DNA from: Buddleja alternifolia
Lineage: Eukaryota > Streptophyta > Magnoliopsida > Lamiales > Scrophulariaceae
DNA: 64,000 bases
NCBI GenBank assembly: GCA_019426215.1
Contig: CM033402.1
Span: 19,659,104-19,723,103, forward strand
Direction: 5' to 3'
How positions within the stretch are numbered: position 1 is the stretch's first letter; each line of letters begins with the position of its first letter. A program made the translations under genes and the position numbers. The notes under the pieces are model-generated. The model was not told the DNA's origin. It was given only the letters and a program-made list of their open reading frames with translations, and ran no database searches. Positions 1 through 64,000 of this stretch are shown one piece after another.

Positions 1-650
1 TCTTGATTTGGATCTTATGGCATGATAGGATCCTCACTAACGCACAACTTTATAAGAGCATATTTCGCCGACGAATCACTGCCACTTATGTGGTCATGGC
101 GTGGAAAACAACATGCATGCACTACGAGTATGCACCTGGGTTGCAAGCATATGGCGCACGGTTGTAGTAAGACAACATCATGAAAAATTCTTTTCCTTGG
201 CACCCAAACAATGGATCGATTGGAACTTAATGAAGCCACTAAATAGGTATATGTGGTGTGATGATTAGGGAATTTCTTTTATTGAAATCGTTAATTTTGT
301 TTGGTAGGAACGAAATGTAGCGGTACACAAGGAGACAATCGAGACAACACAATTGGACTTCAATGTAATTAAGAATCCTATCATGGAAGCTCGATGTATC
401 GCGCAAGGAAACTAGGACATTCTAGAAGATATAGAATATGTGAGGTGATATAAAGCACGACATGGTGTAACTAAAATCAATGTTGATGGAGCTTTCCATA
501 TGACACTAGGACAAGCGACAGGTCCAGCTGGGTTCGGCGTGGTGTTTCGCAATAGTCATGGAGCATGGATTACGGGTTTTCAAGGCAAAGGTGGCACTTC
601 AACACCCTTGAAATCAAAACTGGTGGCCATTTTGAAGGGATGAAAAGTTG
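1..650 (+). pseudogene. LINE ORF2 3' part (zf-RVT and RNase H-like), decayed
   Basis: Remnant of a plant non-LTR retrotransposon (L1-type) reverse transcriptase polyprotein. Reading the + strand from base 2 gives the zf-RVT-like peptide HDRILTNAQLYKSIFRRR, soon broken by stops. At about 472-650 a second open stretch reads KINVDGAFHMTLG then GPAGFGVVFRNSHG, the opening of the RNase H-like (RVT_3) domain with its first metal-binding Asp in NVDGA. Stops and frame changes separate the pieces, so no protein is made. The 5' part, including the RT core, lies outside the window or is lost. The domain order zf-RVT then RNase H is the usual order at the end of plant LINE ORF2. Confidence 0.75.
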
Positions 651-1365
651 CATAGGATAAAGGATTGCATAAGATCATCCTAGAAACGACTGCCTAGATG
701 CGTGGGCATGTATCGATGAAGCCACAGTGGCTCATCAAGACTTTGAAGCTATACAAAGGATTTGAGAACTACTGAAGAGGAAATGGGAATTCCTTCACCC
801 GATCAGAGACTAGAGAGGTCTTTTTGCTTGAATCTGGAATGGCGAGACTGATTGACCTATATCACTTCGTTGCATAAACTGTCATTGAGAAGTGTTGGAT
901 AATCCACCGGTAGAAGTTCAAATTTAATACGATGAAGACATCAGCGGCATAAGTGGCCAAAATTATAACTATGTGTTAGGGTTTGTCGGACCTATAAACT
1001 AGGGTAGCCCCCTTCATTTGTTACAAATAAAAATAAAGATAAGACTCTCATTATAAACTTGACACCAAAGAAAAGAAGAGAAAAATTCTCTCTCCACTTT
1101 CCCTATAGCCGTCGGCCACATCTGAGCCAAAGGAGGTGGATATTTCTTCAAGTCTTATTCCGGCGTGCTATCTAGAGGCAAGAATTTAGAATTATTGCTA
1201 CCGTGTAGATCAAGACTTTGAATTCTACAAAAAGGTTAGTAAATCGATGGAATTCGATTTCATCTTTATGTTTTTATAAAATCATTAAAATCCAAAAGTG
1301 ATCCATTTGTGAATCCGGATATGTTTTTATTTCCACTGTGCATGAATCATGATTCACAACAAATA
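651..1365. other. Non-coding stretch, possible retroelement tail or LTR
   Basis: No gene seen. The first part probably continues the decayed LINE tail. From 893 the sequence starts TGTTGGATAATCC and later has a splice-like and pyrimidine-rich leader, which resembles a Ty1/copia LTR in style, but I could not find a matching end or target duplication. Confidence 0.4.
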
Positions 1366-1600
1366 TTAAAATATCACATAATGGATTTCTTGCTCTATAG
1401 TTCGCCAATTTCCATGTGTATCCTTAATTTTCTCAATAGCATTAAATTTCAATCTTTTACAGGCATGCACATGAAAATAACCAATATTGAGGTCTCCTTC
1501 TTTCATCCATAAAACCCGACTTCTCTGTTTCCACATGATTCCCTCACACAACTTAAGCTCTTCGAGCTCTTTTCGGGCTTGGAATTCCTCATTTTTAGAG
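1366..1600 (-). pseudogene. LINE ORF2 fragment (region upstream of the RT palm)
   Basis: The minus strand reads EEFQARKELEELKLCEG and then IMWKQRSRVLWMKEGD and YFHVHACKRLK, the conserved stretch of plant L1-type LINE ORF2 between the endonuclease and reverse-transcriptase domains (family pattern W-QKSR-W--GD-NT-YFH). About 78 residues are open. It ends at both sides without neighbouring domains, so it is a short fragment. It lies in the opposite orientation to the LINE remnant at the window start and is a separate insertion or an inverted piece. Confidence 0.8.
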
Positions 1601-2050
1601 GCAGCCGTGACTATCCCCTATTTTAACAGAATAATCGAATTTTCAACGTTGTTGTTATTATCATTGTGTTGGTTTTGTTATTGTGTTCTTTGAATTATTC
1701 ACCAATCATAATGCATCGTGGGTGATACATGCACGTCGTGGTTGGTTTTGATTAGGTTGGAATTTGTATCAAACACTATGTGTCCGACATCGACCCAACA
1801 GTTTGTTTGGACGTCCCAGTTTATCAATACCAGGGTCAAAGCTGGCCTATCTAAATTGGGCCTCGATCTTCTTACTCTTTGGGAGAGCGAGACCTATTTT
1901 TATTGGGACTTGATTAAATTTTGATTGTCAGAATTTTTCGGGACGTTTTGGTGGAAGGGATCCATTTGCACAGGTGTGAAGTTAAAAGGACCGTTATTGA
2001 GGGTGAAAAGACCGAAATAGCCCCTGTTAATATTTGGCCAAAAGACTTAA
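1601..2050. other. Unassigned left flank of the large MULE
   Basis: No coding region is recognised. The left end of the large Mutator-like element should fall within or just after this stretch, because its characteristic motif and first gene start to the right. I could not identify a terminal inverted repeat or a 9-bp target duplication. Confidence 0.35.
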
Positions 2051-2461
2051 ATAACCCTTGTTAAAGAAGCGTGTTTTCTTAAGAGAAACGCTACTTCCCC
2101 TTTTTTTCTAATAAAAAGAAAAATAAATGCGTGTAATTACTATTTTACCCTTCTTTTTATAAAATTCAGAACAGGATGAACAGAAGCCGGTTCCTCAATT
2201 TAACGCCCCATCATCGAGAGAGAAGAGAGAGCTGGACTGAAAGAAGAAGAAGAAGAAGAAGAGGGATTTATTTAGTTTGATTTTGTTTCGCCTAGGCTCA
2301 GAAGAAGAAGAGGGATTTATTTAGTTTGATTTTGTTTCGCCCAGGCTCAATCGTCATTTTCCCGAAGGTGATTTATAGTTTTGAAGCATATTTCATGCTT
2401 TATGTATCCAGTATTTTATTTTATTTTTTATATTTTTGTATTAATCAGGCATTGTCAGTCA

Positions 2462-5400
2462 ATGGCCCGTCGTCTAGATTTTGTAATGGTCCCTCACGAC
2501 TCTGAGGCATCATCTTCATCTACTCCCCCTGTAAGTTAAGTAAACCCTAATATTTATATATAAGTATTTATATTTTTTTTGAAATGTGAATTACATAGTC
2601 GAAATTTGATTAGATAGACTTACCTTATTTTAACTAGTTTATTAAAATGAAAGTATTCCTGATTTTGTGACATAAATAGTGACTTTAAGTAAGTACAGTG
2701 GCTTTTATTTCAGTATTGGCTTCATGTGATCCAGTATCTTATTTATTAAATGGCAAGTAATATATAGTTGACAAATTGTAATTCCTTTATTAATTGTTTT
2801 TAAGTATACTGGCTTCATTATGATTGATGAAGTTAGGTAATTTTAGAGAAGAAGGTGTTTTTGGAACCTTACATTACATTAAAGTATGACAACAAGTTCA
2901 ACAGCTTTGAATAATAATGTATTATTTTTGTTTCAGGTTCCCACTCTTTGTTTGCCTCTTGGAAATTGTAGTTTCAAGGGCAAGATTTCTACGTACTGCA
3001 AAATGGCAAAAGAATTCAAATTTATTGAGGATTGTTTGAGTGACCATCCTAATGGGATCGCTTGGTTGAGGGATTCTCAGTTTGGCCTTTTTTTTCGACG
3101 CAGCTCCTAACATGGAGATGCTTTTAACTCCTTTGTGGATGCTGCTAAGCCGCAAAGTGAAGTCTAAAAATAAATCTGAGGTTTGGTTTGTTTTGAATGG
3201 CATCCATATTAGATAATCTATGATGGAGCATGCCCTTTTGACTAGCTTGATCTGTGATGAGTATCCTGAAGCAACTATCCCTTTACCAGCTCATATTTTT
3301 GTACAAGACATGTTGGCAAGAAAATCACAGTTGGAGGTATCAAGAAAACACTTACACAGTTTGTGATCCCTCCCCCTGAACCTGAAGAAGGTGTCCCTCC
3401 CAGTGATGATAGTAGCAGTCTAATGAGTGTTAGGCATGGAGCCCGAAGGAACATTGAAGACGACAAGTTGAAGCTTGCTTTGTTGTACTTGTTGTGCTCG
3501 GTATTTTTTTTGGGGGTAATGATAATGCAAAGATAGATTCCAAATTGATACATATTGTTGAAGATCTAGAGTTTGCCAGAGCCTATTCCTGGGGTCGGCG
3601 GTCTTATTCTTTTTTGATTGAATCCGTGACAAGTTTGGACATGCAACAGAAAAGGCTAGCTCAAAGCCCACAGTGGAAATGTCCTGGATTCATTATTCCG
3701 CTGATGGTAATGAAATACTTTTCTGTAATGCTGCATTTCTTTGCTGTAATTGGTCTTCTTTATATTTCTCCATATATAATTTGGCTATTGCTTTTGTTCG
3801 TTTTGTTAGCTTCTTCCATTTGAGTGCATCCCCGCACTGTCTCCTAGTATTGCTCGTTTGAGGGAGAATGTGAATTCCACTTTGCCCAGAATTTGCAAGT
3901 GGTCTACCAAACTCAAACAGAAGAAACAATTTTCCACTTTTGAGGAGGTGCTCAAATTGGTCGTAGACACGAAGGTTTGTGTTTAACTATTTTGCAATGT
4001 GAACTGAACAATGTGAAATAAGTTTTATGTTCTGAAAAAATCAATTTGCTGTTTATAAATATTGGATTTCACTGATGTTTATCCTTAATTTAGGAGGAAT
4101 TCCCCAACTGGCTTCAGTATGTATTCCCCATCTGGCTTCTCCCTCTAATTAGTATATATTATTTGCTTTGTAGGGTAGTATTTTAAGCATAATGAAGCCG
4201 ACTGTGGAGGAAATGTCTTTAATTGACATGGTCAAATTTGTTGCTTATAATGCCCCTAACTCCTCCGTGAAGGATCCGACCACCGAATCTTGGACTGCAA
4301 TACTTGAGAAGGGAGGTCGTGTTATATTTGACGATCTTTACGTAGAAGATGTTGATGGTAAATGTTCTTTCCTTGGATATCAAACAGGAAACATTACTGA
4401 TCCTCCTCCGCAAATCGAACCATGCGTCTCATCAGCCATTCTGCTTGAGAGCGTTCCTACTTTTTCATCCATCCCACAACCCCAAAAGGAAAGTGCTCCC
4501 GGTAATTCATCAGAACCTAACAACGAGGTTGTTAGAGTACTCAGTGAAATACTGGAAAGAATCTCTGCTCTTGAAAAGGCTTGTCATTTGATGGATTCAA
4601 ATGTAAGGGCGATGGATTCAAATGCAAGTGGAAGGTTATCATGTCTAGAAAGCAGGTTAGAAAAATTGGAGAGATTTACAAGGGATGATTTTTCCGCTGA
4701 TTTACAACCATTTGATGCTTCCGCGGGCAGTGAACTAGTTAGGGATCATGATGATGTTGGTGTGGGTAAAGATGAGGTAGATGATGAGGGTGGCTATGGT
4801 CTGGAAGGCGATGTTGCGAATGGCAATGTTGCGAAAGTTCTTATGGAGTTGAATCAGGATGAGGACATGGTGTTAGATGTGCCCCTCGATGTTGACAATC
4901 AGTATCCAAAGCCGGACATTAAGGAGTATCCAAGGAGGGAGCGGAAAAGATCCCATAATTTGCAGTCCCTATACACTGAGTTCTATGCAGCTAAGAAGAA
5001 AGTAAGACGGTGAATTTGTAAGTTATGAATTGATATATTTTTGTTGATATTTCCCAGTTTGCTTTAGATGCATATTGTTTTATCAAAACAGGCCAAGAAG
5101 ATAGTTACAGACCCCTTGGAAAGCCAATTGATAAATGCTGAAATTTTGAAGCATGATGGGCAGGGGAAATTGGGCAGTGAGTTGGAGACCAATGTAGCTA
5201 AAGGCATCACCTTTTCAGATGAGAAATTTGTGTTTAAAGAAGTGAAGATCGAAAAGGAAGATGATGTGGATAATAAAAGGAAGGTGCCTGATGAAATGAC
5301 TGAGGAAATTGTGGCGAAGAAGGATGATGATCATCATGTTGATTACAATAACTATTTTTTGCCTCTCACCAAAGATGAGAATGATCTGATTTCTGAGCAC

Positions 5401-6058
5401 TTGTTCCGTAGTCTCACCAAAATCCAAGCCAAAAAAAAAAACACTGGTAAGGCATGAGACATCTGGTGTTACAGTTTCTGCTGAACAGTTTCAACGTTTG
5501 AAGCCTACCAGATGGCTTAATGATTCTGTGATTGATGTTTTCCTGGCGTTAATGAAAGAAAGAGAGCTGAGGGAACCAACCCAATATTTGAAATGCCATT
5601 ATTTTAGTTCCTTATTTTACCCCCTCTTCAATGTTCATGGTTTTGAATCGGTGAAAAGATGGACTAATACTAGAATTGGTGGAATGGATTATTCTCTGCT
5701 TGATTGTGATAAAATCTTTGTCCCTATCAACAATGAACTGCATTGGACATTAGCCATTATCAGCCCGAAAGACCAAAAAATAGAGTATGTTGATTCCCTT
5801 GGTTATGGTTCTGACGGGGTACATCTTAAAGTGTTTGTTAAATTGGATGAGTACATGAAGCAGTACGCTAAACACTTTTATGACACAAATATAAATTTGT
5901 CTCAATGGCTGCACGAACTCGTCACTGGCAATCCAAAGCAAGAAAATATTCATGACTGCGGTGTGTTCATGCTTAAATCCATCGACTTTTATTGTAGCAG
6001 AGAACACGTTAGACGTGTAAAAGATTTTAAACAGGACAAAATGCCATACTTTAGGTAG
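2462..6058 (+). pseudogene. DUF1985 + Ulp1-like (C48) cysteine protease gene of the MULE, frameshifted
   Basis: Probable exons are 2462-2530 (ends at GTAAGT), 2937 to about 3700, 3810-3974, 4174-5000 and 5092-6058, with GT/AG at the inferred junctions. The second and third exons give a DUF1985 region (EVWFVLNGIHIR, MMEHALLTSLICDEYP, then LPRICKWSTKLK). The fourth has an acidic linker with a Leu-rich stretch, and the last is a Ulp1/C48 domain (see separate entry). KI-type MULE proteins have this DUF1985-linker-C48 order and are thought to act as ubiquitin/SUMO-like proteases. The DUF1985 part carries frame changes at T-runs near 3087, 3300 and 3504 and an in-frame TAA near 3213. An A11 run near 5433 breaks the frame before the protease, and a TAG stops it just before the family end. 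It is a decayed gene unless these are sequencing errors. Confidence 0.8.
5466..6058 (+). other. Ulp1/C48 peptidase domain with complete catalytic set
   Basis: Counting from the Met at 5498, the domain shows RWLNDSVIDVF near the start, His82 in ELHWTLAII, Asp99 in EYVDSLGYG, Gln148 in NPKQEN and Cys154 in HDCGVFMLK. These match the His-Asp-Gln-Cys set of Ulp1-type de-ubiquitin/SUMO peptidases in order and spacing. In-frame coding continues upstream of 5498 (TSGVTVSAEQFQRLKPTRW), so that Met is internal. The domain is intact in itself even though the gene upstream is not. Its substrate cannot be told from sequence. Confidence 0.88.
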
Positions 6059-6354
6059 AAGATTGACTTGGAGATTCTGAATATGCATGTTGTATGATTC
6101 TTTGTACACAAAAAGCTGAATCTGGCTATAGTGTTGATTGTATATTGAGAAAATTTTAGATGTTAGCGAAATGTAATATGTAATGCAATTGTTCCCAGGA
6201 TGATATGATTTTGAGAAAAAATAATTGTTTGTCTTACCACTTATATCTTCATTAGTTTAGAGTTTAATGCAAGACAAACCTTACCTTTACCCAAAAAAAA
6301 TATTAAAAAAAAAACCAAAACAAAAAAACAAAAAAAAAATTCATAAACAAAATA

Positions 6355-7060
6355 TTAGGATACAGGATACCCAGTATCCATTAGTATCCTATTACGTGTG
6401 ATGGTTTCAAAGTTAGGATATTAGGATACAGGATACATTCCCCAGTATCCAGTTCCGTTTATAATTCTGGGTTACCAGATCCATCAGTATCCTGTTTCGA
6501 GCGATCGTTTCAAAGTTAGAATACAGGAGAATCCTGTATTCAGTTTCGTATTTGGCTTATAACTCTTTTCGCAATTTATGTAAATACACACACACACACA
6601 CAGGGTCACCCACATATCCTGTTCCCAATTCCATTTCATAAAACTAAAACAAAATAAATTGAAAAATGTAGCGTGAATACATTGACGTGGACAAATGAGA
6701 AAATTCAATTTCGTAAACCTAAAAAAATGAATTAAAAATGGCAGTGTAAATACTCGGATACAGGATATACAATATCCAATTTCATATATGATTCTGGTTT
6801 ACCGGATTCACCAGTATCCTGTTGCTTATGAGGTTTAAAGAATACGCCAATACAGGATCAGTCCAGTATTCTGTTTCGTATGAGGGTTATACATTTCTTC
6901 CGAATTTATGAAAATACACTGACACAGGGTCATTGCCGTATCCGAATTTTTATTCGAGTGTTAGACTAGCTGAATACTGGTAACAGGACCTTTAAGTATC
7001 TAGTAATATACCCAATTACCGAATACCAGTAATAGGACCTTTTAGTATTCAGTATTCTAA
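6355..7060. repeat. Cluster of GGATAC / CAGTATCC direct and inverted motifs
   Basis: Copies in both orientations recur, for example GGATACAGGATACCCAGTAT near 6358, CCCCAGTATCCAGTTCC near 6440, CAGTATCCTGTTTCG near 6486 and ACCAGTATCCTGTTGC near 6811. Adjacent opposite copies can pair into short hairpins. Similar motifs recur across the MULE. Dense short motifs near MULE ends often bind transposase, but that role here is inference. Confidence 0.7.
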
Positions 7061-7257
7061 AGAATCCACTGAGCCAAGTGGGCTTTTGGGCCATTCGATT
7101 GGGCCGCTACAAATTTAATTAAAATTTTCAAATTAATAAGTTGAACAATACAAGATTTATATTTTTTGTATTAATTATGTTATATAATTTACTTTTTATT
7201 TTATCACGGTAATTTTTATTTTTGACCTCAAGCGTGAACATAAATCTTACAACAGTT

Positions 7258-7845
7258 ACAATTGGTATGTTAAGCATTGAACTTATTCCATTTCTTAGAA
7301 TTTTTATTTTCAAACGAATGATTTGCACTTTATGTTTTTAATTATCTTTTTATTTTATTTCTATTCTTTATTATGAAAATAAAGATAAAAAGTAACTTTA
7401 AAAACTTAAAAAAATGTTACAAAGAAATGCATTAAAAACTATTTTTAGGAATGCTTTGAAAAATTATTTTTATTTATTATTATGAAAAAAAAGTGTTAAT
7501 TAAATTGGTATTTTAAGCGTTGAACTTATGCCATTGAACACTTAATATAAAATTGTTTATAAAATTCATGCATAAATTTTACACGCTTCTTGAAGTTGGT
7601 GGAATAATATGCTGGATTGAAAAATTTTATCTTGGGGTTTTTTGTGGAATTATTTTGTTCCATATAAAACGAATCGCCTGCGCTTTATGTTTTTAAGTAT
7701 GTTTTTATTTTATTTCTATTCTTTATTATGAAAATAAAAAATAAAAAGTAACTTTAAATACTTAAAAAAATGTTACAAAGGAACGCATTAAAAATTATTT
7801 TTAGGAATGCTTTGAAGAATTATTTTTATTTATTATTATGAAACA
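7258..7845. repeat. Imperfect tandem duplication, AT-rich
   Basis: The stretch 7318-7492 is repeated at about 7678-7845 with a few substitutions (shared words include TTTCTATTCTTTATTATG and TTTTTAGGAATGCTTTGA). The preceding words around 7258 (ATTGGTATGTTAAGC) recur near 7507. No coding content. Confidence 0.7.
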
Positions 7846-8019
7846 TAATTTTGAATGAATAGTGCGATTCAGAAATACATTGTGTATATGTTTACAGAAA
7901 ATGGTAAAACAGAACAACAAAAAAATCATATCCAACATTCTCCTGTTCACAAATGAAACAATAACCCTATAACATCTATACAATTGATATGTTCTTCTCT
8001 TGATCTTCCTCAAATTCAT

Positions 8020-8150
8020 TCGCATCCCAGTATCTCTGCATCCGAGAATCTCGTTTCCCAGTGTCACTGCATTCCAGTAATTCCAGTATCTCGTTTCCGA
8101 GTATCACTGCATTCCAGTAATTCCAAATATCTCGTTTCCCAGTTTCCCGT
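8020..8150. repeat. Short degenerate repeats (CTCGTTTCCCAGT / GCATTCCAGTAATTCC)
   Basis: The words CTCGTTTCC[CG]AGT and CACTGCATTCCAGTAATTCC recur two to three times with about 55-bp spacing. They contain the same CAGTA core as the other MULE repeats. Confidence 0.6.
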
Positions 8151-8163
8151 TATGTCTGCATCC

Positions 8164-8285
8164 AAATATCCACAAAGAGACATACACATGGCACATATAT
8201 ATCTAAATATCCACAAAGACACATACACATGGCACATATATATCTAAATATCCACAAAGACACATACACATGGCACATATATACG
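8164..8285. repeat. 41-bp tandem repeat, about 2.9 copies
   Basis: The unit starts AAATATCCACAAAGA and ends CATGGCACATATATATCT. Starts are at 8164, 8205 and 8246; the copies are nearly identical. Confidence 0.85.
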
Positions 8286-8398
8286 TATCCCCTCTTTTCA
8301 TTTCAGGCATCCAGTATGTCAATGTTCACAAATCACAAAAAACGTTATTCATAAAATCCGTAAAATAATTAAAAATTCCAGGGGCAGCACATAATATA

Positions 8399-8427
8399 TA
8401 ATATAATATATATATATATATATATTA
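8399..8427. repeat. (TA)n microsatellite
   Basis: Alternating TA run just 3' of the E2-like gene; a second (TA)n run lies in that gene's third intron at about 8748-8777. Confidence 0.85.
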
Positions 8428-8543
8428 AAAAAATAACGTCATCACATAACAAAAAAAAAACTGCTCCAAAAAAAAATTGTCCAACATTTCAACCCCAAAA
8501 AAAAAAAACACTTGTTCCAACATTCCACCCATCAACATTAAAA

Positions 8544-8745
8544 TTATTCTCCAGCCCCAACGTCCGCATGCTCCAACATCCATGCCTTTGCAATTCGTAG
8601 GTACTTGTCGTGATCGTCCAAGTACTGTTGCAGCGCTTGAGTTGACGATGGATGTGGAGCAGTCACATTTAGTTTTGCCATCAACTGGCGGATTCTTTGA
8701 AGCAACTGAAAAAAAAAATCATTTTATGGTGAATGGATCCATTTC

Positions 8746-8781
<36 letters not shown>

Positions 8782-9319
8782 GGTTATATTGGTAGCAGCA
8801 ATACCTTCGGGATTGTAAGAGCCGGGTTCCATCATTCTCGAAGAATATCAAGTTCGATGCCACCTGTTATGGAGATGTTGGGATGAAAAACCTTTGTCCA
8901 GAAATTGACCTTATCAAACAACCCAACAAAAAGAATAAAAGATCCATTAGCATTATGATTAGACAATTAATATTGCATTTTTATTTAATGTGTCTGTGCT
9001 CAAGGGAATAAGCCTACCAACGGTGGAGACAACGGGAAGTTAGGCCCAAAACGAATGATCAGATTGAAGAAGTGATTGGCATACGGGTTGTTCATTGGGC
9101 CCATCATCCGTGCCTCCCAATGGAAGTCATCGTTGTTCACCGGGCCTGTGGGGAAAAATACGACACACATAAACACAATTTAACTTAACAGGGATGAGTC
9201 CATCAAACCGAATCAGATACCAGAGTAATAGTATGAAAGTTACCAGCAGTAAACCAAAATGTTTCATCAATTATGCGCTTCTCCCTTTCAATCCGTCTCC
9301 TAATATCACCCAACTCCAT
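8544..9319 (-). pseudogene. Ubiquitin-conjugating enzyme (E2)-like gene with Cys-to-Glu active site and one stop
   Basis: Four exons on the minus strand (9319-9244, 9145-9018, 8909-8805, 8705-8544) join in frame at GT/AG introns of about 100 bp to encode 156 aa, the normal size of a UBC fold. Recognisable E2 blocks are AGPVNNDDFHWEARMMGP (residues 25-42), PNFPLSPPL (60-68), VFHPNIS with the conserved HPN motif (about 75-81) and LDILRE followed by WNPALTIPK. The residue eight after the HPN Asn, where active E2s have Cys, is Glu (GGIELDIL), so this would be a UEV-like inactive E2. A TGA stands between LDILRE and WNPAL, where E2s usually have a residue such as Gln. The C-terminus (KYLRIAKAWMLEHA) fits the last E2 helix. 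Start context CACCATGG and an upstream TATA box support the start. It lies inside the Ulp1-carrying MULE and has introns, so DNA-level capture is likely. Confidence 0.85.
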
Positions 9320-9380
9320 GGTGTATATAAGTTATAGAAAACTGAAGAGTTGGGTTGAGAATTTGTGCCTGGTTTGCTCT

Positions 9381-9389
9381 CTTATATAG
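9381..9389 (-). promoter_or_regulatory. Probable TATA box of the E2-like gene
   Basis: On the minus strand CTATATAAGAGAG lies about 60-70 bp upstream of the E2-like ATG, at the usual distance for a plant TATA box with a short leader. Confidence 0.6.
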
Positions 9390-9393
9390 TTAT

Positions 9394-9943
9394 GGTTCCG
9401 TTGGAATTCTAAAAAGCGGCTGATGGACTGTTTGTGAAATGAAAAGCCATAGGTCTATTGAAATTCTAAAACTGTTCGAATGTGTCAATTGAATGTTGGC
9501 GACCTGTCATTCAATAAATTCAGTGTTGGAGTGGCTGATGGAATGTTTGAGAAATGAAGAGGCATGAGTTTGTTCAAATTCTAAAACTGTTTGAATGTGT
9601 CAGTTGAAAGGAATGTTTGAAATCAAAAGGAATGTATCTGTTCTAATTCTAAAACTGTTGGAATGTGTCAGTGGATACCTCTACAAGTCTTTTCATAATG
9701 GTGATACCCAATTTAATCCATAAGATCACCTGCAAAATCAAGTCTTATAATTGCAATTGGCGATCAGAAAAGAGAAGTTGATTTTTCCTTGATGTTTATT
9801 TTAATACCCAACTTTAATTAAATTTTTCTTCAAAATTATTATTGATGTTATTTTCTTGCATATCACGGGGTACAAGATAGTAAGTCAAATTATGTGGAAC
9901 AAGGCGCGTGCATTGCACACTTCAGTTAGGAATAGTAATTAGA
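9394..9943. other. Upstream region of the E2-like gene
   Basis: Contains three degenerate copies of a word like AAATTCTAAAACTGTT[CTG]GAATGTGTC (near 9460, 9577 and 9637). No gene seen. Confidence 0.5.
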
Positions 9944-10192
9944 GGGAAAAATACACGTCTTGGACTCAAAACGAGCTAAATAATTGGCTTACAAAAGATG
10001 AAAAATCAGATTGCCCATGAGACCAACATTGAGATTTTATTTGACTTATGGGACTAAATGTGGCACCTCCTATCCAATGGGATCAACATTGAGATTTTAT
10101 TTGACTTATGAGACTAAATGTGGCACATCCCTATCCAATGAGACCAAAATCGAAAAGTGGGCAATTTACGGGACGAAAACTGCAATTTTCCC
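9944..10192. mobile_element. Possible small MULE-type MITE with internal 61-bp tandem pair
   Basis: The left end GGGAAAAATACACGTCTTGG and the reverse complement of the right end (GGGAAAATTGCAGTTTTCG) are similar imperfect inverted termini. Inside, GACCAACATTGAGATTTTA and its neighbour sequence occur twice, 61 bp apart. No clean target duplication. Confidence 0.4.
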
Positions 10193-10299
10193 ACTAACAA
10201 TCATTTCCCAGTTTTCCAATCAAGTATCTCATACAGTTATAAATGCAGTTATATTTGATGTGCAAAATACTAATATAATTTTTGTTATCAACATACAGT

Positions 10300-11176
10300 A
10301 ATTTCCCAAGATCCTAGTACCCGGTATCTCTACATCCATTATCCCATTATCCAGTTAATAATACTCGAGTTTTGTGAATGCGTCTTGTCTATTAAATCAA
10401 TTTGTAACCAACAACTACCCACGTCTACTAATTAAATGAAAAGTCACAACACACGCAATGTTAGATTTCCAACAACACACAAGCAATGTCACATTTCCCA
10501 GTATAGTAGTGTACTTGCATCCAGTATCCAGTTATTTGTACTCGTGTTTTGTGCCACACACGTGTCTTTTGATGATGCGTCTTGTTTATTAATTAAAGAG
10601 TAAATTAAAAGTCAACAATGTCAGGTTTCCCACAACACACGCAATATCACATTTCCCAGTATATTAGTGTACTTGCATCCAGTATCCAGTTATTTGTGCT
10701 CGTGTTTTGTGCCACACATGCGTCTTTTGATGATGCGTCTTGTCTATTAATTAAAGAGTAAATTAAAAGTCAACAATGTCAGATTTCCAACAACACACAA
10801 CTAATGTCACATTTCCCAGTATATTAGTGTACTTACATCCAGTATCCAGTTTTTTGTACTCGTGTTTTGTGCCACACATGCGTCTTTGATAATGCGTCTT
10901 GTCTATTAATTCAAGGGTAAATTAAAAATCAACAATGTAAGGTTTCCCACAACACACACGCAATGTCACATTTCCCAGTATATTAGTGTACTTGCATCCA
11001 GTATCCAGTTATTTGTGCTCGTGTTTTGTGCCACACATGCGTCTTTTGATGATGCGTCTTGTCTATTAATTAAAGGCTAAATTAAAAGTCAACGATGTCA
11101 GGTTTCCCACAACACACACGTAATGTCACATTTCCCAATATATTAGTGTACTTGCATCCAGTATCCAGTTATTTGT
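10300..11176. repeat. About 160-bp tandem repeat array, interrupted by a retrotransposon
   Basis: Four to five units with starts spaced 158-161 bp (GATGATGCGT at 10571, 10729, about 10888 and 11049). Each contains CATTTCCCAGTATATTAGTG, GCATCCAGTATCCAGTTATT and GCCACACATGCGTC. The array is cut at 11176 by the LTR element and resumes at 17715-17900; a further unit at about 15600-15751 comes from the tandem duplication. Confidence 0.85.
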
Positions 11177-12624
11177 TGATAGGTGTGAGATTTACATGTT
11201 TAAGAGCCTCATATTTATGTTATTTACATTGTTTTATGCATGATTTATGCCACATATGCGTTTAATTTGTGTGCTTATTGAGTAAAGGTGGAAAATCATT
11301 GCAATTGAGGAAAACTAGACGAACATTCAGACTTTTAGATCATTTAGAGACGGAATTTGACAAATGTTTCTTCTACAAAGTTGTAGAGCTCTATCTTAGC
11401 ATCACGTGGAAACTTGAATCACCCAAATCGGAGGTCTGTAGAGAATGTTCTGAAGGAAACAAGATTGCTGCGCAGAAGGCAAAATGTTTCTGTTTCCAAC
11501 GTACGGAGGTTGGGTACTTCACGTTCAGACATTGGTTCTGACGGGAAAAATAGCAGATTTTTGGAAATTTCCAATTCTAATTCAAGTTGGAGTCTTCCCC
11601 TTCCACCCTTATATATATTAGATCAGTTCTCTAGGGTTAAGGGACGGAAATACACATAGAATAGAGCCCTAATGGGGTTTAGACATCGTTTTTACACATT
11701 CATGAAGATTTTCAAAAGCCCTTGAAGGTGAAGAAATCAAGAAGCATGGAAGAGATGAAGATCGAAGTTCAACCATCAAAAATACGAGGGTGTTTCTTAG
11801 ATTTAGATTTATTTTTGTCTATGAATACGAATCTTAATTTAAGTTTCTATCTTTTATCTTTTATGATGAATTAGATTCTTCGAACTAAGGCTATGTTGAG
11901 GCTAAATTATGATATTTGAGTTATAAATTGTGTTTTTCATATTAATTTTGTTGTTGCTTTGTGTATTGATTTTGTGCTGTAATTCCAATCGTATGCCTGA
12001 TCAACATATGCTTGCTAATTAGCCTAGTTTATGATTCGAGAGAATATAAATTAGGGTTCAAAGAAATCATCACATCATCCGAAAAACATGAGGAATTGCT
12101 CCTAGAGATAGGTATAGATTTCCGAGTGCAATTAGCCGGATTTATCCGGGGAAATTCTAAAACGTGAATGCATGACTAATGATTTGATTCTCGGATAGAC
12201 ATATTTAGAGAACCGTCACGTAGTCATAGGATTATTACAGTCGAGAGATCGGGTAGTAATTATTTAAGGTTATTTCCACCAAAGCAACATTAGTCAAATA
12301 ATATGAAAACATGATTTTAACCAAATTAATTAAATTATACCAACACATGTGTCTTAGTTGCTCTCTTCCATAGCTATCTTGATTTCAACATCTTGTTTCT
12401 TGTATCTTGCTTCCAAGTATTTTAGTTAATTATTGTTTTAGTTTATTTTATTGCTTTTAAAATCTTTAAATCTTTAGTTTTAGTTTAATTATTGCTTGCT
12501 TTAAATTCAAGAAGTCTAAAATACAAGTCTCTGTGGGATCGACAATTCGGACTTAAAAATCCACTTTATTACTACACACGACCAGTCCACTTGCTGTGCA
12601 AACACGTGAGGATTTCTCGTGTCA
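11177..12624 (+). repeat. 5' LTR of the non-autonomous Athila-like element
   Basis: Starts TGATAGGTGTGAG and ends TTTCTCGTGTCA (TG...CA), 1448 bp. Its middle (GGAATTGCTCCTAGAGATAG, ATTCTCGGATAGACATATTT) matches the corresponding part of the 13-kb Athila LTRs on the other strand, showing family relationship. Confidence 0.8.
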
Positions 12625-12630
12625 AGTTTT

Positions 12631-12648
12631 TAGCGCCGTTGCCGGGGA
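12631..12648 (+). promoter_or_regulatory. Primer binding site (tRNA-Asp type)
   Basis: TAGCGCCGTTGCCGGGGA lies six bases after the LTR. It differs by one base from TGGCGCCGTTGCCGGGGA, the complement of the 3' end of plant tRNA-Asp used by Athila-type elements. Confidence 0.8.
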
Positions 12649-12763
12649 CTTGTTTCTTTAGTTTTTGTTTTTATTGCAAGTATTTATTTTATTTTTATTT
12701 TTTTTCTTTCTTTCTTTGTTTTTGTTTTAATTTTTATTTTTTGTTTATTAATTTTAGGTACCA

Positions 12764-13270
12764 ATGGCAAGATATCGTCTGTCCCCAACTCTGGAAGAAC
12801 GAGAATGGGTTCGACAACTCATTCATGACTTACAACTCACATTAGATGATTTGGATCAGCCGGAAAATATGAAATTGGTACACAAAGCCATTGATGCTTT
12901 GTATGAAGGACCGATTAAGGAGGCTCTAATGATCGTTGAGGAAATAAAAAACGAGAGGATTTATGTTAAGGTGTCAACACCTCAGCGTCGCACACCTAAC
13001 GTTCAAGCATCCGAGACATTGGGAAATCTTCCGTTTTTGACCCCGGAGCAACAAGAATGGGTTCTAGGACTCATTCAGGATATGCAACTCACTCTCGAGG
13101 ATTTGAATTGTCCGAGAAATAGGCAATGGGTGTCCGATGTCGTTCAAGTATGTTATGCACAAGGGTTCTTTCCCCAACATTGCCAAGTGAGAATTCCTAC
13201 TGAGGAGGTACAACACGACATCACCTTTGAAGAGCTTCGCCTTATGCTAAAGACGTATGTCAAGGAATAA
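12764..13270 (+). CDS. Novel 168-aa protein with an internal ~45-residue duplication
   Basis: First ORF after the PBS. I do not recognise the family. The protein contains two similar blocks: LSPTLEEREWVRQLIHDLQL then TLDDLD-P-N (about residues 6-50), and LTPEQQEWVLGLIQDMQL then TLEDLN-P-N (about residues 92-135). Each resembles a helical P--EWV--LI-D-QLTL-DL unit. It takes the position where autonomous Athila elements have gag, but it lacks the gag features of the 1850-aa polyprotein. The preceding sequence (CAAGTTTTTAGCGCC) is the PBS leader. No stop or frameshift interrupts it. Function unknown; a structural protein acting for the element's particles is only a guess. Confidence 0.6.
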   Translation: MARYRLSPTLEEREWVRQLIHDLQLTLDDLDQPENMKLVHKAIDALYEGPIKEALMIVEEIKNERIYVKVSTPQRRTPNVQASETLGNLPFLTPEQQEWVLGLIQDMQLTLEDLNCPRNRQWVSDVVQVCYAQGFFPQHCQVRIPTEEVQHDITFEELRLMLKTYVKE

Positions 13271-13356
13271 AGGAGATCGATCATCAAATCGAGCAACAAT
13301 CGAGCATCATCTATCAGAGAGAACTTGAAACACTGCTGAGTGACACTGATGAGAAT

Positions 13357-13992
13357 TTGAAGGAGGAATACAACACCGTGACGTTGAATGAAGAAAAGTC
13401 CAAAATGTCAGAAATTTCGCCCCTGCACATCACGTTCAAATGTGCCGGTCAAGACGTTCCAACATCTGCGGCAGACTCCTCCATCAATGAGTATTCGACT
13501 CCTATACTTTCTGAACCGATTGAAGTTCCTTTACCATCTCCCATAGTCACAGGTAAAGCGGTATTTGATGCCGACGATGGTAAGTTGTCATTGAATGTAG
13601 GAGATGATATGGTTAATTTTGATAGCTATGAGGTTTTTGAGCATCCTCTTGATTTTGATTTGTCTTTACATATTGATGTTTTTTATCCTTTTAGTGTTGA
13701 GATTTCTCAGGTTAAAAGAACCAATAGTCTCCGCGAGTCCTACATCATGAACTCCAAGTTTTCCACTTCGATGGGTGAAGAAGAATGGTCATGTACTTAT
13801 AACTTGGAGAATAGTCCAAATCATCACTCGGCGCAATGGGAAGAAAAAGTGATGGAAGTGGTGATGGACTATGATAAAATATTTGAGTGGATGATTGCTT
13901 GGTCACTACTCATCATATTTTCTACTAACACCGGGCCAAATTTCATCGTTACTTGGAGAATGAACAAGGTATTTATTCGGAAACCTCCTTGA
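13357..13992 (+). CDS. Second ORF with an Athila protease-tail remnant
   Basis: 211 codons. Residues about 66-108 (VTGKAVFDADDGKLSLNVGD then YEVFEHPLDFD) align with the part of the 1850-aa Athila polyprotein just after its aspartic protease ([20 protein letters not shown] then [11 protein letters not shown]). The catalytic DSG box itself is absent. The N-terminal third is unrelated low-complexity sequence and the C-terminal third (WEEKVMEVVMDYDKIFEWM) is unrecognised. The ORF therefore looks like a deletion derivative of gag-pol in which protease-tail sequence was kept and RT onward was lost. It lies 86 bp after the first ORF. Its last third is repeated at 15752-16089. Confidence 0.6.
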   Translation: MKEEYNTVTLNEEKSKMSEISPLHITFKCAGQDVPTSAADSSINEYSTPILSEPIEVPLPSPIVTGKAVFDADDGKLSLNVGDDMVNFDSYEVFEHPLDFDLSLHIDVFYPFSVEISQVKRTNSLRESYIMNSKFSTSMGEEEWSCTYNLENSPNHHSAQWEEKVMEVVMDYDKIFEWMIAWSLLIIFSTNTGPNFIVTWRMNKVFIRKPP

Positions 13993-14007
13993 GCCAACTC
14001 TGTAAAG

Positions 14008-14056
14008 TCAAGCTAGTGACTTTAAAAGAGCGCTTCTTGGGAGGCAACCCAAGATT
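14008..14056 (+). promoter_or_regulatory. Conserved Athila-family motif (GCGCTTCTTGGGAGGCAACCC type)
   Basis: AAGCTAGTGACTTTAAAAGAG followed by CTTCTTGGGAGGCAACCC. Nearly the same block occurs on - at 31643-31690, 56279-56327 and 62652-62699, always just after the pol or ORF end. A copy at about 16112-16155 comes from the duplication. Role unknown. Confidence 0.7.
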
Positions 14057-14304
14057 TTTGTTTTCTTTTTGTTTTTGCATTCTAGTAGTTTAGTTGTTTT
14101 TGGTTTGTTTTCAAAAAAAGAAAAAAGAAAAAAGAAAAAAAATATGCTCTAGTTGTGATTTATTAAGTGCATGATTGATGATGACATACTATGGAGATTG
14201 GAGTGCCCATTTGGAGCCACACTTGGAATTATGCATGAGACTAGGTTCGGTTTTCACCGACCTATGAGGTTAAGTGTTTCTTTTCACTCTTTTTGTGCTT
14301 TATG

Positions 14305-14350
14305 AGAGACAACATTGAGGACAATGTTGAATTTAAGTTTGGGGGTGTGA
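14305..14350 (+). promoter_or_regulatory. Hairpin AACATTG-AGGA-CAATGTT followed by G-tract
   Basis: A short inverted repeat (ACAACATTGAGGACAATGTT) is followed about 10 bp later by GTTTGGGGGTGTG, a second polypurine-like tract well inside the element. Equivalent blocks stand in all Athila-like elements of the window. Confidence 0.6.
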
Positions 14351-15751
14351 GAAGCGCTTAATTGTTGAGTAGTTATTGAATATATTGGTGATATGCATGT
14401 TTCCAAGTTTGGAGGAATTTGTATGCTATCATGTTTAGATGCTTTTATGTTGAGAAAATCGAGCATGAAAAAAAAAATGTAGCCTACCAATTAATGCAAT
14501 GAAATGGATTAATTTGATTTGATGGCATAATTTCTTGACTTTATATTTGAATTTAATGGAAATACACATTCTTTACTTTGCTCGTGGGACCCCAGATTAG
14601 AGTAGATTTTTCTTAGATGAAGCACAATGCACGACAAGTCGAGGGTAGAGGAGTTAAGTGGATAATCATTCTGAACACTTAAGGAATTTCTCACGAAATA
14701 TTGACTTAGATTTTTCTTAGGGTCATGAGTTGAGTAGTTGCTTCATATGCCTAAGGATAATGAATAAGGTTGATGAAAATTGGTATGACTATAAAGTCAG
14801 GCTATAATGTATTGGAGGTGAAAAGCTACATGCCTATAAACGTACTATTAAGCTAATTTGAGCTTTTGTTCAAGCCAATTAGAGTTAAAGTGAATGAAAG
14901 GTCTAGTTTTATTTCGGGCCTTTGACACTCGAGTGATTAAATCCGTAAGGAGTGTCCTGACACTTAATGCCCTAAAACTATCTAGTTTGGGGTCATTGAT
15001 CCAAAGCTCGATACATGGGTGTCATGGAAAGCCTAAGGGAATAGAACATTGCACATGACCTAGCCTTAATGAATTTAAATGGAAGTTTCATGTGAAGTTA
15101 AAGGTTAAATGTTTAAGTAATGAAAGTAAGTGGCTATGGAGTTTTCTATGAGGCTTTGTACTTTAGGATTGATCGAGGTTATAGATATGGAGAAAATCTG
15201 AAATTTGGTAAGGGTGCCACTTTACTATAATGCCGTAACTTACAATCACTACACCCTTTGGATGGTTTATTCGAGTCAAGGTGTAACATGAGCAGTCATG
15301 ATATGTGTATACAACTTTTGAGCTTTAAAGTCGATTTTATTGTCTTGTTTCTGTTGATTAAGTTGAGTTGGTTTGTTGGTGGGACTAAAATTTTGTTGGA
15401 TTTTGTGGGTATATCTTCTGCAAACCCTCACAAGACGAAACTCGTCCTCTTTTGGAAAAATTGAGGTTTAACGGCTTGTTGCACATGCTAAGTGCAATCG
15501 TTCACTCCACGAAAGTGAGTTTATCCTTTTGTTTTTGTTTTTGTTGTTGTGTTTATCTCTTTGGTTGTTGCTTCTTGATCTTATATCTAAGTCTTTTTGT
15601 TGCCACACATGCATATTTTGAGATGCGTCTTGTCTTTTAATTAAAGGGTAAATAAAAGTCAACAATATCAGGTTTCCCACAAAACCCACACGCAATGTCA
15701 CGTTTCCCAGTATATTAGTGTCCTGCATCCAGTATCCAGTATTTGTAATCG

Positions 15752-16089
15752 GGTTTGATTTTCTTTACATATTGATGTTTTTTATCTTTAGTGTTGAGAT
15801 TTCTCAGGTTAAAAGAACCAATAGTCTCCGCGAGTCCTCATCATTGAACTCCAAGTTTTCCACTTCGATGGGTGAAGAAGAATGGTCATGTACTTATAAC
15901 TTGGAGAATAGTCCAAATCATCACTCGGCGCAATGGGAAGAAAAAGTGATGGAAGTGGTGATGGACTATGATAAAATATTTGAGTGGATGATTGCTTGGT
16001 CACTACTCATCATATTTTCTACTAACACCGGGCCAAATTTCATCGTTACTTGGAGAATGAACAAGGTATTTATTCGGAAACCTCCTTGA
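15752..16089 (+). pseudogene. Duplicated 3' end of the Athila-remnant ORF
   Basis: Repeats the last ~105 codons of 13357-13992 (SVEISQVKRTNSLRESS onward, same stop). It lacks the first part of the ORF and has a small indel near 15838, so it has no start of its own. Confidence 0.75.
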
Positions 16090-17714
16090 GCCAACTCTGT
16101 AAAGTCAAGCTAGTGACTTTAAAAGAGCGCTTCTTGGGAGGCAACCCAAGATTTTTGTTTTCTTTTTGTTTTTGCATTCTAGTAGTTTAGTTGTTTTTGG
16201 TTTGTTTTCAAAAAAAGAAAAAAGAAAAAAGAAAAAAAAAATTATGCTCGATAGTTGTGATTTATTAAGTGCATGATTGATGATGACATACTATGGAGAT
16301 TGGAGTGCACCATTTGGAGCCACACTTGGAATTTATGCATGAGACTAGGTTCGGTTTTCACCGACCTATGAGGTTAAGTGTTTCTTTTCACTCTTTTTGT
16401 GCTTTATGAGAGACAACATTGAGGACAATGTTGAATTTAAGTTTGGGGGTGTGAGAAGCGCTTAATTGTTGAGTAGTTATTGAATATATTGGTGATATGC
16501 ATGTTTCCAAGTTTGGAGGAATTTGTATGCTATCATGTTTAGATGCTTTTATGTTGAGAAAATCGAGCATGAAAAAAAAAATGTAGCCTACCAATTAATG
16601 CAATGAAATGGATTAATTTGATTTGATGGCATAATTTCTTGACTTATATTTGAATTTAATGGAAAATACACATATCTTTACTTTGCTCGTGGGACCCCAG
16701 ATTAGAGTAGATTTTTCTTAGATGAAGCACAAATGCACGACAAGTCGAGGGTAGAGGAGTTAAGTGGATAATCATTCTGAAACACTTAAGGAATTTCTCA
16801 CGAAAATATTGACTTAGATTTTTCTTAGGGTCATGAGTTGAGTAGTTGCTTCATATGCCTAAGGAATAATGAATAAGGTTGATGAAAATTGGTATGACTA
16901 TAAAGTCAGGCTGATATGTATTGGAGGTGAAAAGCTACATGCCTATAAACTGTACTATTAAGCTAATTTGAGCTTTGTTCAAGCCAATTAGAGTTAAAAG
17001 TGAATGAAAGGTCTAGTTTTATTTCGTGGCCTTTGACACTCGAGTGATTAAATCCGTAAGGAGTGTCTGGACACTTAATGCCCTAAAACTATCTAGTTTG
17101 GGAGTCATTGATCCAAAGCTCGATACATGGGTGTCATGGAAAGCCTAAGGGAATAGAACATTGCACATGACCTAGCCTTAATGAATTTAAATGGAAGTTT
17201 CATGTGAAGTTAAAGGTTAAATGTTTAAGTAATGAAATGTAAGTGGCTATGGAGTTTTCTATGAGGCTTGTACTTTAGGATTGATCGAAGGTTAGTAGAT
17301 ATGGGAGAAAATCTGAAATTTGGTAAGGGTGCCACTTGACTATAATGCCGTAGACTTACAATCACTACACCCTTTGGATGGTTTATTCGAGTCAAGGTGT
17401 AACATGAGCAAGTCATTGATATGTGTATACAACTTTTGAGCTTTAAAGGTCGATTTTATGTCATTGTTTTCTTGTTGATTAAGTTGATTTGTGTTGGTTG
17501 GGTGGGACTAAAATTTTGTTGGATTTTGTGGGTATATCTTCTGCAAACCCTCACAAGACGAAACTCGTCCTCTTTTGGAAAAATTGAGGTTTAACGGCTT
17601 GTTGCACATGCTAAGTGCAATCGTTCACTCCACGAAAGTGAGTTTATCCTTTTGTTTTTGTTGTTGTTGTTGTGTTTATCTCTTTGGTTGTTGCTTCTTG
17701 ATCTTATATCTAAG
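16090..17714. other. Non-coding 3' part of the duplicated element
   Basis: Holds second copies of the conserved motif and of the hairpin/G-tract (about 16405-16455). No gene is seen. Confidence 0.6.
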
Positions 17715-17965
17715 TCTTTTTGTTGCCACACATGCATATTTTGATGATGCGTCTTGTCTTTTAATTAAAGGGTAAATTAAAAGTCAACAATATCAGGTTT
17801 CCCACAACACACACGCAATGTCACATTTCCCAGTATATTAGTGTACTTGCATCCAGTATCCAGTTATTTGTACTCGTGTTTTGTGCCAACTTATGCGTCA
17901 TCAAGGCTATTAACTAAAGGCTAAATTAAAAGTCACCACAATATTACATTTCCCATATACTGGAA

Positions 17966-18196
17966 ATGCAAAGAAACAAGCGGATTGATAAATTGATCCG
18001 AAGGCGTTAGAAGATTTCATTAGAAATCCAGAGAGAATTCGCTAGAAGTAAACAACTTATAGTGGATCATCAAGCAGAGCTGAGATACTACTATGCAAGG
18101 CAATTAGCTCTGAATGATAAATTTCAAGGCAACGTAGTGAGCGATTTACAACTCGCTGAGATCCAAGGCAAATGGCCTGGCAAATCAATCAACTGA
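17966..18196 (+). pseudogene. Unrecognised short coding-like frame of the MULE, one stop
   Basis: From ATG 17966 the frame reads 77 codons with a single TAG at codon 15 and ends at TGA. The peptide after the stop (EFARSKQLIVDHQAELRYYY, then DLQLAEIQGKWPG) is charged, helical-looking and not low-complexity, unlike the flanks. I do not recognise it. It may be an exon of a longer decayed gene. It follows the 160-bp repeat that resumes after the LTR element. Confidence 0.35.
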
Positions 18197-18627
18197 ACAT
18201 AATGTTTTCGTTTCTTGTTTTTAAATAATGTCGTGTCTATTAATTAATTTCCAACCATCGAACTGTAGTGTTACTATTGCAAAATAATAATATAATTTTA
18301 ATACTTAGGTTTGAGCATATCAATGCTTGCGTCGTGTCTATTAATTACATTTCCAACGCATGCGCAACGTTAGATTTCCCAGTATATCAGTATCTCTGCA
18401 TCAGTATCCAGTTATTAATACCCGATTTTCTTTGTGCCTACTAATGCCTAATGCGTCTTTTCATTATGCGTCGTGTCAACTACAGTGTTCATGAACCAAC
18501 TACACTATTCATTCATGAACACACTATCTATTTAATTAATTCCAACTCTCCATATTCATTCCAACTCTATTTCTCTTCGTATTCATTCATGAAAAACTGC
18601 ACTATAAATAAATTTCCCCATATTCAT
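18197..18627. other. AT-rich non-coding stretch with AGTATCC-type motifs
   Basis: Contains CCCAGTATATCAGTATCTC and GCATCAGTATCCAGTTATT near 18378-18415. No gene is seen. Confidence 0.5.
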
Positions 18628-19015
18628 TTATAAACTATGCCCGTCATTCTTATTACTTTGCTTGTAGTTTCTGATATGTTTCTCATCATGTAAACACAGT
18701 TCAAAATCATCGGACAGAAGCTCATCGTCGCTGACATCCAAGCCATCTGACTCTTCGTCAACATCATCATCAACCTTAAAAGGGTCAACTGTTAGGGCAT
18801 TTTCCTTAAAGCCCAGACTATCTTCCGAGGATTGAGTTGAAGCGGTTCTGGTGGACCATCCATCCCCATCCATTCCATGACGTCGCATTACTTGGTCTCA
18901 ATTCTGCATAGTACGGGCCATTGGCCGGCCTGTGTGGCATCAGTTCTTCCCCCTCCGGTACTAGATTCTTCATAATCTGGGGAATCGGAAACTTGGACTT
19001 CTTAGTCAATATCAC
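18628..19015 (-). pseudogene. Unrecognised acidic-tailed protein fragment, frame shift inside
   Basis: Two overlapping minus-strand frames make one plausible decayed protein. The upstream part is IPQIMKNLVPEGEELMPHRP and continues to PYYAELRP. The downstream part is GWSTRTASTQSSEDSLGFKE and then the strongly acidic DDDVDEESDGLDVSDDELLS, ending SNKNDGHSL. The frame changes around 18870-18895. Acidic tails are common in nuclear proteins, but no domain is recognised. It lies on the same strand as mudrA inside the MULE. Confidence is limited because both frames are short. Confidence 0.35.
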
Positions 19016-19076
19016 AAGCTGTTAAATCAAGCAAAAGACGGTCTTTCTTATGGAGGGGAAGTTATAGAATAACAGA

Positions 19077-19354
19077 GTCACTAATGACTTTATTTAGTCA
19101 CAATTCTGCATTCTTTGGGCCAATAATTCCTCGAAAGTTTCTAGCAAACCTTTCTTCCTTGTGAGTGCACCCAGTCTCCTTCAATTTGTTCTTTGTCTCA
19201 AGTAAGTAATTTTCAAAATTTACTTGGTTGAGACAAAGAATAAATTGAAGGAGACTTAGTGCACTCAAAAGGAGGAAGGTTTGCTAAGAAATTTTCTAGG
19301 AATTATTGGCCAACGAATGCAGAATTCTGAATAAATGAATTCCAAATTAGTGAC
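19077..19354. mobile_element. Fold-back MITE, near-perfect hairpin
   Basis: Two arms of about 135 bp are inverted copies around a centre at about 19213 (GTCTCAAGTAAGTAATTTT against AAAATTTACTTGGTTGAGAC). The outer ends are GTCACTAAT and ATTAGTGAC. The arms share words such as TTCTGCATTC/GAATGCAGAA and CAAACCTTTC/GGAAGGTTTG. No clear target duplication; superfamily unknown. Confidence 0.8.
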
Positions 19355-19380
19355 ACATTTTTGTTTTTGTTTTCTTCCAG

Positions 19381-19488
19381 TATCCTGGGTTTCCATGGAC
19401 GGTGTTTGTTTTTGGCTTTGGTTTAGCAGTATGCTGGGATCATGTTGTTTTGTCGTCTCAGAAGTCCCAAGTTAATGCTTATGGTTGA
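19381..19488 (+). pseudogene. Captured last exon of a host gene
   Basis: A strong splice acceptor (TTTTGTTTTCTTCCAG) is followed by 35 codons and a TGA: YPGFPWTVFVFGFGLAVCWD, then HVVLSSQKSQVNAYG. The composition (aromatic, Gly-rich, hydrophobic centre) and the following T-rich 3'-UTR-like sequence to about 19700 look like the last exon of an expressed plant gene, perhaps of a membrane protein, but I cannot name it. The MITE directly upstream cuts off any earlier exons. Capture of gene pieces is known for MULEs (Pack-MULE behaviour). Confidence 0.5.
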
Positions 19489-20335
19489 ATTTTTGACAGA
19501 AGCGAATGGAGGTTGTATTGTTGCGTAGTATATTTAAATATGTTGCTGTGTGTACATGTCACATGATGTGGTGATTTTTTGTTGATGTAATTCAGGTGAT
19601 GTAATATAAACTCGGGTGCAAGTAGAGGTTCTGTTGTTTAATAGTCTAAGTTGGGAATTTGGTTCAAATTCACTTGTAAGAACAAATTAGCAAAATATTT
19701 TATACATGTAATGTATTTCCAATTGACATTTAGTTTATGTTTTGTTGTTTATCAGTTTAATCTTAGTAGTTTACGTTCTGTTATATCCTATACACAAAAC
19801 TCAGGCTAAATGCACCTATAATCACAACTGCAACAAAGAGATCATTGAATACAAGATAAATCACAAAACACATAAACTTCATTCAAATACCACAAAATGC
19901 CATTCATGTTCCAAACATGCATCCAAAAAAAAAAAAGAAACTGCAGTACAAGTCATGAAATACAGATGATGCACATTTCCACATTTCCTAGTAAAAATCT
20001 CTTGCACCCATTAAATTGAAATATACTTCTAACAACATTAGAGGTATTTTGCACATTAGACTTGCACCAATTTTAATTGCACATGTAAAAATCAAAAATT
20101 TAGAGACACAACAACATAGATATATACCTCCCCCTCTAAGGCTCTAACAACACATGATCCATAAATTGAAATACAAAAACAAAACAGTAATTCGTGTTTA
20201 TCTACTCGCAATAGTTTAATCCACAACAACCCAAACAAACAAAATACATAGATGATACACACATTCTCTAAAGAATCATTACACAAATTACAATAACACT
20301 CTTCGTGGACATTGTACAAACTCGGTCATAGACAC
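19489..20335. other. 3'-UTR-like and AT-rich sequence, no gene seen
   Basis: The first 200 bp probably continue the 3' UTR of the captured exon. The rest shows no supported coding sequence on either strand and precedes the stop of the minus-strand gene at 20336. Confidence 0.45.
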
Positions 20336-21043
20336 TTAAATTCGTCCACACTCCACACCAAATGCCTCATCATCGCTTGCAGAATCACTGGATTGAGCCC
20401 AATCCTCCAAATTGTCACAATCATGTGACAATACTTCATTATCATTATCTATTTCCTTTACGATAATATTCAACAGGTGAATATTATTATCCTTTTCCTC
20501 AATTACCTTTCTAGTAGAGTTTGAGAGATAATGATCAACCATCATCGATATTAACTATTTTACCTTCGTTTTGAAGGTAATGTACAAGCAGGAATCATTG
20601 GCTGCATCAAGTTTCTCCTTATATGGATCGGAATTTTTTGGTGGCTTGTGGTGTGTTTGCACATAAAGACCTCTCATCAGAAGACCAGGAGGAATCAAGC
20701 TGCACATTACACTCAAATTAGTTACATAAAGGTTGGAAAAAGAATCATTCATATATTATTATACAACACATACCTTTGACGCGGATGCACACGGTTCTTT
20801 TGTTGTTGGTCATATTCCGCAACAACACAGAATGCACTATCATATTGTTTAAAAATACAATAATTTTGTTTGTCATAGATGGACGCTCTAGAAGACTCCA
20901 TCCCCGTTATTGAGAAGACCACAACAGCCAATAACTTAATTATCTCAGATTTTAGTTTAAACCTATAGGCACATGATTCACACCCCCCCGCCCTTTGACA
21001 AGTACTGAGAGCACAGCAGCCAAGTACTCCACATTGATTCATC
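20336..21043 (-). pseudogene. Unrecognised spliced gene of the MULE, one in-frame stop
   Basis: Two coding exons: 21043-20774 (ATG at 21042, donor CAAAG/GTATGTG) and 20699-20336 (acceptor GTGCAG/CTTG), joined in frame, about 210 codons. An untranslated exon ending at about 21371 (AAG/GTAAATT) and an acceptor ATATTAG right before the ATG suggest a 5'-UTR intron. The protein starts with a Cys-rich segment (GVLGCCALSTCQRAGGCESC), then MESSRASIYDKQNYC, IPPGLLMRGLYVQTHHKPP and an acidic tail SSDSASDDEAFGVECGRI. A TAG interrupts the frame after FKTKVK. No known domain is recognised. It has the same orientation as mudrA, and its UTR has a CTCTCT-rich leader. It may be a third protein of this MULE type. 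Confidence 0.5.
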
Positions 21044-21480
21044 CTAATATTAGAAAAAGGGTCAGCTATAAATAAATATGATATTATATTTCAGCCAAAT
21101 TAACTACATATTATTAGAAATATGATTGTAACAAAACAAAACAAAACTTCCGACCGAACCAACCCCTTCTTCAGACAAACATTGTTCAAAATAAACATAA
21201 TGAACTAATTCAACTCAGATTGCAAAAGCCCTTAAAAAAACAAATGAGACCCATAAACTAAACTAAATTAGGGTTTCACAAAAAAAAAAAAAAAGGATAC
21301 AAATACGAATTTAATTTTCTTAAAACAATGGAAAATGAAAACTAAGAACAAATTCAGTAAGTATCAATTTACCTTAAATTCTATGAAAAAACCTGTTCCC
21401 CTTCTTCGAACCCTATGGATGGACTTGGGACTCCTTTCTCTCACTTCGATTGTTGCAGATGCCCGCCAAAAAATGTGTTA
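21044..21480 (-). promoter_or_regulatory. 5'-UTR exon and intron of the unrecognised minus-strand gene
   Basis: The minus strand shows a leader at about 21480-21372 (AGTGAGAGAAAGGAGTCC) ending at a GTAAATT donor, then an AT-rich intron ending TTCTAATATTAG before the start codon. The leader is inferred only from splice signals. Confidence 0.4.
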
Positions 21481-21914
21481 AGTTACAGTTTCTCTCTCTT
21501 CGATTCGGAGTATAAGTATCAACCAGAAAAAACGTGAGTTACAAACACGATTTTACCATGGACCCCTTACTTATAATACCATTATGTGGGGGGAATATCA
21601 GAATTTGGAAATAAAATCATTGGGAAAAGGAAAACACCAAATTCAACTTTTTAAACAAATACCCTAAAAGGGACGGGAACATTATTTTGGTTTGGGGTTT
21701 AGGGGTTACTCTTTTAGAGTGTAGGGTTTAGGGTACGTATTATTAAAGAAAACTACTATATAACCGAAAATTGAATTTATCATTTTGTCTAGATTAACTG
21801 ATTAAGCTAAACAATTCATACGCTAATATATTTGTATCAGTTCCTCTTTTATGTTAATTTTAAGTCATTCCGTTTTTGGTATATTCCTATTTTATTAATT
21901 ATAAGTCATTCCGT
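21481..21914. other. Probable promoter region, no gene seen
   Basis: Contains GGTTTAGGGTTTAGGG-like runs near 21695-21735 (telomere-like box words seen in plant promoters) and AT-rich DNA. Confidence 0.4.
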
Positions 21915-22815
21915 TAATTATAACTCCTAGTTAAGCATGTACAATAAATAAATAAATGAAGACATCTTTTGCTTTGAGTATCAATTCAATAAAAATACAT
22001 CCAACCAACACATGATACAATCAATAAATTGAAATTCTCAAAATCACAAAACAATTTCCAGACTATCATCTATGAATCCCTGTATCCAGTTAATTATAAC
22101 TCCTAGTTCAACATGTTCAATAAATAAATAAATGAAGACATCTTTTGCTTTGAGTATCAATTCAATTAAAATACATCCAACTAACACAAGATACAATCAA
22201 TAAATTGAAATTCTCAAAATCACAAAATAATCTCCAGAACTATCATCTATGAATCCCTGTATCCAGTATGTGTGATTCCTAGTTCAGCATGTTCAATAAA
22301 TAAATAAATAAATGAAGACATCTTTTGCTTTGAGTATCAATTCAATAAAAATACATCCAACCAACACAAGATACAATCAATAAATTGAAATTCTCAAAAT
22401 CACAAAACAATTTCCAGAACTATCATCTATGAATCCCTGTATCCAGTATGCATGACTCCTAGTTCAGCATGTTCAATAAATAAATAAATGAAGACATCTT
22501 TTTCTTTGAGTATCAATTCAATCAAAATCATCCAACACAAGATGCAATCAATAAATTGAAATTCTCAAAATCACAAAACAATCTCCAGAACTATCATCTA
22601 TGAATCCCTGTATCCAGTATGCGTGACTCCTAGTTCAGCATGTTCAATAAATAAATAAATGAAGACATCTTTTGCTTTGAGTATCAATTCAATAAAAATA
22701 CATCCAACCAACACAAGATACAATCAATAAATTGAAATTCTCAAAATCACAAAACAATCTCCAGAACTATCATCTATGAATCGCTGTATCCAGTTAATTA
22801 TAACTCCTAGTTTAG
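21915..22815. repeat. About 178-bp tandem repeat array, five copies
   Basis: The units share AACTCCTAGTTCAGCATGTT, CAATAAATAAATAAATGAAG, ATCTTTTGCTTTGAGTATC and CTATGAATCCCTGTATCCAG. Successive TATCCAGT positions are near 22083, 22262, 22442, 22613 and 22789 (spacing 171-180 bp). The array lies between the unrecognised gene and the mudrA tail. Confidence 0.9.
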
Positions 22816-22871
22816 CACAATATAGACTCAGACTCATCTTCTGCTATTATTTACAGCACAATGAATGATGA

Positions 22872-23147
22872 ATGAAGCCATTGTCTTGTGAATTAGCTCC
22901 AACGCAAATTACAATAACACTCTTCGAAGAGAATGTACAAACTCGTCCCGGTTTCAATCAACAAAGCTTCGACCTGTCAAACAGCCTGAGTGATAGTAGT
23001 ATTACAAGTGATAGTACTATAATGAGTGTTAGGCAAACAGCCCGAGTGACCATTCAGGAAAAAAGGTCAAAAGAGAATATTGTTCCTGCAAAAGAAAAAA
23101 AAATCATTAAAATACTTATCATACATCCCAAAAAATACGACATATGA
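22872..23147 (+). pseudogene. Fragment related to the linker after DUF1985 in the Ulp1 gene
   Basis: The frame reads DSSITSDSTIMSVRQTARV, which resembles SDDSSSLMSVRHGARR in the DUF1985/Ulp1 gene near 3400-3450, on the same strand. The shared DNA word ATAATGAGTGTTAGG / CTAATGAGTGTTAGG supports common origin. The N-terminal MKPLSCELAPTQIT part is unrecognised. This indicates a second, largely lost copy of the DUF1985 gene segment next to the transposase 3' end, or an older internal duplication. Confidence 0.45.
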
Positions 23148-23205
23148 ATAAATCATATGAGACAAAATATTGTTTATGCTTTTTTACCACAAATAAAACA
23201 ATTGT

Positions 23206-25735
23206 TTAAAAGGTAAATGGATCTTTCACACGTCTTTTGTGGCTTTTCCTTTTCTCCCCAACAGATTCATAGCGATTTTTTCGAATCGCTCCACGCTTTT
23301 CTTTGCACAGAGGAGGATCAACAATATTTGCCTCTACTTCAGCCGGGATGATCCAGTCGGAGTCACTAGGGACGTGGTATATAGTTCGTACATAAGCCAA
23401 TACCCAATTATCTTTCCAATAATATTTAGACGCTAATTCACGCAAGCCATCATCATCCCCATTAAATGCTGCAATCGCGTGCGTGCACGGGATATGGTCA
23501 ATATCAAAAACGCCACAACCACACTTTTTCACTTGCAAGTCAACGGAGAATGTTTCATCATCACACCGAACAAGGTACTCACCTGTACACTCATTTAAGA
23601 TGCGTGTTTTAAATAAAATAGAATCTTTCCTCCATCCATTCATCATTCTCTCCACTTCAGGAGTGAGTTTCTGTGACAAGGACCTCACTACAGCGTCGTT
23701 ACGGTGCTTGTTAAGCCACTTACTTACTAACATCAAAATCTCATCCAACAAAATAATTATCGGATATGATCTTGCACTAGTCAGGACAGCATTAATGGAC
23801 TCCACTCCATTCGTTGTCATAATATTGTATCATGAACCTCTGGAGTAACAACGCGCCCAATGCTCTTTTACAGCAAGAGTTTCTTTAAGATATTGATGGT
23901 ACCTAAGATTTGATTCAGGCTGCCTTTGTTGGAGGTTAGTAAATAGCTTTTCAAATTCGCGTACAGTATATGCTTCAGCGCAAGCCACAAACTTTGTCAC
24001 AATGCTATCCTTTGCCTTCTTCTTTTGCTTAGCGGCCCTACCAGCAGAAACATTGTTCTTGAGATTTTGAGCTATATGATACGTACAGTAGCCATGTGAA
24101 GACCTTGGGAAAACTGTATGAACAACATTTTTAATAGATGCGTGTCTATTAGAAATGATCACCAAATCGTCACGATTGGGTATCACATCCCGCAATCTCT
24201 CCAAGAACCAAATCCAACTTTCATCGCATTCTTTATTAACCACAACAAACGCAAGGGGATACTGATGTTTATTGCCGTCTTCTGCAGTACATACAAGTAA
24301 TACACCCTTATACTTGGTCTTCAAATGTGAGCCGTTAATAACAAGCACTTTCCTCATGGCTACAAATCCTTCTGTGCAGGCTCCCAAAGCAAAGAACAAA
24401 GACTGGAAAACATTATTGGCATCTTTGCACAAATGAGTTACTGTACCCGGATTCACCTTCTCCAACATATACAAATATTTAGGAAAAATCCCATAACTAG
24501 TCTCTGGATCACCCCTGCTACTATTTATAGCAATGTTTCTACCACACCTAGCTTTGTAGTAAGAAACACCAATGCCCCCCTTATTCATAATATCCCCTAT
24601 CACCCTAGGAGGTGGTGAATCTAACGAATTCACAAACATATCTTTCACAACTCCGGCAATGATATTTTAAGTGGACTTTTTATCTCTATTTACCAATGTA
24701 GAGGCGTATGTATGGGCGCTATAATGAGTTTTTAACGTGAAATTTTTTGACTTTCCAGTAATTGACGCATGAATTCTCCACTGGCAATCCTAGACTTTAC
24801 ACTTATATGCCAAGATATCTTTACATGACTTGGATACAATAATATCAAAACAATTCTTGGACGCAAATTTGTAAACCAATTCTTTCAGCTCTTCCTTGCT
24901 AGCAAATTCTTGACCAAGCACAAGATCTAGACCGTTATCAAAGCTGTATATTTTAGAACTCTCATTAGGAACAGCATCATCGACGGAATCTGATCGGGGG
25001 ATGGGAGCAGAGTGAACTTTGTTGGAAGATGGAGTGGTTGCAACAGGACTTGAGTTCACATTTTCAACAATTGGAGCACAAGGGAGAGTGGGTTTCGAAG
25101 GAGTGCTTGCAAAAGGATTTGAGTTCTGATTTTCCACACTACTAGGAGTACAAAGGGGATTGGGTTTACAAGGAGTGGTTGCAGGAGGAATATAGTTCAT
25201 ATTTTCCACACTACTCGGAGTACAAAGGGGATTGGGTTTACAAGGAGTGGGTGCAGAGGCTTTCGACATGGGCGTGGACGTGGGCTTATTTAAAACAACA
25301 CTAGACCGACCGGGGGCAGATTTATAATCACTCACTAAATCATTTTCAAAACAAATTTTCTCTTCCTCGTTCAAATAATTCTTCAAAAAAAACTCGACAT
25401 ACAGAAGGCTTCGTTTTTTCGATAATGGACATAAGTCCATAAAATAACAATTTAAGTCACTATCAGTCAAGATATATGTAGGGCAACGAACGTTACAAGA
25501 GGATGGAATATAACTCACTCTAATTTCATAATGCTTCCATTTAAAAGGAACCGATTTAAACACACAATGTAAAAAAAATAGACTGTGTCATCGACTCTGG
25601 ATCAACTCCGGTTAGTGCAAAACTATGCATTTCATAACCATTGTTTGACAACCATTCCCGTTCTCGAGGTCTACGGCCTGTATCTATTACCTTCCACTCA
25701 CCATCGTACATATAGTAGATCACTAATCCACACAT
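23206..25735 (-). pseudogene. mudrA: mudrA-like MULE transposase, decayed
   Basis: Starts at ATG 25735 (MCGLVIYYMYDGEWK) just after an acceptor TTTTTGTAG. Order: an N-terminal region typical of MURA; a Pro-rich stretch with repeated TPCKPNPLCTPSSVEN units; a MuDR N-terminal domain (FASKEELKELVYKFASKNCF, then CQWRIHASI); the MULE transposase domain (SHLKTKYKGVLLVC, PLAFVVVNKECDESWIWF, HGYCTYHIAQNL); and a SWIM zinc finger at 23523-23478 (CGCGVFDIDHIPCTHAIAA). Damage: a frameshift in a T8 run near 25575, stops near 24790 (TAG), 24669 (TAA) and 23830 (TGA). The two positions usually held by catalytic Asp (IDGSHL and SDRH) both read Asn (INGSHL, SNRH). It would catalyse cut-and-paste transposition in the nucleus if intact; this copy cannot. 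Confidence 0.9.
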
Positions 25736-25957
25736 TTTACTACAAAAATATAGAACACAGTTAAAAATTTGGTTGTATTACACTAGTATATAATCATCCT
25801 ACAACAATAGAAACGAGAGAAAAACCACAATATGTTATTACATCTTCTTAAAAGAAGTTAAATATAAATTTTTATAAAGTCTAAGATATCTAAACGCTAA
25901 ATCTCTATATTAACTTCAAGTGATATAAGGCATAAAATAGAACAAAAATTATGCTAT
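25736..25957 (-). promoter_or_regulatory. 5'-UTR intron part of mudrA, split by Athila
   Basis: AT-rich sequence between the mudrA start and the Athila target site. It ends (on -) with the acceptor TATTTTTGTAG. The matching donor AAG/GTAAAG with an exon-like leader lies at about 39543-39600 beyond the Athila insertion. Confidence 0.5.
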
Positions 25958-27688
25958 TGACACGCTAAAAGCTAACGTGCTATAATAGCAAGTGCACTAG
26001 ACGTATGTAGTAATAAGTGGACAAAAAGCCCGGGTTGTCGAACCACGGAAACTTGAATTTTAGTTTATGATTAATGAAAATGGACAAAAGTAGATTGCAA
26101 TAAAACGAGTAAGCTAGTGACGAACCAAAAAGAAACGAACTATAGATTAAATCTCACGTATGATAAAATGACTAAGGCACATGCTACAACCGAATCTACT
26201 CGTTAATATAGATGAGCTACTCTTCGAATTATTAGACTCCTATTGCTTTGGTGGAAATTCCTCAGATAATTATTACCCGATGTCTCGGCACATAATAATC
26301 CTATGATTAATTGATGGTTCTCTAAATATGTCTATCCGAGAATCTAATCAATAACCACGCATTAACGTTCTAGAGTTTCCCCCGATAAATCCGGCTAACC
26401 GCACCCGGAAATCTTTACCTATTTCTAGGAGCAATTTCACATTAGTTTCGGATGATATGTTGATTCAATTGAACCCTAACCTATCTTCTCTCGAATGACT
26501 AGATTAGGCAAGATAGCAAGCATATGGTGATCAAGCACATGATTGTAATAAAAGCTCAAAATCAACACACAAAGCAATATGAGAATTAATACGAAAATTC
26601 ACTTCACATATATTGATTCATAAATTGGCTTTCACATGGCCTTAGTTCTACAATATTAGCCTCTCATCAAAGCCTTAAGAAAATCTAATACAAACATATA
26701 CATACTCATGGAAATAAACATGTAAATGCAAATAATTAAAACTCCCTCAATTGATTGATGATGGATCCTTGCTCTTGAACTTCAATCCTTAACTCCTCTC
26801 TCTTTGTTCCCCTCCAAAAGTGATCAAGAATGGTGATGAATGATGATGAGTGAAAAGTGATGGCCAAAAATGCCTCTCTCTCTCCCCTCCTCCAAGATGT
26901 CTCGTCCATTGTGCTCAAAAATGCCTTAAGAAGACCACAACAAATCAGCTCCTAGTGTGTGTCTCCCACTAGTGTGTCCTCCACTACTCTTAAAGTGAGT
27001 AGTATAAAATTCCCTAAAGTAGATCTATTAAGAAACATACTTATGACATCCCTCTCATACATGTGATGACCTCTTGGCTTTTAATGTTCCATTCCCCCAT
27101 CAAATGATGATCTTTTGGCCGAAAAGAATCTCAATTCGGGTGTGGACACGCCTAGGCGTGGCATTACGGCGCTTGGGCGCGGGATTCAGAATGCTGAAAT
27201 TAAATGCAATGTATCCTGCGCAGCAATCGTATTTCATTCATAACGTTCTCCACGAAACTCCGATTTGGATGATTCAAGTCCTCATTTGAAGCTAACACAT
27301 AGTTCTACAACATTGTAGAAGGGAACTTCATCCAATTCGGCCTCTAAACATACGAAAATAGCGCTCGAACGTGGAAAGTGGTGTAGATACGGCGCCCGGG
27401 CATGGGCAAGATGGCGCCTAGGCGTGGTAAGCAAAATGTTGACGTTATTTCCATCTTGTCCGGCGCCTGGCCGTGGGTTTTTAGGCGCTTGAGCATAGGG
27501 GTGCGTAGCAATTTGGCCTAAACTTGTTTTATACGTCATTTTTCATCCCGTTCTTTGATTGTATCCATTTAAGACCTGAAATCACTTAATGCACGAATTA
27601 AACGCACATATGGCAAGAATCAAGCGATAAATGAACCTAAGACATAAACGCAAAGGGGCTTAAAAACACGTAAAAATGCCTCTTATCA
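25958..27688 (-). repeat. 3' LTR of Athila copy 1
   Basis: On + it starts TGACACGCTAAAAGC and ends AAATGCCTCTTATCA (TG...CA on both strands). Contains GC-rich palindromic CGCCTAGGCG-type words near 27150, 27395-27430 and 27465. Confidence 0.95.
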
Positions 27689-27715
27689 ACACCCCCACAC
27701 TTATCAATTGATCGT
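27689..27715 (-). promoter_or_regulatory. Polypurine tract of Athila copy 1
   Basis: On the minus strand AAGTGTGGGGGTGT lies directly upstream of the 3' LTR, where the plus-strand primer is expected. Confidence 0.7.
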
Positions 27716-29325
27716 CCTCGAGCAATAAGAGTTTTAAGATAAGGAAACATCATCAATCAAAGAGAGAAACAAAAAGAAAACTACCTAACTCACTTTCGTG
27801 GAGTAAACGGTTGCATTTAGCGAATGCAACAAGCCTTTGAACCTTTTAGTTACCTCAAAGGACGAGTTATAGTCTCGTGAGGGTTTGCAGACGATATACC
27901 CACAAAATCGAAAGATTTTCAACCCCGATCACTCAACGTAAATTACAATGATTAATAGCACACAATGGTATGAATTCATCTGTTTAAGCTCAAATTACAA
28001 ATATATACACATCACACATTTGCTCATGTTACGCCTTAACATTGAAAAGATCATCCTAAGGGTGTAGTGTAATAAATCTCAAGTATTATAGTCAAGTGGC
28101 ATTCTTACCACTTTTCAAACATTAACCCCATATTTATCAACTTTTGATTATTCACATGGTACGAGAATTGAATACAACTTCATAGCCACTTAAAAATTCA
28201 TCACTTCATTCCACTTTCGGATTTATCTTATGCACTTTCAACTCGAAACATTAGAGGCTAGACCATGTGCAATGTTTGATCCTCTTAGGCTTTCTATGAC
28301 ACCCGTGTAACGAGCTTTAGGCCAATAACTCCTAAACCAGATGGCTTTAGGGTATCAAATGTGGAGACACTCCTAAGGGCTTAATCGCTCGAGTGTCAAA
28401 GGCCACAAAATCAAACTAGGTCCTTATTCACTTAACACTTGCATTGGCTTGAGCTTAGCTCAAATTAGCAAAATAGTACAGTATTCTAGGCATGGTGCTC
28501 TTCGCCCCCAGTATCTATTAAGCCTGACTTTTTCAGTCATACCAATGTTCAACCTCTTTTTATTATTATTAAGCACACGAAGTTAACGTTCTCAACTCAT
28601 AACACATGTGAAAATTCTAAGTTGATATTTCCGGGATCAAGCCTTTAAGTGTTTCAAAATGATTGCCCACTCAACTCCTCTACCTTCGATTTAGGTGCAT
28701 ATGTGAATCATCTTAAGGTTAATCTAGTCTAGTTAGGATCCCATAAGCAAAGAACGATGTGTATAGCCATTAAAAACCAAATTGATAGAGAAAACATACC
28801 ATGTATTCAAATTAACCATACTCAATGCCTCAAGTGAAGGGTTGAAATTCTATCCAAAAAAATAAATAAATTAAAATTGCACACATTTCTCATGTAGAGG
28901 TACAGCACCCCCCAAACTTGGACCGAAATATGTAAAACATGAATCAACATGACTATAATGGATCTAGTATACCCCCCCACACTTATTATGAACATTGTCC
29001 CCAATGTTTGAAAAAGAGAAGGGCAAGGTACACGTCACCATAGGGAAGCTGAAAAGCAAACCTGAGTCCACTGAAGGCAAACAAGTCCAAGGATGGCAAT
29101 CACTGTGTCGATCACTACATAGGTAAACAAATGCTAGCCATACAGAGCATCAAACATTGGATAGAATAGAATAAAACAAAACGAGACAAACAAAAATGAG
29201 AAACATGCATGAAAAGAAAACATCAAGCATCCAAACATAAAACATAAAATATCCAACAACCCAACAACCCAACAAAAGATATCCAAAAACAAAAAAAAAA
29301 TGCATGGAAATAAAACAAGATAAGC
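27716..29325 (-). other. Non-coding 3' region of Athila copy 1
   Basis: About 1.6 kb between the 3' ORF and the PPT. No supported ORF. It is well conserved in copy 2 (58800-60410) and carries the internal hairpin/G-tract block. Confidence 0.7.
28966..29012 (-). promoter_or_regulatory. Internal hairpin plus G-tract (second PPT-like site)
   Basis: On the minus strand ACATTGGGGACAATGT, an inverted repeat, is followed by TAAGTGTGGGGGGGTATAC. It resembles the true PPT (GTGTGGGGGTGT) but lies 1.3 kb upstream of it. It is shared with the other Athila-like elements of the window. Confidence 0.65.
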
Positions 29326-30645
29326 CTAATCGGTGGTGCCAAAACGGTCAATGTAATCCTCATCCTCTCCGCCGAGATCATCCAAATCAATCAACGGGCT
29401 ACCCTCATCATTATGAGCCTCATCATCACCTCCTTCAGGAACGAGAGCACCTGACTCGTGCATATCTGCGGGCTGCTGAGGCGGGGGGTGCGGGTAAGGT
29501 GGAGGAGTAGAATAATCAAACGGCCCCCAACCGACAAACGCATCATGCTCTACAAGAAGCTGACGGAAATAAGCACAAGTGTCGGACACGACCACCCTCA
29601 TCTCATCTCGCAACTCATCCCTCAATTCATCCTTTAATTGTCTAATGGCGGCGGCATCCATAGGTGGAAACTGTGGGGAGCTAGTAGACCGGGATGAAGA
29701 CGGGCGAGGCCTCTTGGAAGTAGCTGGTGGTGGAGGAGCCTGGGAGTCGTCATCTACGACGGTGAGATAAGAACCAGGAAGCTCAGTACGCTCCATAGGA
29801 AATGTGGGAACCTTAGCCGCCTTGCATAAAGCTGTGATCAGTGACGGGAGAATGATGGGAATCTTCCGAGTGGGACCTTCTCCCTTTTGCTTAGCCAATT
29901 CTTTGTTAATCAACGGCCCTAAATCATTCTTCAACTTCCTAAAGTGGTCCGTCAAAGACTTGTGGATTACCCGGGCAAAGTCCACAGCTTTCTTGGACAT
30001 AATAGCGTAGATGAGGGTGGCCCGTTCCTTGTTTGCTTCTGATCGATTGGTACTCGGTATTAAATTGAATCGGATGAAGTTGAGCCAGAAAGCAGCCTCG
30101 GGTAATAGAGCCCTACGAGGGACATGAGCTTCTCCGGGCACCCATTCCCACCCCTCTCGGCCAATAACCCGCAAAATATCCGACAGGCTAACTCGGAGGC
30201 GCCCTGCATTGTAAAGAGTGGTGAACTCGCATGTCTGAGGGGTCGGGGTGCCTATGCTCTCCCTAATCTGTCTCAACTCATAATTGACATGTTTGCCCCG
30301 GACCAAAAGGGTAGTCCCCAGCCATCCTCGTGTCTCAATCTCATCATAAACCCCGGAGCTGAAGAATTCCAGGACCCAAGGAAGACGAATGGCCTCGGGC
30401 TTTTGACAGAAAAACTGTAAGCGATGAAACTGTATCAATTCGTGCACAGAGGGCTGCCCCCGGGTGGTTAAATAGTGCTCCTTAATAAGGGTGCGGGGGG
30501 TGCTCAAACTCTGACACATAATTTGGACTTGGGAGTTTTCAAAACGGGTATTATCGGGAGTCTCGGGCTCATTAGAGGAACCCTCACCCACTTTTTTCTT
30601 ACCCTTGGACGGTCTGTTGGTAGTTCTCGTCATTTGCAATAACAA
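29326..30645 (-). CDS. Athila 3' ORF (position of env), plant transposon protein domain
   Basis: 439 aa, intact. The likely functional start is the Met at residue 5 (MTRTTNRPSKGKKK), after a basic N-terminus. Residues about 50-260 form the conserved plant retrotransposon domain seen in Athila downstream ORFs (LPWVLEFFSSGVYDEIETRG, REGWEWVPGEAH, PEAAFWLNFIRFNLIPSTNR). A Pro/Ser-rich linker, a short charged helix (AAIRQLKDELRDELRDEMR), a Pro-rich patch and an acidic tail (DLDDLGGEDEDYIDRFG) follow. I see no signal peptide or membrane segment, so an envelope role is not supported by this sequence; its function is unknown. Subgenomic or spliced expression is expected from its place after pol. Copy 2 has an ORF of the same length. 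Confidence 0.85.
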   Translation of the reverse strand: MLLQMTRTTNRPSKGKKKVGEGSSNEPETPDNTRFENSQVQIMCQSLSTPRTLIKEHYLTTRGQPSVHELIQFHRLQFFCQKPEAIRLPWVLEFFSSGVYDEIETRGWLGTTLLVRGKHVNYELRQIRESIGTPTPQTCEFTTLYNAGRLRVSLSDILRVIGREGWEWVPGEAHVPRRALLPEAAFWLNFIRFNLIPSTNRSEANKERATLIYAIMSKKAVDFARVIHKSLTDHFRKLKNDLGPLINKELAKQKGEGPTRKIPIILPSLITALCKAAKVPTFPMERTELPGSYLTVVDDDSQAPPPPATSKRPRPSSSRSTSSPQFPPMDAAAIRQLKDELRDELRDEMRVVVSDTCAYFRQLLVEHDAFVGWGPFDYSTPPPYPHPPPQQPADMHESGALVPEGGDDEAHNDEGSPLIDLDDLGGEDEDYIDRFGTTD

Positions 30646-31344
30646 TGATCAACTTCGCAACTACTCAAATCAACCCAAATGCAACCAACCCAATACAACA
30701 ATCGTCAACGCCCAACAACACACCAAAATCAGAGAGCAACCCACAATCTAGCAACAATCCACAGATTTAACCGATTCCTCAATTCTTTAAGAAATAATCC
30801 ACAGATTTAATCAACAAAATAGCATCCAATTTCAACAACAACAACCCATAAATTCAATTTCAACCCACAAATTGACAACAATAGATCATCCAATTCAACA
30901 ACAACAACCCACAAATTCAATTTCAACCCACAAATTGATAATAATAGATCATCCAATTCAACAACAACAACCCCCAATTTTTTTTGATTACGATCCACAA
31001 ATTCAAAAGAAGTCCTCAAATGCAATAACAAAAAAAATTCAATCCACAATCGGACGAAGCCCCAAATAATCCTCAAAATATAATGTAAGGCACCTACTCG
31101 TCGTCTATGAATCGGAAATGGAAGAAGGGTAAAGCCAAAACTCACCTTTTTCCCCAAAATTTTCGCACCGAGTTGGATGTGAAGGAGGGGCCACTGTGCA
31201 GCGAGTGATGTTGATGGAAAGTGGCGGTGAAACACGGTGGAGATGGCCGGAAAAGGTGAGAGTGTCGCCGGAAATCGCTTGGGGCAGGAGTTGTGAAGAG
31301 TTTGTGAAGAATTTTGACCGTTTGACCCACAAATATGTTTAAAT

Positions 31345-31495
31345 CAGAAACGGGCGCCTAGGCGCGCGACACAGCGTACCTGGATTTTTTCTGGTAATGC
31401 CCGCGCCTAGGCGGGCGTTGTTTCGGCCCTTGGGCGTCCCTTTCAGAACCGGGCGCCTAGGCGCCCGTTGTCTCGGCGCTTGGGCGCCCCTTTCA
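31345..31495. repeat. CGCCTAGGCG palindrome cluster
   Basis: GGGCGCCTAGGCGCGCG, CGCGCCTAGGCGGGCG and GGGCGCCTAGGCGCCCG alternate with CGGCGCTTGGGCGCC. CGCCTAGGCG is a perfect 10-bp palindrome. Its GC content is far above the surroundings. Confidence 0.85.
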
Positions 31496-31642
31496 GAAAT
31501 ATTTTGTAAAGAATTTCATTTCCTGTTTCAAAAGGGAAGAGACAAAACACTTAAAACATAAACTAACAAAGATGTAAGACTAGAAAATAAAGCAACAAAC
31601 GGGATAATAAGGGAAAAAGAAAAGGAAACGGAAAGAAAACAT

Positions 31643-31690
31643 GGGTTGCCTCCCAAGAAGCGCTAGTTTAGAGTCATTAGCTCGACTGAA
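31643..31690 (-). promoter_or_regulatory. Conserved Athila-family motif after pol
   Basis: On the minus strand GAGCTAATGACTCTAAACTA then GCGCTTCTTGGGAGGCAACC, starting at the very end of pol. Same block as at 14008, 56279 and 62652. Confidence 0.7.
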
Positions 31691-31699
31691 AGCGAAGAA

Positions 31700-34600
31700 T
31701 CACGAAGGGTCCGCGAGGATGAAGGACTCTTTGTCTCTTGGTCCATCCATCCCTAAGTAAGGTTTTAGACGTTGAGCGTTGACCAAGAAAGTATGTCCTT
31801 TATCTGTTGTAAGCTCGACGGCGCCGGATGGATAGACCTGGGAAATCAAAAATGGGCCCGACCATCGAGACTTAAGCTTCCCGGGGAAGAGTCGGAGTCG
31901 AGAGTTGTATAGCAACACCCGCTCTCCCTTGTGGAATTCCCGGGGGAGAATATGTTTGTCATGCCACATTTTGGTCCGCTCCTTATAGAGTTTTGCGTTC
32001 TCATAGGCAAGATGACGCCATTCTTCGAGCTCGTTGAGTTGTAGCAAACGTTGTGTACCTACACTTTGAGAGTCAAAATTTAGAAACTTAATGGCCCAAT
32101 AAGCACGATGCTCGAGTTCAACGGGCAAGTGACATGTTTTGCCAAAAACAAGACGATACGGGGACATGCCAATTGGGGTTTTATAGGCGGTCCGATAAGC
32201 CCAAAGAGCATCATCCAATTTAAGGGACCAATCCTTTCTTGATGCGTTGACAGTTTTTTCTAAAATACGCTTAATCTCCCTATTCGAGACCTCCACTTGG
32301 CCACTAGTTTGTGGGTGGTATGGGGTCGAAATTTTATGCTTCACCCCGTACTTGGTCAATAAAAGTTCAAACTGCCTGTTGCAGAAGTGGGTGCCCCCGT
32401 CACTAATGATGGCTCGGGGAGTTCCAAATCGAGTAAAAATATGCTTCTTCAGAAAACGAGTGACAACCCGAGCATCATTAGTAGGCAAGGCCACGGCTTC
32501 CACCCATTTGGAGACATAGTCTACCGCAACAAGGATATATTTATTTGAACAAGAACTAGGGAAAGGGCCCATGAAATCCACACCCCATACATCAAACAAC
32601 TCACACTCTAACATGCTATTTAAGGGCGTTTCATGATGTTTAGAGATGTTCCCCATTCGTTGACAGCGATCACAAGATTTGACATAATGATGTGCATCTT
32701 TAACAAGAGTAGGCCAGAAGAAACCTGATTGGAGGATCTTAGCTACCGTTTTGGAAGGCCCAAAATGGCCACCTACCGTCATATCATGACAATGAGATAG
32801 GATAGCATGCACGTCCGTTTCGGGTATGCAACGTCGAATTAAGCCATCTGCACAAACTTTGAATAAAAAGGGTTCGTCCCAAAGATATTGATTTACATCA
32901 AATAGAAATTTTTTCTTTTGATGAAAAGTGATATCCGGGGGAAGACGGCCCGTAACAATGTAATTGGCAAAGTTAGCATACCAAGGTGAAATTTTTTCAG
33001 AAATAGCAAGGAGGTGTTCATCCGGGAATTCCTCACGAATTGGTGTCTCATCTAACGGATCATTCACTAGCTCTAATCGTGAGAGGTGGTCGGCTACTAC
33101 ATTTTCGGTGCCTTTCTTGTCTTTTATCTCTAAATCAAATTCTTGGAGTAACAAAATCCACCTAAGAAGTCTTGGTTTAGCATCTTTCTTGGCAAGCAAA
33201 TATTTTAAAGCCGAATGATCAGTGTAAACTATCACTTTGTTTAGCACGAGGTAAGAGTGGAATTTATCGAATGCAAAGACTATGGCGAGTAATTCTTTTT
33301 CCGTGGTGGCATAATTCAATTGTGCATCATTAAGAGTTTTACTAGCATAGTAAATGGTTCGAAATACCTTTTCCTTCCTTTGGCCAAGGACCGCTCCAAC
33401 CGCGGTGTCACTCGCATCACACATCAATTCGAATGGTAAGCTCCAATCGGGGGATGACATGATAGGGGCGGAAACTAAGCGTTCCTTCAAATCAAGAAAG
33501 GCCTGCATACAAGAAGAATTGAAATCAAAAGGTGCATCTTTAACAAGCAAATTAGACAACGGTTTCGCAATTTTAGAGAAATTCAAGATGAATCGCCTAT
33601 AGAAACCAGCATGCCCGAGAAAACTCCTAACAGCTTTTACCGATGTGGGCGGGGGAAGTTTTTCAATGACCTCAATCTTGGCTTGGTCCACTTCGATCCC
33701 TTTTTGAGAGATCTTGTGGCCAAGCACAATCCCCTCCCGGACCATTAAATGGCATTTTTCCCAATTCAAAACAAGGTTGGTTTCTTCACAACGTTTAAGC
33801 ACAACATTTAGATGAGCAAGACAAATATCAAAAGTTGTTCCGAAAACAGAAAAGTCATCCATAAAAATTTCAAGGAAATCTTCAACCATATCATGAAAAA
33901 TAGCCATCATGCATCTTTGAAAAGTGGCCGGGGCATTACACAAGCCAAATGGCATCCTTCTATAAGCAAATGTGCCATAAGGACAAGTGAAAGTGGTTTT
34001 CTCTTGGTCCTCAGGATCTATGGCAATTTGATTATAGCCGGAGTAACCATCTAGAAAACAATAGAAATCATGCCCGGCTAATCGTTCAAGCATTTGGTCA
34101 ATAAAGGGGAGGGGGAAATGATCCTTACGTGTGGCATCATTCAACTTACGGTAATCTATACATACACGCCACCCACTAATTATACGAGTTGGGATAAGCT
34201 CATTATTCGCATTCTCAATTACCGTTATCCCCCCTTTCTTAGGCACCACTTGGGTAGGGCTCACCCACGCACTATCAGAAATAGGATAGATTATACCTGA
34301 GTCGAGCAGTTTAATCACTTCCTTCTTTACTACCTCTTGGATTTGTGGGTTTGATCTCCTTTGGGGTTGGCGTGTAGGCTTGGTGGAGTCCTCCATAAGT
34401 ATTTTGTGCATACATATCGCTGGACTAATGCCTTTGATGTCCGCAAGTTTCCACCCAAAAGCCCGTTTGTGAGATCTCAACACCGTCATTAATTGCTCTT
34501 CTTGTGATCCTGAAAGAGATGAGGAAATGATCAATGGGAGTGTTTCGTCGTCGTTCAAGTACACATATTTAAGGTGGGAGGGGAGGGGTTTGAGTTCGAG

Positions 34601-37252
34601 AGAGGGGGGTTCTTCAATAGATGGGCGAGGTGATCCTGACAATGATCTATCAACTTTGATGAATCCTCCCGAATGAGAGGAAGATTTGTACTCCAAGCTT
34701 AGAACCCTTTCCACTAGATCATCTTTCTCCGAGTCCACTTGCATGGATTTCATAAGATTCTGTTCGAGAGAATTTTCAATTGTATTGTCCTGTAAATACT
34801 CAACAATCAAATGGTCAAATGTATCAATTCGATAACACGAGTCATGATCAATAGGATGTTTAAGGACTTTGTAAACATCAAAGGTAACTTTGTCATCGCC
34901 CACATTCAAGGTAAGCTTACCATTAGCAATGTCAATTACCGCCTTACCCGTGGCTAGGAATGGTCTCCCTAGGATTAATGGTACCTCCACATCTTCTTCC
35001 ATGTCGAGTACTACGAAATCAACGGGAAAATAAAACTTGTCGACTTGGACAATAACGTCTTCGATTATCCCCTTGGGCCTCTTGATCGATCGGTCGGCTA
35101 GTTGAAGGCTCATTGAGGTCGGCTTGGGATTTCCAAGGCCTAGCTTTTTAAATAGTGAGTATGGAAGAAGATTGATGCTGGCCCCCGAGTCACATAACAC
35201 CTTCTTGAATGATAGGGATCCAATCGTGCACGGGATTGTGAGGCTCCCGGGATCTTGGAGCTTAGTTGGCAATTTATTGAGCAATACGGCGGAGCATTCT
35301 TCCGTGAGGCACACCGTCTCATTCTCTTCCCACTTCTGCTTGTTGGAGAGTATGTCCTTGAAGAACTTCACATAATTCGGCATTTGGAGAATGGCGTCAA
35401 TAAACGGAATATTAATTCTCACTTCCCGAAGGATTGCCAAAATTCGAAGAAAGCTCGGATCCATCTCCTTTTTCTTCTTTTTGTGAGCATTTGGGAAGGG
35501 GAGACGAACTTCGATAGGGGGAGAAAGCGTTGGATTAGACGGATGAAAACCCACTGAAACAGTAGGCGGCGCCTGGGCGCGTATATCGGCGCCTAGGCGC
35601 GGATCTGTTGGCGCCTGGGCGTGCATTTCGGGGCGCTCGGGCGCGGGATGCAGAACATATGCATCTGGCAGGTTTGTGGGTGGCGCCTGGGCGCGTATAT
35701 TGGCGCCTAGGCGCGGATCTGTAGGCGCCTGGGCGTGCAGGTCGGGGCACTCGGGCGCGAGAAACAGAGAATTTTGTCCAGAACAGGGTAGATCAGGCGC
35801 CTGGGCGTGCATGTCGGGGTGCTCGGGCGCGGATGTACTGGCAGTGTCATTCTCCAATTGTTTGCCACTTCTCAAGGCTATGGCATTGCATTGGGCCTTC
35901 GGGTTCTTTTCCGTGTCGCTTGGGAGAGTCCCCGGGGCTCTACCGTTAACCGCATTAGAAAGTTGCCCTACTTGTGTTCGCAAATCCTTCATCTCCATAC
36001 ACATATCCTTTATCATACCCCGAAGTTCGTTGAAAGATGTATCGGACTTTTTCATGTGAGCATCTAGTTTCTCATCGATTGTGGGAGGTCGCATTTGCAC
36101 TTGACCTTGACCTTGTCCATTGAAATTGCCTTGCCTCGGGGGTGGGTTATTGAAGGGTGGCCGTGGAGCTTGATAGATCCCCGGTTGATAGATCCCCGGT
36201 TGTGCGTTCTGTGCGGGGTTGGGCCTTTTTGGAAAATTCTCGGGTATATGAAAGTTCACCCGAGGTTGATTTTGATTCCCTACATAATTAACATTGCCAA
36301 CCTCCGGTTCCAAGACTACTACTTCCTCAATACAAGCAACCTTTTTAGAGGATGAGGCCTCTTCATCGTCGGGGTAAAGCTCGTCTTCTCGGGCCAACTG
36401 TTCGACTTTGTCCCATACACTTTGACAGTCTAACCCAAGGAGATCTCCTCCCGCACCCGCGTTGAGTCTATGCCGAATACGTGACCTAACCCCATCATAG
36501 AAATGGAGTACTTGTTCATTCAACCCAAAATTATGATCGGGACATTTACGGAGCATGCCCTTATATCTAGCCCAAGCCTCGGCTAAAGATTCATTGCTCC
36601 TTTGCCTAAACCCTTTTATATTACTCTGTAGCTCATTGATTTTTGAGGGTGGAAAGAATTTATTTAAAAAGGCATCGACCAACTCACTCCATGTTGTAAT
36701 AGATTGTGGAGGTAAGGATTTGTACCATGTTGTCGCCCTATCCTTCAATGAGAAATGGAAGACTCTTAGACGAATCGCATCAAGATCTCGTGGGTGATAT
36801 TGAATGGTCACAAGAGCCTCATCTATGGTTTCCAAATGAGCGTGTGGTGATTCGTGCGGTTCTCCATAGAAAGGATCTCCTTGCACCATATTAAAAATGT
36901 GAGCCGGAAAGTGGTAGTTTGGTGTGAAGAAATTAGGCACGACTACGGGCCCCGGAATGGTATGGACCCTAGGTGGTAAGCTATCCCGAACCGACGGGAG
37001 TTGTGGAGGAGGTACCGCTTGCATGGCTTGTAGAACACCTTGTAACCACTCCCTAGTTTCCGGTGAGTTCATGTCCGGGAAATTTCCATTTGGGTTTTGG
37101 TTGAGATTATTGGCCATTTCTCTTGCTCGCCTACTAGTCCGAAGAACTCGTTCAATTTCGGGCTCCAACTCGTATAGAGACTTGTTTGAGGAGCGGGTCA
37201 TGCACCTCAAGAACCTAATAATTAAATACAAGAACAAAATTAGACTAATCAC
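31700..37252 (-). CDS. Athila gag-pol polyprotein, intact
   Basis: 1850 codons without interruption; a second Met at residue 18 ([20 protein letters not shown]) is the more likely start. The gag domain covers about residues 150-290 ([20 protein letters not shown]), without a visible CCHC knuckle. A Pro-rich repeat region is near 470-570, and the aspartic protease DSG is near residue 687 ([10 protein letters not shown]). RT lies at about 985-1160 with FMDD near 1129. RNase H follows with CDAS near 1278. Integrase has the zinc-binding H-H-C-C near 1480-1530 and the catalytic Asp (GVDFMG), Asp (ISDGG) and Glu (GQVEVSN) near 1555, 1615 and 1655. The domain order PR-RT-RH-INT defines Ty3/gypsy, and the residues match the Athila lineage. 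It would supply particle, reverse transcription and integration functions. Confidence 0.95.
35565..35835 (-). repeat. GC-rich repeat inside gag-pol coding sequence
   Basis: The DNA GGCGCCTGGGCG..GGCGCCTAGGCGCGGATCT is repeated about every 112 bp, two full copies and a partial one. It encodes the peptide repeats [20 protein letters not shown]. The same palindromic words occur in the LTR and the pol/3' ORF spacer. Confidence 0.85.
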
Positions 37253-37335
37253 GAAAATAAAAGAAAATCAAGAAATAAACGAAAACTAAGAATTATAAAA
37301 AATGTAAATGAAAATCAAAAACTAAAATAAACAAG
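37253..37335 (-). other. Leader between PBS and gag
   Basis: Short AT-rich untranslated leader of Athila copy 1; nothing else seen. Confidence 0.6.
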
Positions 37336-37353
37336 TCCCCGGCAACGGCGCCA
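37336..37353 (-). promoter_or_regulatory. Primer binding site, tRNA-Asp type
   Basis: On the minus strand TGGCGCCGTTGCCGGGGA lies six bases after the 5' LTR; it is the complement of the 3' end of plant tRNA-Asp, as in Athila elements. Confidence 0.9.
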
Positions 37354-37359
37354 AAAACT

Positions 37360-39089
37360 TGACACGCTAAAAGCTAACGTGCTATGATAGCAAGTGCACT
37401 AGACGTATGTAGTAATAAGTGGACAAAAAGTCCGGGTTGTCGAACCACGGAAACTTAAATTTTAGTTTATGATTAATGAAAATGGACAAAAGTAGATTGC
37501 AATAAAACGAGTAAGCTAGTGACGAACCAAAAAGAAACGAACTATAGATTAAATCTCACGTATGATAAAATGACTAAGGCACATGCTACAACCGAATCTA
37601 CTCGTCAATATAGATGAGCTACTCTTCGAATTATTAGACTCCTATTGCTTTGGTGGAAATTCCTTAGATAATTATTACTCGATGTCTCGGCACATAATAA
37701 TCCTATGATTAATTGATGGTTCTCTAAATATGTCTATCCGAGAATCTAATCAATAACCACGCATTAACGTTCTAGAGTTTCCCCCGATAAATCCGGCTAA
37801 CCGCACCCGGAAATCTTTACCTATTTCTAGGAGCAATTTCACATTAGTTTCGGATGATGTGTTGATTCATTTGAACCCTAACCTATCTTCTCTCGAATGA
37901 CTAGACTAGGCAAGATAGCAAGCATATGGTGATCAAGCACATGATTGTAATAAAAGCTCAAAATCAACACACAAAGCAATATGAGAATTAATACGAAAAT
38001 TCACTTCACATATATTGATTCATAAATTGGCTTTCACATGGCCTTAGTTCTACAATATTAGCCTCTCATCAAAGCTTTAAGAAAATCTAATACAAACATA
38101 TACATACTCATGGAAATAAACATGTAAATGCAAATAATTAAAACTCCCTCAATTGATTGATGATGGATCCTTGCTTTTGATCTTCAATCCTTAACTCCTC
38201 TCTCTTTGTTCCCCTCCAAAATTGATGAAGAATGGTGATGAATGATGATGAGTGAAAAGTGATGGCCAAAATGCCTCTCTCTCTTCCCTCCTCCAAGATG
38301 TCATCGGTCAAGTGTGCTCAAAAATCCTTAAGAAGACCACCACAAATCAGCTCTTAGTGTGTGTCTCCCCTAGTGTGTCCTCCACTACTCTTAAAGTGAG
38401 TAGTATAAAATTCCATAAAGTAGATCTACTAAGAAACATACTTATGACATCCCTCCCATACATGTGATGACCTCTTGGCTTTAAATGTTCAATTCCCCCA
38501 TCAAATGATGATCTTTTGGCTGAAAAGAATCAAAATTCGGGTGTGGACACGCCTAGGCGTGGCATTACGGCGCTTGGGCGCGGGATTCAGAATGCTGAAA
38601 TTAAATGCAATGTATCCTGCGCAGAAATCGTATTTCATTCATAACTTCCTCCACGAAACTCCGATTTGGATGATTCAAGTCCTCATTTGAAGCTAACACA
38701 TAGTTCTACAACATTGTAGAAGGGAACTTCATCCAATTCGGCCTCTAAACATACGGAAATAGCGCTCGAACGTGGAAAGTGGTGTAGATACGGCGCCCGG
38801 GCGTGGGCAAGATGGCGCCCAGGCGTGGTAAGCAGAATGTTGACGTTATTTCCATCTTGTCCGGCGCCTGGGCGTGGGTTTTTAGGCGCTTGAGCATAGG
38901 GGTGCGTAGCAATTTGGCCTAAACTTGTTTTATACGTCATTTTTCATCCCGTTCTTTGATTGTATCCATTTAAGACCTGAAATCACTTAATGCACGAATT
39001 AAACGCACATGTGGCAAGAATCAAGCGATAAATGAACCTAAAATATAAACGCAAAGGGGCTTAAAAACACGTAAAAATGCCTCTTATCA
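37360..39089 (-). repeat. 5' LTR of Athila copy 1
   Basis: Near-identical to 25958-27688. Followed at 39090-39094 by the target duplication GCTAT. Confidence 0.95.
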
Positions 39090-39094
39090 GCTAT

Positions 39095-39780
39095 CTAAAC
39101 TGATGCTTCCTCTGCTTATTTTGCAATTTCTTAGCTACTGAAAAATGGTCAGAAGTGGAAAAATTATCATATATTCTTCAAGTTTTGCATACAATTAAAT
39201 TCCAACTTAACAAACACCAATTAAATTTGACAATCTTTTTCTTCAACAAATTAGTGTTCAATTTACTTCCAATCAATGAATATTCATTCAGCTTAATGCA
39301 ACAAAGTAAAATTACACACACCCCTTAGTTAGTATTATCATCTTCAATTTCCTCTAAACAGGAACAATCAACAATTCTTTCCCAAAACACATTAGACGAC
39401 ATCAACTTCTAAACTAAGTTCAAGTAAGACGAACTTTAACCAAAACAAACTTTTCATAATTTATGGTACATGTAACGGGCAAGATCAAAGCTTAAACCAA
39501 AATAACAGTTTTGTTCTTTAAACATGACAATAAACTTTACCTTCCAATTTGCGGATCTAAAGAATTAAAGTGCAGAATTGGGCGGAAGAAGGGGATCTTT
39601 GGCTTGAGCATATTTGGCTGAACTAGGCAATTCAAGTTTAAGTAAAATGGGAGAGACATAGGTTTGTATAGTGTATTTGGCTAGAGCATATTTGTCCATC
39701 CCTTTGTGCATTTTAATCACTTTGACCTAATTTACCCGAATTTTCCCATATCAGTATGTACACGAGTCTCTTGTTACTAG
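39095..39780 (-). promoter_or_regulatory. Upstream part of mudrA and right end region of the MULE
   Basis: On the minus strand a leader-like stretch at about 39600-39543 ends in a splice donor (GGAAG/GTAAAG). This pairs with the acceptor before the mudrA ATG, so the Athila lies in a 5'-UTR intron. Further out GGGAAAATTCGGGTAAATT (39752-39734 on -) has the look of a MULE terminus, but no matching left end was found. No coding sequence. Confidence 0.45.
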
Positions 39781-40014
39781 TTTTTCATACAAAAACATAC
39801 TAAAAAACAAGCCTCAATCCTCTCCATATTGTCATTTCTCTCAGGCAAAATTATTCTTAAAATGTCTTATGCATATCGCAATCTTTCACATAAATATTAT
39901 TAGAAATAAACACCCAAGAGATATGTCCATACAATTCACTTGGTTGCAACTTTTGGTGTAATGGTGTATTTTTCTTTATAAATACAGCTCATTATTCATC
40001 ATTTGAATCACTTA
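39781..40014. other. Intergenic, no feature recognised
   Basis: AT-rich; nothing is supported beyond the TTA target site at its right edge. Confidence 0.5.
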
Positions 40015-40431
40015 GGCTATGTTTGGTTATGTTTTGGGATGGTATTTTGGTGAGAATTATTGATGAGAAATTCATGGGGACACATGCATATTTGATGAGA
40101 TTGTGTTCGGTTTTATTTTGGAAGCTGGTTTTTTGGTGTTTCTTTTATGAGATAGTGTCTGGTTTTGTTTCCAGAGGGAACAAAAGTTAATGTAGTAGTC
40201 AAATCATGAAGCTTTTGTCTATTAATAATTAGTTAATGATCGAAAGTTAAGAGAGGGGAGAGGCAAAAGTAGGGGACAATAATTGGATTGTAGATTTTCA
40301 AATAAATAATCATTGTGTTTTTTTTTTTTACCAAAAAGTAACATATTTTTTGCCCAAAATTGTGTTAAACAAACACAATCAGGCCAAAATTTTGGACCAA
40401 ATTGGGTTTGGAAACATATCCAAACATAGCC
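40015..40431. mobile_element. Tourist-like (PIF/Harbinger) MITE, copy 1
   Basis: The 417-bp element starts GGCTATGTTTGGTTATGTTT and ends AAACATATCCAAACATAGCC, a good terminal inverted repeat, flanked by TTA on both sides (40012-40014 and 40432-40434), the 3-bp duplication of PIF/Harbinger elements. It has no coding capacity. Confidence 0.85.
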
Positions 40432-40890
40432 TTAGAAATATATACAAATATAAAATATACTCTCCAAATACTTTAGATACTTGAGTTGTGCATTATTGTC
40501 TTTGATGAATGGCACCACCCCTCCATCTCGATCTCTTCTCTCCGTATACATTTAAATATTATATCTATGTACTTAAATATGATTTGATGATATATATATA
40601 TGTATATACCGTTAAAAGCTCTATTTTTGGTGACATAAATATACAAATATGAGTTTATAAAAACATATATATATATTTTAATATTCTAATAAATAGATAT
40701 ATATATATATTAAGTTAAATTTTTTATTTTTGGTGACAATAAATATTGAAATCTGATTTTGTATATATATACATAATATCTTTTACAAATTTGATATCTA
40801 TGTATACATTTAGATTTCATTAATATTCATATATATTTTAATATTAAGTATAATTTTTCATATATTTATTTTAATATTATATATATATAT
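40432..40890. repeat. Flank duplicate: joins copies of 42322-42403 and 45360-45745
   Basis: 40432-40503 repeats the sequence right of MITE copy 2 (AAATATATACAAATATAAAA through GCATTATTGTCTTTG). 40509-40890 repeats 45360-45745 (GGCACCACCCCTCCATCTCG, CGTATACATTTAAATATT, ACCGTTAAAAGCTC). About six bases separate the two. The intervening 2.95 kb with the DUF1635 gene is absent here. Confidence 0.85.
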
Positions 40891-40982
40891 ATAAAATAGA
40901 AATGATCCTATTAGGAGAAAGAAGATAAACACTTCAAAAAATCCTATTTATAGCTTCTTGGTTGATAGATATAATTTTCAAT

Positions 40983-41080
40983 GACTCTTGATTAAATCAA
41001 GAGGGTGGGCACTGCAATGGGCCATGATAGAAGCAATTCCTCGTTCAAGAAATCCCTTCACACCCATATCATGCAATCTT
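40983..41080 (-). pseudogene. 5' fragment of a mitochondrial dicarboxylate carrier-like gene
   Basis: The minus strand reads MGVKGFLERGIASIMAHCSA followed by HPLDLIK and then stops two codons later. Plant mitochondrial dicarboxylate carriers (DIC, uncoupling-protein-like) begin with a very similar peptide, including the PLDLIK signature that follows the first membrane helix. Homology stops exactly after that signature, so the rest of the six-helix carrier is gone. Some substitutions (ER for EG, H for G in the helix) suggest decay. The pyrimidine-rich DNA upstream may be its old 5' UTR. It cannot encode a working carrier. Confidence 0.7.
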
Positions 41081-41690
41081 CTGTAAAGAATTGAAATAGA
41101 AAAAAGAATGTAAAAACGGAAAAAGGTAAGAATAGGGGCTGGAAATAGAGAAGATATATAGTGTGTGTGACAGAGAGAGAATGATAGAAAGAGAACATGT
41201 GGAGGTCGAGCAAACGACGGCAAAAAAAAAAGAAAAGAACTCCATAGATACAAAACCCGACTATAGGGCTAGGCGCATCCGAAAACTATACCTTGCACAC
41301 TAAATTTCAAGGAAAAAGGTGGCTATTTTTCATGTTAACAACAATCAAAAGAACGCCTTATATACTTATACGTGTGGGGAAAAAAATATAAGATTCAGAA
41401 AAAAAAAAAATAGGAGTTGAACAACTCGCAATCCAACACCATGAAAGTGGGTAAGAATTAGAGATGTGGAAATAATGAAAAAGAGAGAGAGAGAGAGAGA
41501 GGAAAAGTAAGAGTTGTTGGCAGAAGTTGGACTACACGAAGAGTGGTGGGTTGTCATTGTTGTGTGTGGGAAGCAGAGAACAAAGGAAAAAAAATAAAAT
41601 TAGGGAGCCGGACGGGGACGACGATGGTAGAGGTTGGCGGAAGTGATAGATCGTGAAAGTTGAGAAAAGAAACCCTTTAGCTTGAAATCA
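41081..41690 (-). other. Possible old 5' flank of the carrier fragment
   Basis: Contains (GA)n runs at about 41484-41503 and mixed low-complexity DNA. No gene is supported. Confidence 0.4.
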
Positions 41691-41927
41691 TGTTAGATTA
41701 AAGAAAACTCTGTAGAGAACTTGTATTACTGAGTAATATATATAGAGAGTTACATAGAGTTGGTAAACAAGTAAACCCTAAACTATAAATAAGGAAAGAT
41801 AAATACAAAGAAAGATATTCTAAGTTGTAAAGATAAATACAAGGAAATATAAGATAAGAAAAGATCATATACTAATCTAAAAGATATATGAAAGATCATA
41901 TACTAATCTAAAAGATATATTCTAACA
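41691..41927 (-). repeat. Short Ty1/copia-type solo LTR
   Basis: 237 bp with inverted ends TGTTAGA / TCTAACA, typical of copia LTRs. On the minus strand a TATATA-type box and CTCAGTAATACAAGTTCTC promoter-like end are placed as in a U3-R-U5 unit. Flanks are AATCA and TTGGG, so there is no target duplication. The right side abuts a truncated MITE. Confidence 0.75.
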
Positions 41928-42321
41928 TTGGGATGGTATTTTGGTGAGAATTATTGCTGAGAAATTTATGGGGACACGTGTATATTTGATGAGATTGTGT
42001 TCGGTTTTATTTTGGAAGTTGGTTTTTTGGGTTTTTTTTATGAGATAATGTTTGGTTTTGTTTCCAAAGGGAACAAAAGTTACTGTAGCAGTCAGATCAT
42101 GAAGTTTTTGTCTGTTAATAATTAGTTAATGATTGAAAGTTAAGAGAGAGGAGAGGCAAAAGTAGGGGACAATACCTGAGTTGTAGATTTTTAAGTAAAT
42201 AATCATTGTTTTTTTTTTACTAAAAAAGTAACATATTTTTTGTCCAAAATTGTGTTAACCAAACACAATCGGGTCAAAATTTTGGACCAAATTGGGTTTG
42301 AAAACATATCCAAACATAGCC
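41928..42321. mobile_element. Tourist-like MITE, copy 2, truncated
   Basis: Same element as 40015-40431 but lacking about its first 20 bp, where the copia LTR begins (TTGGGATGGTATTTTGG). The right terminus CCAAACATAGCC and TTA are intact. Confidence 0.85.
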
Positions 42322-42822
42322 TTAGAAATATATACAAATATAAAATATACTTTATACTCTCCAAATACTTTAGATATTTGAGTTGTGCATTATTGTCTTT
42401 GGTTCTAATAATCGAATTCCCGGCGGTGTTCGTATTTCGTTTTACTCAAGAAATTCGGAGCAACGTGATTCTAATCAAGTTCGATTGAAGTAACACTTCC
42501 GCATTAAATACGCTCACGATTTCTCACAATTAATAAACTTATGGTAATGATTGTCCTTATAACTAGAGTGCCCAGACATCATAAACAATCCTTACACCGC
42601 CTTTCCTTCAAACCAAAATTTTCTTCTCATCTTTAAGCGAAACACATTGTTCAGATTATATGAAACATTAACCTCAAACATAAAAAACACTTGAGCAAAC
42701 TAACTGCATTTTGACAAAAGAAAAAATAAAATAAATAAAAAGCTAAGTTACTCAAAATTAAAAACAGTGTATGCCATTTACACCACTCCCCGCCTTCCTA
42801 TTTATACAAAAATTCCCTACTT
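42322..42822. other. 3' flank of the DUF1635 gene
   Basis: The first 80 bp match 40432-40503. The rest is the likely 3' UTR and terminator region of the DUF1635 gene, without other features. Confidence 0.5.
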
Positions 42823-43629
42823 TCAACAGAACCTTTGTCTCTTCACCAAACGAAAACAACCGTTATCATTAACAATGCCAGAAGATATGATTGAACCATT
42901 AGTATAATTCGACATAGGAACTTGGGCGGATCCACAAGACATTTGAGCATAAGGCTGCGAATTAAGTGAACTCGCGATTACTCGGCCCACATTTAAAACC
43001 GGTTTCTGCTCACGTGAATCGCAGCCGTTGATAGAAACAGGAGGTATCTGAAAAGGCTGAAGCTGAGGAGGATTACGCCACCTAGGCAACGGCCCCGCCA
43101 ACAGAAGCGTCTGAAGCAGCGGGCCCGCCTCAAGAACAGCCTGCAAAAACTTTCCTTTCTGAGGCAGAACTCTTTTCATTGCAAGACTGTCTATGATCAG
43201 AGACCCTTGATCAATTTTCAAGAGTGATGAAGCGTTGGAGTTCTCTACGAATGGCTGGTTGACAACTAAGTCGTGTGACCGATAGTTGTTGTACGGTTCG
43301 GAGAGGCTGTTTGATTCAGTTATGGATGAATTTGGTATTTGAGCAGTGTTGTTGTTGAGTAAGTTCTGGAGTTGGGTTTTGGCTTCATCTCTTTGATGAA
43401 TGGCATACTTGAGAAGGTGTATTAGCTCCTTCACATATTCATTGTTTTTCTTCATTTCATCCTTCATTTCGGCCTTTAACTTGTCCAGTTCGAAAGTAGT
43501 TAACATAAGCTTCTGCCCCAATTGTTCCATTTCGTTATTCTGATCATTACAAATAAGAGGCAAAATTGTTAGAATGAAGGGAGGGGAGGAGGACAGAGAA
43601 ATTGCACTACAACAACAACATTCTTCCAT
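42823..43629 (-). CDS. DUF1635 family protein, intact host gene
   Basis: 268 aa. The N-terminal part (about residues 33-92) is a coiled-coil-like segment typical of DUF1635: LGQKLMLTTFELDKLKAEMK, then ELIHLLKYAIHQRDEAKTQL. Near residues 155-200 is the second conserved block LPQKGKFLQAVLEAGPLLQT then AGPLPRWRNPP and FQIPPVSI. The end KRQRFC is basic, as in family members. The function of the family is poorly known. The first 33 residues (MEECCCCSAISLSSSPPFIL) are atypical: the DNA from GTAGTG to TTTGTAATGATCAG could be a short in-frame intron, giving a shorter N-terminus. This is the only apparently intact non-transposon gene of the window. A TATA box lies about 160 bp upstream. Confidence 0.85.
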   Translation of the reverse strand: MEECCCCSAISLSSSPPFILTILPLICNDQNNEMEQLGQKLMLTTFELDKLKAEMKDEMKKNNEYVKELIHLLKYAIHQRDEAKTQLQNLLNNNTAQIPNSSITESNSLSEPYNNYRSHDLVVNQPFVENSNASSLLKIDQGSLIIDSLAMKRVLPQKGKFLQAVLEAGPLLQTLLLAGPLPRWRNPPQLQPFQIPPVSINGCDSREQKPVLNVGRVIASSLNSQPYAQMSCGSAQVPMSNYTNGSIISSGIVNDNGCFRLVKRQRFC

Positions 43630-44664
43630 AGTTGTTTGAATAATGAGAGCTAGATGAGATAATTTGTTATATTGGAATCACAAACAAATCCAAAGATAAA
43701 CTAATGTTGTTTGAAAAATAGATCAAATTGTGTTTGTTTTATAAGCACAATAAAGAATTGTAGAAGATGAATGATGAAAGCATGAACTATATATATGTCA
43801 AAACAAAACAAGAAATGAAGATGTATATATCCACCTCTTCATATCCCCACAAAGAAGCCATCTCCCCCATTACTTCTCAAATGAACACTACTTAATTTCT
43901 TGAAAAGTGTCAAAGAATAAAAATGAACTTTAGTGAGGAAAATATTTGGGAGAAAAGAAAAGGGAGTGTGAAAAACAAGAATTTGATTCTTATATATATA
44001 GAATGAAGAGGCTCATTTAAAGACAACGAATAAGAAAAATGCATACAAGTCAATTCACATTCATATCATTATTTTGAGAGACAAAAGAAAAAACTAATAT
44101 GGAATCTATAAAACCTTCCAACTAAAAAAATGGGACCCCCATATTACTCTCAAATTCTCATGAAAAATTCAAATATGCAAATTCATAGCGACCTTGTCTT
44201 CTCTTGCTATATTATAAGGAAATACATCAATTACTATTTTTTACGTTTTTTCCTTATTTATTCCCTCACACTAGCTAGCTTAGCTTATTTTAATCTTAAA
44301 GGTGAATGTAAAAAGCAAGTTGTTGATTACGCGGTTTTGTTAGTTAAAAAAGGCAATGAACAATGGAGATTCCTTTAATTATGTTATTTTCTATTTTTAC
44401 TTTTTAATAATTAGCCTTCAACCTTTTAGCTTTTTCCTATTCCTTTTCCCTCTCTTTTTTAAAGCTTTTTCTAATGTACATTTTTTGTTTTGAGGAGTGA
44501 GGACGAAACTAACTAGATCTACATGAATATTATGCTAGAACCACAATAAGATTAATTATTTACTATAATGCTATCAATTAATTTAATTCAATCCTTCTAA
44601 TTTCACATATGGCGCTTGAATGATGCTGTCAAAATCCTAAACTGGATAGGGCGCACTTAAATTT
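43630..44664 (-). promoter_or_regulatory. Upstream region of the DUF1635 gene
   Basis: On the minus strand TATATATAG lies at 43796-43788, about 160 bp before the ATG. The rest is AT-rich with no other gene. Confidence 0.5.
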
Positions 44665-44963
44665 TAGTGATAAGAATTTTTGTTTTGTTACAAAAATAGG
44701 TTTTACGTGTTTAATGGTAACAAAATTTGTATAGAAGGTTCACACTTTTGATAGTCAGTAAGAAGAGAATTGTTGTCATTATTGACAAATAGTGACACGC
44801 CTTTAATGACAACTTCGTGAGAACAATTATAGATGTCACTCTATTTGTAGTATTATATTGTTATTAAATTTTCACTATAAATATGTCACTAATTGTCAAT
44901 AGTGACAAGTTTAAAAAAATTCTTGCCATTAAATTTTTTATTGTGACAAAACAAAAATTACTA
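44665..44963. mobile_element. Fold-back MITE-like element
   Basis: The left end TAGTGATAAGAATTTTTGTT is inverted at the right end (CAAAACAAAAATTACTA), and inside there are GTCACTAATTGTCAATAGTG hairpin words. The inner words resemble the ends of the MITE at 19077. No target duplication is assigned. Confidence 0.5.
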
Positions 44964-45974
44964 CTCATTATATATATCATATTACTGTCACTCATTATAT
45001 TCCCTTCGTCGTTGCCGGACGCCAATCTAGGTCTGTCAATGGGTGGATCTTATGTACCCAAATCGAGATCCAGACTCAAATATAGAGATTGAGTCTAGAC
45101 CCAGACCCAGACCCAAAGCTTAGCTCAAGGCTCAAAATTTAAATCAGAACCCAAGTCCAAACTATCATTACAATATATACACATCATACTCCCTCCGCCG
45201 TTGCCGGACTCTGATCCATCGTCGTCAGCCGCTGCCGAATGCCGCTCCACCGCCATCCGCCGTGGTTATTCCTCCTACCCTCCCACCGCCGTTCCCCCTA
45301 CTCCCATTCTGTTGCCGCCCCTCCCTTCTCCTGTCTTCGGCGACGCCCTTTCTGTCTCTGGCACCACCCCTCCATCTCGATCTCTTCTTTCCGTATACAT
45401 TTAAATATTATATCTATGTACTTAAATATGATTTGATGATATATATATATATACCGTTAAAAGCTCTATTTTTGGTGACATAAATATACAAATTTGACTT
45501 TATAAAAACATATATATATATATATATTAATATTATAATAAATACATATATATTTATATATAGATAGTTACTTTTTTTATTTTTGGTGACAATAAATATT
45601 GAAATCTGATTTTATAAATATATACATAATATCTTTTATAAATTTTATATCTATGTATACATTTAGATTTAATTAATATACATATATATTTTAATATTAA
45701 GTATAATTTTTCACATATTTATTTTAATATTATATATATATATGTATTCAGATTTCATATTACGTTCTATCAAAAAAAAAAAATTCATATTACATATATA
45801 TTTTTATATTTTAATAGTTACTTAAAAAGCAAAACATGAGTACATAAAACAAAAGAAACAAATAGATTGGATCTAGGACTATACCTAAACTCATACAGAA
45901 ACCCAATACTTTGGGTCTTAGGCACAATATTTGGATCTAAGTTTGGACCCAAAGTTTTGGGTCTGGTAAGACCT
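44964..45974. other. GC-rich CCGCCGTTGCCGG block and AT-rich repeat
   Basis: 45001-45380 is unusually GC-rich (CCGCCGTTGCCGGAC twice), like a retroelement or gene leader. 45360-45745 is the second copy of 40509-40890. Short open frames here are low-complexity and not supported as genes. Confidence 0.55.
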
Positions 45975-46171
45975 ACCAACAAGGTCCAGCATAGTTGGTA
46001 TATATTTGGGTTTCTTAAATATTTGTCCAGGGTTTGATTCCTGGCGTTGTGTGTAGAAAAGACTTTGTTGGGAGAAATAAAACTCACTTTGGTGATCTCT
46101 ACGCCTCGAAGGGAAATAGTCTCATGCGTCAAACTGAGGGAAACCCTGATATATACTTAAAAAAAAAAAAA
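45975..46171 (+). mobile_element. tRNA-derived SINE
   Basis: A tRNA-like head has an A box near 45992-46000 (TAGTTGGTA) and a B box at 46031-46041 (GGTTTGATTCC, consensus GGTTCGANNCC), with the usual 30-40 bp spacing. A unique body follows and the element ends in an A13 tail at 46159-46171. No clear target duplication. Confidence 0.75.
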
Positions 46172-46538
46172 TGTGGTAATTTTAATATTATAATTTAAAA
46201 TTTTATCACTAATATTACATTTTGATTTAGCCTTTTGAGGCGGAAGACTACTCTTCAGAAAGGATTTCTAACGCGTAAATATTGAACATGTGAGTTGGAT
46301 TGCACACTAGAGAAATGAATAAAGATACGTATGTTACTTATTATTACTTATTATTTATCACTCTTCAAATACAAAGTAAGAACGCATTAGAGAGGATGTA
46401 TAAATGTATCTTTCACCTTGGGATCTGTAGTGTATTTAACTATTTATAAGGAAATTGTTCGGAATCTTGTAATTAGATTTTAATTATGATAATAGGTTTG
46501 AATGCTAGACTCATCAATAATTGTAATTTTATATTTTA
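46172..46538. other. AT-rich, no feature recognised
   Basis: Nothing supported. Confidence 0.5.
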
Positions 46539-47145
46539 GGAAAAAATATTAAAACTTCTCAAAAATAAATTTTTGTATCTAAAAAACCCATGAAAATATT
46601 TTTCAACCTCAAAAACTCATTTTACAAACTTTTTATTCCATAAAATCCAAATTTTAGGATTAACAACTTTTTGGACTAAATTACCCTTCATTTATTAAGT
46701 TAAGAATTGATTAATTAATTTTCTTTATCCAATATCTTTTCTTTTAAATTGATAAATAGTATAATACAAATTTTATTTTTTAATATTAAATATTTTAAAT
46801 ATTTTATATAATTTAATTTTTGCTTTAATCTGGTAATTATCTAAAATATATATTCTAATAATTTTTTAAAAAGAGTTAAAAATTTTAAAAAGGGTCTAAG
46901 AATAAAATTAATTAGTATTGATTATCAATACAAAAGTTCTAAATAAATAAAATTCTACAGCAAGCTACAATTGATTAATTTTTAATCTAGAAGACTAAGT
47001 GCGGTTAAGTCCATACATTTATTGACCCTAAATTTTGGGGGGTTTGGAATGAATAGTTGGTGGAATTAGCTTTTTGGATTGAAAAATATCTTCATGGGTT
47101 TTGGGATACAAAAATTTATTTTAGGTGGGTTTTATTAATTTACCC
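46539..47145. mobile_element. Fold-back MULE-type MITE with long TIRs
   Basis: The left 125 bp and the inverted right 125 bp match (AAATAAATTTTTGTATC, AACCCATGAA-ATATTTTTCAA). The right end inverted starts GGGTAAATTAATAAAACC, typical for Mutator-like ends. Flanks ATATTTTAG and TATATTTAG may be a worn 9-bp target duplication. Confidence 0.7.
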
Positions 47146-47221
47146 TATATTTAGAAGAACAAGGTTTTAGGAGACTACATCAACTGGTGTTCAACTAAAG
47201 TAGACTGATCACACTTAATTA

Positions 47222-47462
47222 CAGGGTGTTTGGCTAAGCTTATCCAAAACATCTTATAAGCTCCTACATCTTATAAGATGTTTAAAAAAAAGTGGGGGTG
47301 AGTTACTTTTTTAAAACCAGCTTATAAGATCCAAACAGCTTATTTTTTAGTCTTATAAGCTGGTTTTTAAAAGAAATTACCAAATAAATTTATAGAGTTT
47401 ATAAGCTCTAAAACATCTTATAAGATGTTTAGAGGAGCATATAAGCTTAGCCAAACACCCTC
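47222..47462. mobile_element. hAT-type MITE
   Basis: Terminal inverted repeats CAGGGTGTTTGGCTAAGC and its near-inverse GCTTAGCCAAACACCCTC. Internal inverted words ACATCTTATAAGATGTTT. Flanks CTTAATTA and TTATTATA are only loosely like an 8-bp duplication. Confidence 0.75.
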
Positions 47463-47924
47463 TTATTATATTAAGCATTTTAGAGTGCTCAAAAGCCAAA
47501 AACCATTCAAGTCCGAAATTATCAATTCCAAAGGACTTTCAAAATCTAGACAAAGTGACATTGTACAATAGATGAAAAAGTTATACTTTATAAGGAGAAT
47601 CAAATTTGCTAATTCCTCTGTTGGGCAATAATTTGTAGTTATATTTGATACTAACAAGTAACACATGCAATAATTAATTTGGTTTTGTTCCAAACCTAAA
47701 AGATGTCATATATATAGCGATTGATCATCTAGTAATTATTATGTAAGATATTAACACGTATCCAGTCTCCATAAACCAAATTATATATGAATGTGATCCC
47801 AAGGCCAGAAGAAATTCGGGTTCATAGGATTAGTGCCGTATTTTAATATTTCTTATGTAGAAAAGAACAAGAAAAAGAAAAGAGTCTGACATAAACACAA
47901 TGAACATGGATATATATATATATA
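47463..47924. other. Intergenic, no feature recognised
   Basis: Nothing supported. Confidence 0.5.
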
Positions 47925-48289
47925 GGTTAAATTCCACCCAACCCCCTGTGATATACGTTATTATCACTCCACCTCCCTGTGATAAAAAAATTATCAACTT
48001 AACACCCTGTGAAAAAATTAAAGATGCAATTTAGCTCCCTACACGCCTCACTCGTGTGTCGTGAGACTGGTGATCGAATTTCAATTAATTAAAGACTATT
48101 TTGCCCCTAATCTTACAACCGTCGGATCTGATCTACTAAATCAACGGTTCATATTAAATAATCTTATTTTACATAAATATACATTTTTTTTTACTATTTT
48201 TTATAATTTGAAAATTATCAAAGATGTTTAAAAATATATATTAATATTATATATATATAGAAGTGTGTGTGTGTATATATATATATCCC

Positions 48290-49020
48290 TATAAATACAA
48301 ATCCTCCATCAGCACCGTCCCCCGCCGCTGCCGTGTTGTACTTCGCAACCACTTCATCCCCAAACTCACCACCATTTTCACCATTTCAGCCCCAAAACCA
48401 CCACCATCCTATTTCAGCCCCAAAATCGCCACCCAAGCCCAACCATTTTAGCCCCCAAACTTGTAATTGCAGGTGATCGGTGGTCGGCGGTGGGCTTGGG
48501 GATGCCGTATTTTATCCAAGCCGTCTCCGCCATTTCTGATACTCCGAAAACTCTTCGTACTCTATCAACTTCGCCTTCCTCTTACTATCGCCGCCGTTAC
48601 TCGCCGCCGCCGGTTGCCTCGATAAGCTGACGGAGCTTTTCACGCTTCGTCTCTTCATTTCTACATATCTTACTCTCTTTTTGTGTATATATATAGATAT
48701 ATTATATATATATATGTGTGTCTCTGCACTATACTCGACCGAAAAAGGACACTGGAGCTCTCTCTTCGCCGGCGCCGATTGTATGTATATATGTATAGCT
48801 GTATGCCAAGTTGGTTACGTCACACTAGCCCCAAGCCCACCCCAAACCCGACGGCGGCTCGATCTGAAAATGGAGGTGGTGGCAGCCAGATCTGTAAAGG
48901 TGGAGTTGGCGGCAGGAGTAGTGGTGATAATGGGGCCGACTAGGGACTGGCGGCGCGGCGGTGGTAACGGCGGAGGCAACGGTGGATGGAACTTGGAAGG
49001 TGGAGGGGCTGACCGGTAAT
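48290..49020. other. GC-rich interior of the non-autonomous MULE, possible captured sequence
   Basis: Pro-rich and Gly-rich open frames and CCGCCGCCG words contrast with the AT-rich termini. GC-rich inserts are typical of Pack-MULE captures, but I recognise no protein. Confidence 0.4.
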
Positions 49021-49158
49021 GGTGAATGAAGATGGGGAAGAAGAAGATGAAAATAAAAATTAAACTAAAAAGGTAAATAAATATTAAAATATAAAATAAT
49101 AGAAATCATATAAAAAATTAGAGTAAATATTAGTGTAAATATTTTCAATAAGTAAGTG

Positions 49159-50705
49159 TGATATATGTTATTTTTACACTAGTTTTCCCCCGTTTATCGA
49201 CTTAGTTTTGATTGTTGCCTTGATAATTTGATCACATATGATGCTTTGACCCTTGTTTTCTCATATTTTATAGAATAACATAACATTTAGAGGAAAAGAA
49301 CAAGGATTGAGGGTAAATCATGCATAAAGATACAAACTGTCTGCGCAGTGCTAGAGTTTATGGAATAGATTTCTCTACCCATGTCCAAATTACACACTTC
49401 TTATACCAATGGAAATATAAGAGGCAAAGGTACATTTCTTATGTTGAATACAAAGATCAGATATGTAGGGAAGGAGGTGAAAACGTCATCGGAAGAGACG
49501 TCTTACGATGGAGTTTTCTCATTCAGTGACTTGTGAGACACTTTTGTCATCTTTAACGTTTGATTTAGGCCCTAGTGTCTTCTTGAGAGTTGTAGATATT
49601 TGTTTTAGGATTCTACAGCATCTTGAATTAGTGTATTCCGACATCGGTAGAGAAAGTTATGCGAAGTTTACCAAAACTGGCTGGAGCAGCAGGGGGCGAA
49701 CGCCGCGGCGTTTGAGGCAGCGGGTTGGTCTATAAATACCCCTTTTAGCCATTTGTTACCCTAACTCACCATAGATAGCAGCAGCCACACCAAAAGAGAG
49801 GGAGAGGGAGCTTGGGAGAGTGATTTTGAAGGTCAAAACGTCTACTTGAAGACCCGGATTCGTGAGAAGACGGAGAATTCAACGAGAAATCCACATCTCT
49901 ACAAGAATTAGGGAGTTTTTACATATTTATTTCTTAAATTTGTTCAAACCTCTTATGACTTGTATGATTTATATTTGCACTTTTGACATGAATATGAGCT
50001 AAACTTGTTTGATTGAGGCCATGCATAGGCCATTTATGTTATTTTGATTGTTGATTTGTTGGTGTTTATTGGATTAATTTTGGTTTTAGCTATGTATTCA
50101 ATAGTTGAGCTCAATGCTTCGCTTGTTTGATCACCAAGTGTTCGATAAAATGCCTAGGTTAGAGATCGAGAGATAATAACCTAGGGAAGATATAAACATT
50201 GAATACCCTATAGTTAAACCGACTAGAGATAGACTCGGTTTCTTTAGGTGGCTTTCCATTCACGTGGGGAATTCCTAGACCTTAAATGCATCTTTGTTAA
50301 GACGGATTTTCATATAGAGATATATAGGAAATCGTTAACTAAGGTAGGGTTGCTATGCCAAGAGATTGGGTAGTACGTATGTTAGGGAATTTCGCCTTGG
50401 CTAAATCCATCTAATAATCCAATAGAACCTTAATCAACATCGAAATACATAAATGGTTGAACCATGTGCCTTAATCGCTTCTCTTCTATCGTTTCTTCCA
50501 CTTATTTGGTTATAAACTATTTTAGTAATTAACTTAAGTAATTAGTGAATCAACCTTTTATCGACCGATTTAACTTAGAATTGAGTAATATAGTAGTCTT
50601 GGTACTTAGATTATAGTTGTCCCTGCGGATACGATAACCCCGGACTTAACCATCCACTTTACTACTTACGCGACCTAGTTCTCTTGCTAGGATTTTGTCG
50701 TGTCA
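49159..50705 (+). repeat. Athila-like solo LTR with AAGTG target duplication
   Basis: Starts TGATATATGTTATTTTTACA and ends GATTTTGTCGTGTCA, 1547 bp, flanked by AAGTG at 49154-49158 and 50706-50710. Its end (CCACTTTACTACTTACGCG then CGTGTCA) parallels the other Athila-like LTRs. No internal region remains, so it arose by LTR-LTR recombination. Confidence 0.88.
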
Positions 50706-50868
50706 AAGTGTATTTTGGTCTTTACAGAATTTTTTACAGGCAAAAATATTTGAGGGAGGTGGCGTGCATCATTTATATTTTTATAGGGGGTTAACATGAT
50801 AAATTTTTTTTCACAGGGGGTGGAGTGATAATAACGTATATCACAGGGGGGTTGGATGTAATTTACCC

Positions 50869-51728
50869 TATATATATATATATATATATGAGGTATTTGG
50901 ATAAACTACAAATTTCTTATCCCCCGACAAGCCGCTTCCATTTATTTACTGTGCTAATTATTTATTGCAAGGTAAAATATATGTACCTTTTAATTATTGT
51001 TATGACAAAACCATTTAATTTCAGCCACAGAATAACATATCCTGACAATTTTATATATATATATATATATATATATCTTCTAAGTTATTCAATTGTGTTT
51101 CTTGGAGGATCTCTTAATATTACGGAAATAAAACATATGGTTTGGTGTAGTGTAGACGAATTTCATGTAACTTTCATCATCTTAGTAAATTAGAAACTGT
51201 GATTATTTTGGAACTCGAATAAAAAGTAAAGGATTCTTTCATAAGGGTGTTTATATATTGGGCATATATTAGAAGTTGGGGTAACATTAAAATTTACGTT
51301 TGGGAATATCATAAAAAAACTGAGTACACGTACGTTTCGGTGGTCTATTGTGCGAGTGTATTTCAATCTCAATTATTTATTTGTTGTACAACGACTGTTC
51401 CATACAACTTAGGTAGTGCTATAATATTTTCAATCTAATGCTTCATGTTCTTTTTCTACAATTAAATATTTCCAAGAAAAAGACAAAGTAGCTTCTAAAA
51501 AGTATTTATGCTCGTACATGAATATATCTATACTTGAAAACTAATCTATCTGCAAGTGAAGACAAAAATGCTAGTATAGAATAATTATATGTAGAACTTA
51601 ATGTGCAATGTATCCAGCGTCTCTCTTCTCTCTCTCTATATACATCTAACGGTTACACCAGCACAACACGCATACAAACACGCTCACATGCACATATCGT
51701 ATTTGTTATTCCTCACTACCTAGGTTTT

Positions 51729-51764
<36 letters not shown>

Positions 51765-52252
51765 GGGACCCACCGATCGATGCACAGTTGCCCAGGCCCA
51801 GAATATTATTCAACAACTTAAAAGAAAAAAAAATAACTTGATTCAGTTTTGTGGTGTTCGAGATTGATTAGAATTGAAGTTTTTTAATGATTAATTCCAG
51901 CGCTAAATGAGCGACGAAAGTTTTTATTAAACTAGCATCATAGACTATTGATCATAAGTAGGGTTATCCATAGGACGTATCAGTATAAAATGACTCTTTA
52001 TCAAACCACCCCGTATCAATCTCTTCATATTTTTTGGACTTTTGAAAAATTAATATTTTCCCCATTCGTTGAACCAAATTGGGCATTTAATAACAATTTA
52101 GCGTGTTAATCACTGTTACAGCATTCAACGGCCAATCGTAATCATCATCGCTCTTAAATGGGTCATAATACTACTTTATGTAATTTGCGCAAGGAAAAGT
52201 AGGGAAATGAGCAAACCCTTACACTAGGGTCTAAGTCATTATCTCTTTATAC
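50869..52252. other. AT-rich intergenic stretch with (TA)n microsatellites
   Basis: (TA)n runs near 50870-50890, 51053-51076 and 51731-51762. No gene supported. Confidence 0.55.
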
Positions 52253-52560
52253 CACTACAACAGAAATGCTCTGTTGGAACACAGATAAGTGTCCCAATAT
52301 GATACATATTAAGGCGCTTCTAGTTTTTGGGGCACTTATATTAAGCGCCGCGTAGTTTGCCTTCGCGTAAAGTTATGGGATGCTTAAAGCGCCTCTACAT
52401 CATTATGTATCTAGACATTTATATGTGTCTCAATACTGCGATTTTGGGACACTCATATGTGTCCTTACATCCGAATTTAAAAATTCAATTATACCTCTTT
52501 GGAGGCACTTATATGTGTCTTTAAACTTATCGAGACACTAATATATGTCCCATTATTGTG
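52253..52560 (+). mobile_element. CACTA (En/Spm-type) terminus with subterminal palindromes
   Basis: CACTACAACAGAAATGC is a typical CACTA end. It is followed by many GTGTCC/GGACAC words, e.g. GGGACACTCATATGTGTCC, GGCACTTATATGTGTC and GACACTAATATATGTCCC, like the subterminal repeats of this superfamily. The other end was not found; the element may be cut by the LTR at 53082. Confidence 0.7.
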
Positions 52561-52806
52561 TCCGAACTAGGACAATTTGATATTGTACCTAAACCTATGT
52601 CGAAGTTCAATCTCCAATCAAATCATATGAATCCAAACAAAAGATAGCAGATGTAACGAAGGCAATGAAGAATTGCCAAGATCAAAACAAACCAAATTGC
52701 AATATTCATTCATTTGATCAAAAATTCATTGAACAAAGTCAAACAAAAAATGTCTATTAGGAGATGCAAATACAATCACATCTAATATTTTAGTAATACA
52801 AGAGAG
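52561..52806. other. CACTA-adjacent non-coding sequence
   Basis: No feature supported. Confidence 0.4.
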
Positions 52807-52984
52807 TTTCAAATGCAATGCCCCATCTCAAAGTTCTTCTCTATCAAAGACAATAGGCATAATAGAAGCTTCATTTGGCCAAAAGCTCTAGCATGGCCAG
52901 CACCCGGTATTGGATCAATCAATACTTTCATCGAACTTGATCTGCATATAAGAGGATGTTCACCAATATCACAAGTAATTCGTT

Positions 52985-52985
<1 letters not shown>
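52807..52985 (-). pseudogene. Unidentified exon-like ORF
   Basis: The minus strand reads ITCDIGEHPLICRSSSMKVL, then IDPIPGAGHARAFGQMKLLL and ends FEMGHCI-stop. The composition is protein-like, but I do not recognise it. It may belong to the CACTA element or a captured gene; its 5' side runs into the (CA)n repeat, so the start is unknown. Confidence 0.3.
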
Positions 52986-53068
<83 letters not shown>

Positions 53069-53069
53069 C
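52986..53069. repeat. Compound microsatellite (CA)n(TA)n(GA)n
   Basis: About 50 bp of CA, then TA and GA repeats. Confidence 0.95.
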
Positions 53070-53081
53070 TCACTTGGTGAG

Positions 53082-54621
53082 TGACACGCGAAATCCTAGC
53101 AAGTATACTAGGTTGTGCAAAGTAATAAAGTGGACTATTTAGCCCGGGGTGTATCATCTCCACAGGGACAATTGGATTCAATGCTCGTAATTGCTATATT
53201 ATCTAACTCTAAGCTAAATCAAATTATAAGATGATGGTTGATTATAGTATGAAAATAATCAAAGACAACTATGTGATAAACAAGATAATAAATCGAATGG
53301 AAAAAGGTGATTGGGTTATGATCCTACTATGTTCTATTCTATGTTCAAGAACTTTCAATTATCCGGATTCTTAGAACGTTCTTGTTATGGAGAAATCCTC
53401 TAATGTATTTATTATTCAATCTCTTGAAATAACAAGCCTATACTAGTTAACAACTTCCTATATCTCTATAGTGAAGATTGAATTAACTAACATGCATTTA
53501 GGTTCAAAGAAATTCCTTGTTTACGAAGATCCTACATTCAATCGGGTCATCTTATCACAAAAAATCACACAACACAATCGATTCTATCTCTAGTCAATTG
53601 TTACGTTATGATGATTGATTTTTCGATCTCCCTTTATCTATCTCCTCTCGGTCTCAAGACAAAGCATTTTATCAAACACATGGTGATCAAGCATATGCAA
53701 GCATTAAGCACAAAATCAAACATGTAACAAGAATGTAATAAATCCGGAAATTAATGATTCATTAAACACAAAACATCACAAAGTATTCACATAACCCAAT
53801 CAAAAAAATACTTAGCTCATACTTACAACAACAAGTGATTCAACAACTCTACAAGACATAATTGAAATACTAATCAAGAGAAAGAGTTGAATTACTCCCT
53901 ATTATAAAGTGTGAATCCAAGCTTTGATGATGAAAATGAGGATGATGAGGATGATGATGGCTCTTCAAGCTTCCTTAGGACTTCCCATGGCTCCCCCTTG
54001 GTGTTTTAGAGCATGTGTAAGTGTTTTCCAAGAGAAAAGTGTGTTAAAAAGGAAGAAAACGGCGGACTTAATTTTAGGGCTTCGGGAGAATTGGACCACG
54101 GCGCAAACTCTTACCAGACCGTGGCACTATAGGCATGTAGTGCCACGGTCCAATTGTCAAGGTGTGCTGCGGCACGAAAAGTGCGAACCACCATTTTCCG
54201 AATCAAGACCGCGGTCCTGTGCCGCGGTCCTCTGACGCAGAATTCACAGCTTTCGTCTTTTGATCATAACTCTCTCTACAAATGACAGATTGAGGTGCTT
54301 CAAGTTGCTACACGAAGCTAAGAAACAGATCCACAATATTGAAGAAGAAACTTTAGTCTGATTCGGCCTGTAAGAGGACGAAAACCTCATTTCTCTATGA
54401 GCATTGTGTAAACTTTTTCGTCAACTATCTTTGTTTGTTTCTTTCTTCAATTTCAAGCTCAATTTGGATCTCTTTTCTCGTCTTTCATGTGTAAATCAAC
54501 TTTTATCCTACAAAACAAAATTTATACCAATTAAAGCATTATGAGGGATAAAAAATGATCAAAGTAACGATCAAATCATATTACAATGGGGCATAAAATA
54601 CTGTAAAATATGGACTTATCA
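53082..54621 (-). repeat. 3' LTR of element B
   Basis: On + starts TGACACGCGAAATCC and ends AATATGGACTTATCA, 1540 bp. It carries GC-rich inverted words of its own (GACCGCGGTCCTG, GCCGCGGTCC near 54208-54232). Directly right is the PPT (minus AGTTGGGGGGTAGT). Confidence 0.8.
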
Positions 54622-54635
54622 ACTACCCCCCAACT
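54622..54635 (-). promoter_or_regulatory. Polypurine tract of element B
   Basis: Minus strand AGTTGGGGGGTAGT directly before the 3' LTR. Confidence 0.7.
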
Positions 54636-56278
54636 AGGCTATGATCGTCTCGATCAATAAATGGCGAACAAGTACTCATAAGTTCAGATTTTGCAACTTG
54701 CTTTGGGATCTTGAAAGGTTTATGTGTCAATAATCAAGCACGTAAATGAATTAGACCCTCGAAAATGAATATGACAAGTTACACTTTACCTAGAACACTC
54801 AACAATTTGAAATCCCCCAAACATCTTCGAATCCATCTCGAAATCATGAACTCCAAATCCATTTTTATGTCAAGAGCACACTTTAAACAAGATTATGCAA
54901 ACTCATTAGATAATAAAAATATTAAAACACTTCAAAACTTTGCTAACCTATCGGTGTGCATGAAATGTGAAAGTCAAGATCAAAAGGTCTTTTTGGCTTG
55001 TAACGTAAGGCTAGGTAATGGCTTAGACGGGAATATATGGATAAAGTGACTAAACTCAAGAAAGCATACAACTCAATATCATCGAGCTAAACACTCACTT
55101 ATCAACCGAATAAATCTCCACATCTCGCGACTTATAGCTTTATGATTTCTTTTCCCCTTGAACTCATAACCCCAAAACTTGTCTTTTGATGCTAGGGGTG
55201 GAAAAATGATTCCCAAACCAAATAAATCACATTGAAGCTCAGTTCGTAGCCAAGTCGAGAGAGAGCTCACATAATATATTTTTCGGTAACTTCCAATCTC
55301 TCGACTCTTTAGCCAACTTACAACATTTTATTTTCCTCTCTTTATTTCACATAAACTCAAGACCTCAAAATTTCTCAAAATCATCAAGAACAAACACACC
55401 TTTTAACCCATTAATCCATGAGATTCGACACCCAAAACAAAGCATAAACCCAAATTAAAGCCAAAATGATATGAAGTTATATGCTCTCTTACTTGGGAAA
55501 TAGACTTTGTTTTTCTTTCTTTTAGGCTAAAGGGTGGTTGGTGTAGCTTGCGAAAGAAAATCGAATGGTGGTTTTTAGTGTGTTAAACACACTCCATTCT
55601 TATCAATACGGCTCAAAATAAGGTCTAGAGATTATGTAATATCGTGAAGGCCAATTGTAAGGTTAAAGAAAATGAAAGATGGCCTAAATCATTTCATGAC
55701 TTCGCACACTCAACACACATTTCAAAGTTGACAAAATTGAACGCTCAATGCTTTAAATCCTCAACAATTCACATAAGCATGGCTAAAAAGGCTTTCACAT
55801 ATAAAATACGACAAATGATTTTATCTTAGATGAAGTAGAGACACTCAAACGAATCATGCTCCAAGCAAAAGTATAACAAATCATGAATATGAAATCATTG
55901 ACTATCACAGTTTTCTAATCCCAAATCAAGCATGAAACTTAACAAATGAGTACAAGTTACATCATATCACCACATCACAATAAAATTAGGATGTCTATCC
56001 CACCCCCCAACTAGTCTAGCACATTGTCCTAATGAGCGAACATACAAATGTAAAGTAAAGGAAGGAAAGACGTCCCTGATGTTTGAATCTAAGTGATGTC
56101 CAAAAAGCGAAAGAGTAACAAGGCAAAAAGTCTGAAAATAATGCCTAGCTAGCTGTGAAGTTAGAAAAACTTGAAGAGACAAAAAAAAAAAAACATCATC
56201 AAAACAACTAAAACACACAAAACGAGAAAAAAAAACAAAAATAAAAATAACGAAAATGAAAGAAAGCATGTAAAACGT
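54636..56278 (-). other. Non-coding 3' region of element B
   Basis: No supported ORF. At about 55994-56035 on the minus strand AGGACAATGTGCTAGACTAG then TTGGGGGGTGGGATAG corresponds to the internal hairpin/G-tract of the other elements, though the hairpin arm is weaker here. Confidence 0.55.
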
Positions 56279-56327
56279 GGGTTGTCTCCCACGAAGCGCT
56301 TGTTTTAAGTCATTAGCTCGACTCCCT
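56279..56327 (-). promoter_or_regulatory. Conserved Athila-family motif in element B
   Basis: Minus strand GAGCTAATGACTTAAAACAA then CGCTTCGTGGGAGACAACCC; same block as after pol in the complete element, with a few changes. Confidence 0.65.
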
Positions 56328-56590
56328 TGCACTGCTCGTGGTGGATCATAAGGAGCAATGCCAACTTTGTATAGATGAGCCTTTTTGTGCTTTTTCCAAT
56401 TGCGTAAAGACTTCTCATTTCCCATCACATTCACAAATCCTGAAAAACTAAGATATGAGCTCAGATTCACTTTTATAAAAATGTAATAAAATTGTAAATA
56501 ACTAAAAGTAAATTTTAAAGATGGGGAGTTTTCCATTGATGGTTTTAATAAGTATGTGGCCGGGCCTAACTCCCTGAGCCTTGATTTTGA

Positions 56591-57038
56591 CTACTTTAGT
56601 GGTGATATATCCCAGTGACTTGTATATCTTCGGATCTCCTCATTCTCAACCGTAGTATCACTTGGGTTCTTAGTGTGTGCCTCGAACGGGCCACTAAAGT
56701 TGTAAACTTTGTCTTCAACCTCCACCACTCTAGCTCTCTGGTTATTGATGCACATTCTTAAGAAATCAAGAGATATGATGGTAGGTGGCATTGGATTCTT
56801 CAATATTTCTAATGCTTTTTCTTGGTCATTTGATGGAGTGGATTTTGGGATCCCTATGCTGAATTGAAGGTGCTCCAGTGATGTTGTATCTACTTCACCA
56901 CACATAGATTCTGAAGGTAGTGGTAGTGTAGCAATGGGTTGTAGACAATGTGGTGTCGAATCAACAACTTGTTCAACTTCTGTATCAGATACCTCATCAT
57001 TCTCCTCTGTGCTACTCTGAGAAGTGTCTGATGATCTC
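56591..57038 (-). pseudogene. C-terminal part of an ORF of element B
   Basis: A minus-strand frame open from the Athila-2 junction to the stop at 56591, about 150 codons. It reads SSDTSQSSTEENDEVSDTEV near the junction, then LEHLQFSIGIPKSTPS, EILKNPMPPTIISLDFLRMC and VEVEDKVYNFSGPFEA. I do not recognise it. Its position just before the conserved motif is that of the second ORF of the element at 11177-17714. The N-terminal part is separated from it by the insertion of Athila copy 2 and lies outside the window. Confidence 0.5.
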
Positions 57039-58781
57039 TGACACGCTAAAAGCTAACGTGCTATGATAGCAAGTGCACTAGACGTGTGTAGTAATAAGTG
57101 GACAAAAAGTCCGGGTTGTCGAACCACAAGGACTTGAATTCTAGTTCATGATTTTCGATAAAAGATAAGACAATTAAAGTAAAGTGCAAGAAAAAGATTA
57201 AGCAATTAACGAACCAAAGAGAAACGTACTATAGATTTAATCTCACGTATGATAAAATGACTAAGGCACATGCTACAACCGAATCTACTCGTCAATATAT
57301 ATGAGCTACTCTTCGAATTATTAGACTCCTATTGCTTTGGTGGAAACTCCTAAATTAACTATTACCCGATGTCTCGGCACATAATAATCCTATGATTAAT
57401 TGACGGTTCTCTAAATATGTCTATCCGAGAATCTAATCAAAAATCACGCATTAACGTTCTAGAGCTTCCCCGAACGAATCCGGCTAACAACACCCGGGAA
57501 TCTTTACCTATTTCTAGGGCAATCCCTCATTTGTTTCAGATGATGTGTTAATTCCCTTGCACCCTAATCTATTTTCTCTCGAACAACTAGATTAGGCAAG
57601 ATAGCAAGCATATGGTGATCAAACACATGATTGGAATAAAAGCATAGAATTAACACACAAAGCAATAGGAGAATTAATACAAAGAGCAACTTCACATATA
57701 TTGATTCATAAATTTGGCCTTCACATGGCCTTAGTTCTACAATATTAGCCTCTCATCAAAGCCTTAAGAAAATCTAATACAAACATATACATACTCATGG
57801 AAATAAACATGTAAATGCAAATAATTAAAACTCCCTCAATTTATTGATGATGGATCTTTGCTCTTGATCTTCAATCCTTAGCTCCTCTCTCTTTGTTCCC
57901 CTCCAAAAGTGATGAAGAAAATGGTGATGAATGATGATGAGTGAAAAGTGATGGCCAAAATGCCTCTCTCTCCCTCTCCTCCAAGATGTGATCGGTCCAA
58001 TTGTGCTGAATATATCCTTTTTAAGACCACCACAAATCAGCTCCTCATGTGTATGTCCCCCCTAGTGTGTCCTCCACTACTCTTAAAGTGAGTAGTATAA
58101 AATTCCCAAAAGTAGATCTAGTAAGAAACATACTTATGACATCCCTCCCATACATGTGATGACCTCTTGGCTTTAAATGTTCCATTCCCCCATCAAATGA
58201 TGATCTTTTGGCTGAAAGGAATCAAATCTCGGATGTGGCCACGCCTAGGCGCGGGAATTATGGCGCTCGGGCGCCCAAATCAGAATGTTGGGAGTATTTG
58301 CCTCTGTCTGGCGCAGTAATTGTATTTCCTTCATAACTCTCTCCAAAAAACTCCGATTTGGATGATTCAAGTCCTCATTTGAATCTAACACATAGTTCTA
58401 CAACTTTGTAGAAGGAAACTTCATCCAATTCGGTCTCTAAAAATAAGAAAATATCGCTCGAACGTGGAAACTGGTGCAGATACGGCGCCCAGGCGTGGAC
58501 AGAACGGCGCCTAGGCGCGGAAAGCAGAATGTTGACGTTATTTGCATCTTTTCCGGCGCCTAGGCGTGGTAATACTGGCGCCTGGGCGTGGACAACAGAA
58601 GCAAATTGGCCTGAACTTGTTTTATACGTCGTTTTTCATCCCGTTCTTCGATTGTATCCATTTAAAACCTGAAATCACTTAATGCACGAATTAAACGCAC
58701 ATGTAGCAAGAATTAAGCGATAAATGAACCTAAAACATAAACGCAAATGGGCTTAAAAATACGTAAAAATGCCTCTTGTCA
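57039..58781 (-). repeat. 3' LTR of Athila copy 2
   Basis: 1743 bp, aligns along its length with 25958-27688 but is clearly more diverged. Palindromic GC words near 58240-58275 and 58480-58590 are more numerous than in copy 1. Confidence 0.92.
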
Positions 58782-60410
58782 ACACCCCCACACTTATCAA
58801 TTGCTCGTCCTCGAGCAATAAGAGTTCTAAGATAAGGAAACATCATCAATCAAAGAGAGAAACAAAAAGAAAACTACCTAACTCACTTTCGTGGAGTAAA
58901 CGGTTGCATTTAGCGAATGCAACAAGCCTTTGAACCTTTGAGTTACCTCAAAGGACGAGTTATAGTCTCGTGAGGGTTTGCAGACGATATACCCACAAAA
59001 TCAAAAGATTTTCAACCCCAATCACTCAACATAAATTACAATGATTAATAGCACACAATGGTATGAATTCATCTGTTTAAGCTTAAATTACAAATATATA
59101 CACATCACACACTTGCTCATGTTACGCCTTAACATTGAAAAGATCATCCTAAGGGTGTAGTGTAATAAATCTCAAGTATTATAGTCAAGTGGCATTCTTA
59201 CCACTTTTCAAGCATTAACCCCATATTTATCAACTTTTGATTATTCACATGGTACGAGAATTGAATACAACTTCATAGCCACTTAAAAATTCATCACTTC
59301 ATTCCACTTTCGGCTTTAACTTATGCACTTTCAATTCGAAACATTAGAGGCTAGACCATGTGTAAGGTTCGATCCTCTTAGGCTTTCTATGACACCCTTG
59401 TAACGAGCTTTAGGCCAATAACTCCCAAACCAGACGGCTTTAGGGTATCAAGTGTGGAGACACTCCTAAGGGCTTAATTGCTCGAGTGCCAAAGGCCACA
59501 AAACCAAACTAAGTCTCTATTCCCTTTACACTTTCATTGGCTTGAGCTTAGCTCAAATTAGCTTAATAGTACAGTATTCTAGGCATGGTGCTCTTCACCC
59601 CCAGTATCTATTAAGCCTGACTTTTTCAGTCATACCAATGTTCAACCTCTTTTTATTATTATTAAGCACACAAAGTTAACGTTCTCAACTCATAACACAT
59701 GTGAAAATTCTAAGTTGATATTTCCGGGATCAAGCCTTTAAGTGTTTCAAAATGGTTGCCCACTCAACTCCTCTACCCTCGATTTATGTGCATATGTGAA
59801 TCATCTTAAGGTCAATCTAGTCTAGTTAGGGTCCCACAAGCAAGGAACGATGTGTATAGCCATTAAAAACCAAATTGATAGAGAAAACATACCATGTATT
59901 CAAATTAACCATGCTCAATGCCTCAAGTGAAGGGTTGAAATTCTATCCAAAAAAATAAATTAAAATTGCACACATTTCACATGTAGAGGTACAGCACTCC
60001 CCAAACTTGGACCGAAATATGTAAAACATGAATCAACATGACTATAATGGATCTAGTATACCCCCCACACTTATCATGAACATTGTCCCCAATGTTTGAA
60101 AAAGAAAAGGGCAAAGTACACGTCACCATAGGGCAGCTGAAAAGCAAACCCGAGTCCACTTAAGGCAATCAAGTCCACGGATGGCAATCACTGTGTCGAT
60201 CACTACATAGGTAAACAAATGCTAGCCATACAGAGCATCAAACATTGGATAGAATAGAATAAAACAAAACGAGATAAACAAAAAAAAATGAGAAACATGC
60301 ATGGAAAGAAAACATCAAGCATCCAAACATAAAACATAAAATATTCAACATCCCAACAAAAGATATCCAAAAACAAAAAGAAACATGCATGGAAATAAAA
60401 CAAGATAAGC
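58782..60410 (-). other. Non-coding 3' region of Athila copy 2
   Basis: Includes the PPT (minus GTGTGGGGGTGT, about 58782-58795) and the internal hairpin/G-tract at about 60058-60096. No supported ORF. Confidence 0.7.
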
Positions 60411-61730
60411 CTAATCGGTGGTGCCAAAACGGTCAATGTAATCCTCATCCTCGCCGCCGAGATCATCCAAATCAATCAACGGGCTACCCTCATCATTATG
60501 AGCCTCATCATCACCTCCGTCAGGAACGAGAGCACCTGACTCGTGCATATCTGCGGGCTGCTGAGGCGGGGGGTGCGGGTAAGGTGGAGGAGCAGAATAA
60601 TCAAACGGCCCCCAACCGACAAACGCATCATGCTCTACAAAAAGCTGACGGAAATAAGCACAAGTGTCGGACATGACCACCCTCATCTCATCTCGCAACT
60701 CCTCCCTCAATTCATCCTTTAATTGTCTAATGGCGGCGGCATCCATAGGTGGAAACTGTGGGGAGCTAGTAGACCGGGATGAAGACGGGCGAGGCCTCTT
60801 GGAAGTAGCTGGTGGTGGAGGAGCCTGGGAGTCGTCATCTACCACGGTGAGATAAGAACCAGGAAGCTCAGTACGCTCCAAAGGAAATGTGGGAACCTTA
60901 GCCGCCTTGCATAAAGCTGTGATCAGTGACGGGAGAATGATGGGAATCTTCCGAGTGGGACCTTCTCCCTTTTGCTTAGCCAATTCTTTGTTAATCAACG
61001 GCCCTAACTCATTCTTCAACTTCCTAAAGTGGTCCGTCAAAGACTTGTGGATTACCCGGGCAAAGTCCACAGCTTTCTTGGACATAATAGCGTAGATGAG
61101 GGTGGCCCGTTCCTTGTTTGCCTCTGATCGATTGGTACTCGGCATTAAATTGAATCGGATGAAGTCGAGCCAGAAAACAGCCTCGGGTAATAGAGCCCTA
61201 CGGGGGACATGAGCTTCTCCGGGTACCCATTCCCACCCTTCTCGGCCAATAACCTGCAAAATATCTGATAGGCTAACTCGGAGGCGCCCTGCATTGTAAA
61301 GAGTGGTGAACTCGCATGTCTGAGGTGTCGGGGTGCCGATGCTCTCCCTAATCTGTCTCAACTCATAATTGACATGTTTGCCCCGGACCAAAAGGGTAGT
61401 CCCCAGCCATCCTCGTGTCTCAATCTCATCATAAACCCCGGAGCTGAAGAATTCCAGAACCCAAGGAAGATGAATGGCCTCGGGCTTTTGACAGAAAAAC
61501 TGTAAGCGATGAAACTGTATCAATTCGTGCACAGAGGGCTGTCCCCGGGTGGTTAAATAGTGTTCCTTAATAAGGGTGCGGGGGGTGCTCAAACTCTGAC
61601 ACATAATTTGGACTTGGGGGTTTTCAAAACGGGTATTATCGGGAGTCTCGGGCTCATTAGAGGAACCCTCACCCACTTTTTTCTTACCCTTGGACGGTCT
61701 GTTCGTAGTTTTCGTCATTTGCAACAACAA
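60411..61730 (-). CDS. Athila 3' ORF, copy 2, intact
   Basis: 439 codons, same length as the ORF at 29326-30645, with roughly a dozen amino-acid differences by eye (for example PEAVFWLDFIRFNLMPSTNR against PEAAFWLNFIRFNLIPSTNR). Domain layout is identical: basic N-terminus, conserved plant transposon domain, Pro/Ser linker, short charged helix and acidic tail. No stop or frameshift, although pol of the same copy is broken. Function unknown; no membrane segment is visible. Confidence 0.85.
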   Translation of the reverse strand: MLLQMTKTTNRPSKGKKKVGEGSSNEPETPDNTRFENPQVQIMCQSLSTPRTLIKEHYLTTRGQPSVHELIQFHRLQFFCQKPEAIHLPWVLEFFSSGVYDEIETRGWLGTTLLVRGKHVNYELRQIRESIGTPTPQTCEFTTLYNAGRLRVSLSDILQVIGREGWEWVPGEAHVPRRALLPEAVFWLDFIRFNLMPSTNRSEANKERATLIYAIMSKKAVDFARVIHKSLTDHFRKLKNELGPLINKELAKQKGEGPTRKIPIILPSLITALCKAAKVPTFPLERTELPGSYLTVVDDDSQAPPPPATSKRPRPSSSRSTSSPQFPPMDAAAIRQLKDELREELRDEMRVVMSDTCAYFRQLFVEHDAFVGWGPFDYSAPPPYPHPPPQQPADMHESGALVPDGGDDEAHNDEGSPLIDLDDLGGEDEDYIDRFGTTD

Positions 61731-62307
61731 TTATCAACTTCTCCACTACTCAAATTAACCCAAATGCAACCAACCAAATACAACAATAATCAACGTCCAA
61801 CAACACACCAAAATCAGAGAGCAACCCACACTCTAGCAACAATCCACGGATTGACCCGATTCCTCAATTCTTTTAAGCAATAATCCACAATTTAATCAAC
61901 AAAATAGCATCCAATTTCAACAACAACAACAACCCACAAATTCAATTTCAACCCACAATTTCAATAAAAGCCCTCAAATGCAATAACAACAAAAAATTCA
62001 ATCTACAATCGGACAATGCCCCAATTAATCCTCAAAATATAACGCAAGGCACCTACTCGTCGGCTATGAATCGGAAATGGAAGAAGGGTAAAGCCAAAAC
62101 TCACCTTTTATCCCCAAAATTTTCGCACCGAGTCGATGTGAAAGAAGAGCCTCTTGTGCAACGAATTATGTTGATGGAAAGTGGCGGTGAAATACGGTGG
62201 AAATGGCCGGAAATGGTGAGAGAGTCGCCGGAAATCGCGTGGGAGAGGAGTTGTGAAGATTTTGGGAGAATTTTGACCGTTTTGACCCACATATGTGTTT
62301 AATTCAG

Positions 62308-62510
62308 AATCGGGCGCCTAGGCGCGCGACTCAGCGTACCTGGATTCTTTTGGGTGGTAATGCCCGCGCCTAGGCGGGCGTTGTTCGGCGCTTGGGCGCC
62401 CCTTTCAGAATCGGGCGCCTAGGCGCCTGATTTCTCGGCGCTTGGGCGCCCCTTTCAGAATCGGGCGCCTAGGCGCCTGATTTCTCGGCGCTTGGGCGCG
62501 CAGTTCTGAA
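62308..62510. repeat. CGCCTAGGCG palindrome cluster, copy 2
   Basis: Four palindromes, alternating with TCGGCGCTTGGGCGC words; one unit more than in copy 1. Confidence 0.85.
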
Positions 62511-62651
62511 TAGTTTTGTAAAGAATTTCATTTCCTGTTTCAAAAGGGAAGAGACAAAACACTTAAAACACAAACTAACAAAGATGTAAGGTTAGAAAAT
62601 AAAGTAACAAACGGAATAATAAGGGAAAAAGAAAAGGAAACGGAAAGAAAA

Positions 62652-62699
62652 CATGGGTTGCCTCCCAAGAAGCGCTAGTTTAGAGTCATTAGCTCGACT
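62652..62699 (-). promoter_or_regulatory. Conserved Athila-family motif after pol, copy 2
   Basis: Identical in core to 31643-31690. Confidence 0.7.
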
Positions 62700-62711
62700 G
62701 AAAGCGAAGAA

Positions 62712-64000
62712 TCACGAAGGGTCCGCGAGGATGAAGGACTCTTTGTCTCTTGGTCCATCCATCCCTAAGTAAGGTTTTAGACGTTGAGCGTTGACCAAGA
62801 AAGTATGTCCTTTATCTGTTGTAAGCTCGACGGCGCCGGATGGATAGACCTGGGAAATCAAAAATGGTCCCGACCATCGAGACTTAAGCTTCCCGGGGAA
62901 GAGTCGGAGTCGAGAGTTGTATAGCAACACCCGCTCTCCCTTGTGGAATTCCCGGGGAGAATATGTTTGTCATGCCACATTTTGGTCCGCTCCTTATAGA
63001 GTTTTGCGTTCTCATAGGCAAGATGACGCCATTCTTCGAGCTCGTTGAGTTGTAGCAAACGTTGTGTACCTACACTTTGAGAGTCAAAATTTAGAAACTT
63101 AATGGCCCAATAAGCACGATGCTCGAGTTCAACGGGCAAGTGACATGTTTTACCAAAAACAAGACGATACGGGGACATGCCAATTGGGGTTTTATAGGCG
63201 GTCCGATAAGCCCAAAGAGCATCATCCAATTTAAGGGACCAATCCTTTCTTGATGCGTTGACAGTTTTTTCTAAAATACGCTTAATCTCCCTATTCGAGA
63301 CCTCCACTTGGCCACTAGTTTGTGGGTGGTATGGGGTCGAAATTTTATGCTTCACCCCGTACTTGGTCAATAAAAGTTCAAACTGCCTGTTGCAGAAGTG
63401 GGTGCCCCCGTCACTAATGATGGCTCGGGGAGTGCCAAATCGAGTAAAAATATGTTTCTTCAGAAAACGAGTGACAACCCGAGCATCATTAGTAGGCAAG
63501 GCCACGGCTTCCACCCATTTGGAGACATAGTCTACCGCAACAAGGATATATTTATTTGAACAAGAACTGGGGAAAGGGCCCATGAAATCCACACCCCATA
63601 CATCAAACAACTCACACTCTAACATGCTATTTAAGGGCGTTTCATGATGTTTAGAGATGTTCCCCATTCGTTGACAGCGATCACAAGATTTGACATAATG
63701 ATGTGCATCTTTAACAAGAGTAGGCCAGAAGAAACCTGATTGGAGGATCTTAGCTACCGTTTTGGAAGGCCCAAAATGGCCACCTACCGCCATATCATGA
63801 CAATGAGATAGGATAGCATGCACGTCCGTTTCGGGTATGCAACGTCGAATTAAACCATCTGCACAAACTTTGAATAAAAAGGGTTCGTCCCAAAGATATT
63901 GCTTTACATCAGATAGAAATTTCTTCTTTTGATGAAAAGTGATATCCGGGGGAAGACGGCCCGTAACAATGTAATTGGCAAAGTTAGCATACCAAGGTGA
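62712..64000 (-). pseudogene. Athila copy 2 pol, 3' end, one frameshift
   Basis: Corresponds to the last ~430 codons of the intact polyprotein at 31700-37252: integrase zinc finger, the catalytic core with Asp (GVDFMG), Asp (ISDGG) and Glu (GQVEVSN), and the C-terminal region. One G is missing from a G-run near 62952 (after KHILP), shifting the frame so that the last ~70 codons are out of register. The reading frame is otherwise open to the window edge. The 5' part lies outside. Confidence 0.9.

Follow-up and report, generated by a model that had tools for sequence, protein, structure and literature searches.

Why should a MULE carry a gene for a protein that resembles an E2 (ubiquitin-conjugating enzyme) but has Glu where the catalytic Cys is expected? 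This question is raised by a locus in Buddleja alternifolia, for which an earlier note, made from the sequence, had described a four-exon E2-like gene inside a MULE. In the following, "the window" denotes the whole stretch of 64,000 nucleotides that was analysed (C13:19659104-19723103 of the 853.6-Mb assembly), and coordinates are window positions unless C13 is named. We first describe the gene and the element that contains it, then the other copies in the genome, and then consider what the protein might do.

Structure and predicted fold of the E2-like gene

The gene lies on the minus strand (9319-8544) and has the four exons and three GT/AG introns that had been proposed for it:

9383..9389, minus strand: TATATAA box, putative promoter, about 65 nt 5' of the ATG
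9244..9319, minus strand: exon 1, with the ATG at 9319-9317
9018..9145, minus strand: exon 2, which holds the FHW block
8805..8909, minus strand: exon 3, with HPN, the Glu at the Cys site and a TGA; its PF00179 match is C13:19667899-19668015
8544..8705, minus strand: exon 4, including the stop codon

The coding sequence of 471 nt corresponds to 156 codons, counting the TGA at codon 94, and a stop codon. Its start context is ACCATGG. The TATATAA box is present in six of the eight copy rows printed (the window included) and is missing in the distant rows L046 and L049.

All the blocks of the protein that the earlier note had listed (FHWEARMMGP, HPN and WNPAL) are found, and the HMM check on the predicted protein gives UQ_con (PF00179) with an E-value of 6.1e-30 and a score of 104 bits, where the cut-off is 27. 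Judged by sequence similarity, the E2-like match is far beyond chance. In a sequence search, the closest solved structures are those of UBE2D2/D3 (E ~1e-31), and the top match is 9gls, an engineered C85E mutant of human UBCH5B. Two AF2 models were calculated: the first has a pLDDT of 43, and the second, of the relative P0001, has a pLDDT of 67, a moderate confidence that supports no residue-level structural claims. With the P0001 model, Foldseek gives UbcH5b as the best match (E 1.4e-14), in keeping with a predicted UBC fold.

The Glu is encoded by GAA at codon 87, which aligns with Cys85 of UBE2D, and the one in-frame TGA is codon 94; in both respects the first reading of the locus was correct. 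In the alignment, Leu-Ser stands in place of the Phe-Lys of the YPFKPP loop of UBE2D, and NPDDPLV is also altered. We take this Phe-Lys to be residues facing E1/E3, and because such residues differ, the binding of partners by the E2-like protein is uncertain. A search of the 64-kb window with Rfam at gathering scores matched nothing.

Gene content and borders of the element

Ten further copies were fetched as 20-kb stretches, of which eight are close and two distant (L025 and L027). The placement of the gene inside a MULE is borne out by mudrA, Ulp1, the target-site duplications (TSDs) and the aligned borders of the copies. The features of the element, apart from the E2-like gene, are as follows:

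1931..1939, no strand: left TSD GAATTTTTC, with one mismatch to the right TSD
1940..39737, no strand: whole MULE copy, two nested insertions included; net about 18 kb
4174..5010, plus strand: KIU-like upstream exon or ORF of the Ulp1 gene, in six of the eight close fetched copies
5390..6058, plus strand: catalytic domain of the Ulp1/C48 protease (PF02902, E 5e-30; SENP2 match), convergent to the E2-like gene
10456..11176, no strand: tandem repeats of about 160 bp upstream of the E2-like gene, several of which contain CAGTATCC; a nested insertion splits the array
11177..17718, no strand: remnant of a nested LTR retroelement that includes a tandem duplication (97%); its right border is approximate
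18640..18888, minus strand: acidic exon, which precedes the E2 domain in the annotated relatives P0003, P0006, P0008 and P0011
20752..21090, minus strand: conserved ORF20, CQRAGGCESCAYRF..., in seven of the eight close copies
21915..22817, no strand: 176-bp tandem repeats downstream of mudrA, also in copies
23209..25587, minus strand: mudrA transposase (MULE, SWIM, Plant_all_beta), with an in-frame TGA at 23832-23830
25958..39089, minus strand: nested Ty3-type LTR retrotransposon, TSD GCTAT
39738..39746, no strand: right TSD GAATTTTCC, 9 bp, which pairs with the left TSD

Excluding the nested stretches, the MULE of the window is 17955 nt long, and the copies are 16.4-18.0 kb long. On the left, the alignment begins at 1939-1944 in all three copies whose left side was fetched; on the right, six copies end at 39737-39740, and the end of L017 was located by the terminal motif. 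MULE target-site duplications are 8-11 bp long, and those found here, in 4/4 copies tested, are 9-10 bp: exact in L009 (CCAAGTAGGC), L017 (TGCGGTTTGA, read by eye from the flanks) and L021 (GCCGTTGTC), and with one mismatch in the window. For a long TIR, the alignment of the two outer sides, made when the exact ends had yet to be located, was no better than shuffles, which fits a non-TIR MULE. A short degenerate similarity of the ends is seen by eye only.

The tandem array is present in L009 and L017 without the LTR-retroelement remnant, and in seven copies the alignment runs through the insertion site of the Ty3-type element as if it were empty. A tandem duplication of 2.1 kb (13654-17881, 97% identical) spans LTR-element sequence as well as MULE tandem repeats and, because it includes both, probably arose after the insertion. 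In the Ty3-type element, gag-pol is a frame of 1855 aa, and 3' of pol lies a separate PF20167 ORF of 440 aa (30648-29329); a related copy of this element begins at 57039.

In mudrA, the matches to PF10551 (E 2.2e-19) and PF04434 (E 1.2e-7) are above the cut-off and that to DBD_Tnp_Mut is below it. The C48 protease gene lies inside the TSD-bounded element in the opposite orientation to mudrA. A His, an Asp, a Gln and a Cys of the protease fall on the SENP/Ulp1 site in the alignment and are presumably the catalytic residues; all four are kept in five of the six close Ulp1 copies read, among them L023, which is broken elsewhere. In the sixth, L015, which is frameshifted, the His is replaced by Gln and the Gln by Glu. 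A protein search with Ulp1 gave a single match, Cryptomeria ESD4, probably because candidates were limited to 0.55-1.75 times the query length.

Neither the KIU-like exon nor ORF20 has a Pfam match; ORF20 may be an additional gene that belongs to the element. The acidic exon, matched only in L017 among the fetched copies, is a possible alternative first exon of the E2-like gene. In each of the eight close copies (seven fetched and the window), one strand has 5-13 occurrences of the motif CAGTATCC and the opposite strand has one; in the window it ranges from 2407 to 22613, and many occurrences are inside tandem repeats, where the counts are not independent. It does not occur in the flanks, and the distant copies have at most one.

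Copies in the genome and linkage to Ulp1

A DNA search of the same assembly with the E2-like gene gives at least 52 rows. After removal of 12 rows, nine of them short (31-45 nt) and within AT repeats and the other three pieces of places that are already in the count, 40 usable places are left, among which two pairs (on C2 and C19) may each represent one interrupted copy. In the corresponding search with the Ulp1 domain, 40 of 401 candidates were scored, which gave 43 rows; the 40 that are used leave aside three that are additional parts of a single place on C4.

A convergent downstream Ulp1 gene lies within 25 kb in 37 of the 40 E2 places and within 6 kb in 32, and the 37 linked places draw on 35 of the 40 Ulp1 places. 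Thus, the presence of the gene in other MULE copies of this genome, which the earlier note had left to be checked, is confirmed. Among the eight close fetched copies, mudrA adjoins the E2-like gene in seven, and Ulp1 is within the fetched stretch in six and at 5.5 and 16.7 kb from the E2-like gene in the other two. The stretch of L013 shows neither mudrA nor Ulp1.

The catalytic site across copies

The E2-like gene was read in 29 copies, i.e. the window, the eight close copies and twenty further copies. Codon 87 is GAA in 26 of them, CAA in two and AAA in one; the replacement of Cys, for which the earlier note had proposed such a comparison, is shared, with Glu in most copies and Gln or Lys in the other three. 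Cys, the catalytic residue of an active E2 enzyme, is found at this codon in 0/29 copies, and it was therefore lost before the split of all the clades seen, between which the median dS is up to 0.24. A sequencing error at the site is ruled out by the identical Glu codon in so many copies. Asp89 and W95 are invariant, Asn79 is retained in 28 copies and HPN is nearly invariant. The copies with a residue other than Glu and no in-frame stop are L013 and L049 (Lys/Gln variants), each of which has an altered splice acceptor.

Without the Cys, a UBC fold is unable to bind ubiquitin or SUMO as a thioester, and an E2 chemistry via Glu is not known. Since the residues of Ulp1 are kept and the Cys of the E2 is lost, the element retains a complete-looking deconjugase together with a dead conjugase.

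Decay and selection

The E2-like copy of the window is decayed. Eight of its residues differ from eight annotated relatives, and five of these fit C>T/G>A changes, including CGA to TGA, where the yardstick is 16% of possible single-step nonsynonymous changes and ignores the general excess of transitions; some of the eight residues are also found in the copies that were fetched afterwards. Four of the 29 copies have TGA at codon 94. In-frame stops are present in 13 copies, and the other 16 have none in the aligned exons, although in some of these the frame is shifted or a splice site is altered. In L011 the start and the six splice sites are all present and the frame is open over 157 codons; the comparison of L011 with L009 gives nine synonymous and three nonsynonymous changes (omega 0.09-0.11). 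The view that the MULE carries a gene for a modified E2-like protein thus holds for the family as a whole, with one copy (L011) open.

In a codon model with branches pooled, the 29 copies have an omega of 0.83 (lnL -3815.7 vs -3817.9 at omega 1), and the window with seven copies has an E2 omega of 0.73 (lnL -1101.5 vs -1106.5 at omega 1); these likelihood differences are approximate, because kappa, too, was fixed in the null model (at 3) and the trees of the eight-copy comparison were searched separately. For the same eight copies, parts of mudrA have omega values of 0.82, 1.13 and 1.58, and for seven of them (L011 absent) the values are 0.82 for Ulp1 and 0.77 for the KIU exon. The median omega is 0.88-0.94 between clades and 0.71-0.84 within clades, pairs that include the window copy range from 0.65 to 1.54, and two sets picked for the absence of stops give 0.77 and 0.67. 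Purifying selection, which had been suggested as a test of the gene, is thus supported in that constraint is no weaker than on mudrA and Ulp1; its strength is weak to moderate, with a 29-copy omega hardly below 1. We read this as selection that acted while the elements were active, most of the signal being diluted by dead copies.

Origin of the gene

The retained introns rule out a retrocopy and agree with the capture at the DNA level, rather than by retroposition, for which the earlier note had argued. The exon borders equal those of the plant gene models P0014, P0016 and P0019 (one exon repeated or started exactly), and this match to UBC10-type models indicates indirectly that the introns of the captured gene are ancestral.

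Of 18 candidates in the first protein search, 12 have E <= 0.001, and every one of these is a Buddleja alternifolia protein. In a profile search, the best 120 of 1134 matches comprise the family itself, P0018 (Buddleja) and then mostly canonical plant UBC10/28-type E2s, which are 45-57% identical over the aligned part among the matches listed. In the tree, ten family rows form one clade (support 100/100), from which the 17 other E2 rows are separate. Several annotated relatives read on into a flank with a match in the window at 8.16-7.98 kb, and in four relatives the first exon corresponds to 18.9-18.6 kb, a first sign of common flanks.

The distant copies L025 and L027 belong to a second MULE subfamily, whose mudrA has about 50% protein identity (37% in one part of L025). 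Both have UBC exons in the same relative place, beside mudrA; the gene is UBC10-like and differs from that of the main family:

L025, 4738-5260: UBC exons
L027, 4924-5448: UBC exons

Ulp1 follows in the same order in L025, and there is none within the stretch of L027. At the Cys position, L025 has Ser by alignment and L027 is frameshifted. Their E2s group with canonical E2s, and a common origin with the main family is not rejected (p-AU 0.175); the tree prefers separate captures, by which the two subfamilies would have obtained their E2s independently. As an observation on plant E2s in general, P0015 of Gossypium barbadense has two E2 domains, and the first of them, which reads GSIHIDIL at its active site, is apparently Cys-less.

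Proposed role and alternatives

Our preferred reading, to which we assign a probability of about 0.45, is that this Ulp1-MULE family carries a pseudo-E2, i.e. a captured UBC10/28-type gene changed from Cys to Glu, whose product may act with Ulp1 against silencing, as a decoy or UEV-like partner. According to this model, Ulp1-MULEs of 16-18 kb would carry the gene between mudrA and Ulp1 as a standing component. A canonical UBC10/28-type (UBE2D-like) E2 would have been captured as genomic DNA with its introns, and its catalytic Cys would have changed to Glu before the present copies diverged. Given this change, the protein should hold the E2 fold but form no thioester with ubiquitin or SUMO. It could then block or redirect conjugation as a decoy or a non-covalent, UEV-like partner, the Ulp1 of the element would strip conjugates alongside it, and together they might dampen SUMO- or ubiquitin-dependent silencing of the element. 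We infer the anti-silencing role from the Cys-less UBC fold, the UEV precedent, the presence of Ulp1 and repeats laid out in a VANC-like manner, in analogy to VANC/KIU elements; the gene would presumably be expressed and its product would have protein partners. A stronger version, in which the dead E2 and Ulp1 form a dedicated anti-silencing module for conjugation interference and two MULE subfamilies took an E2 into the same slot, appears rather unlikely to us.

Alternatively, the gene may be a neutral hitchhiker, in which case a single transduplication of a host E2 was followed by the loss of its Cys, and MULE movement alone multiplied a gene without any function. The omega of 0.83 over 29 copies, the between-clade medians of 0.88-0.94 and the in-frame stops in 13 of 29 copies are all in line with this, as is the statement, in an excerpt of PMC2528002, that most gene fragments captured by transposons are seemingly non-functional pseudogenes. 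However, the constraint on the E2 is at least equal to that on mudrA and Ulp1 in the same copies, synonymous changes outnumber nonsynonymous ones by nine to three between L009 and L011, and the gene has been retained across a between-clade dN of about 0.2 with D89 and W95 invariant and HPN nearly so. In addition, the second MULE subfamily has a UBC gene in the same slot. We hold neutrality to be less likely than not. A simpler suggestion, prompted by the TGA of the window copy, is a lone host E2 pseudogene adjoining the MULE; it is ruled out by the 40 places, the linkage of 37 of them to Ulp1 and the TSDs that enclose the gene, and its chance is practically nil.

Other functions can be imagined for the protein. 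As a chaperone or adaptor of the transposase or of Ulp1, apart from ubiquitin/SUMO chemistry, it could persist as a fold while its E3/E1-facing residues were altered, and the linkage to Ulp1 (37 of 40 places) and mudrA (seven of eight close copies) would suit such a task; the fact that its neighbour is a Ulp1 protease speaks against leaving this chemistry aside, and we rate the idea as quite improbable. Even less credit is due to a Glu with a chemistry of its own or one that mimics a charged E2. Although Glu is present in 26 of 29 copies and a crystal structure of human UBCH5B C85E exists (9gls), so that the fold tolerates the change, Lys and Gln are found in the stop-free L013 and L049, each with its altered splice acceptor, and this proposal is very improbable.

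To return to the pseudo-E2 acting with Ulp1, the occurrence in dozens of copies of a second member of the same chemistry beside the protease suggests that conjugation interference helps these MULEs. The two proteins make up a defined, testable pair in one plant lineage.

Comparison with known systems

Outside the family, the closest proteins among the matches listed are those of the plant UBC10/28 group and human UBE2D (UbcH5), with which the MULE protein shares the fold, the exon borders and the HPN motif. It differs from them in the change of Cys to Glu and of Phe-Lys to Leu-Ser and in the altered NPDDPLV. UEV proteins (Mms2/Uev1A, TSG101) have an E2 fold without the catalytic Cys and act as partners. 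The MULE protein would be similar to them in its predicted E2 fold and lack of the Cys; unlike UEVs, it is apparently derived from a UBE2D-type E2, it is encoded by a transposon, and the missing Cys is replaced by a Glu that is conserved.

Four papers, PMC2528002, PMC13317346, PMC5735166 and PMC10398659, deal with MULEs that carry Ulp1 and with VANC elements, and the excerpts of these papers make no mention of an E2. Literature searches over titles and the starts of abstracts likewise surfaced no MULE with an E2 gene, in agreement with the earlier note, which knew of no such family; this is weak evidence of absence, as subscription journals are mostly uncovered. Ulp1-carrying MULEs are thus known, and a Cys-less E2 as their standing component did not turn up in the literature searched. 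According to a review passage (PMC2528002/PMC13317346), the role of Ulp1 in MULEs is unknown, and why MULEs carry such proteases is a question on which the Cys-less E2 bears.

In excerpts of PMC2528002 and PMC13317346, Ulp1-carrying MULEs are described as KAONASHI/KIU type and also from melon, rice and grapevine, and the Ulp1 gene of KI-MULE is reversed relative to mudrA. As far as these excerpts go, the elements analysed here resemble KI-MULE in having mudrA and a C48 gene in reverse orientation, many copies and no long TIR found; they differ from it in the E2-like gene that sits between mudrA and the Ulp1 gene. VANC21 binds YAGTATTAY, according to an excerpt of PMC5735166. With VANDAL/VANC, as described there, they share the layout of the repeats, i.e. 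a short motif enriched on one strand in non-coding repeats, here CAGTATCC, whereas the motif itself differs from YAGTATTAY and the genes for Ulp1 and the E2-like protein are added.
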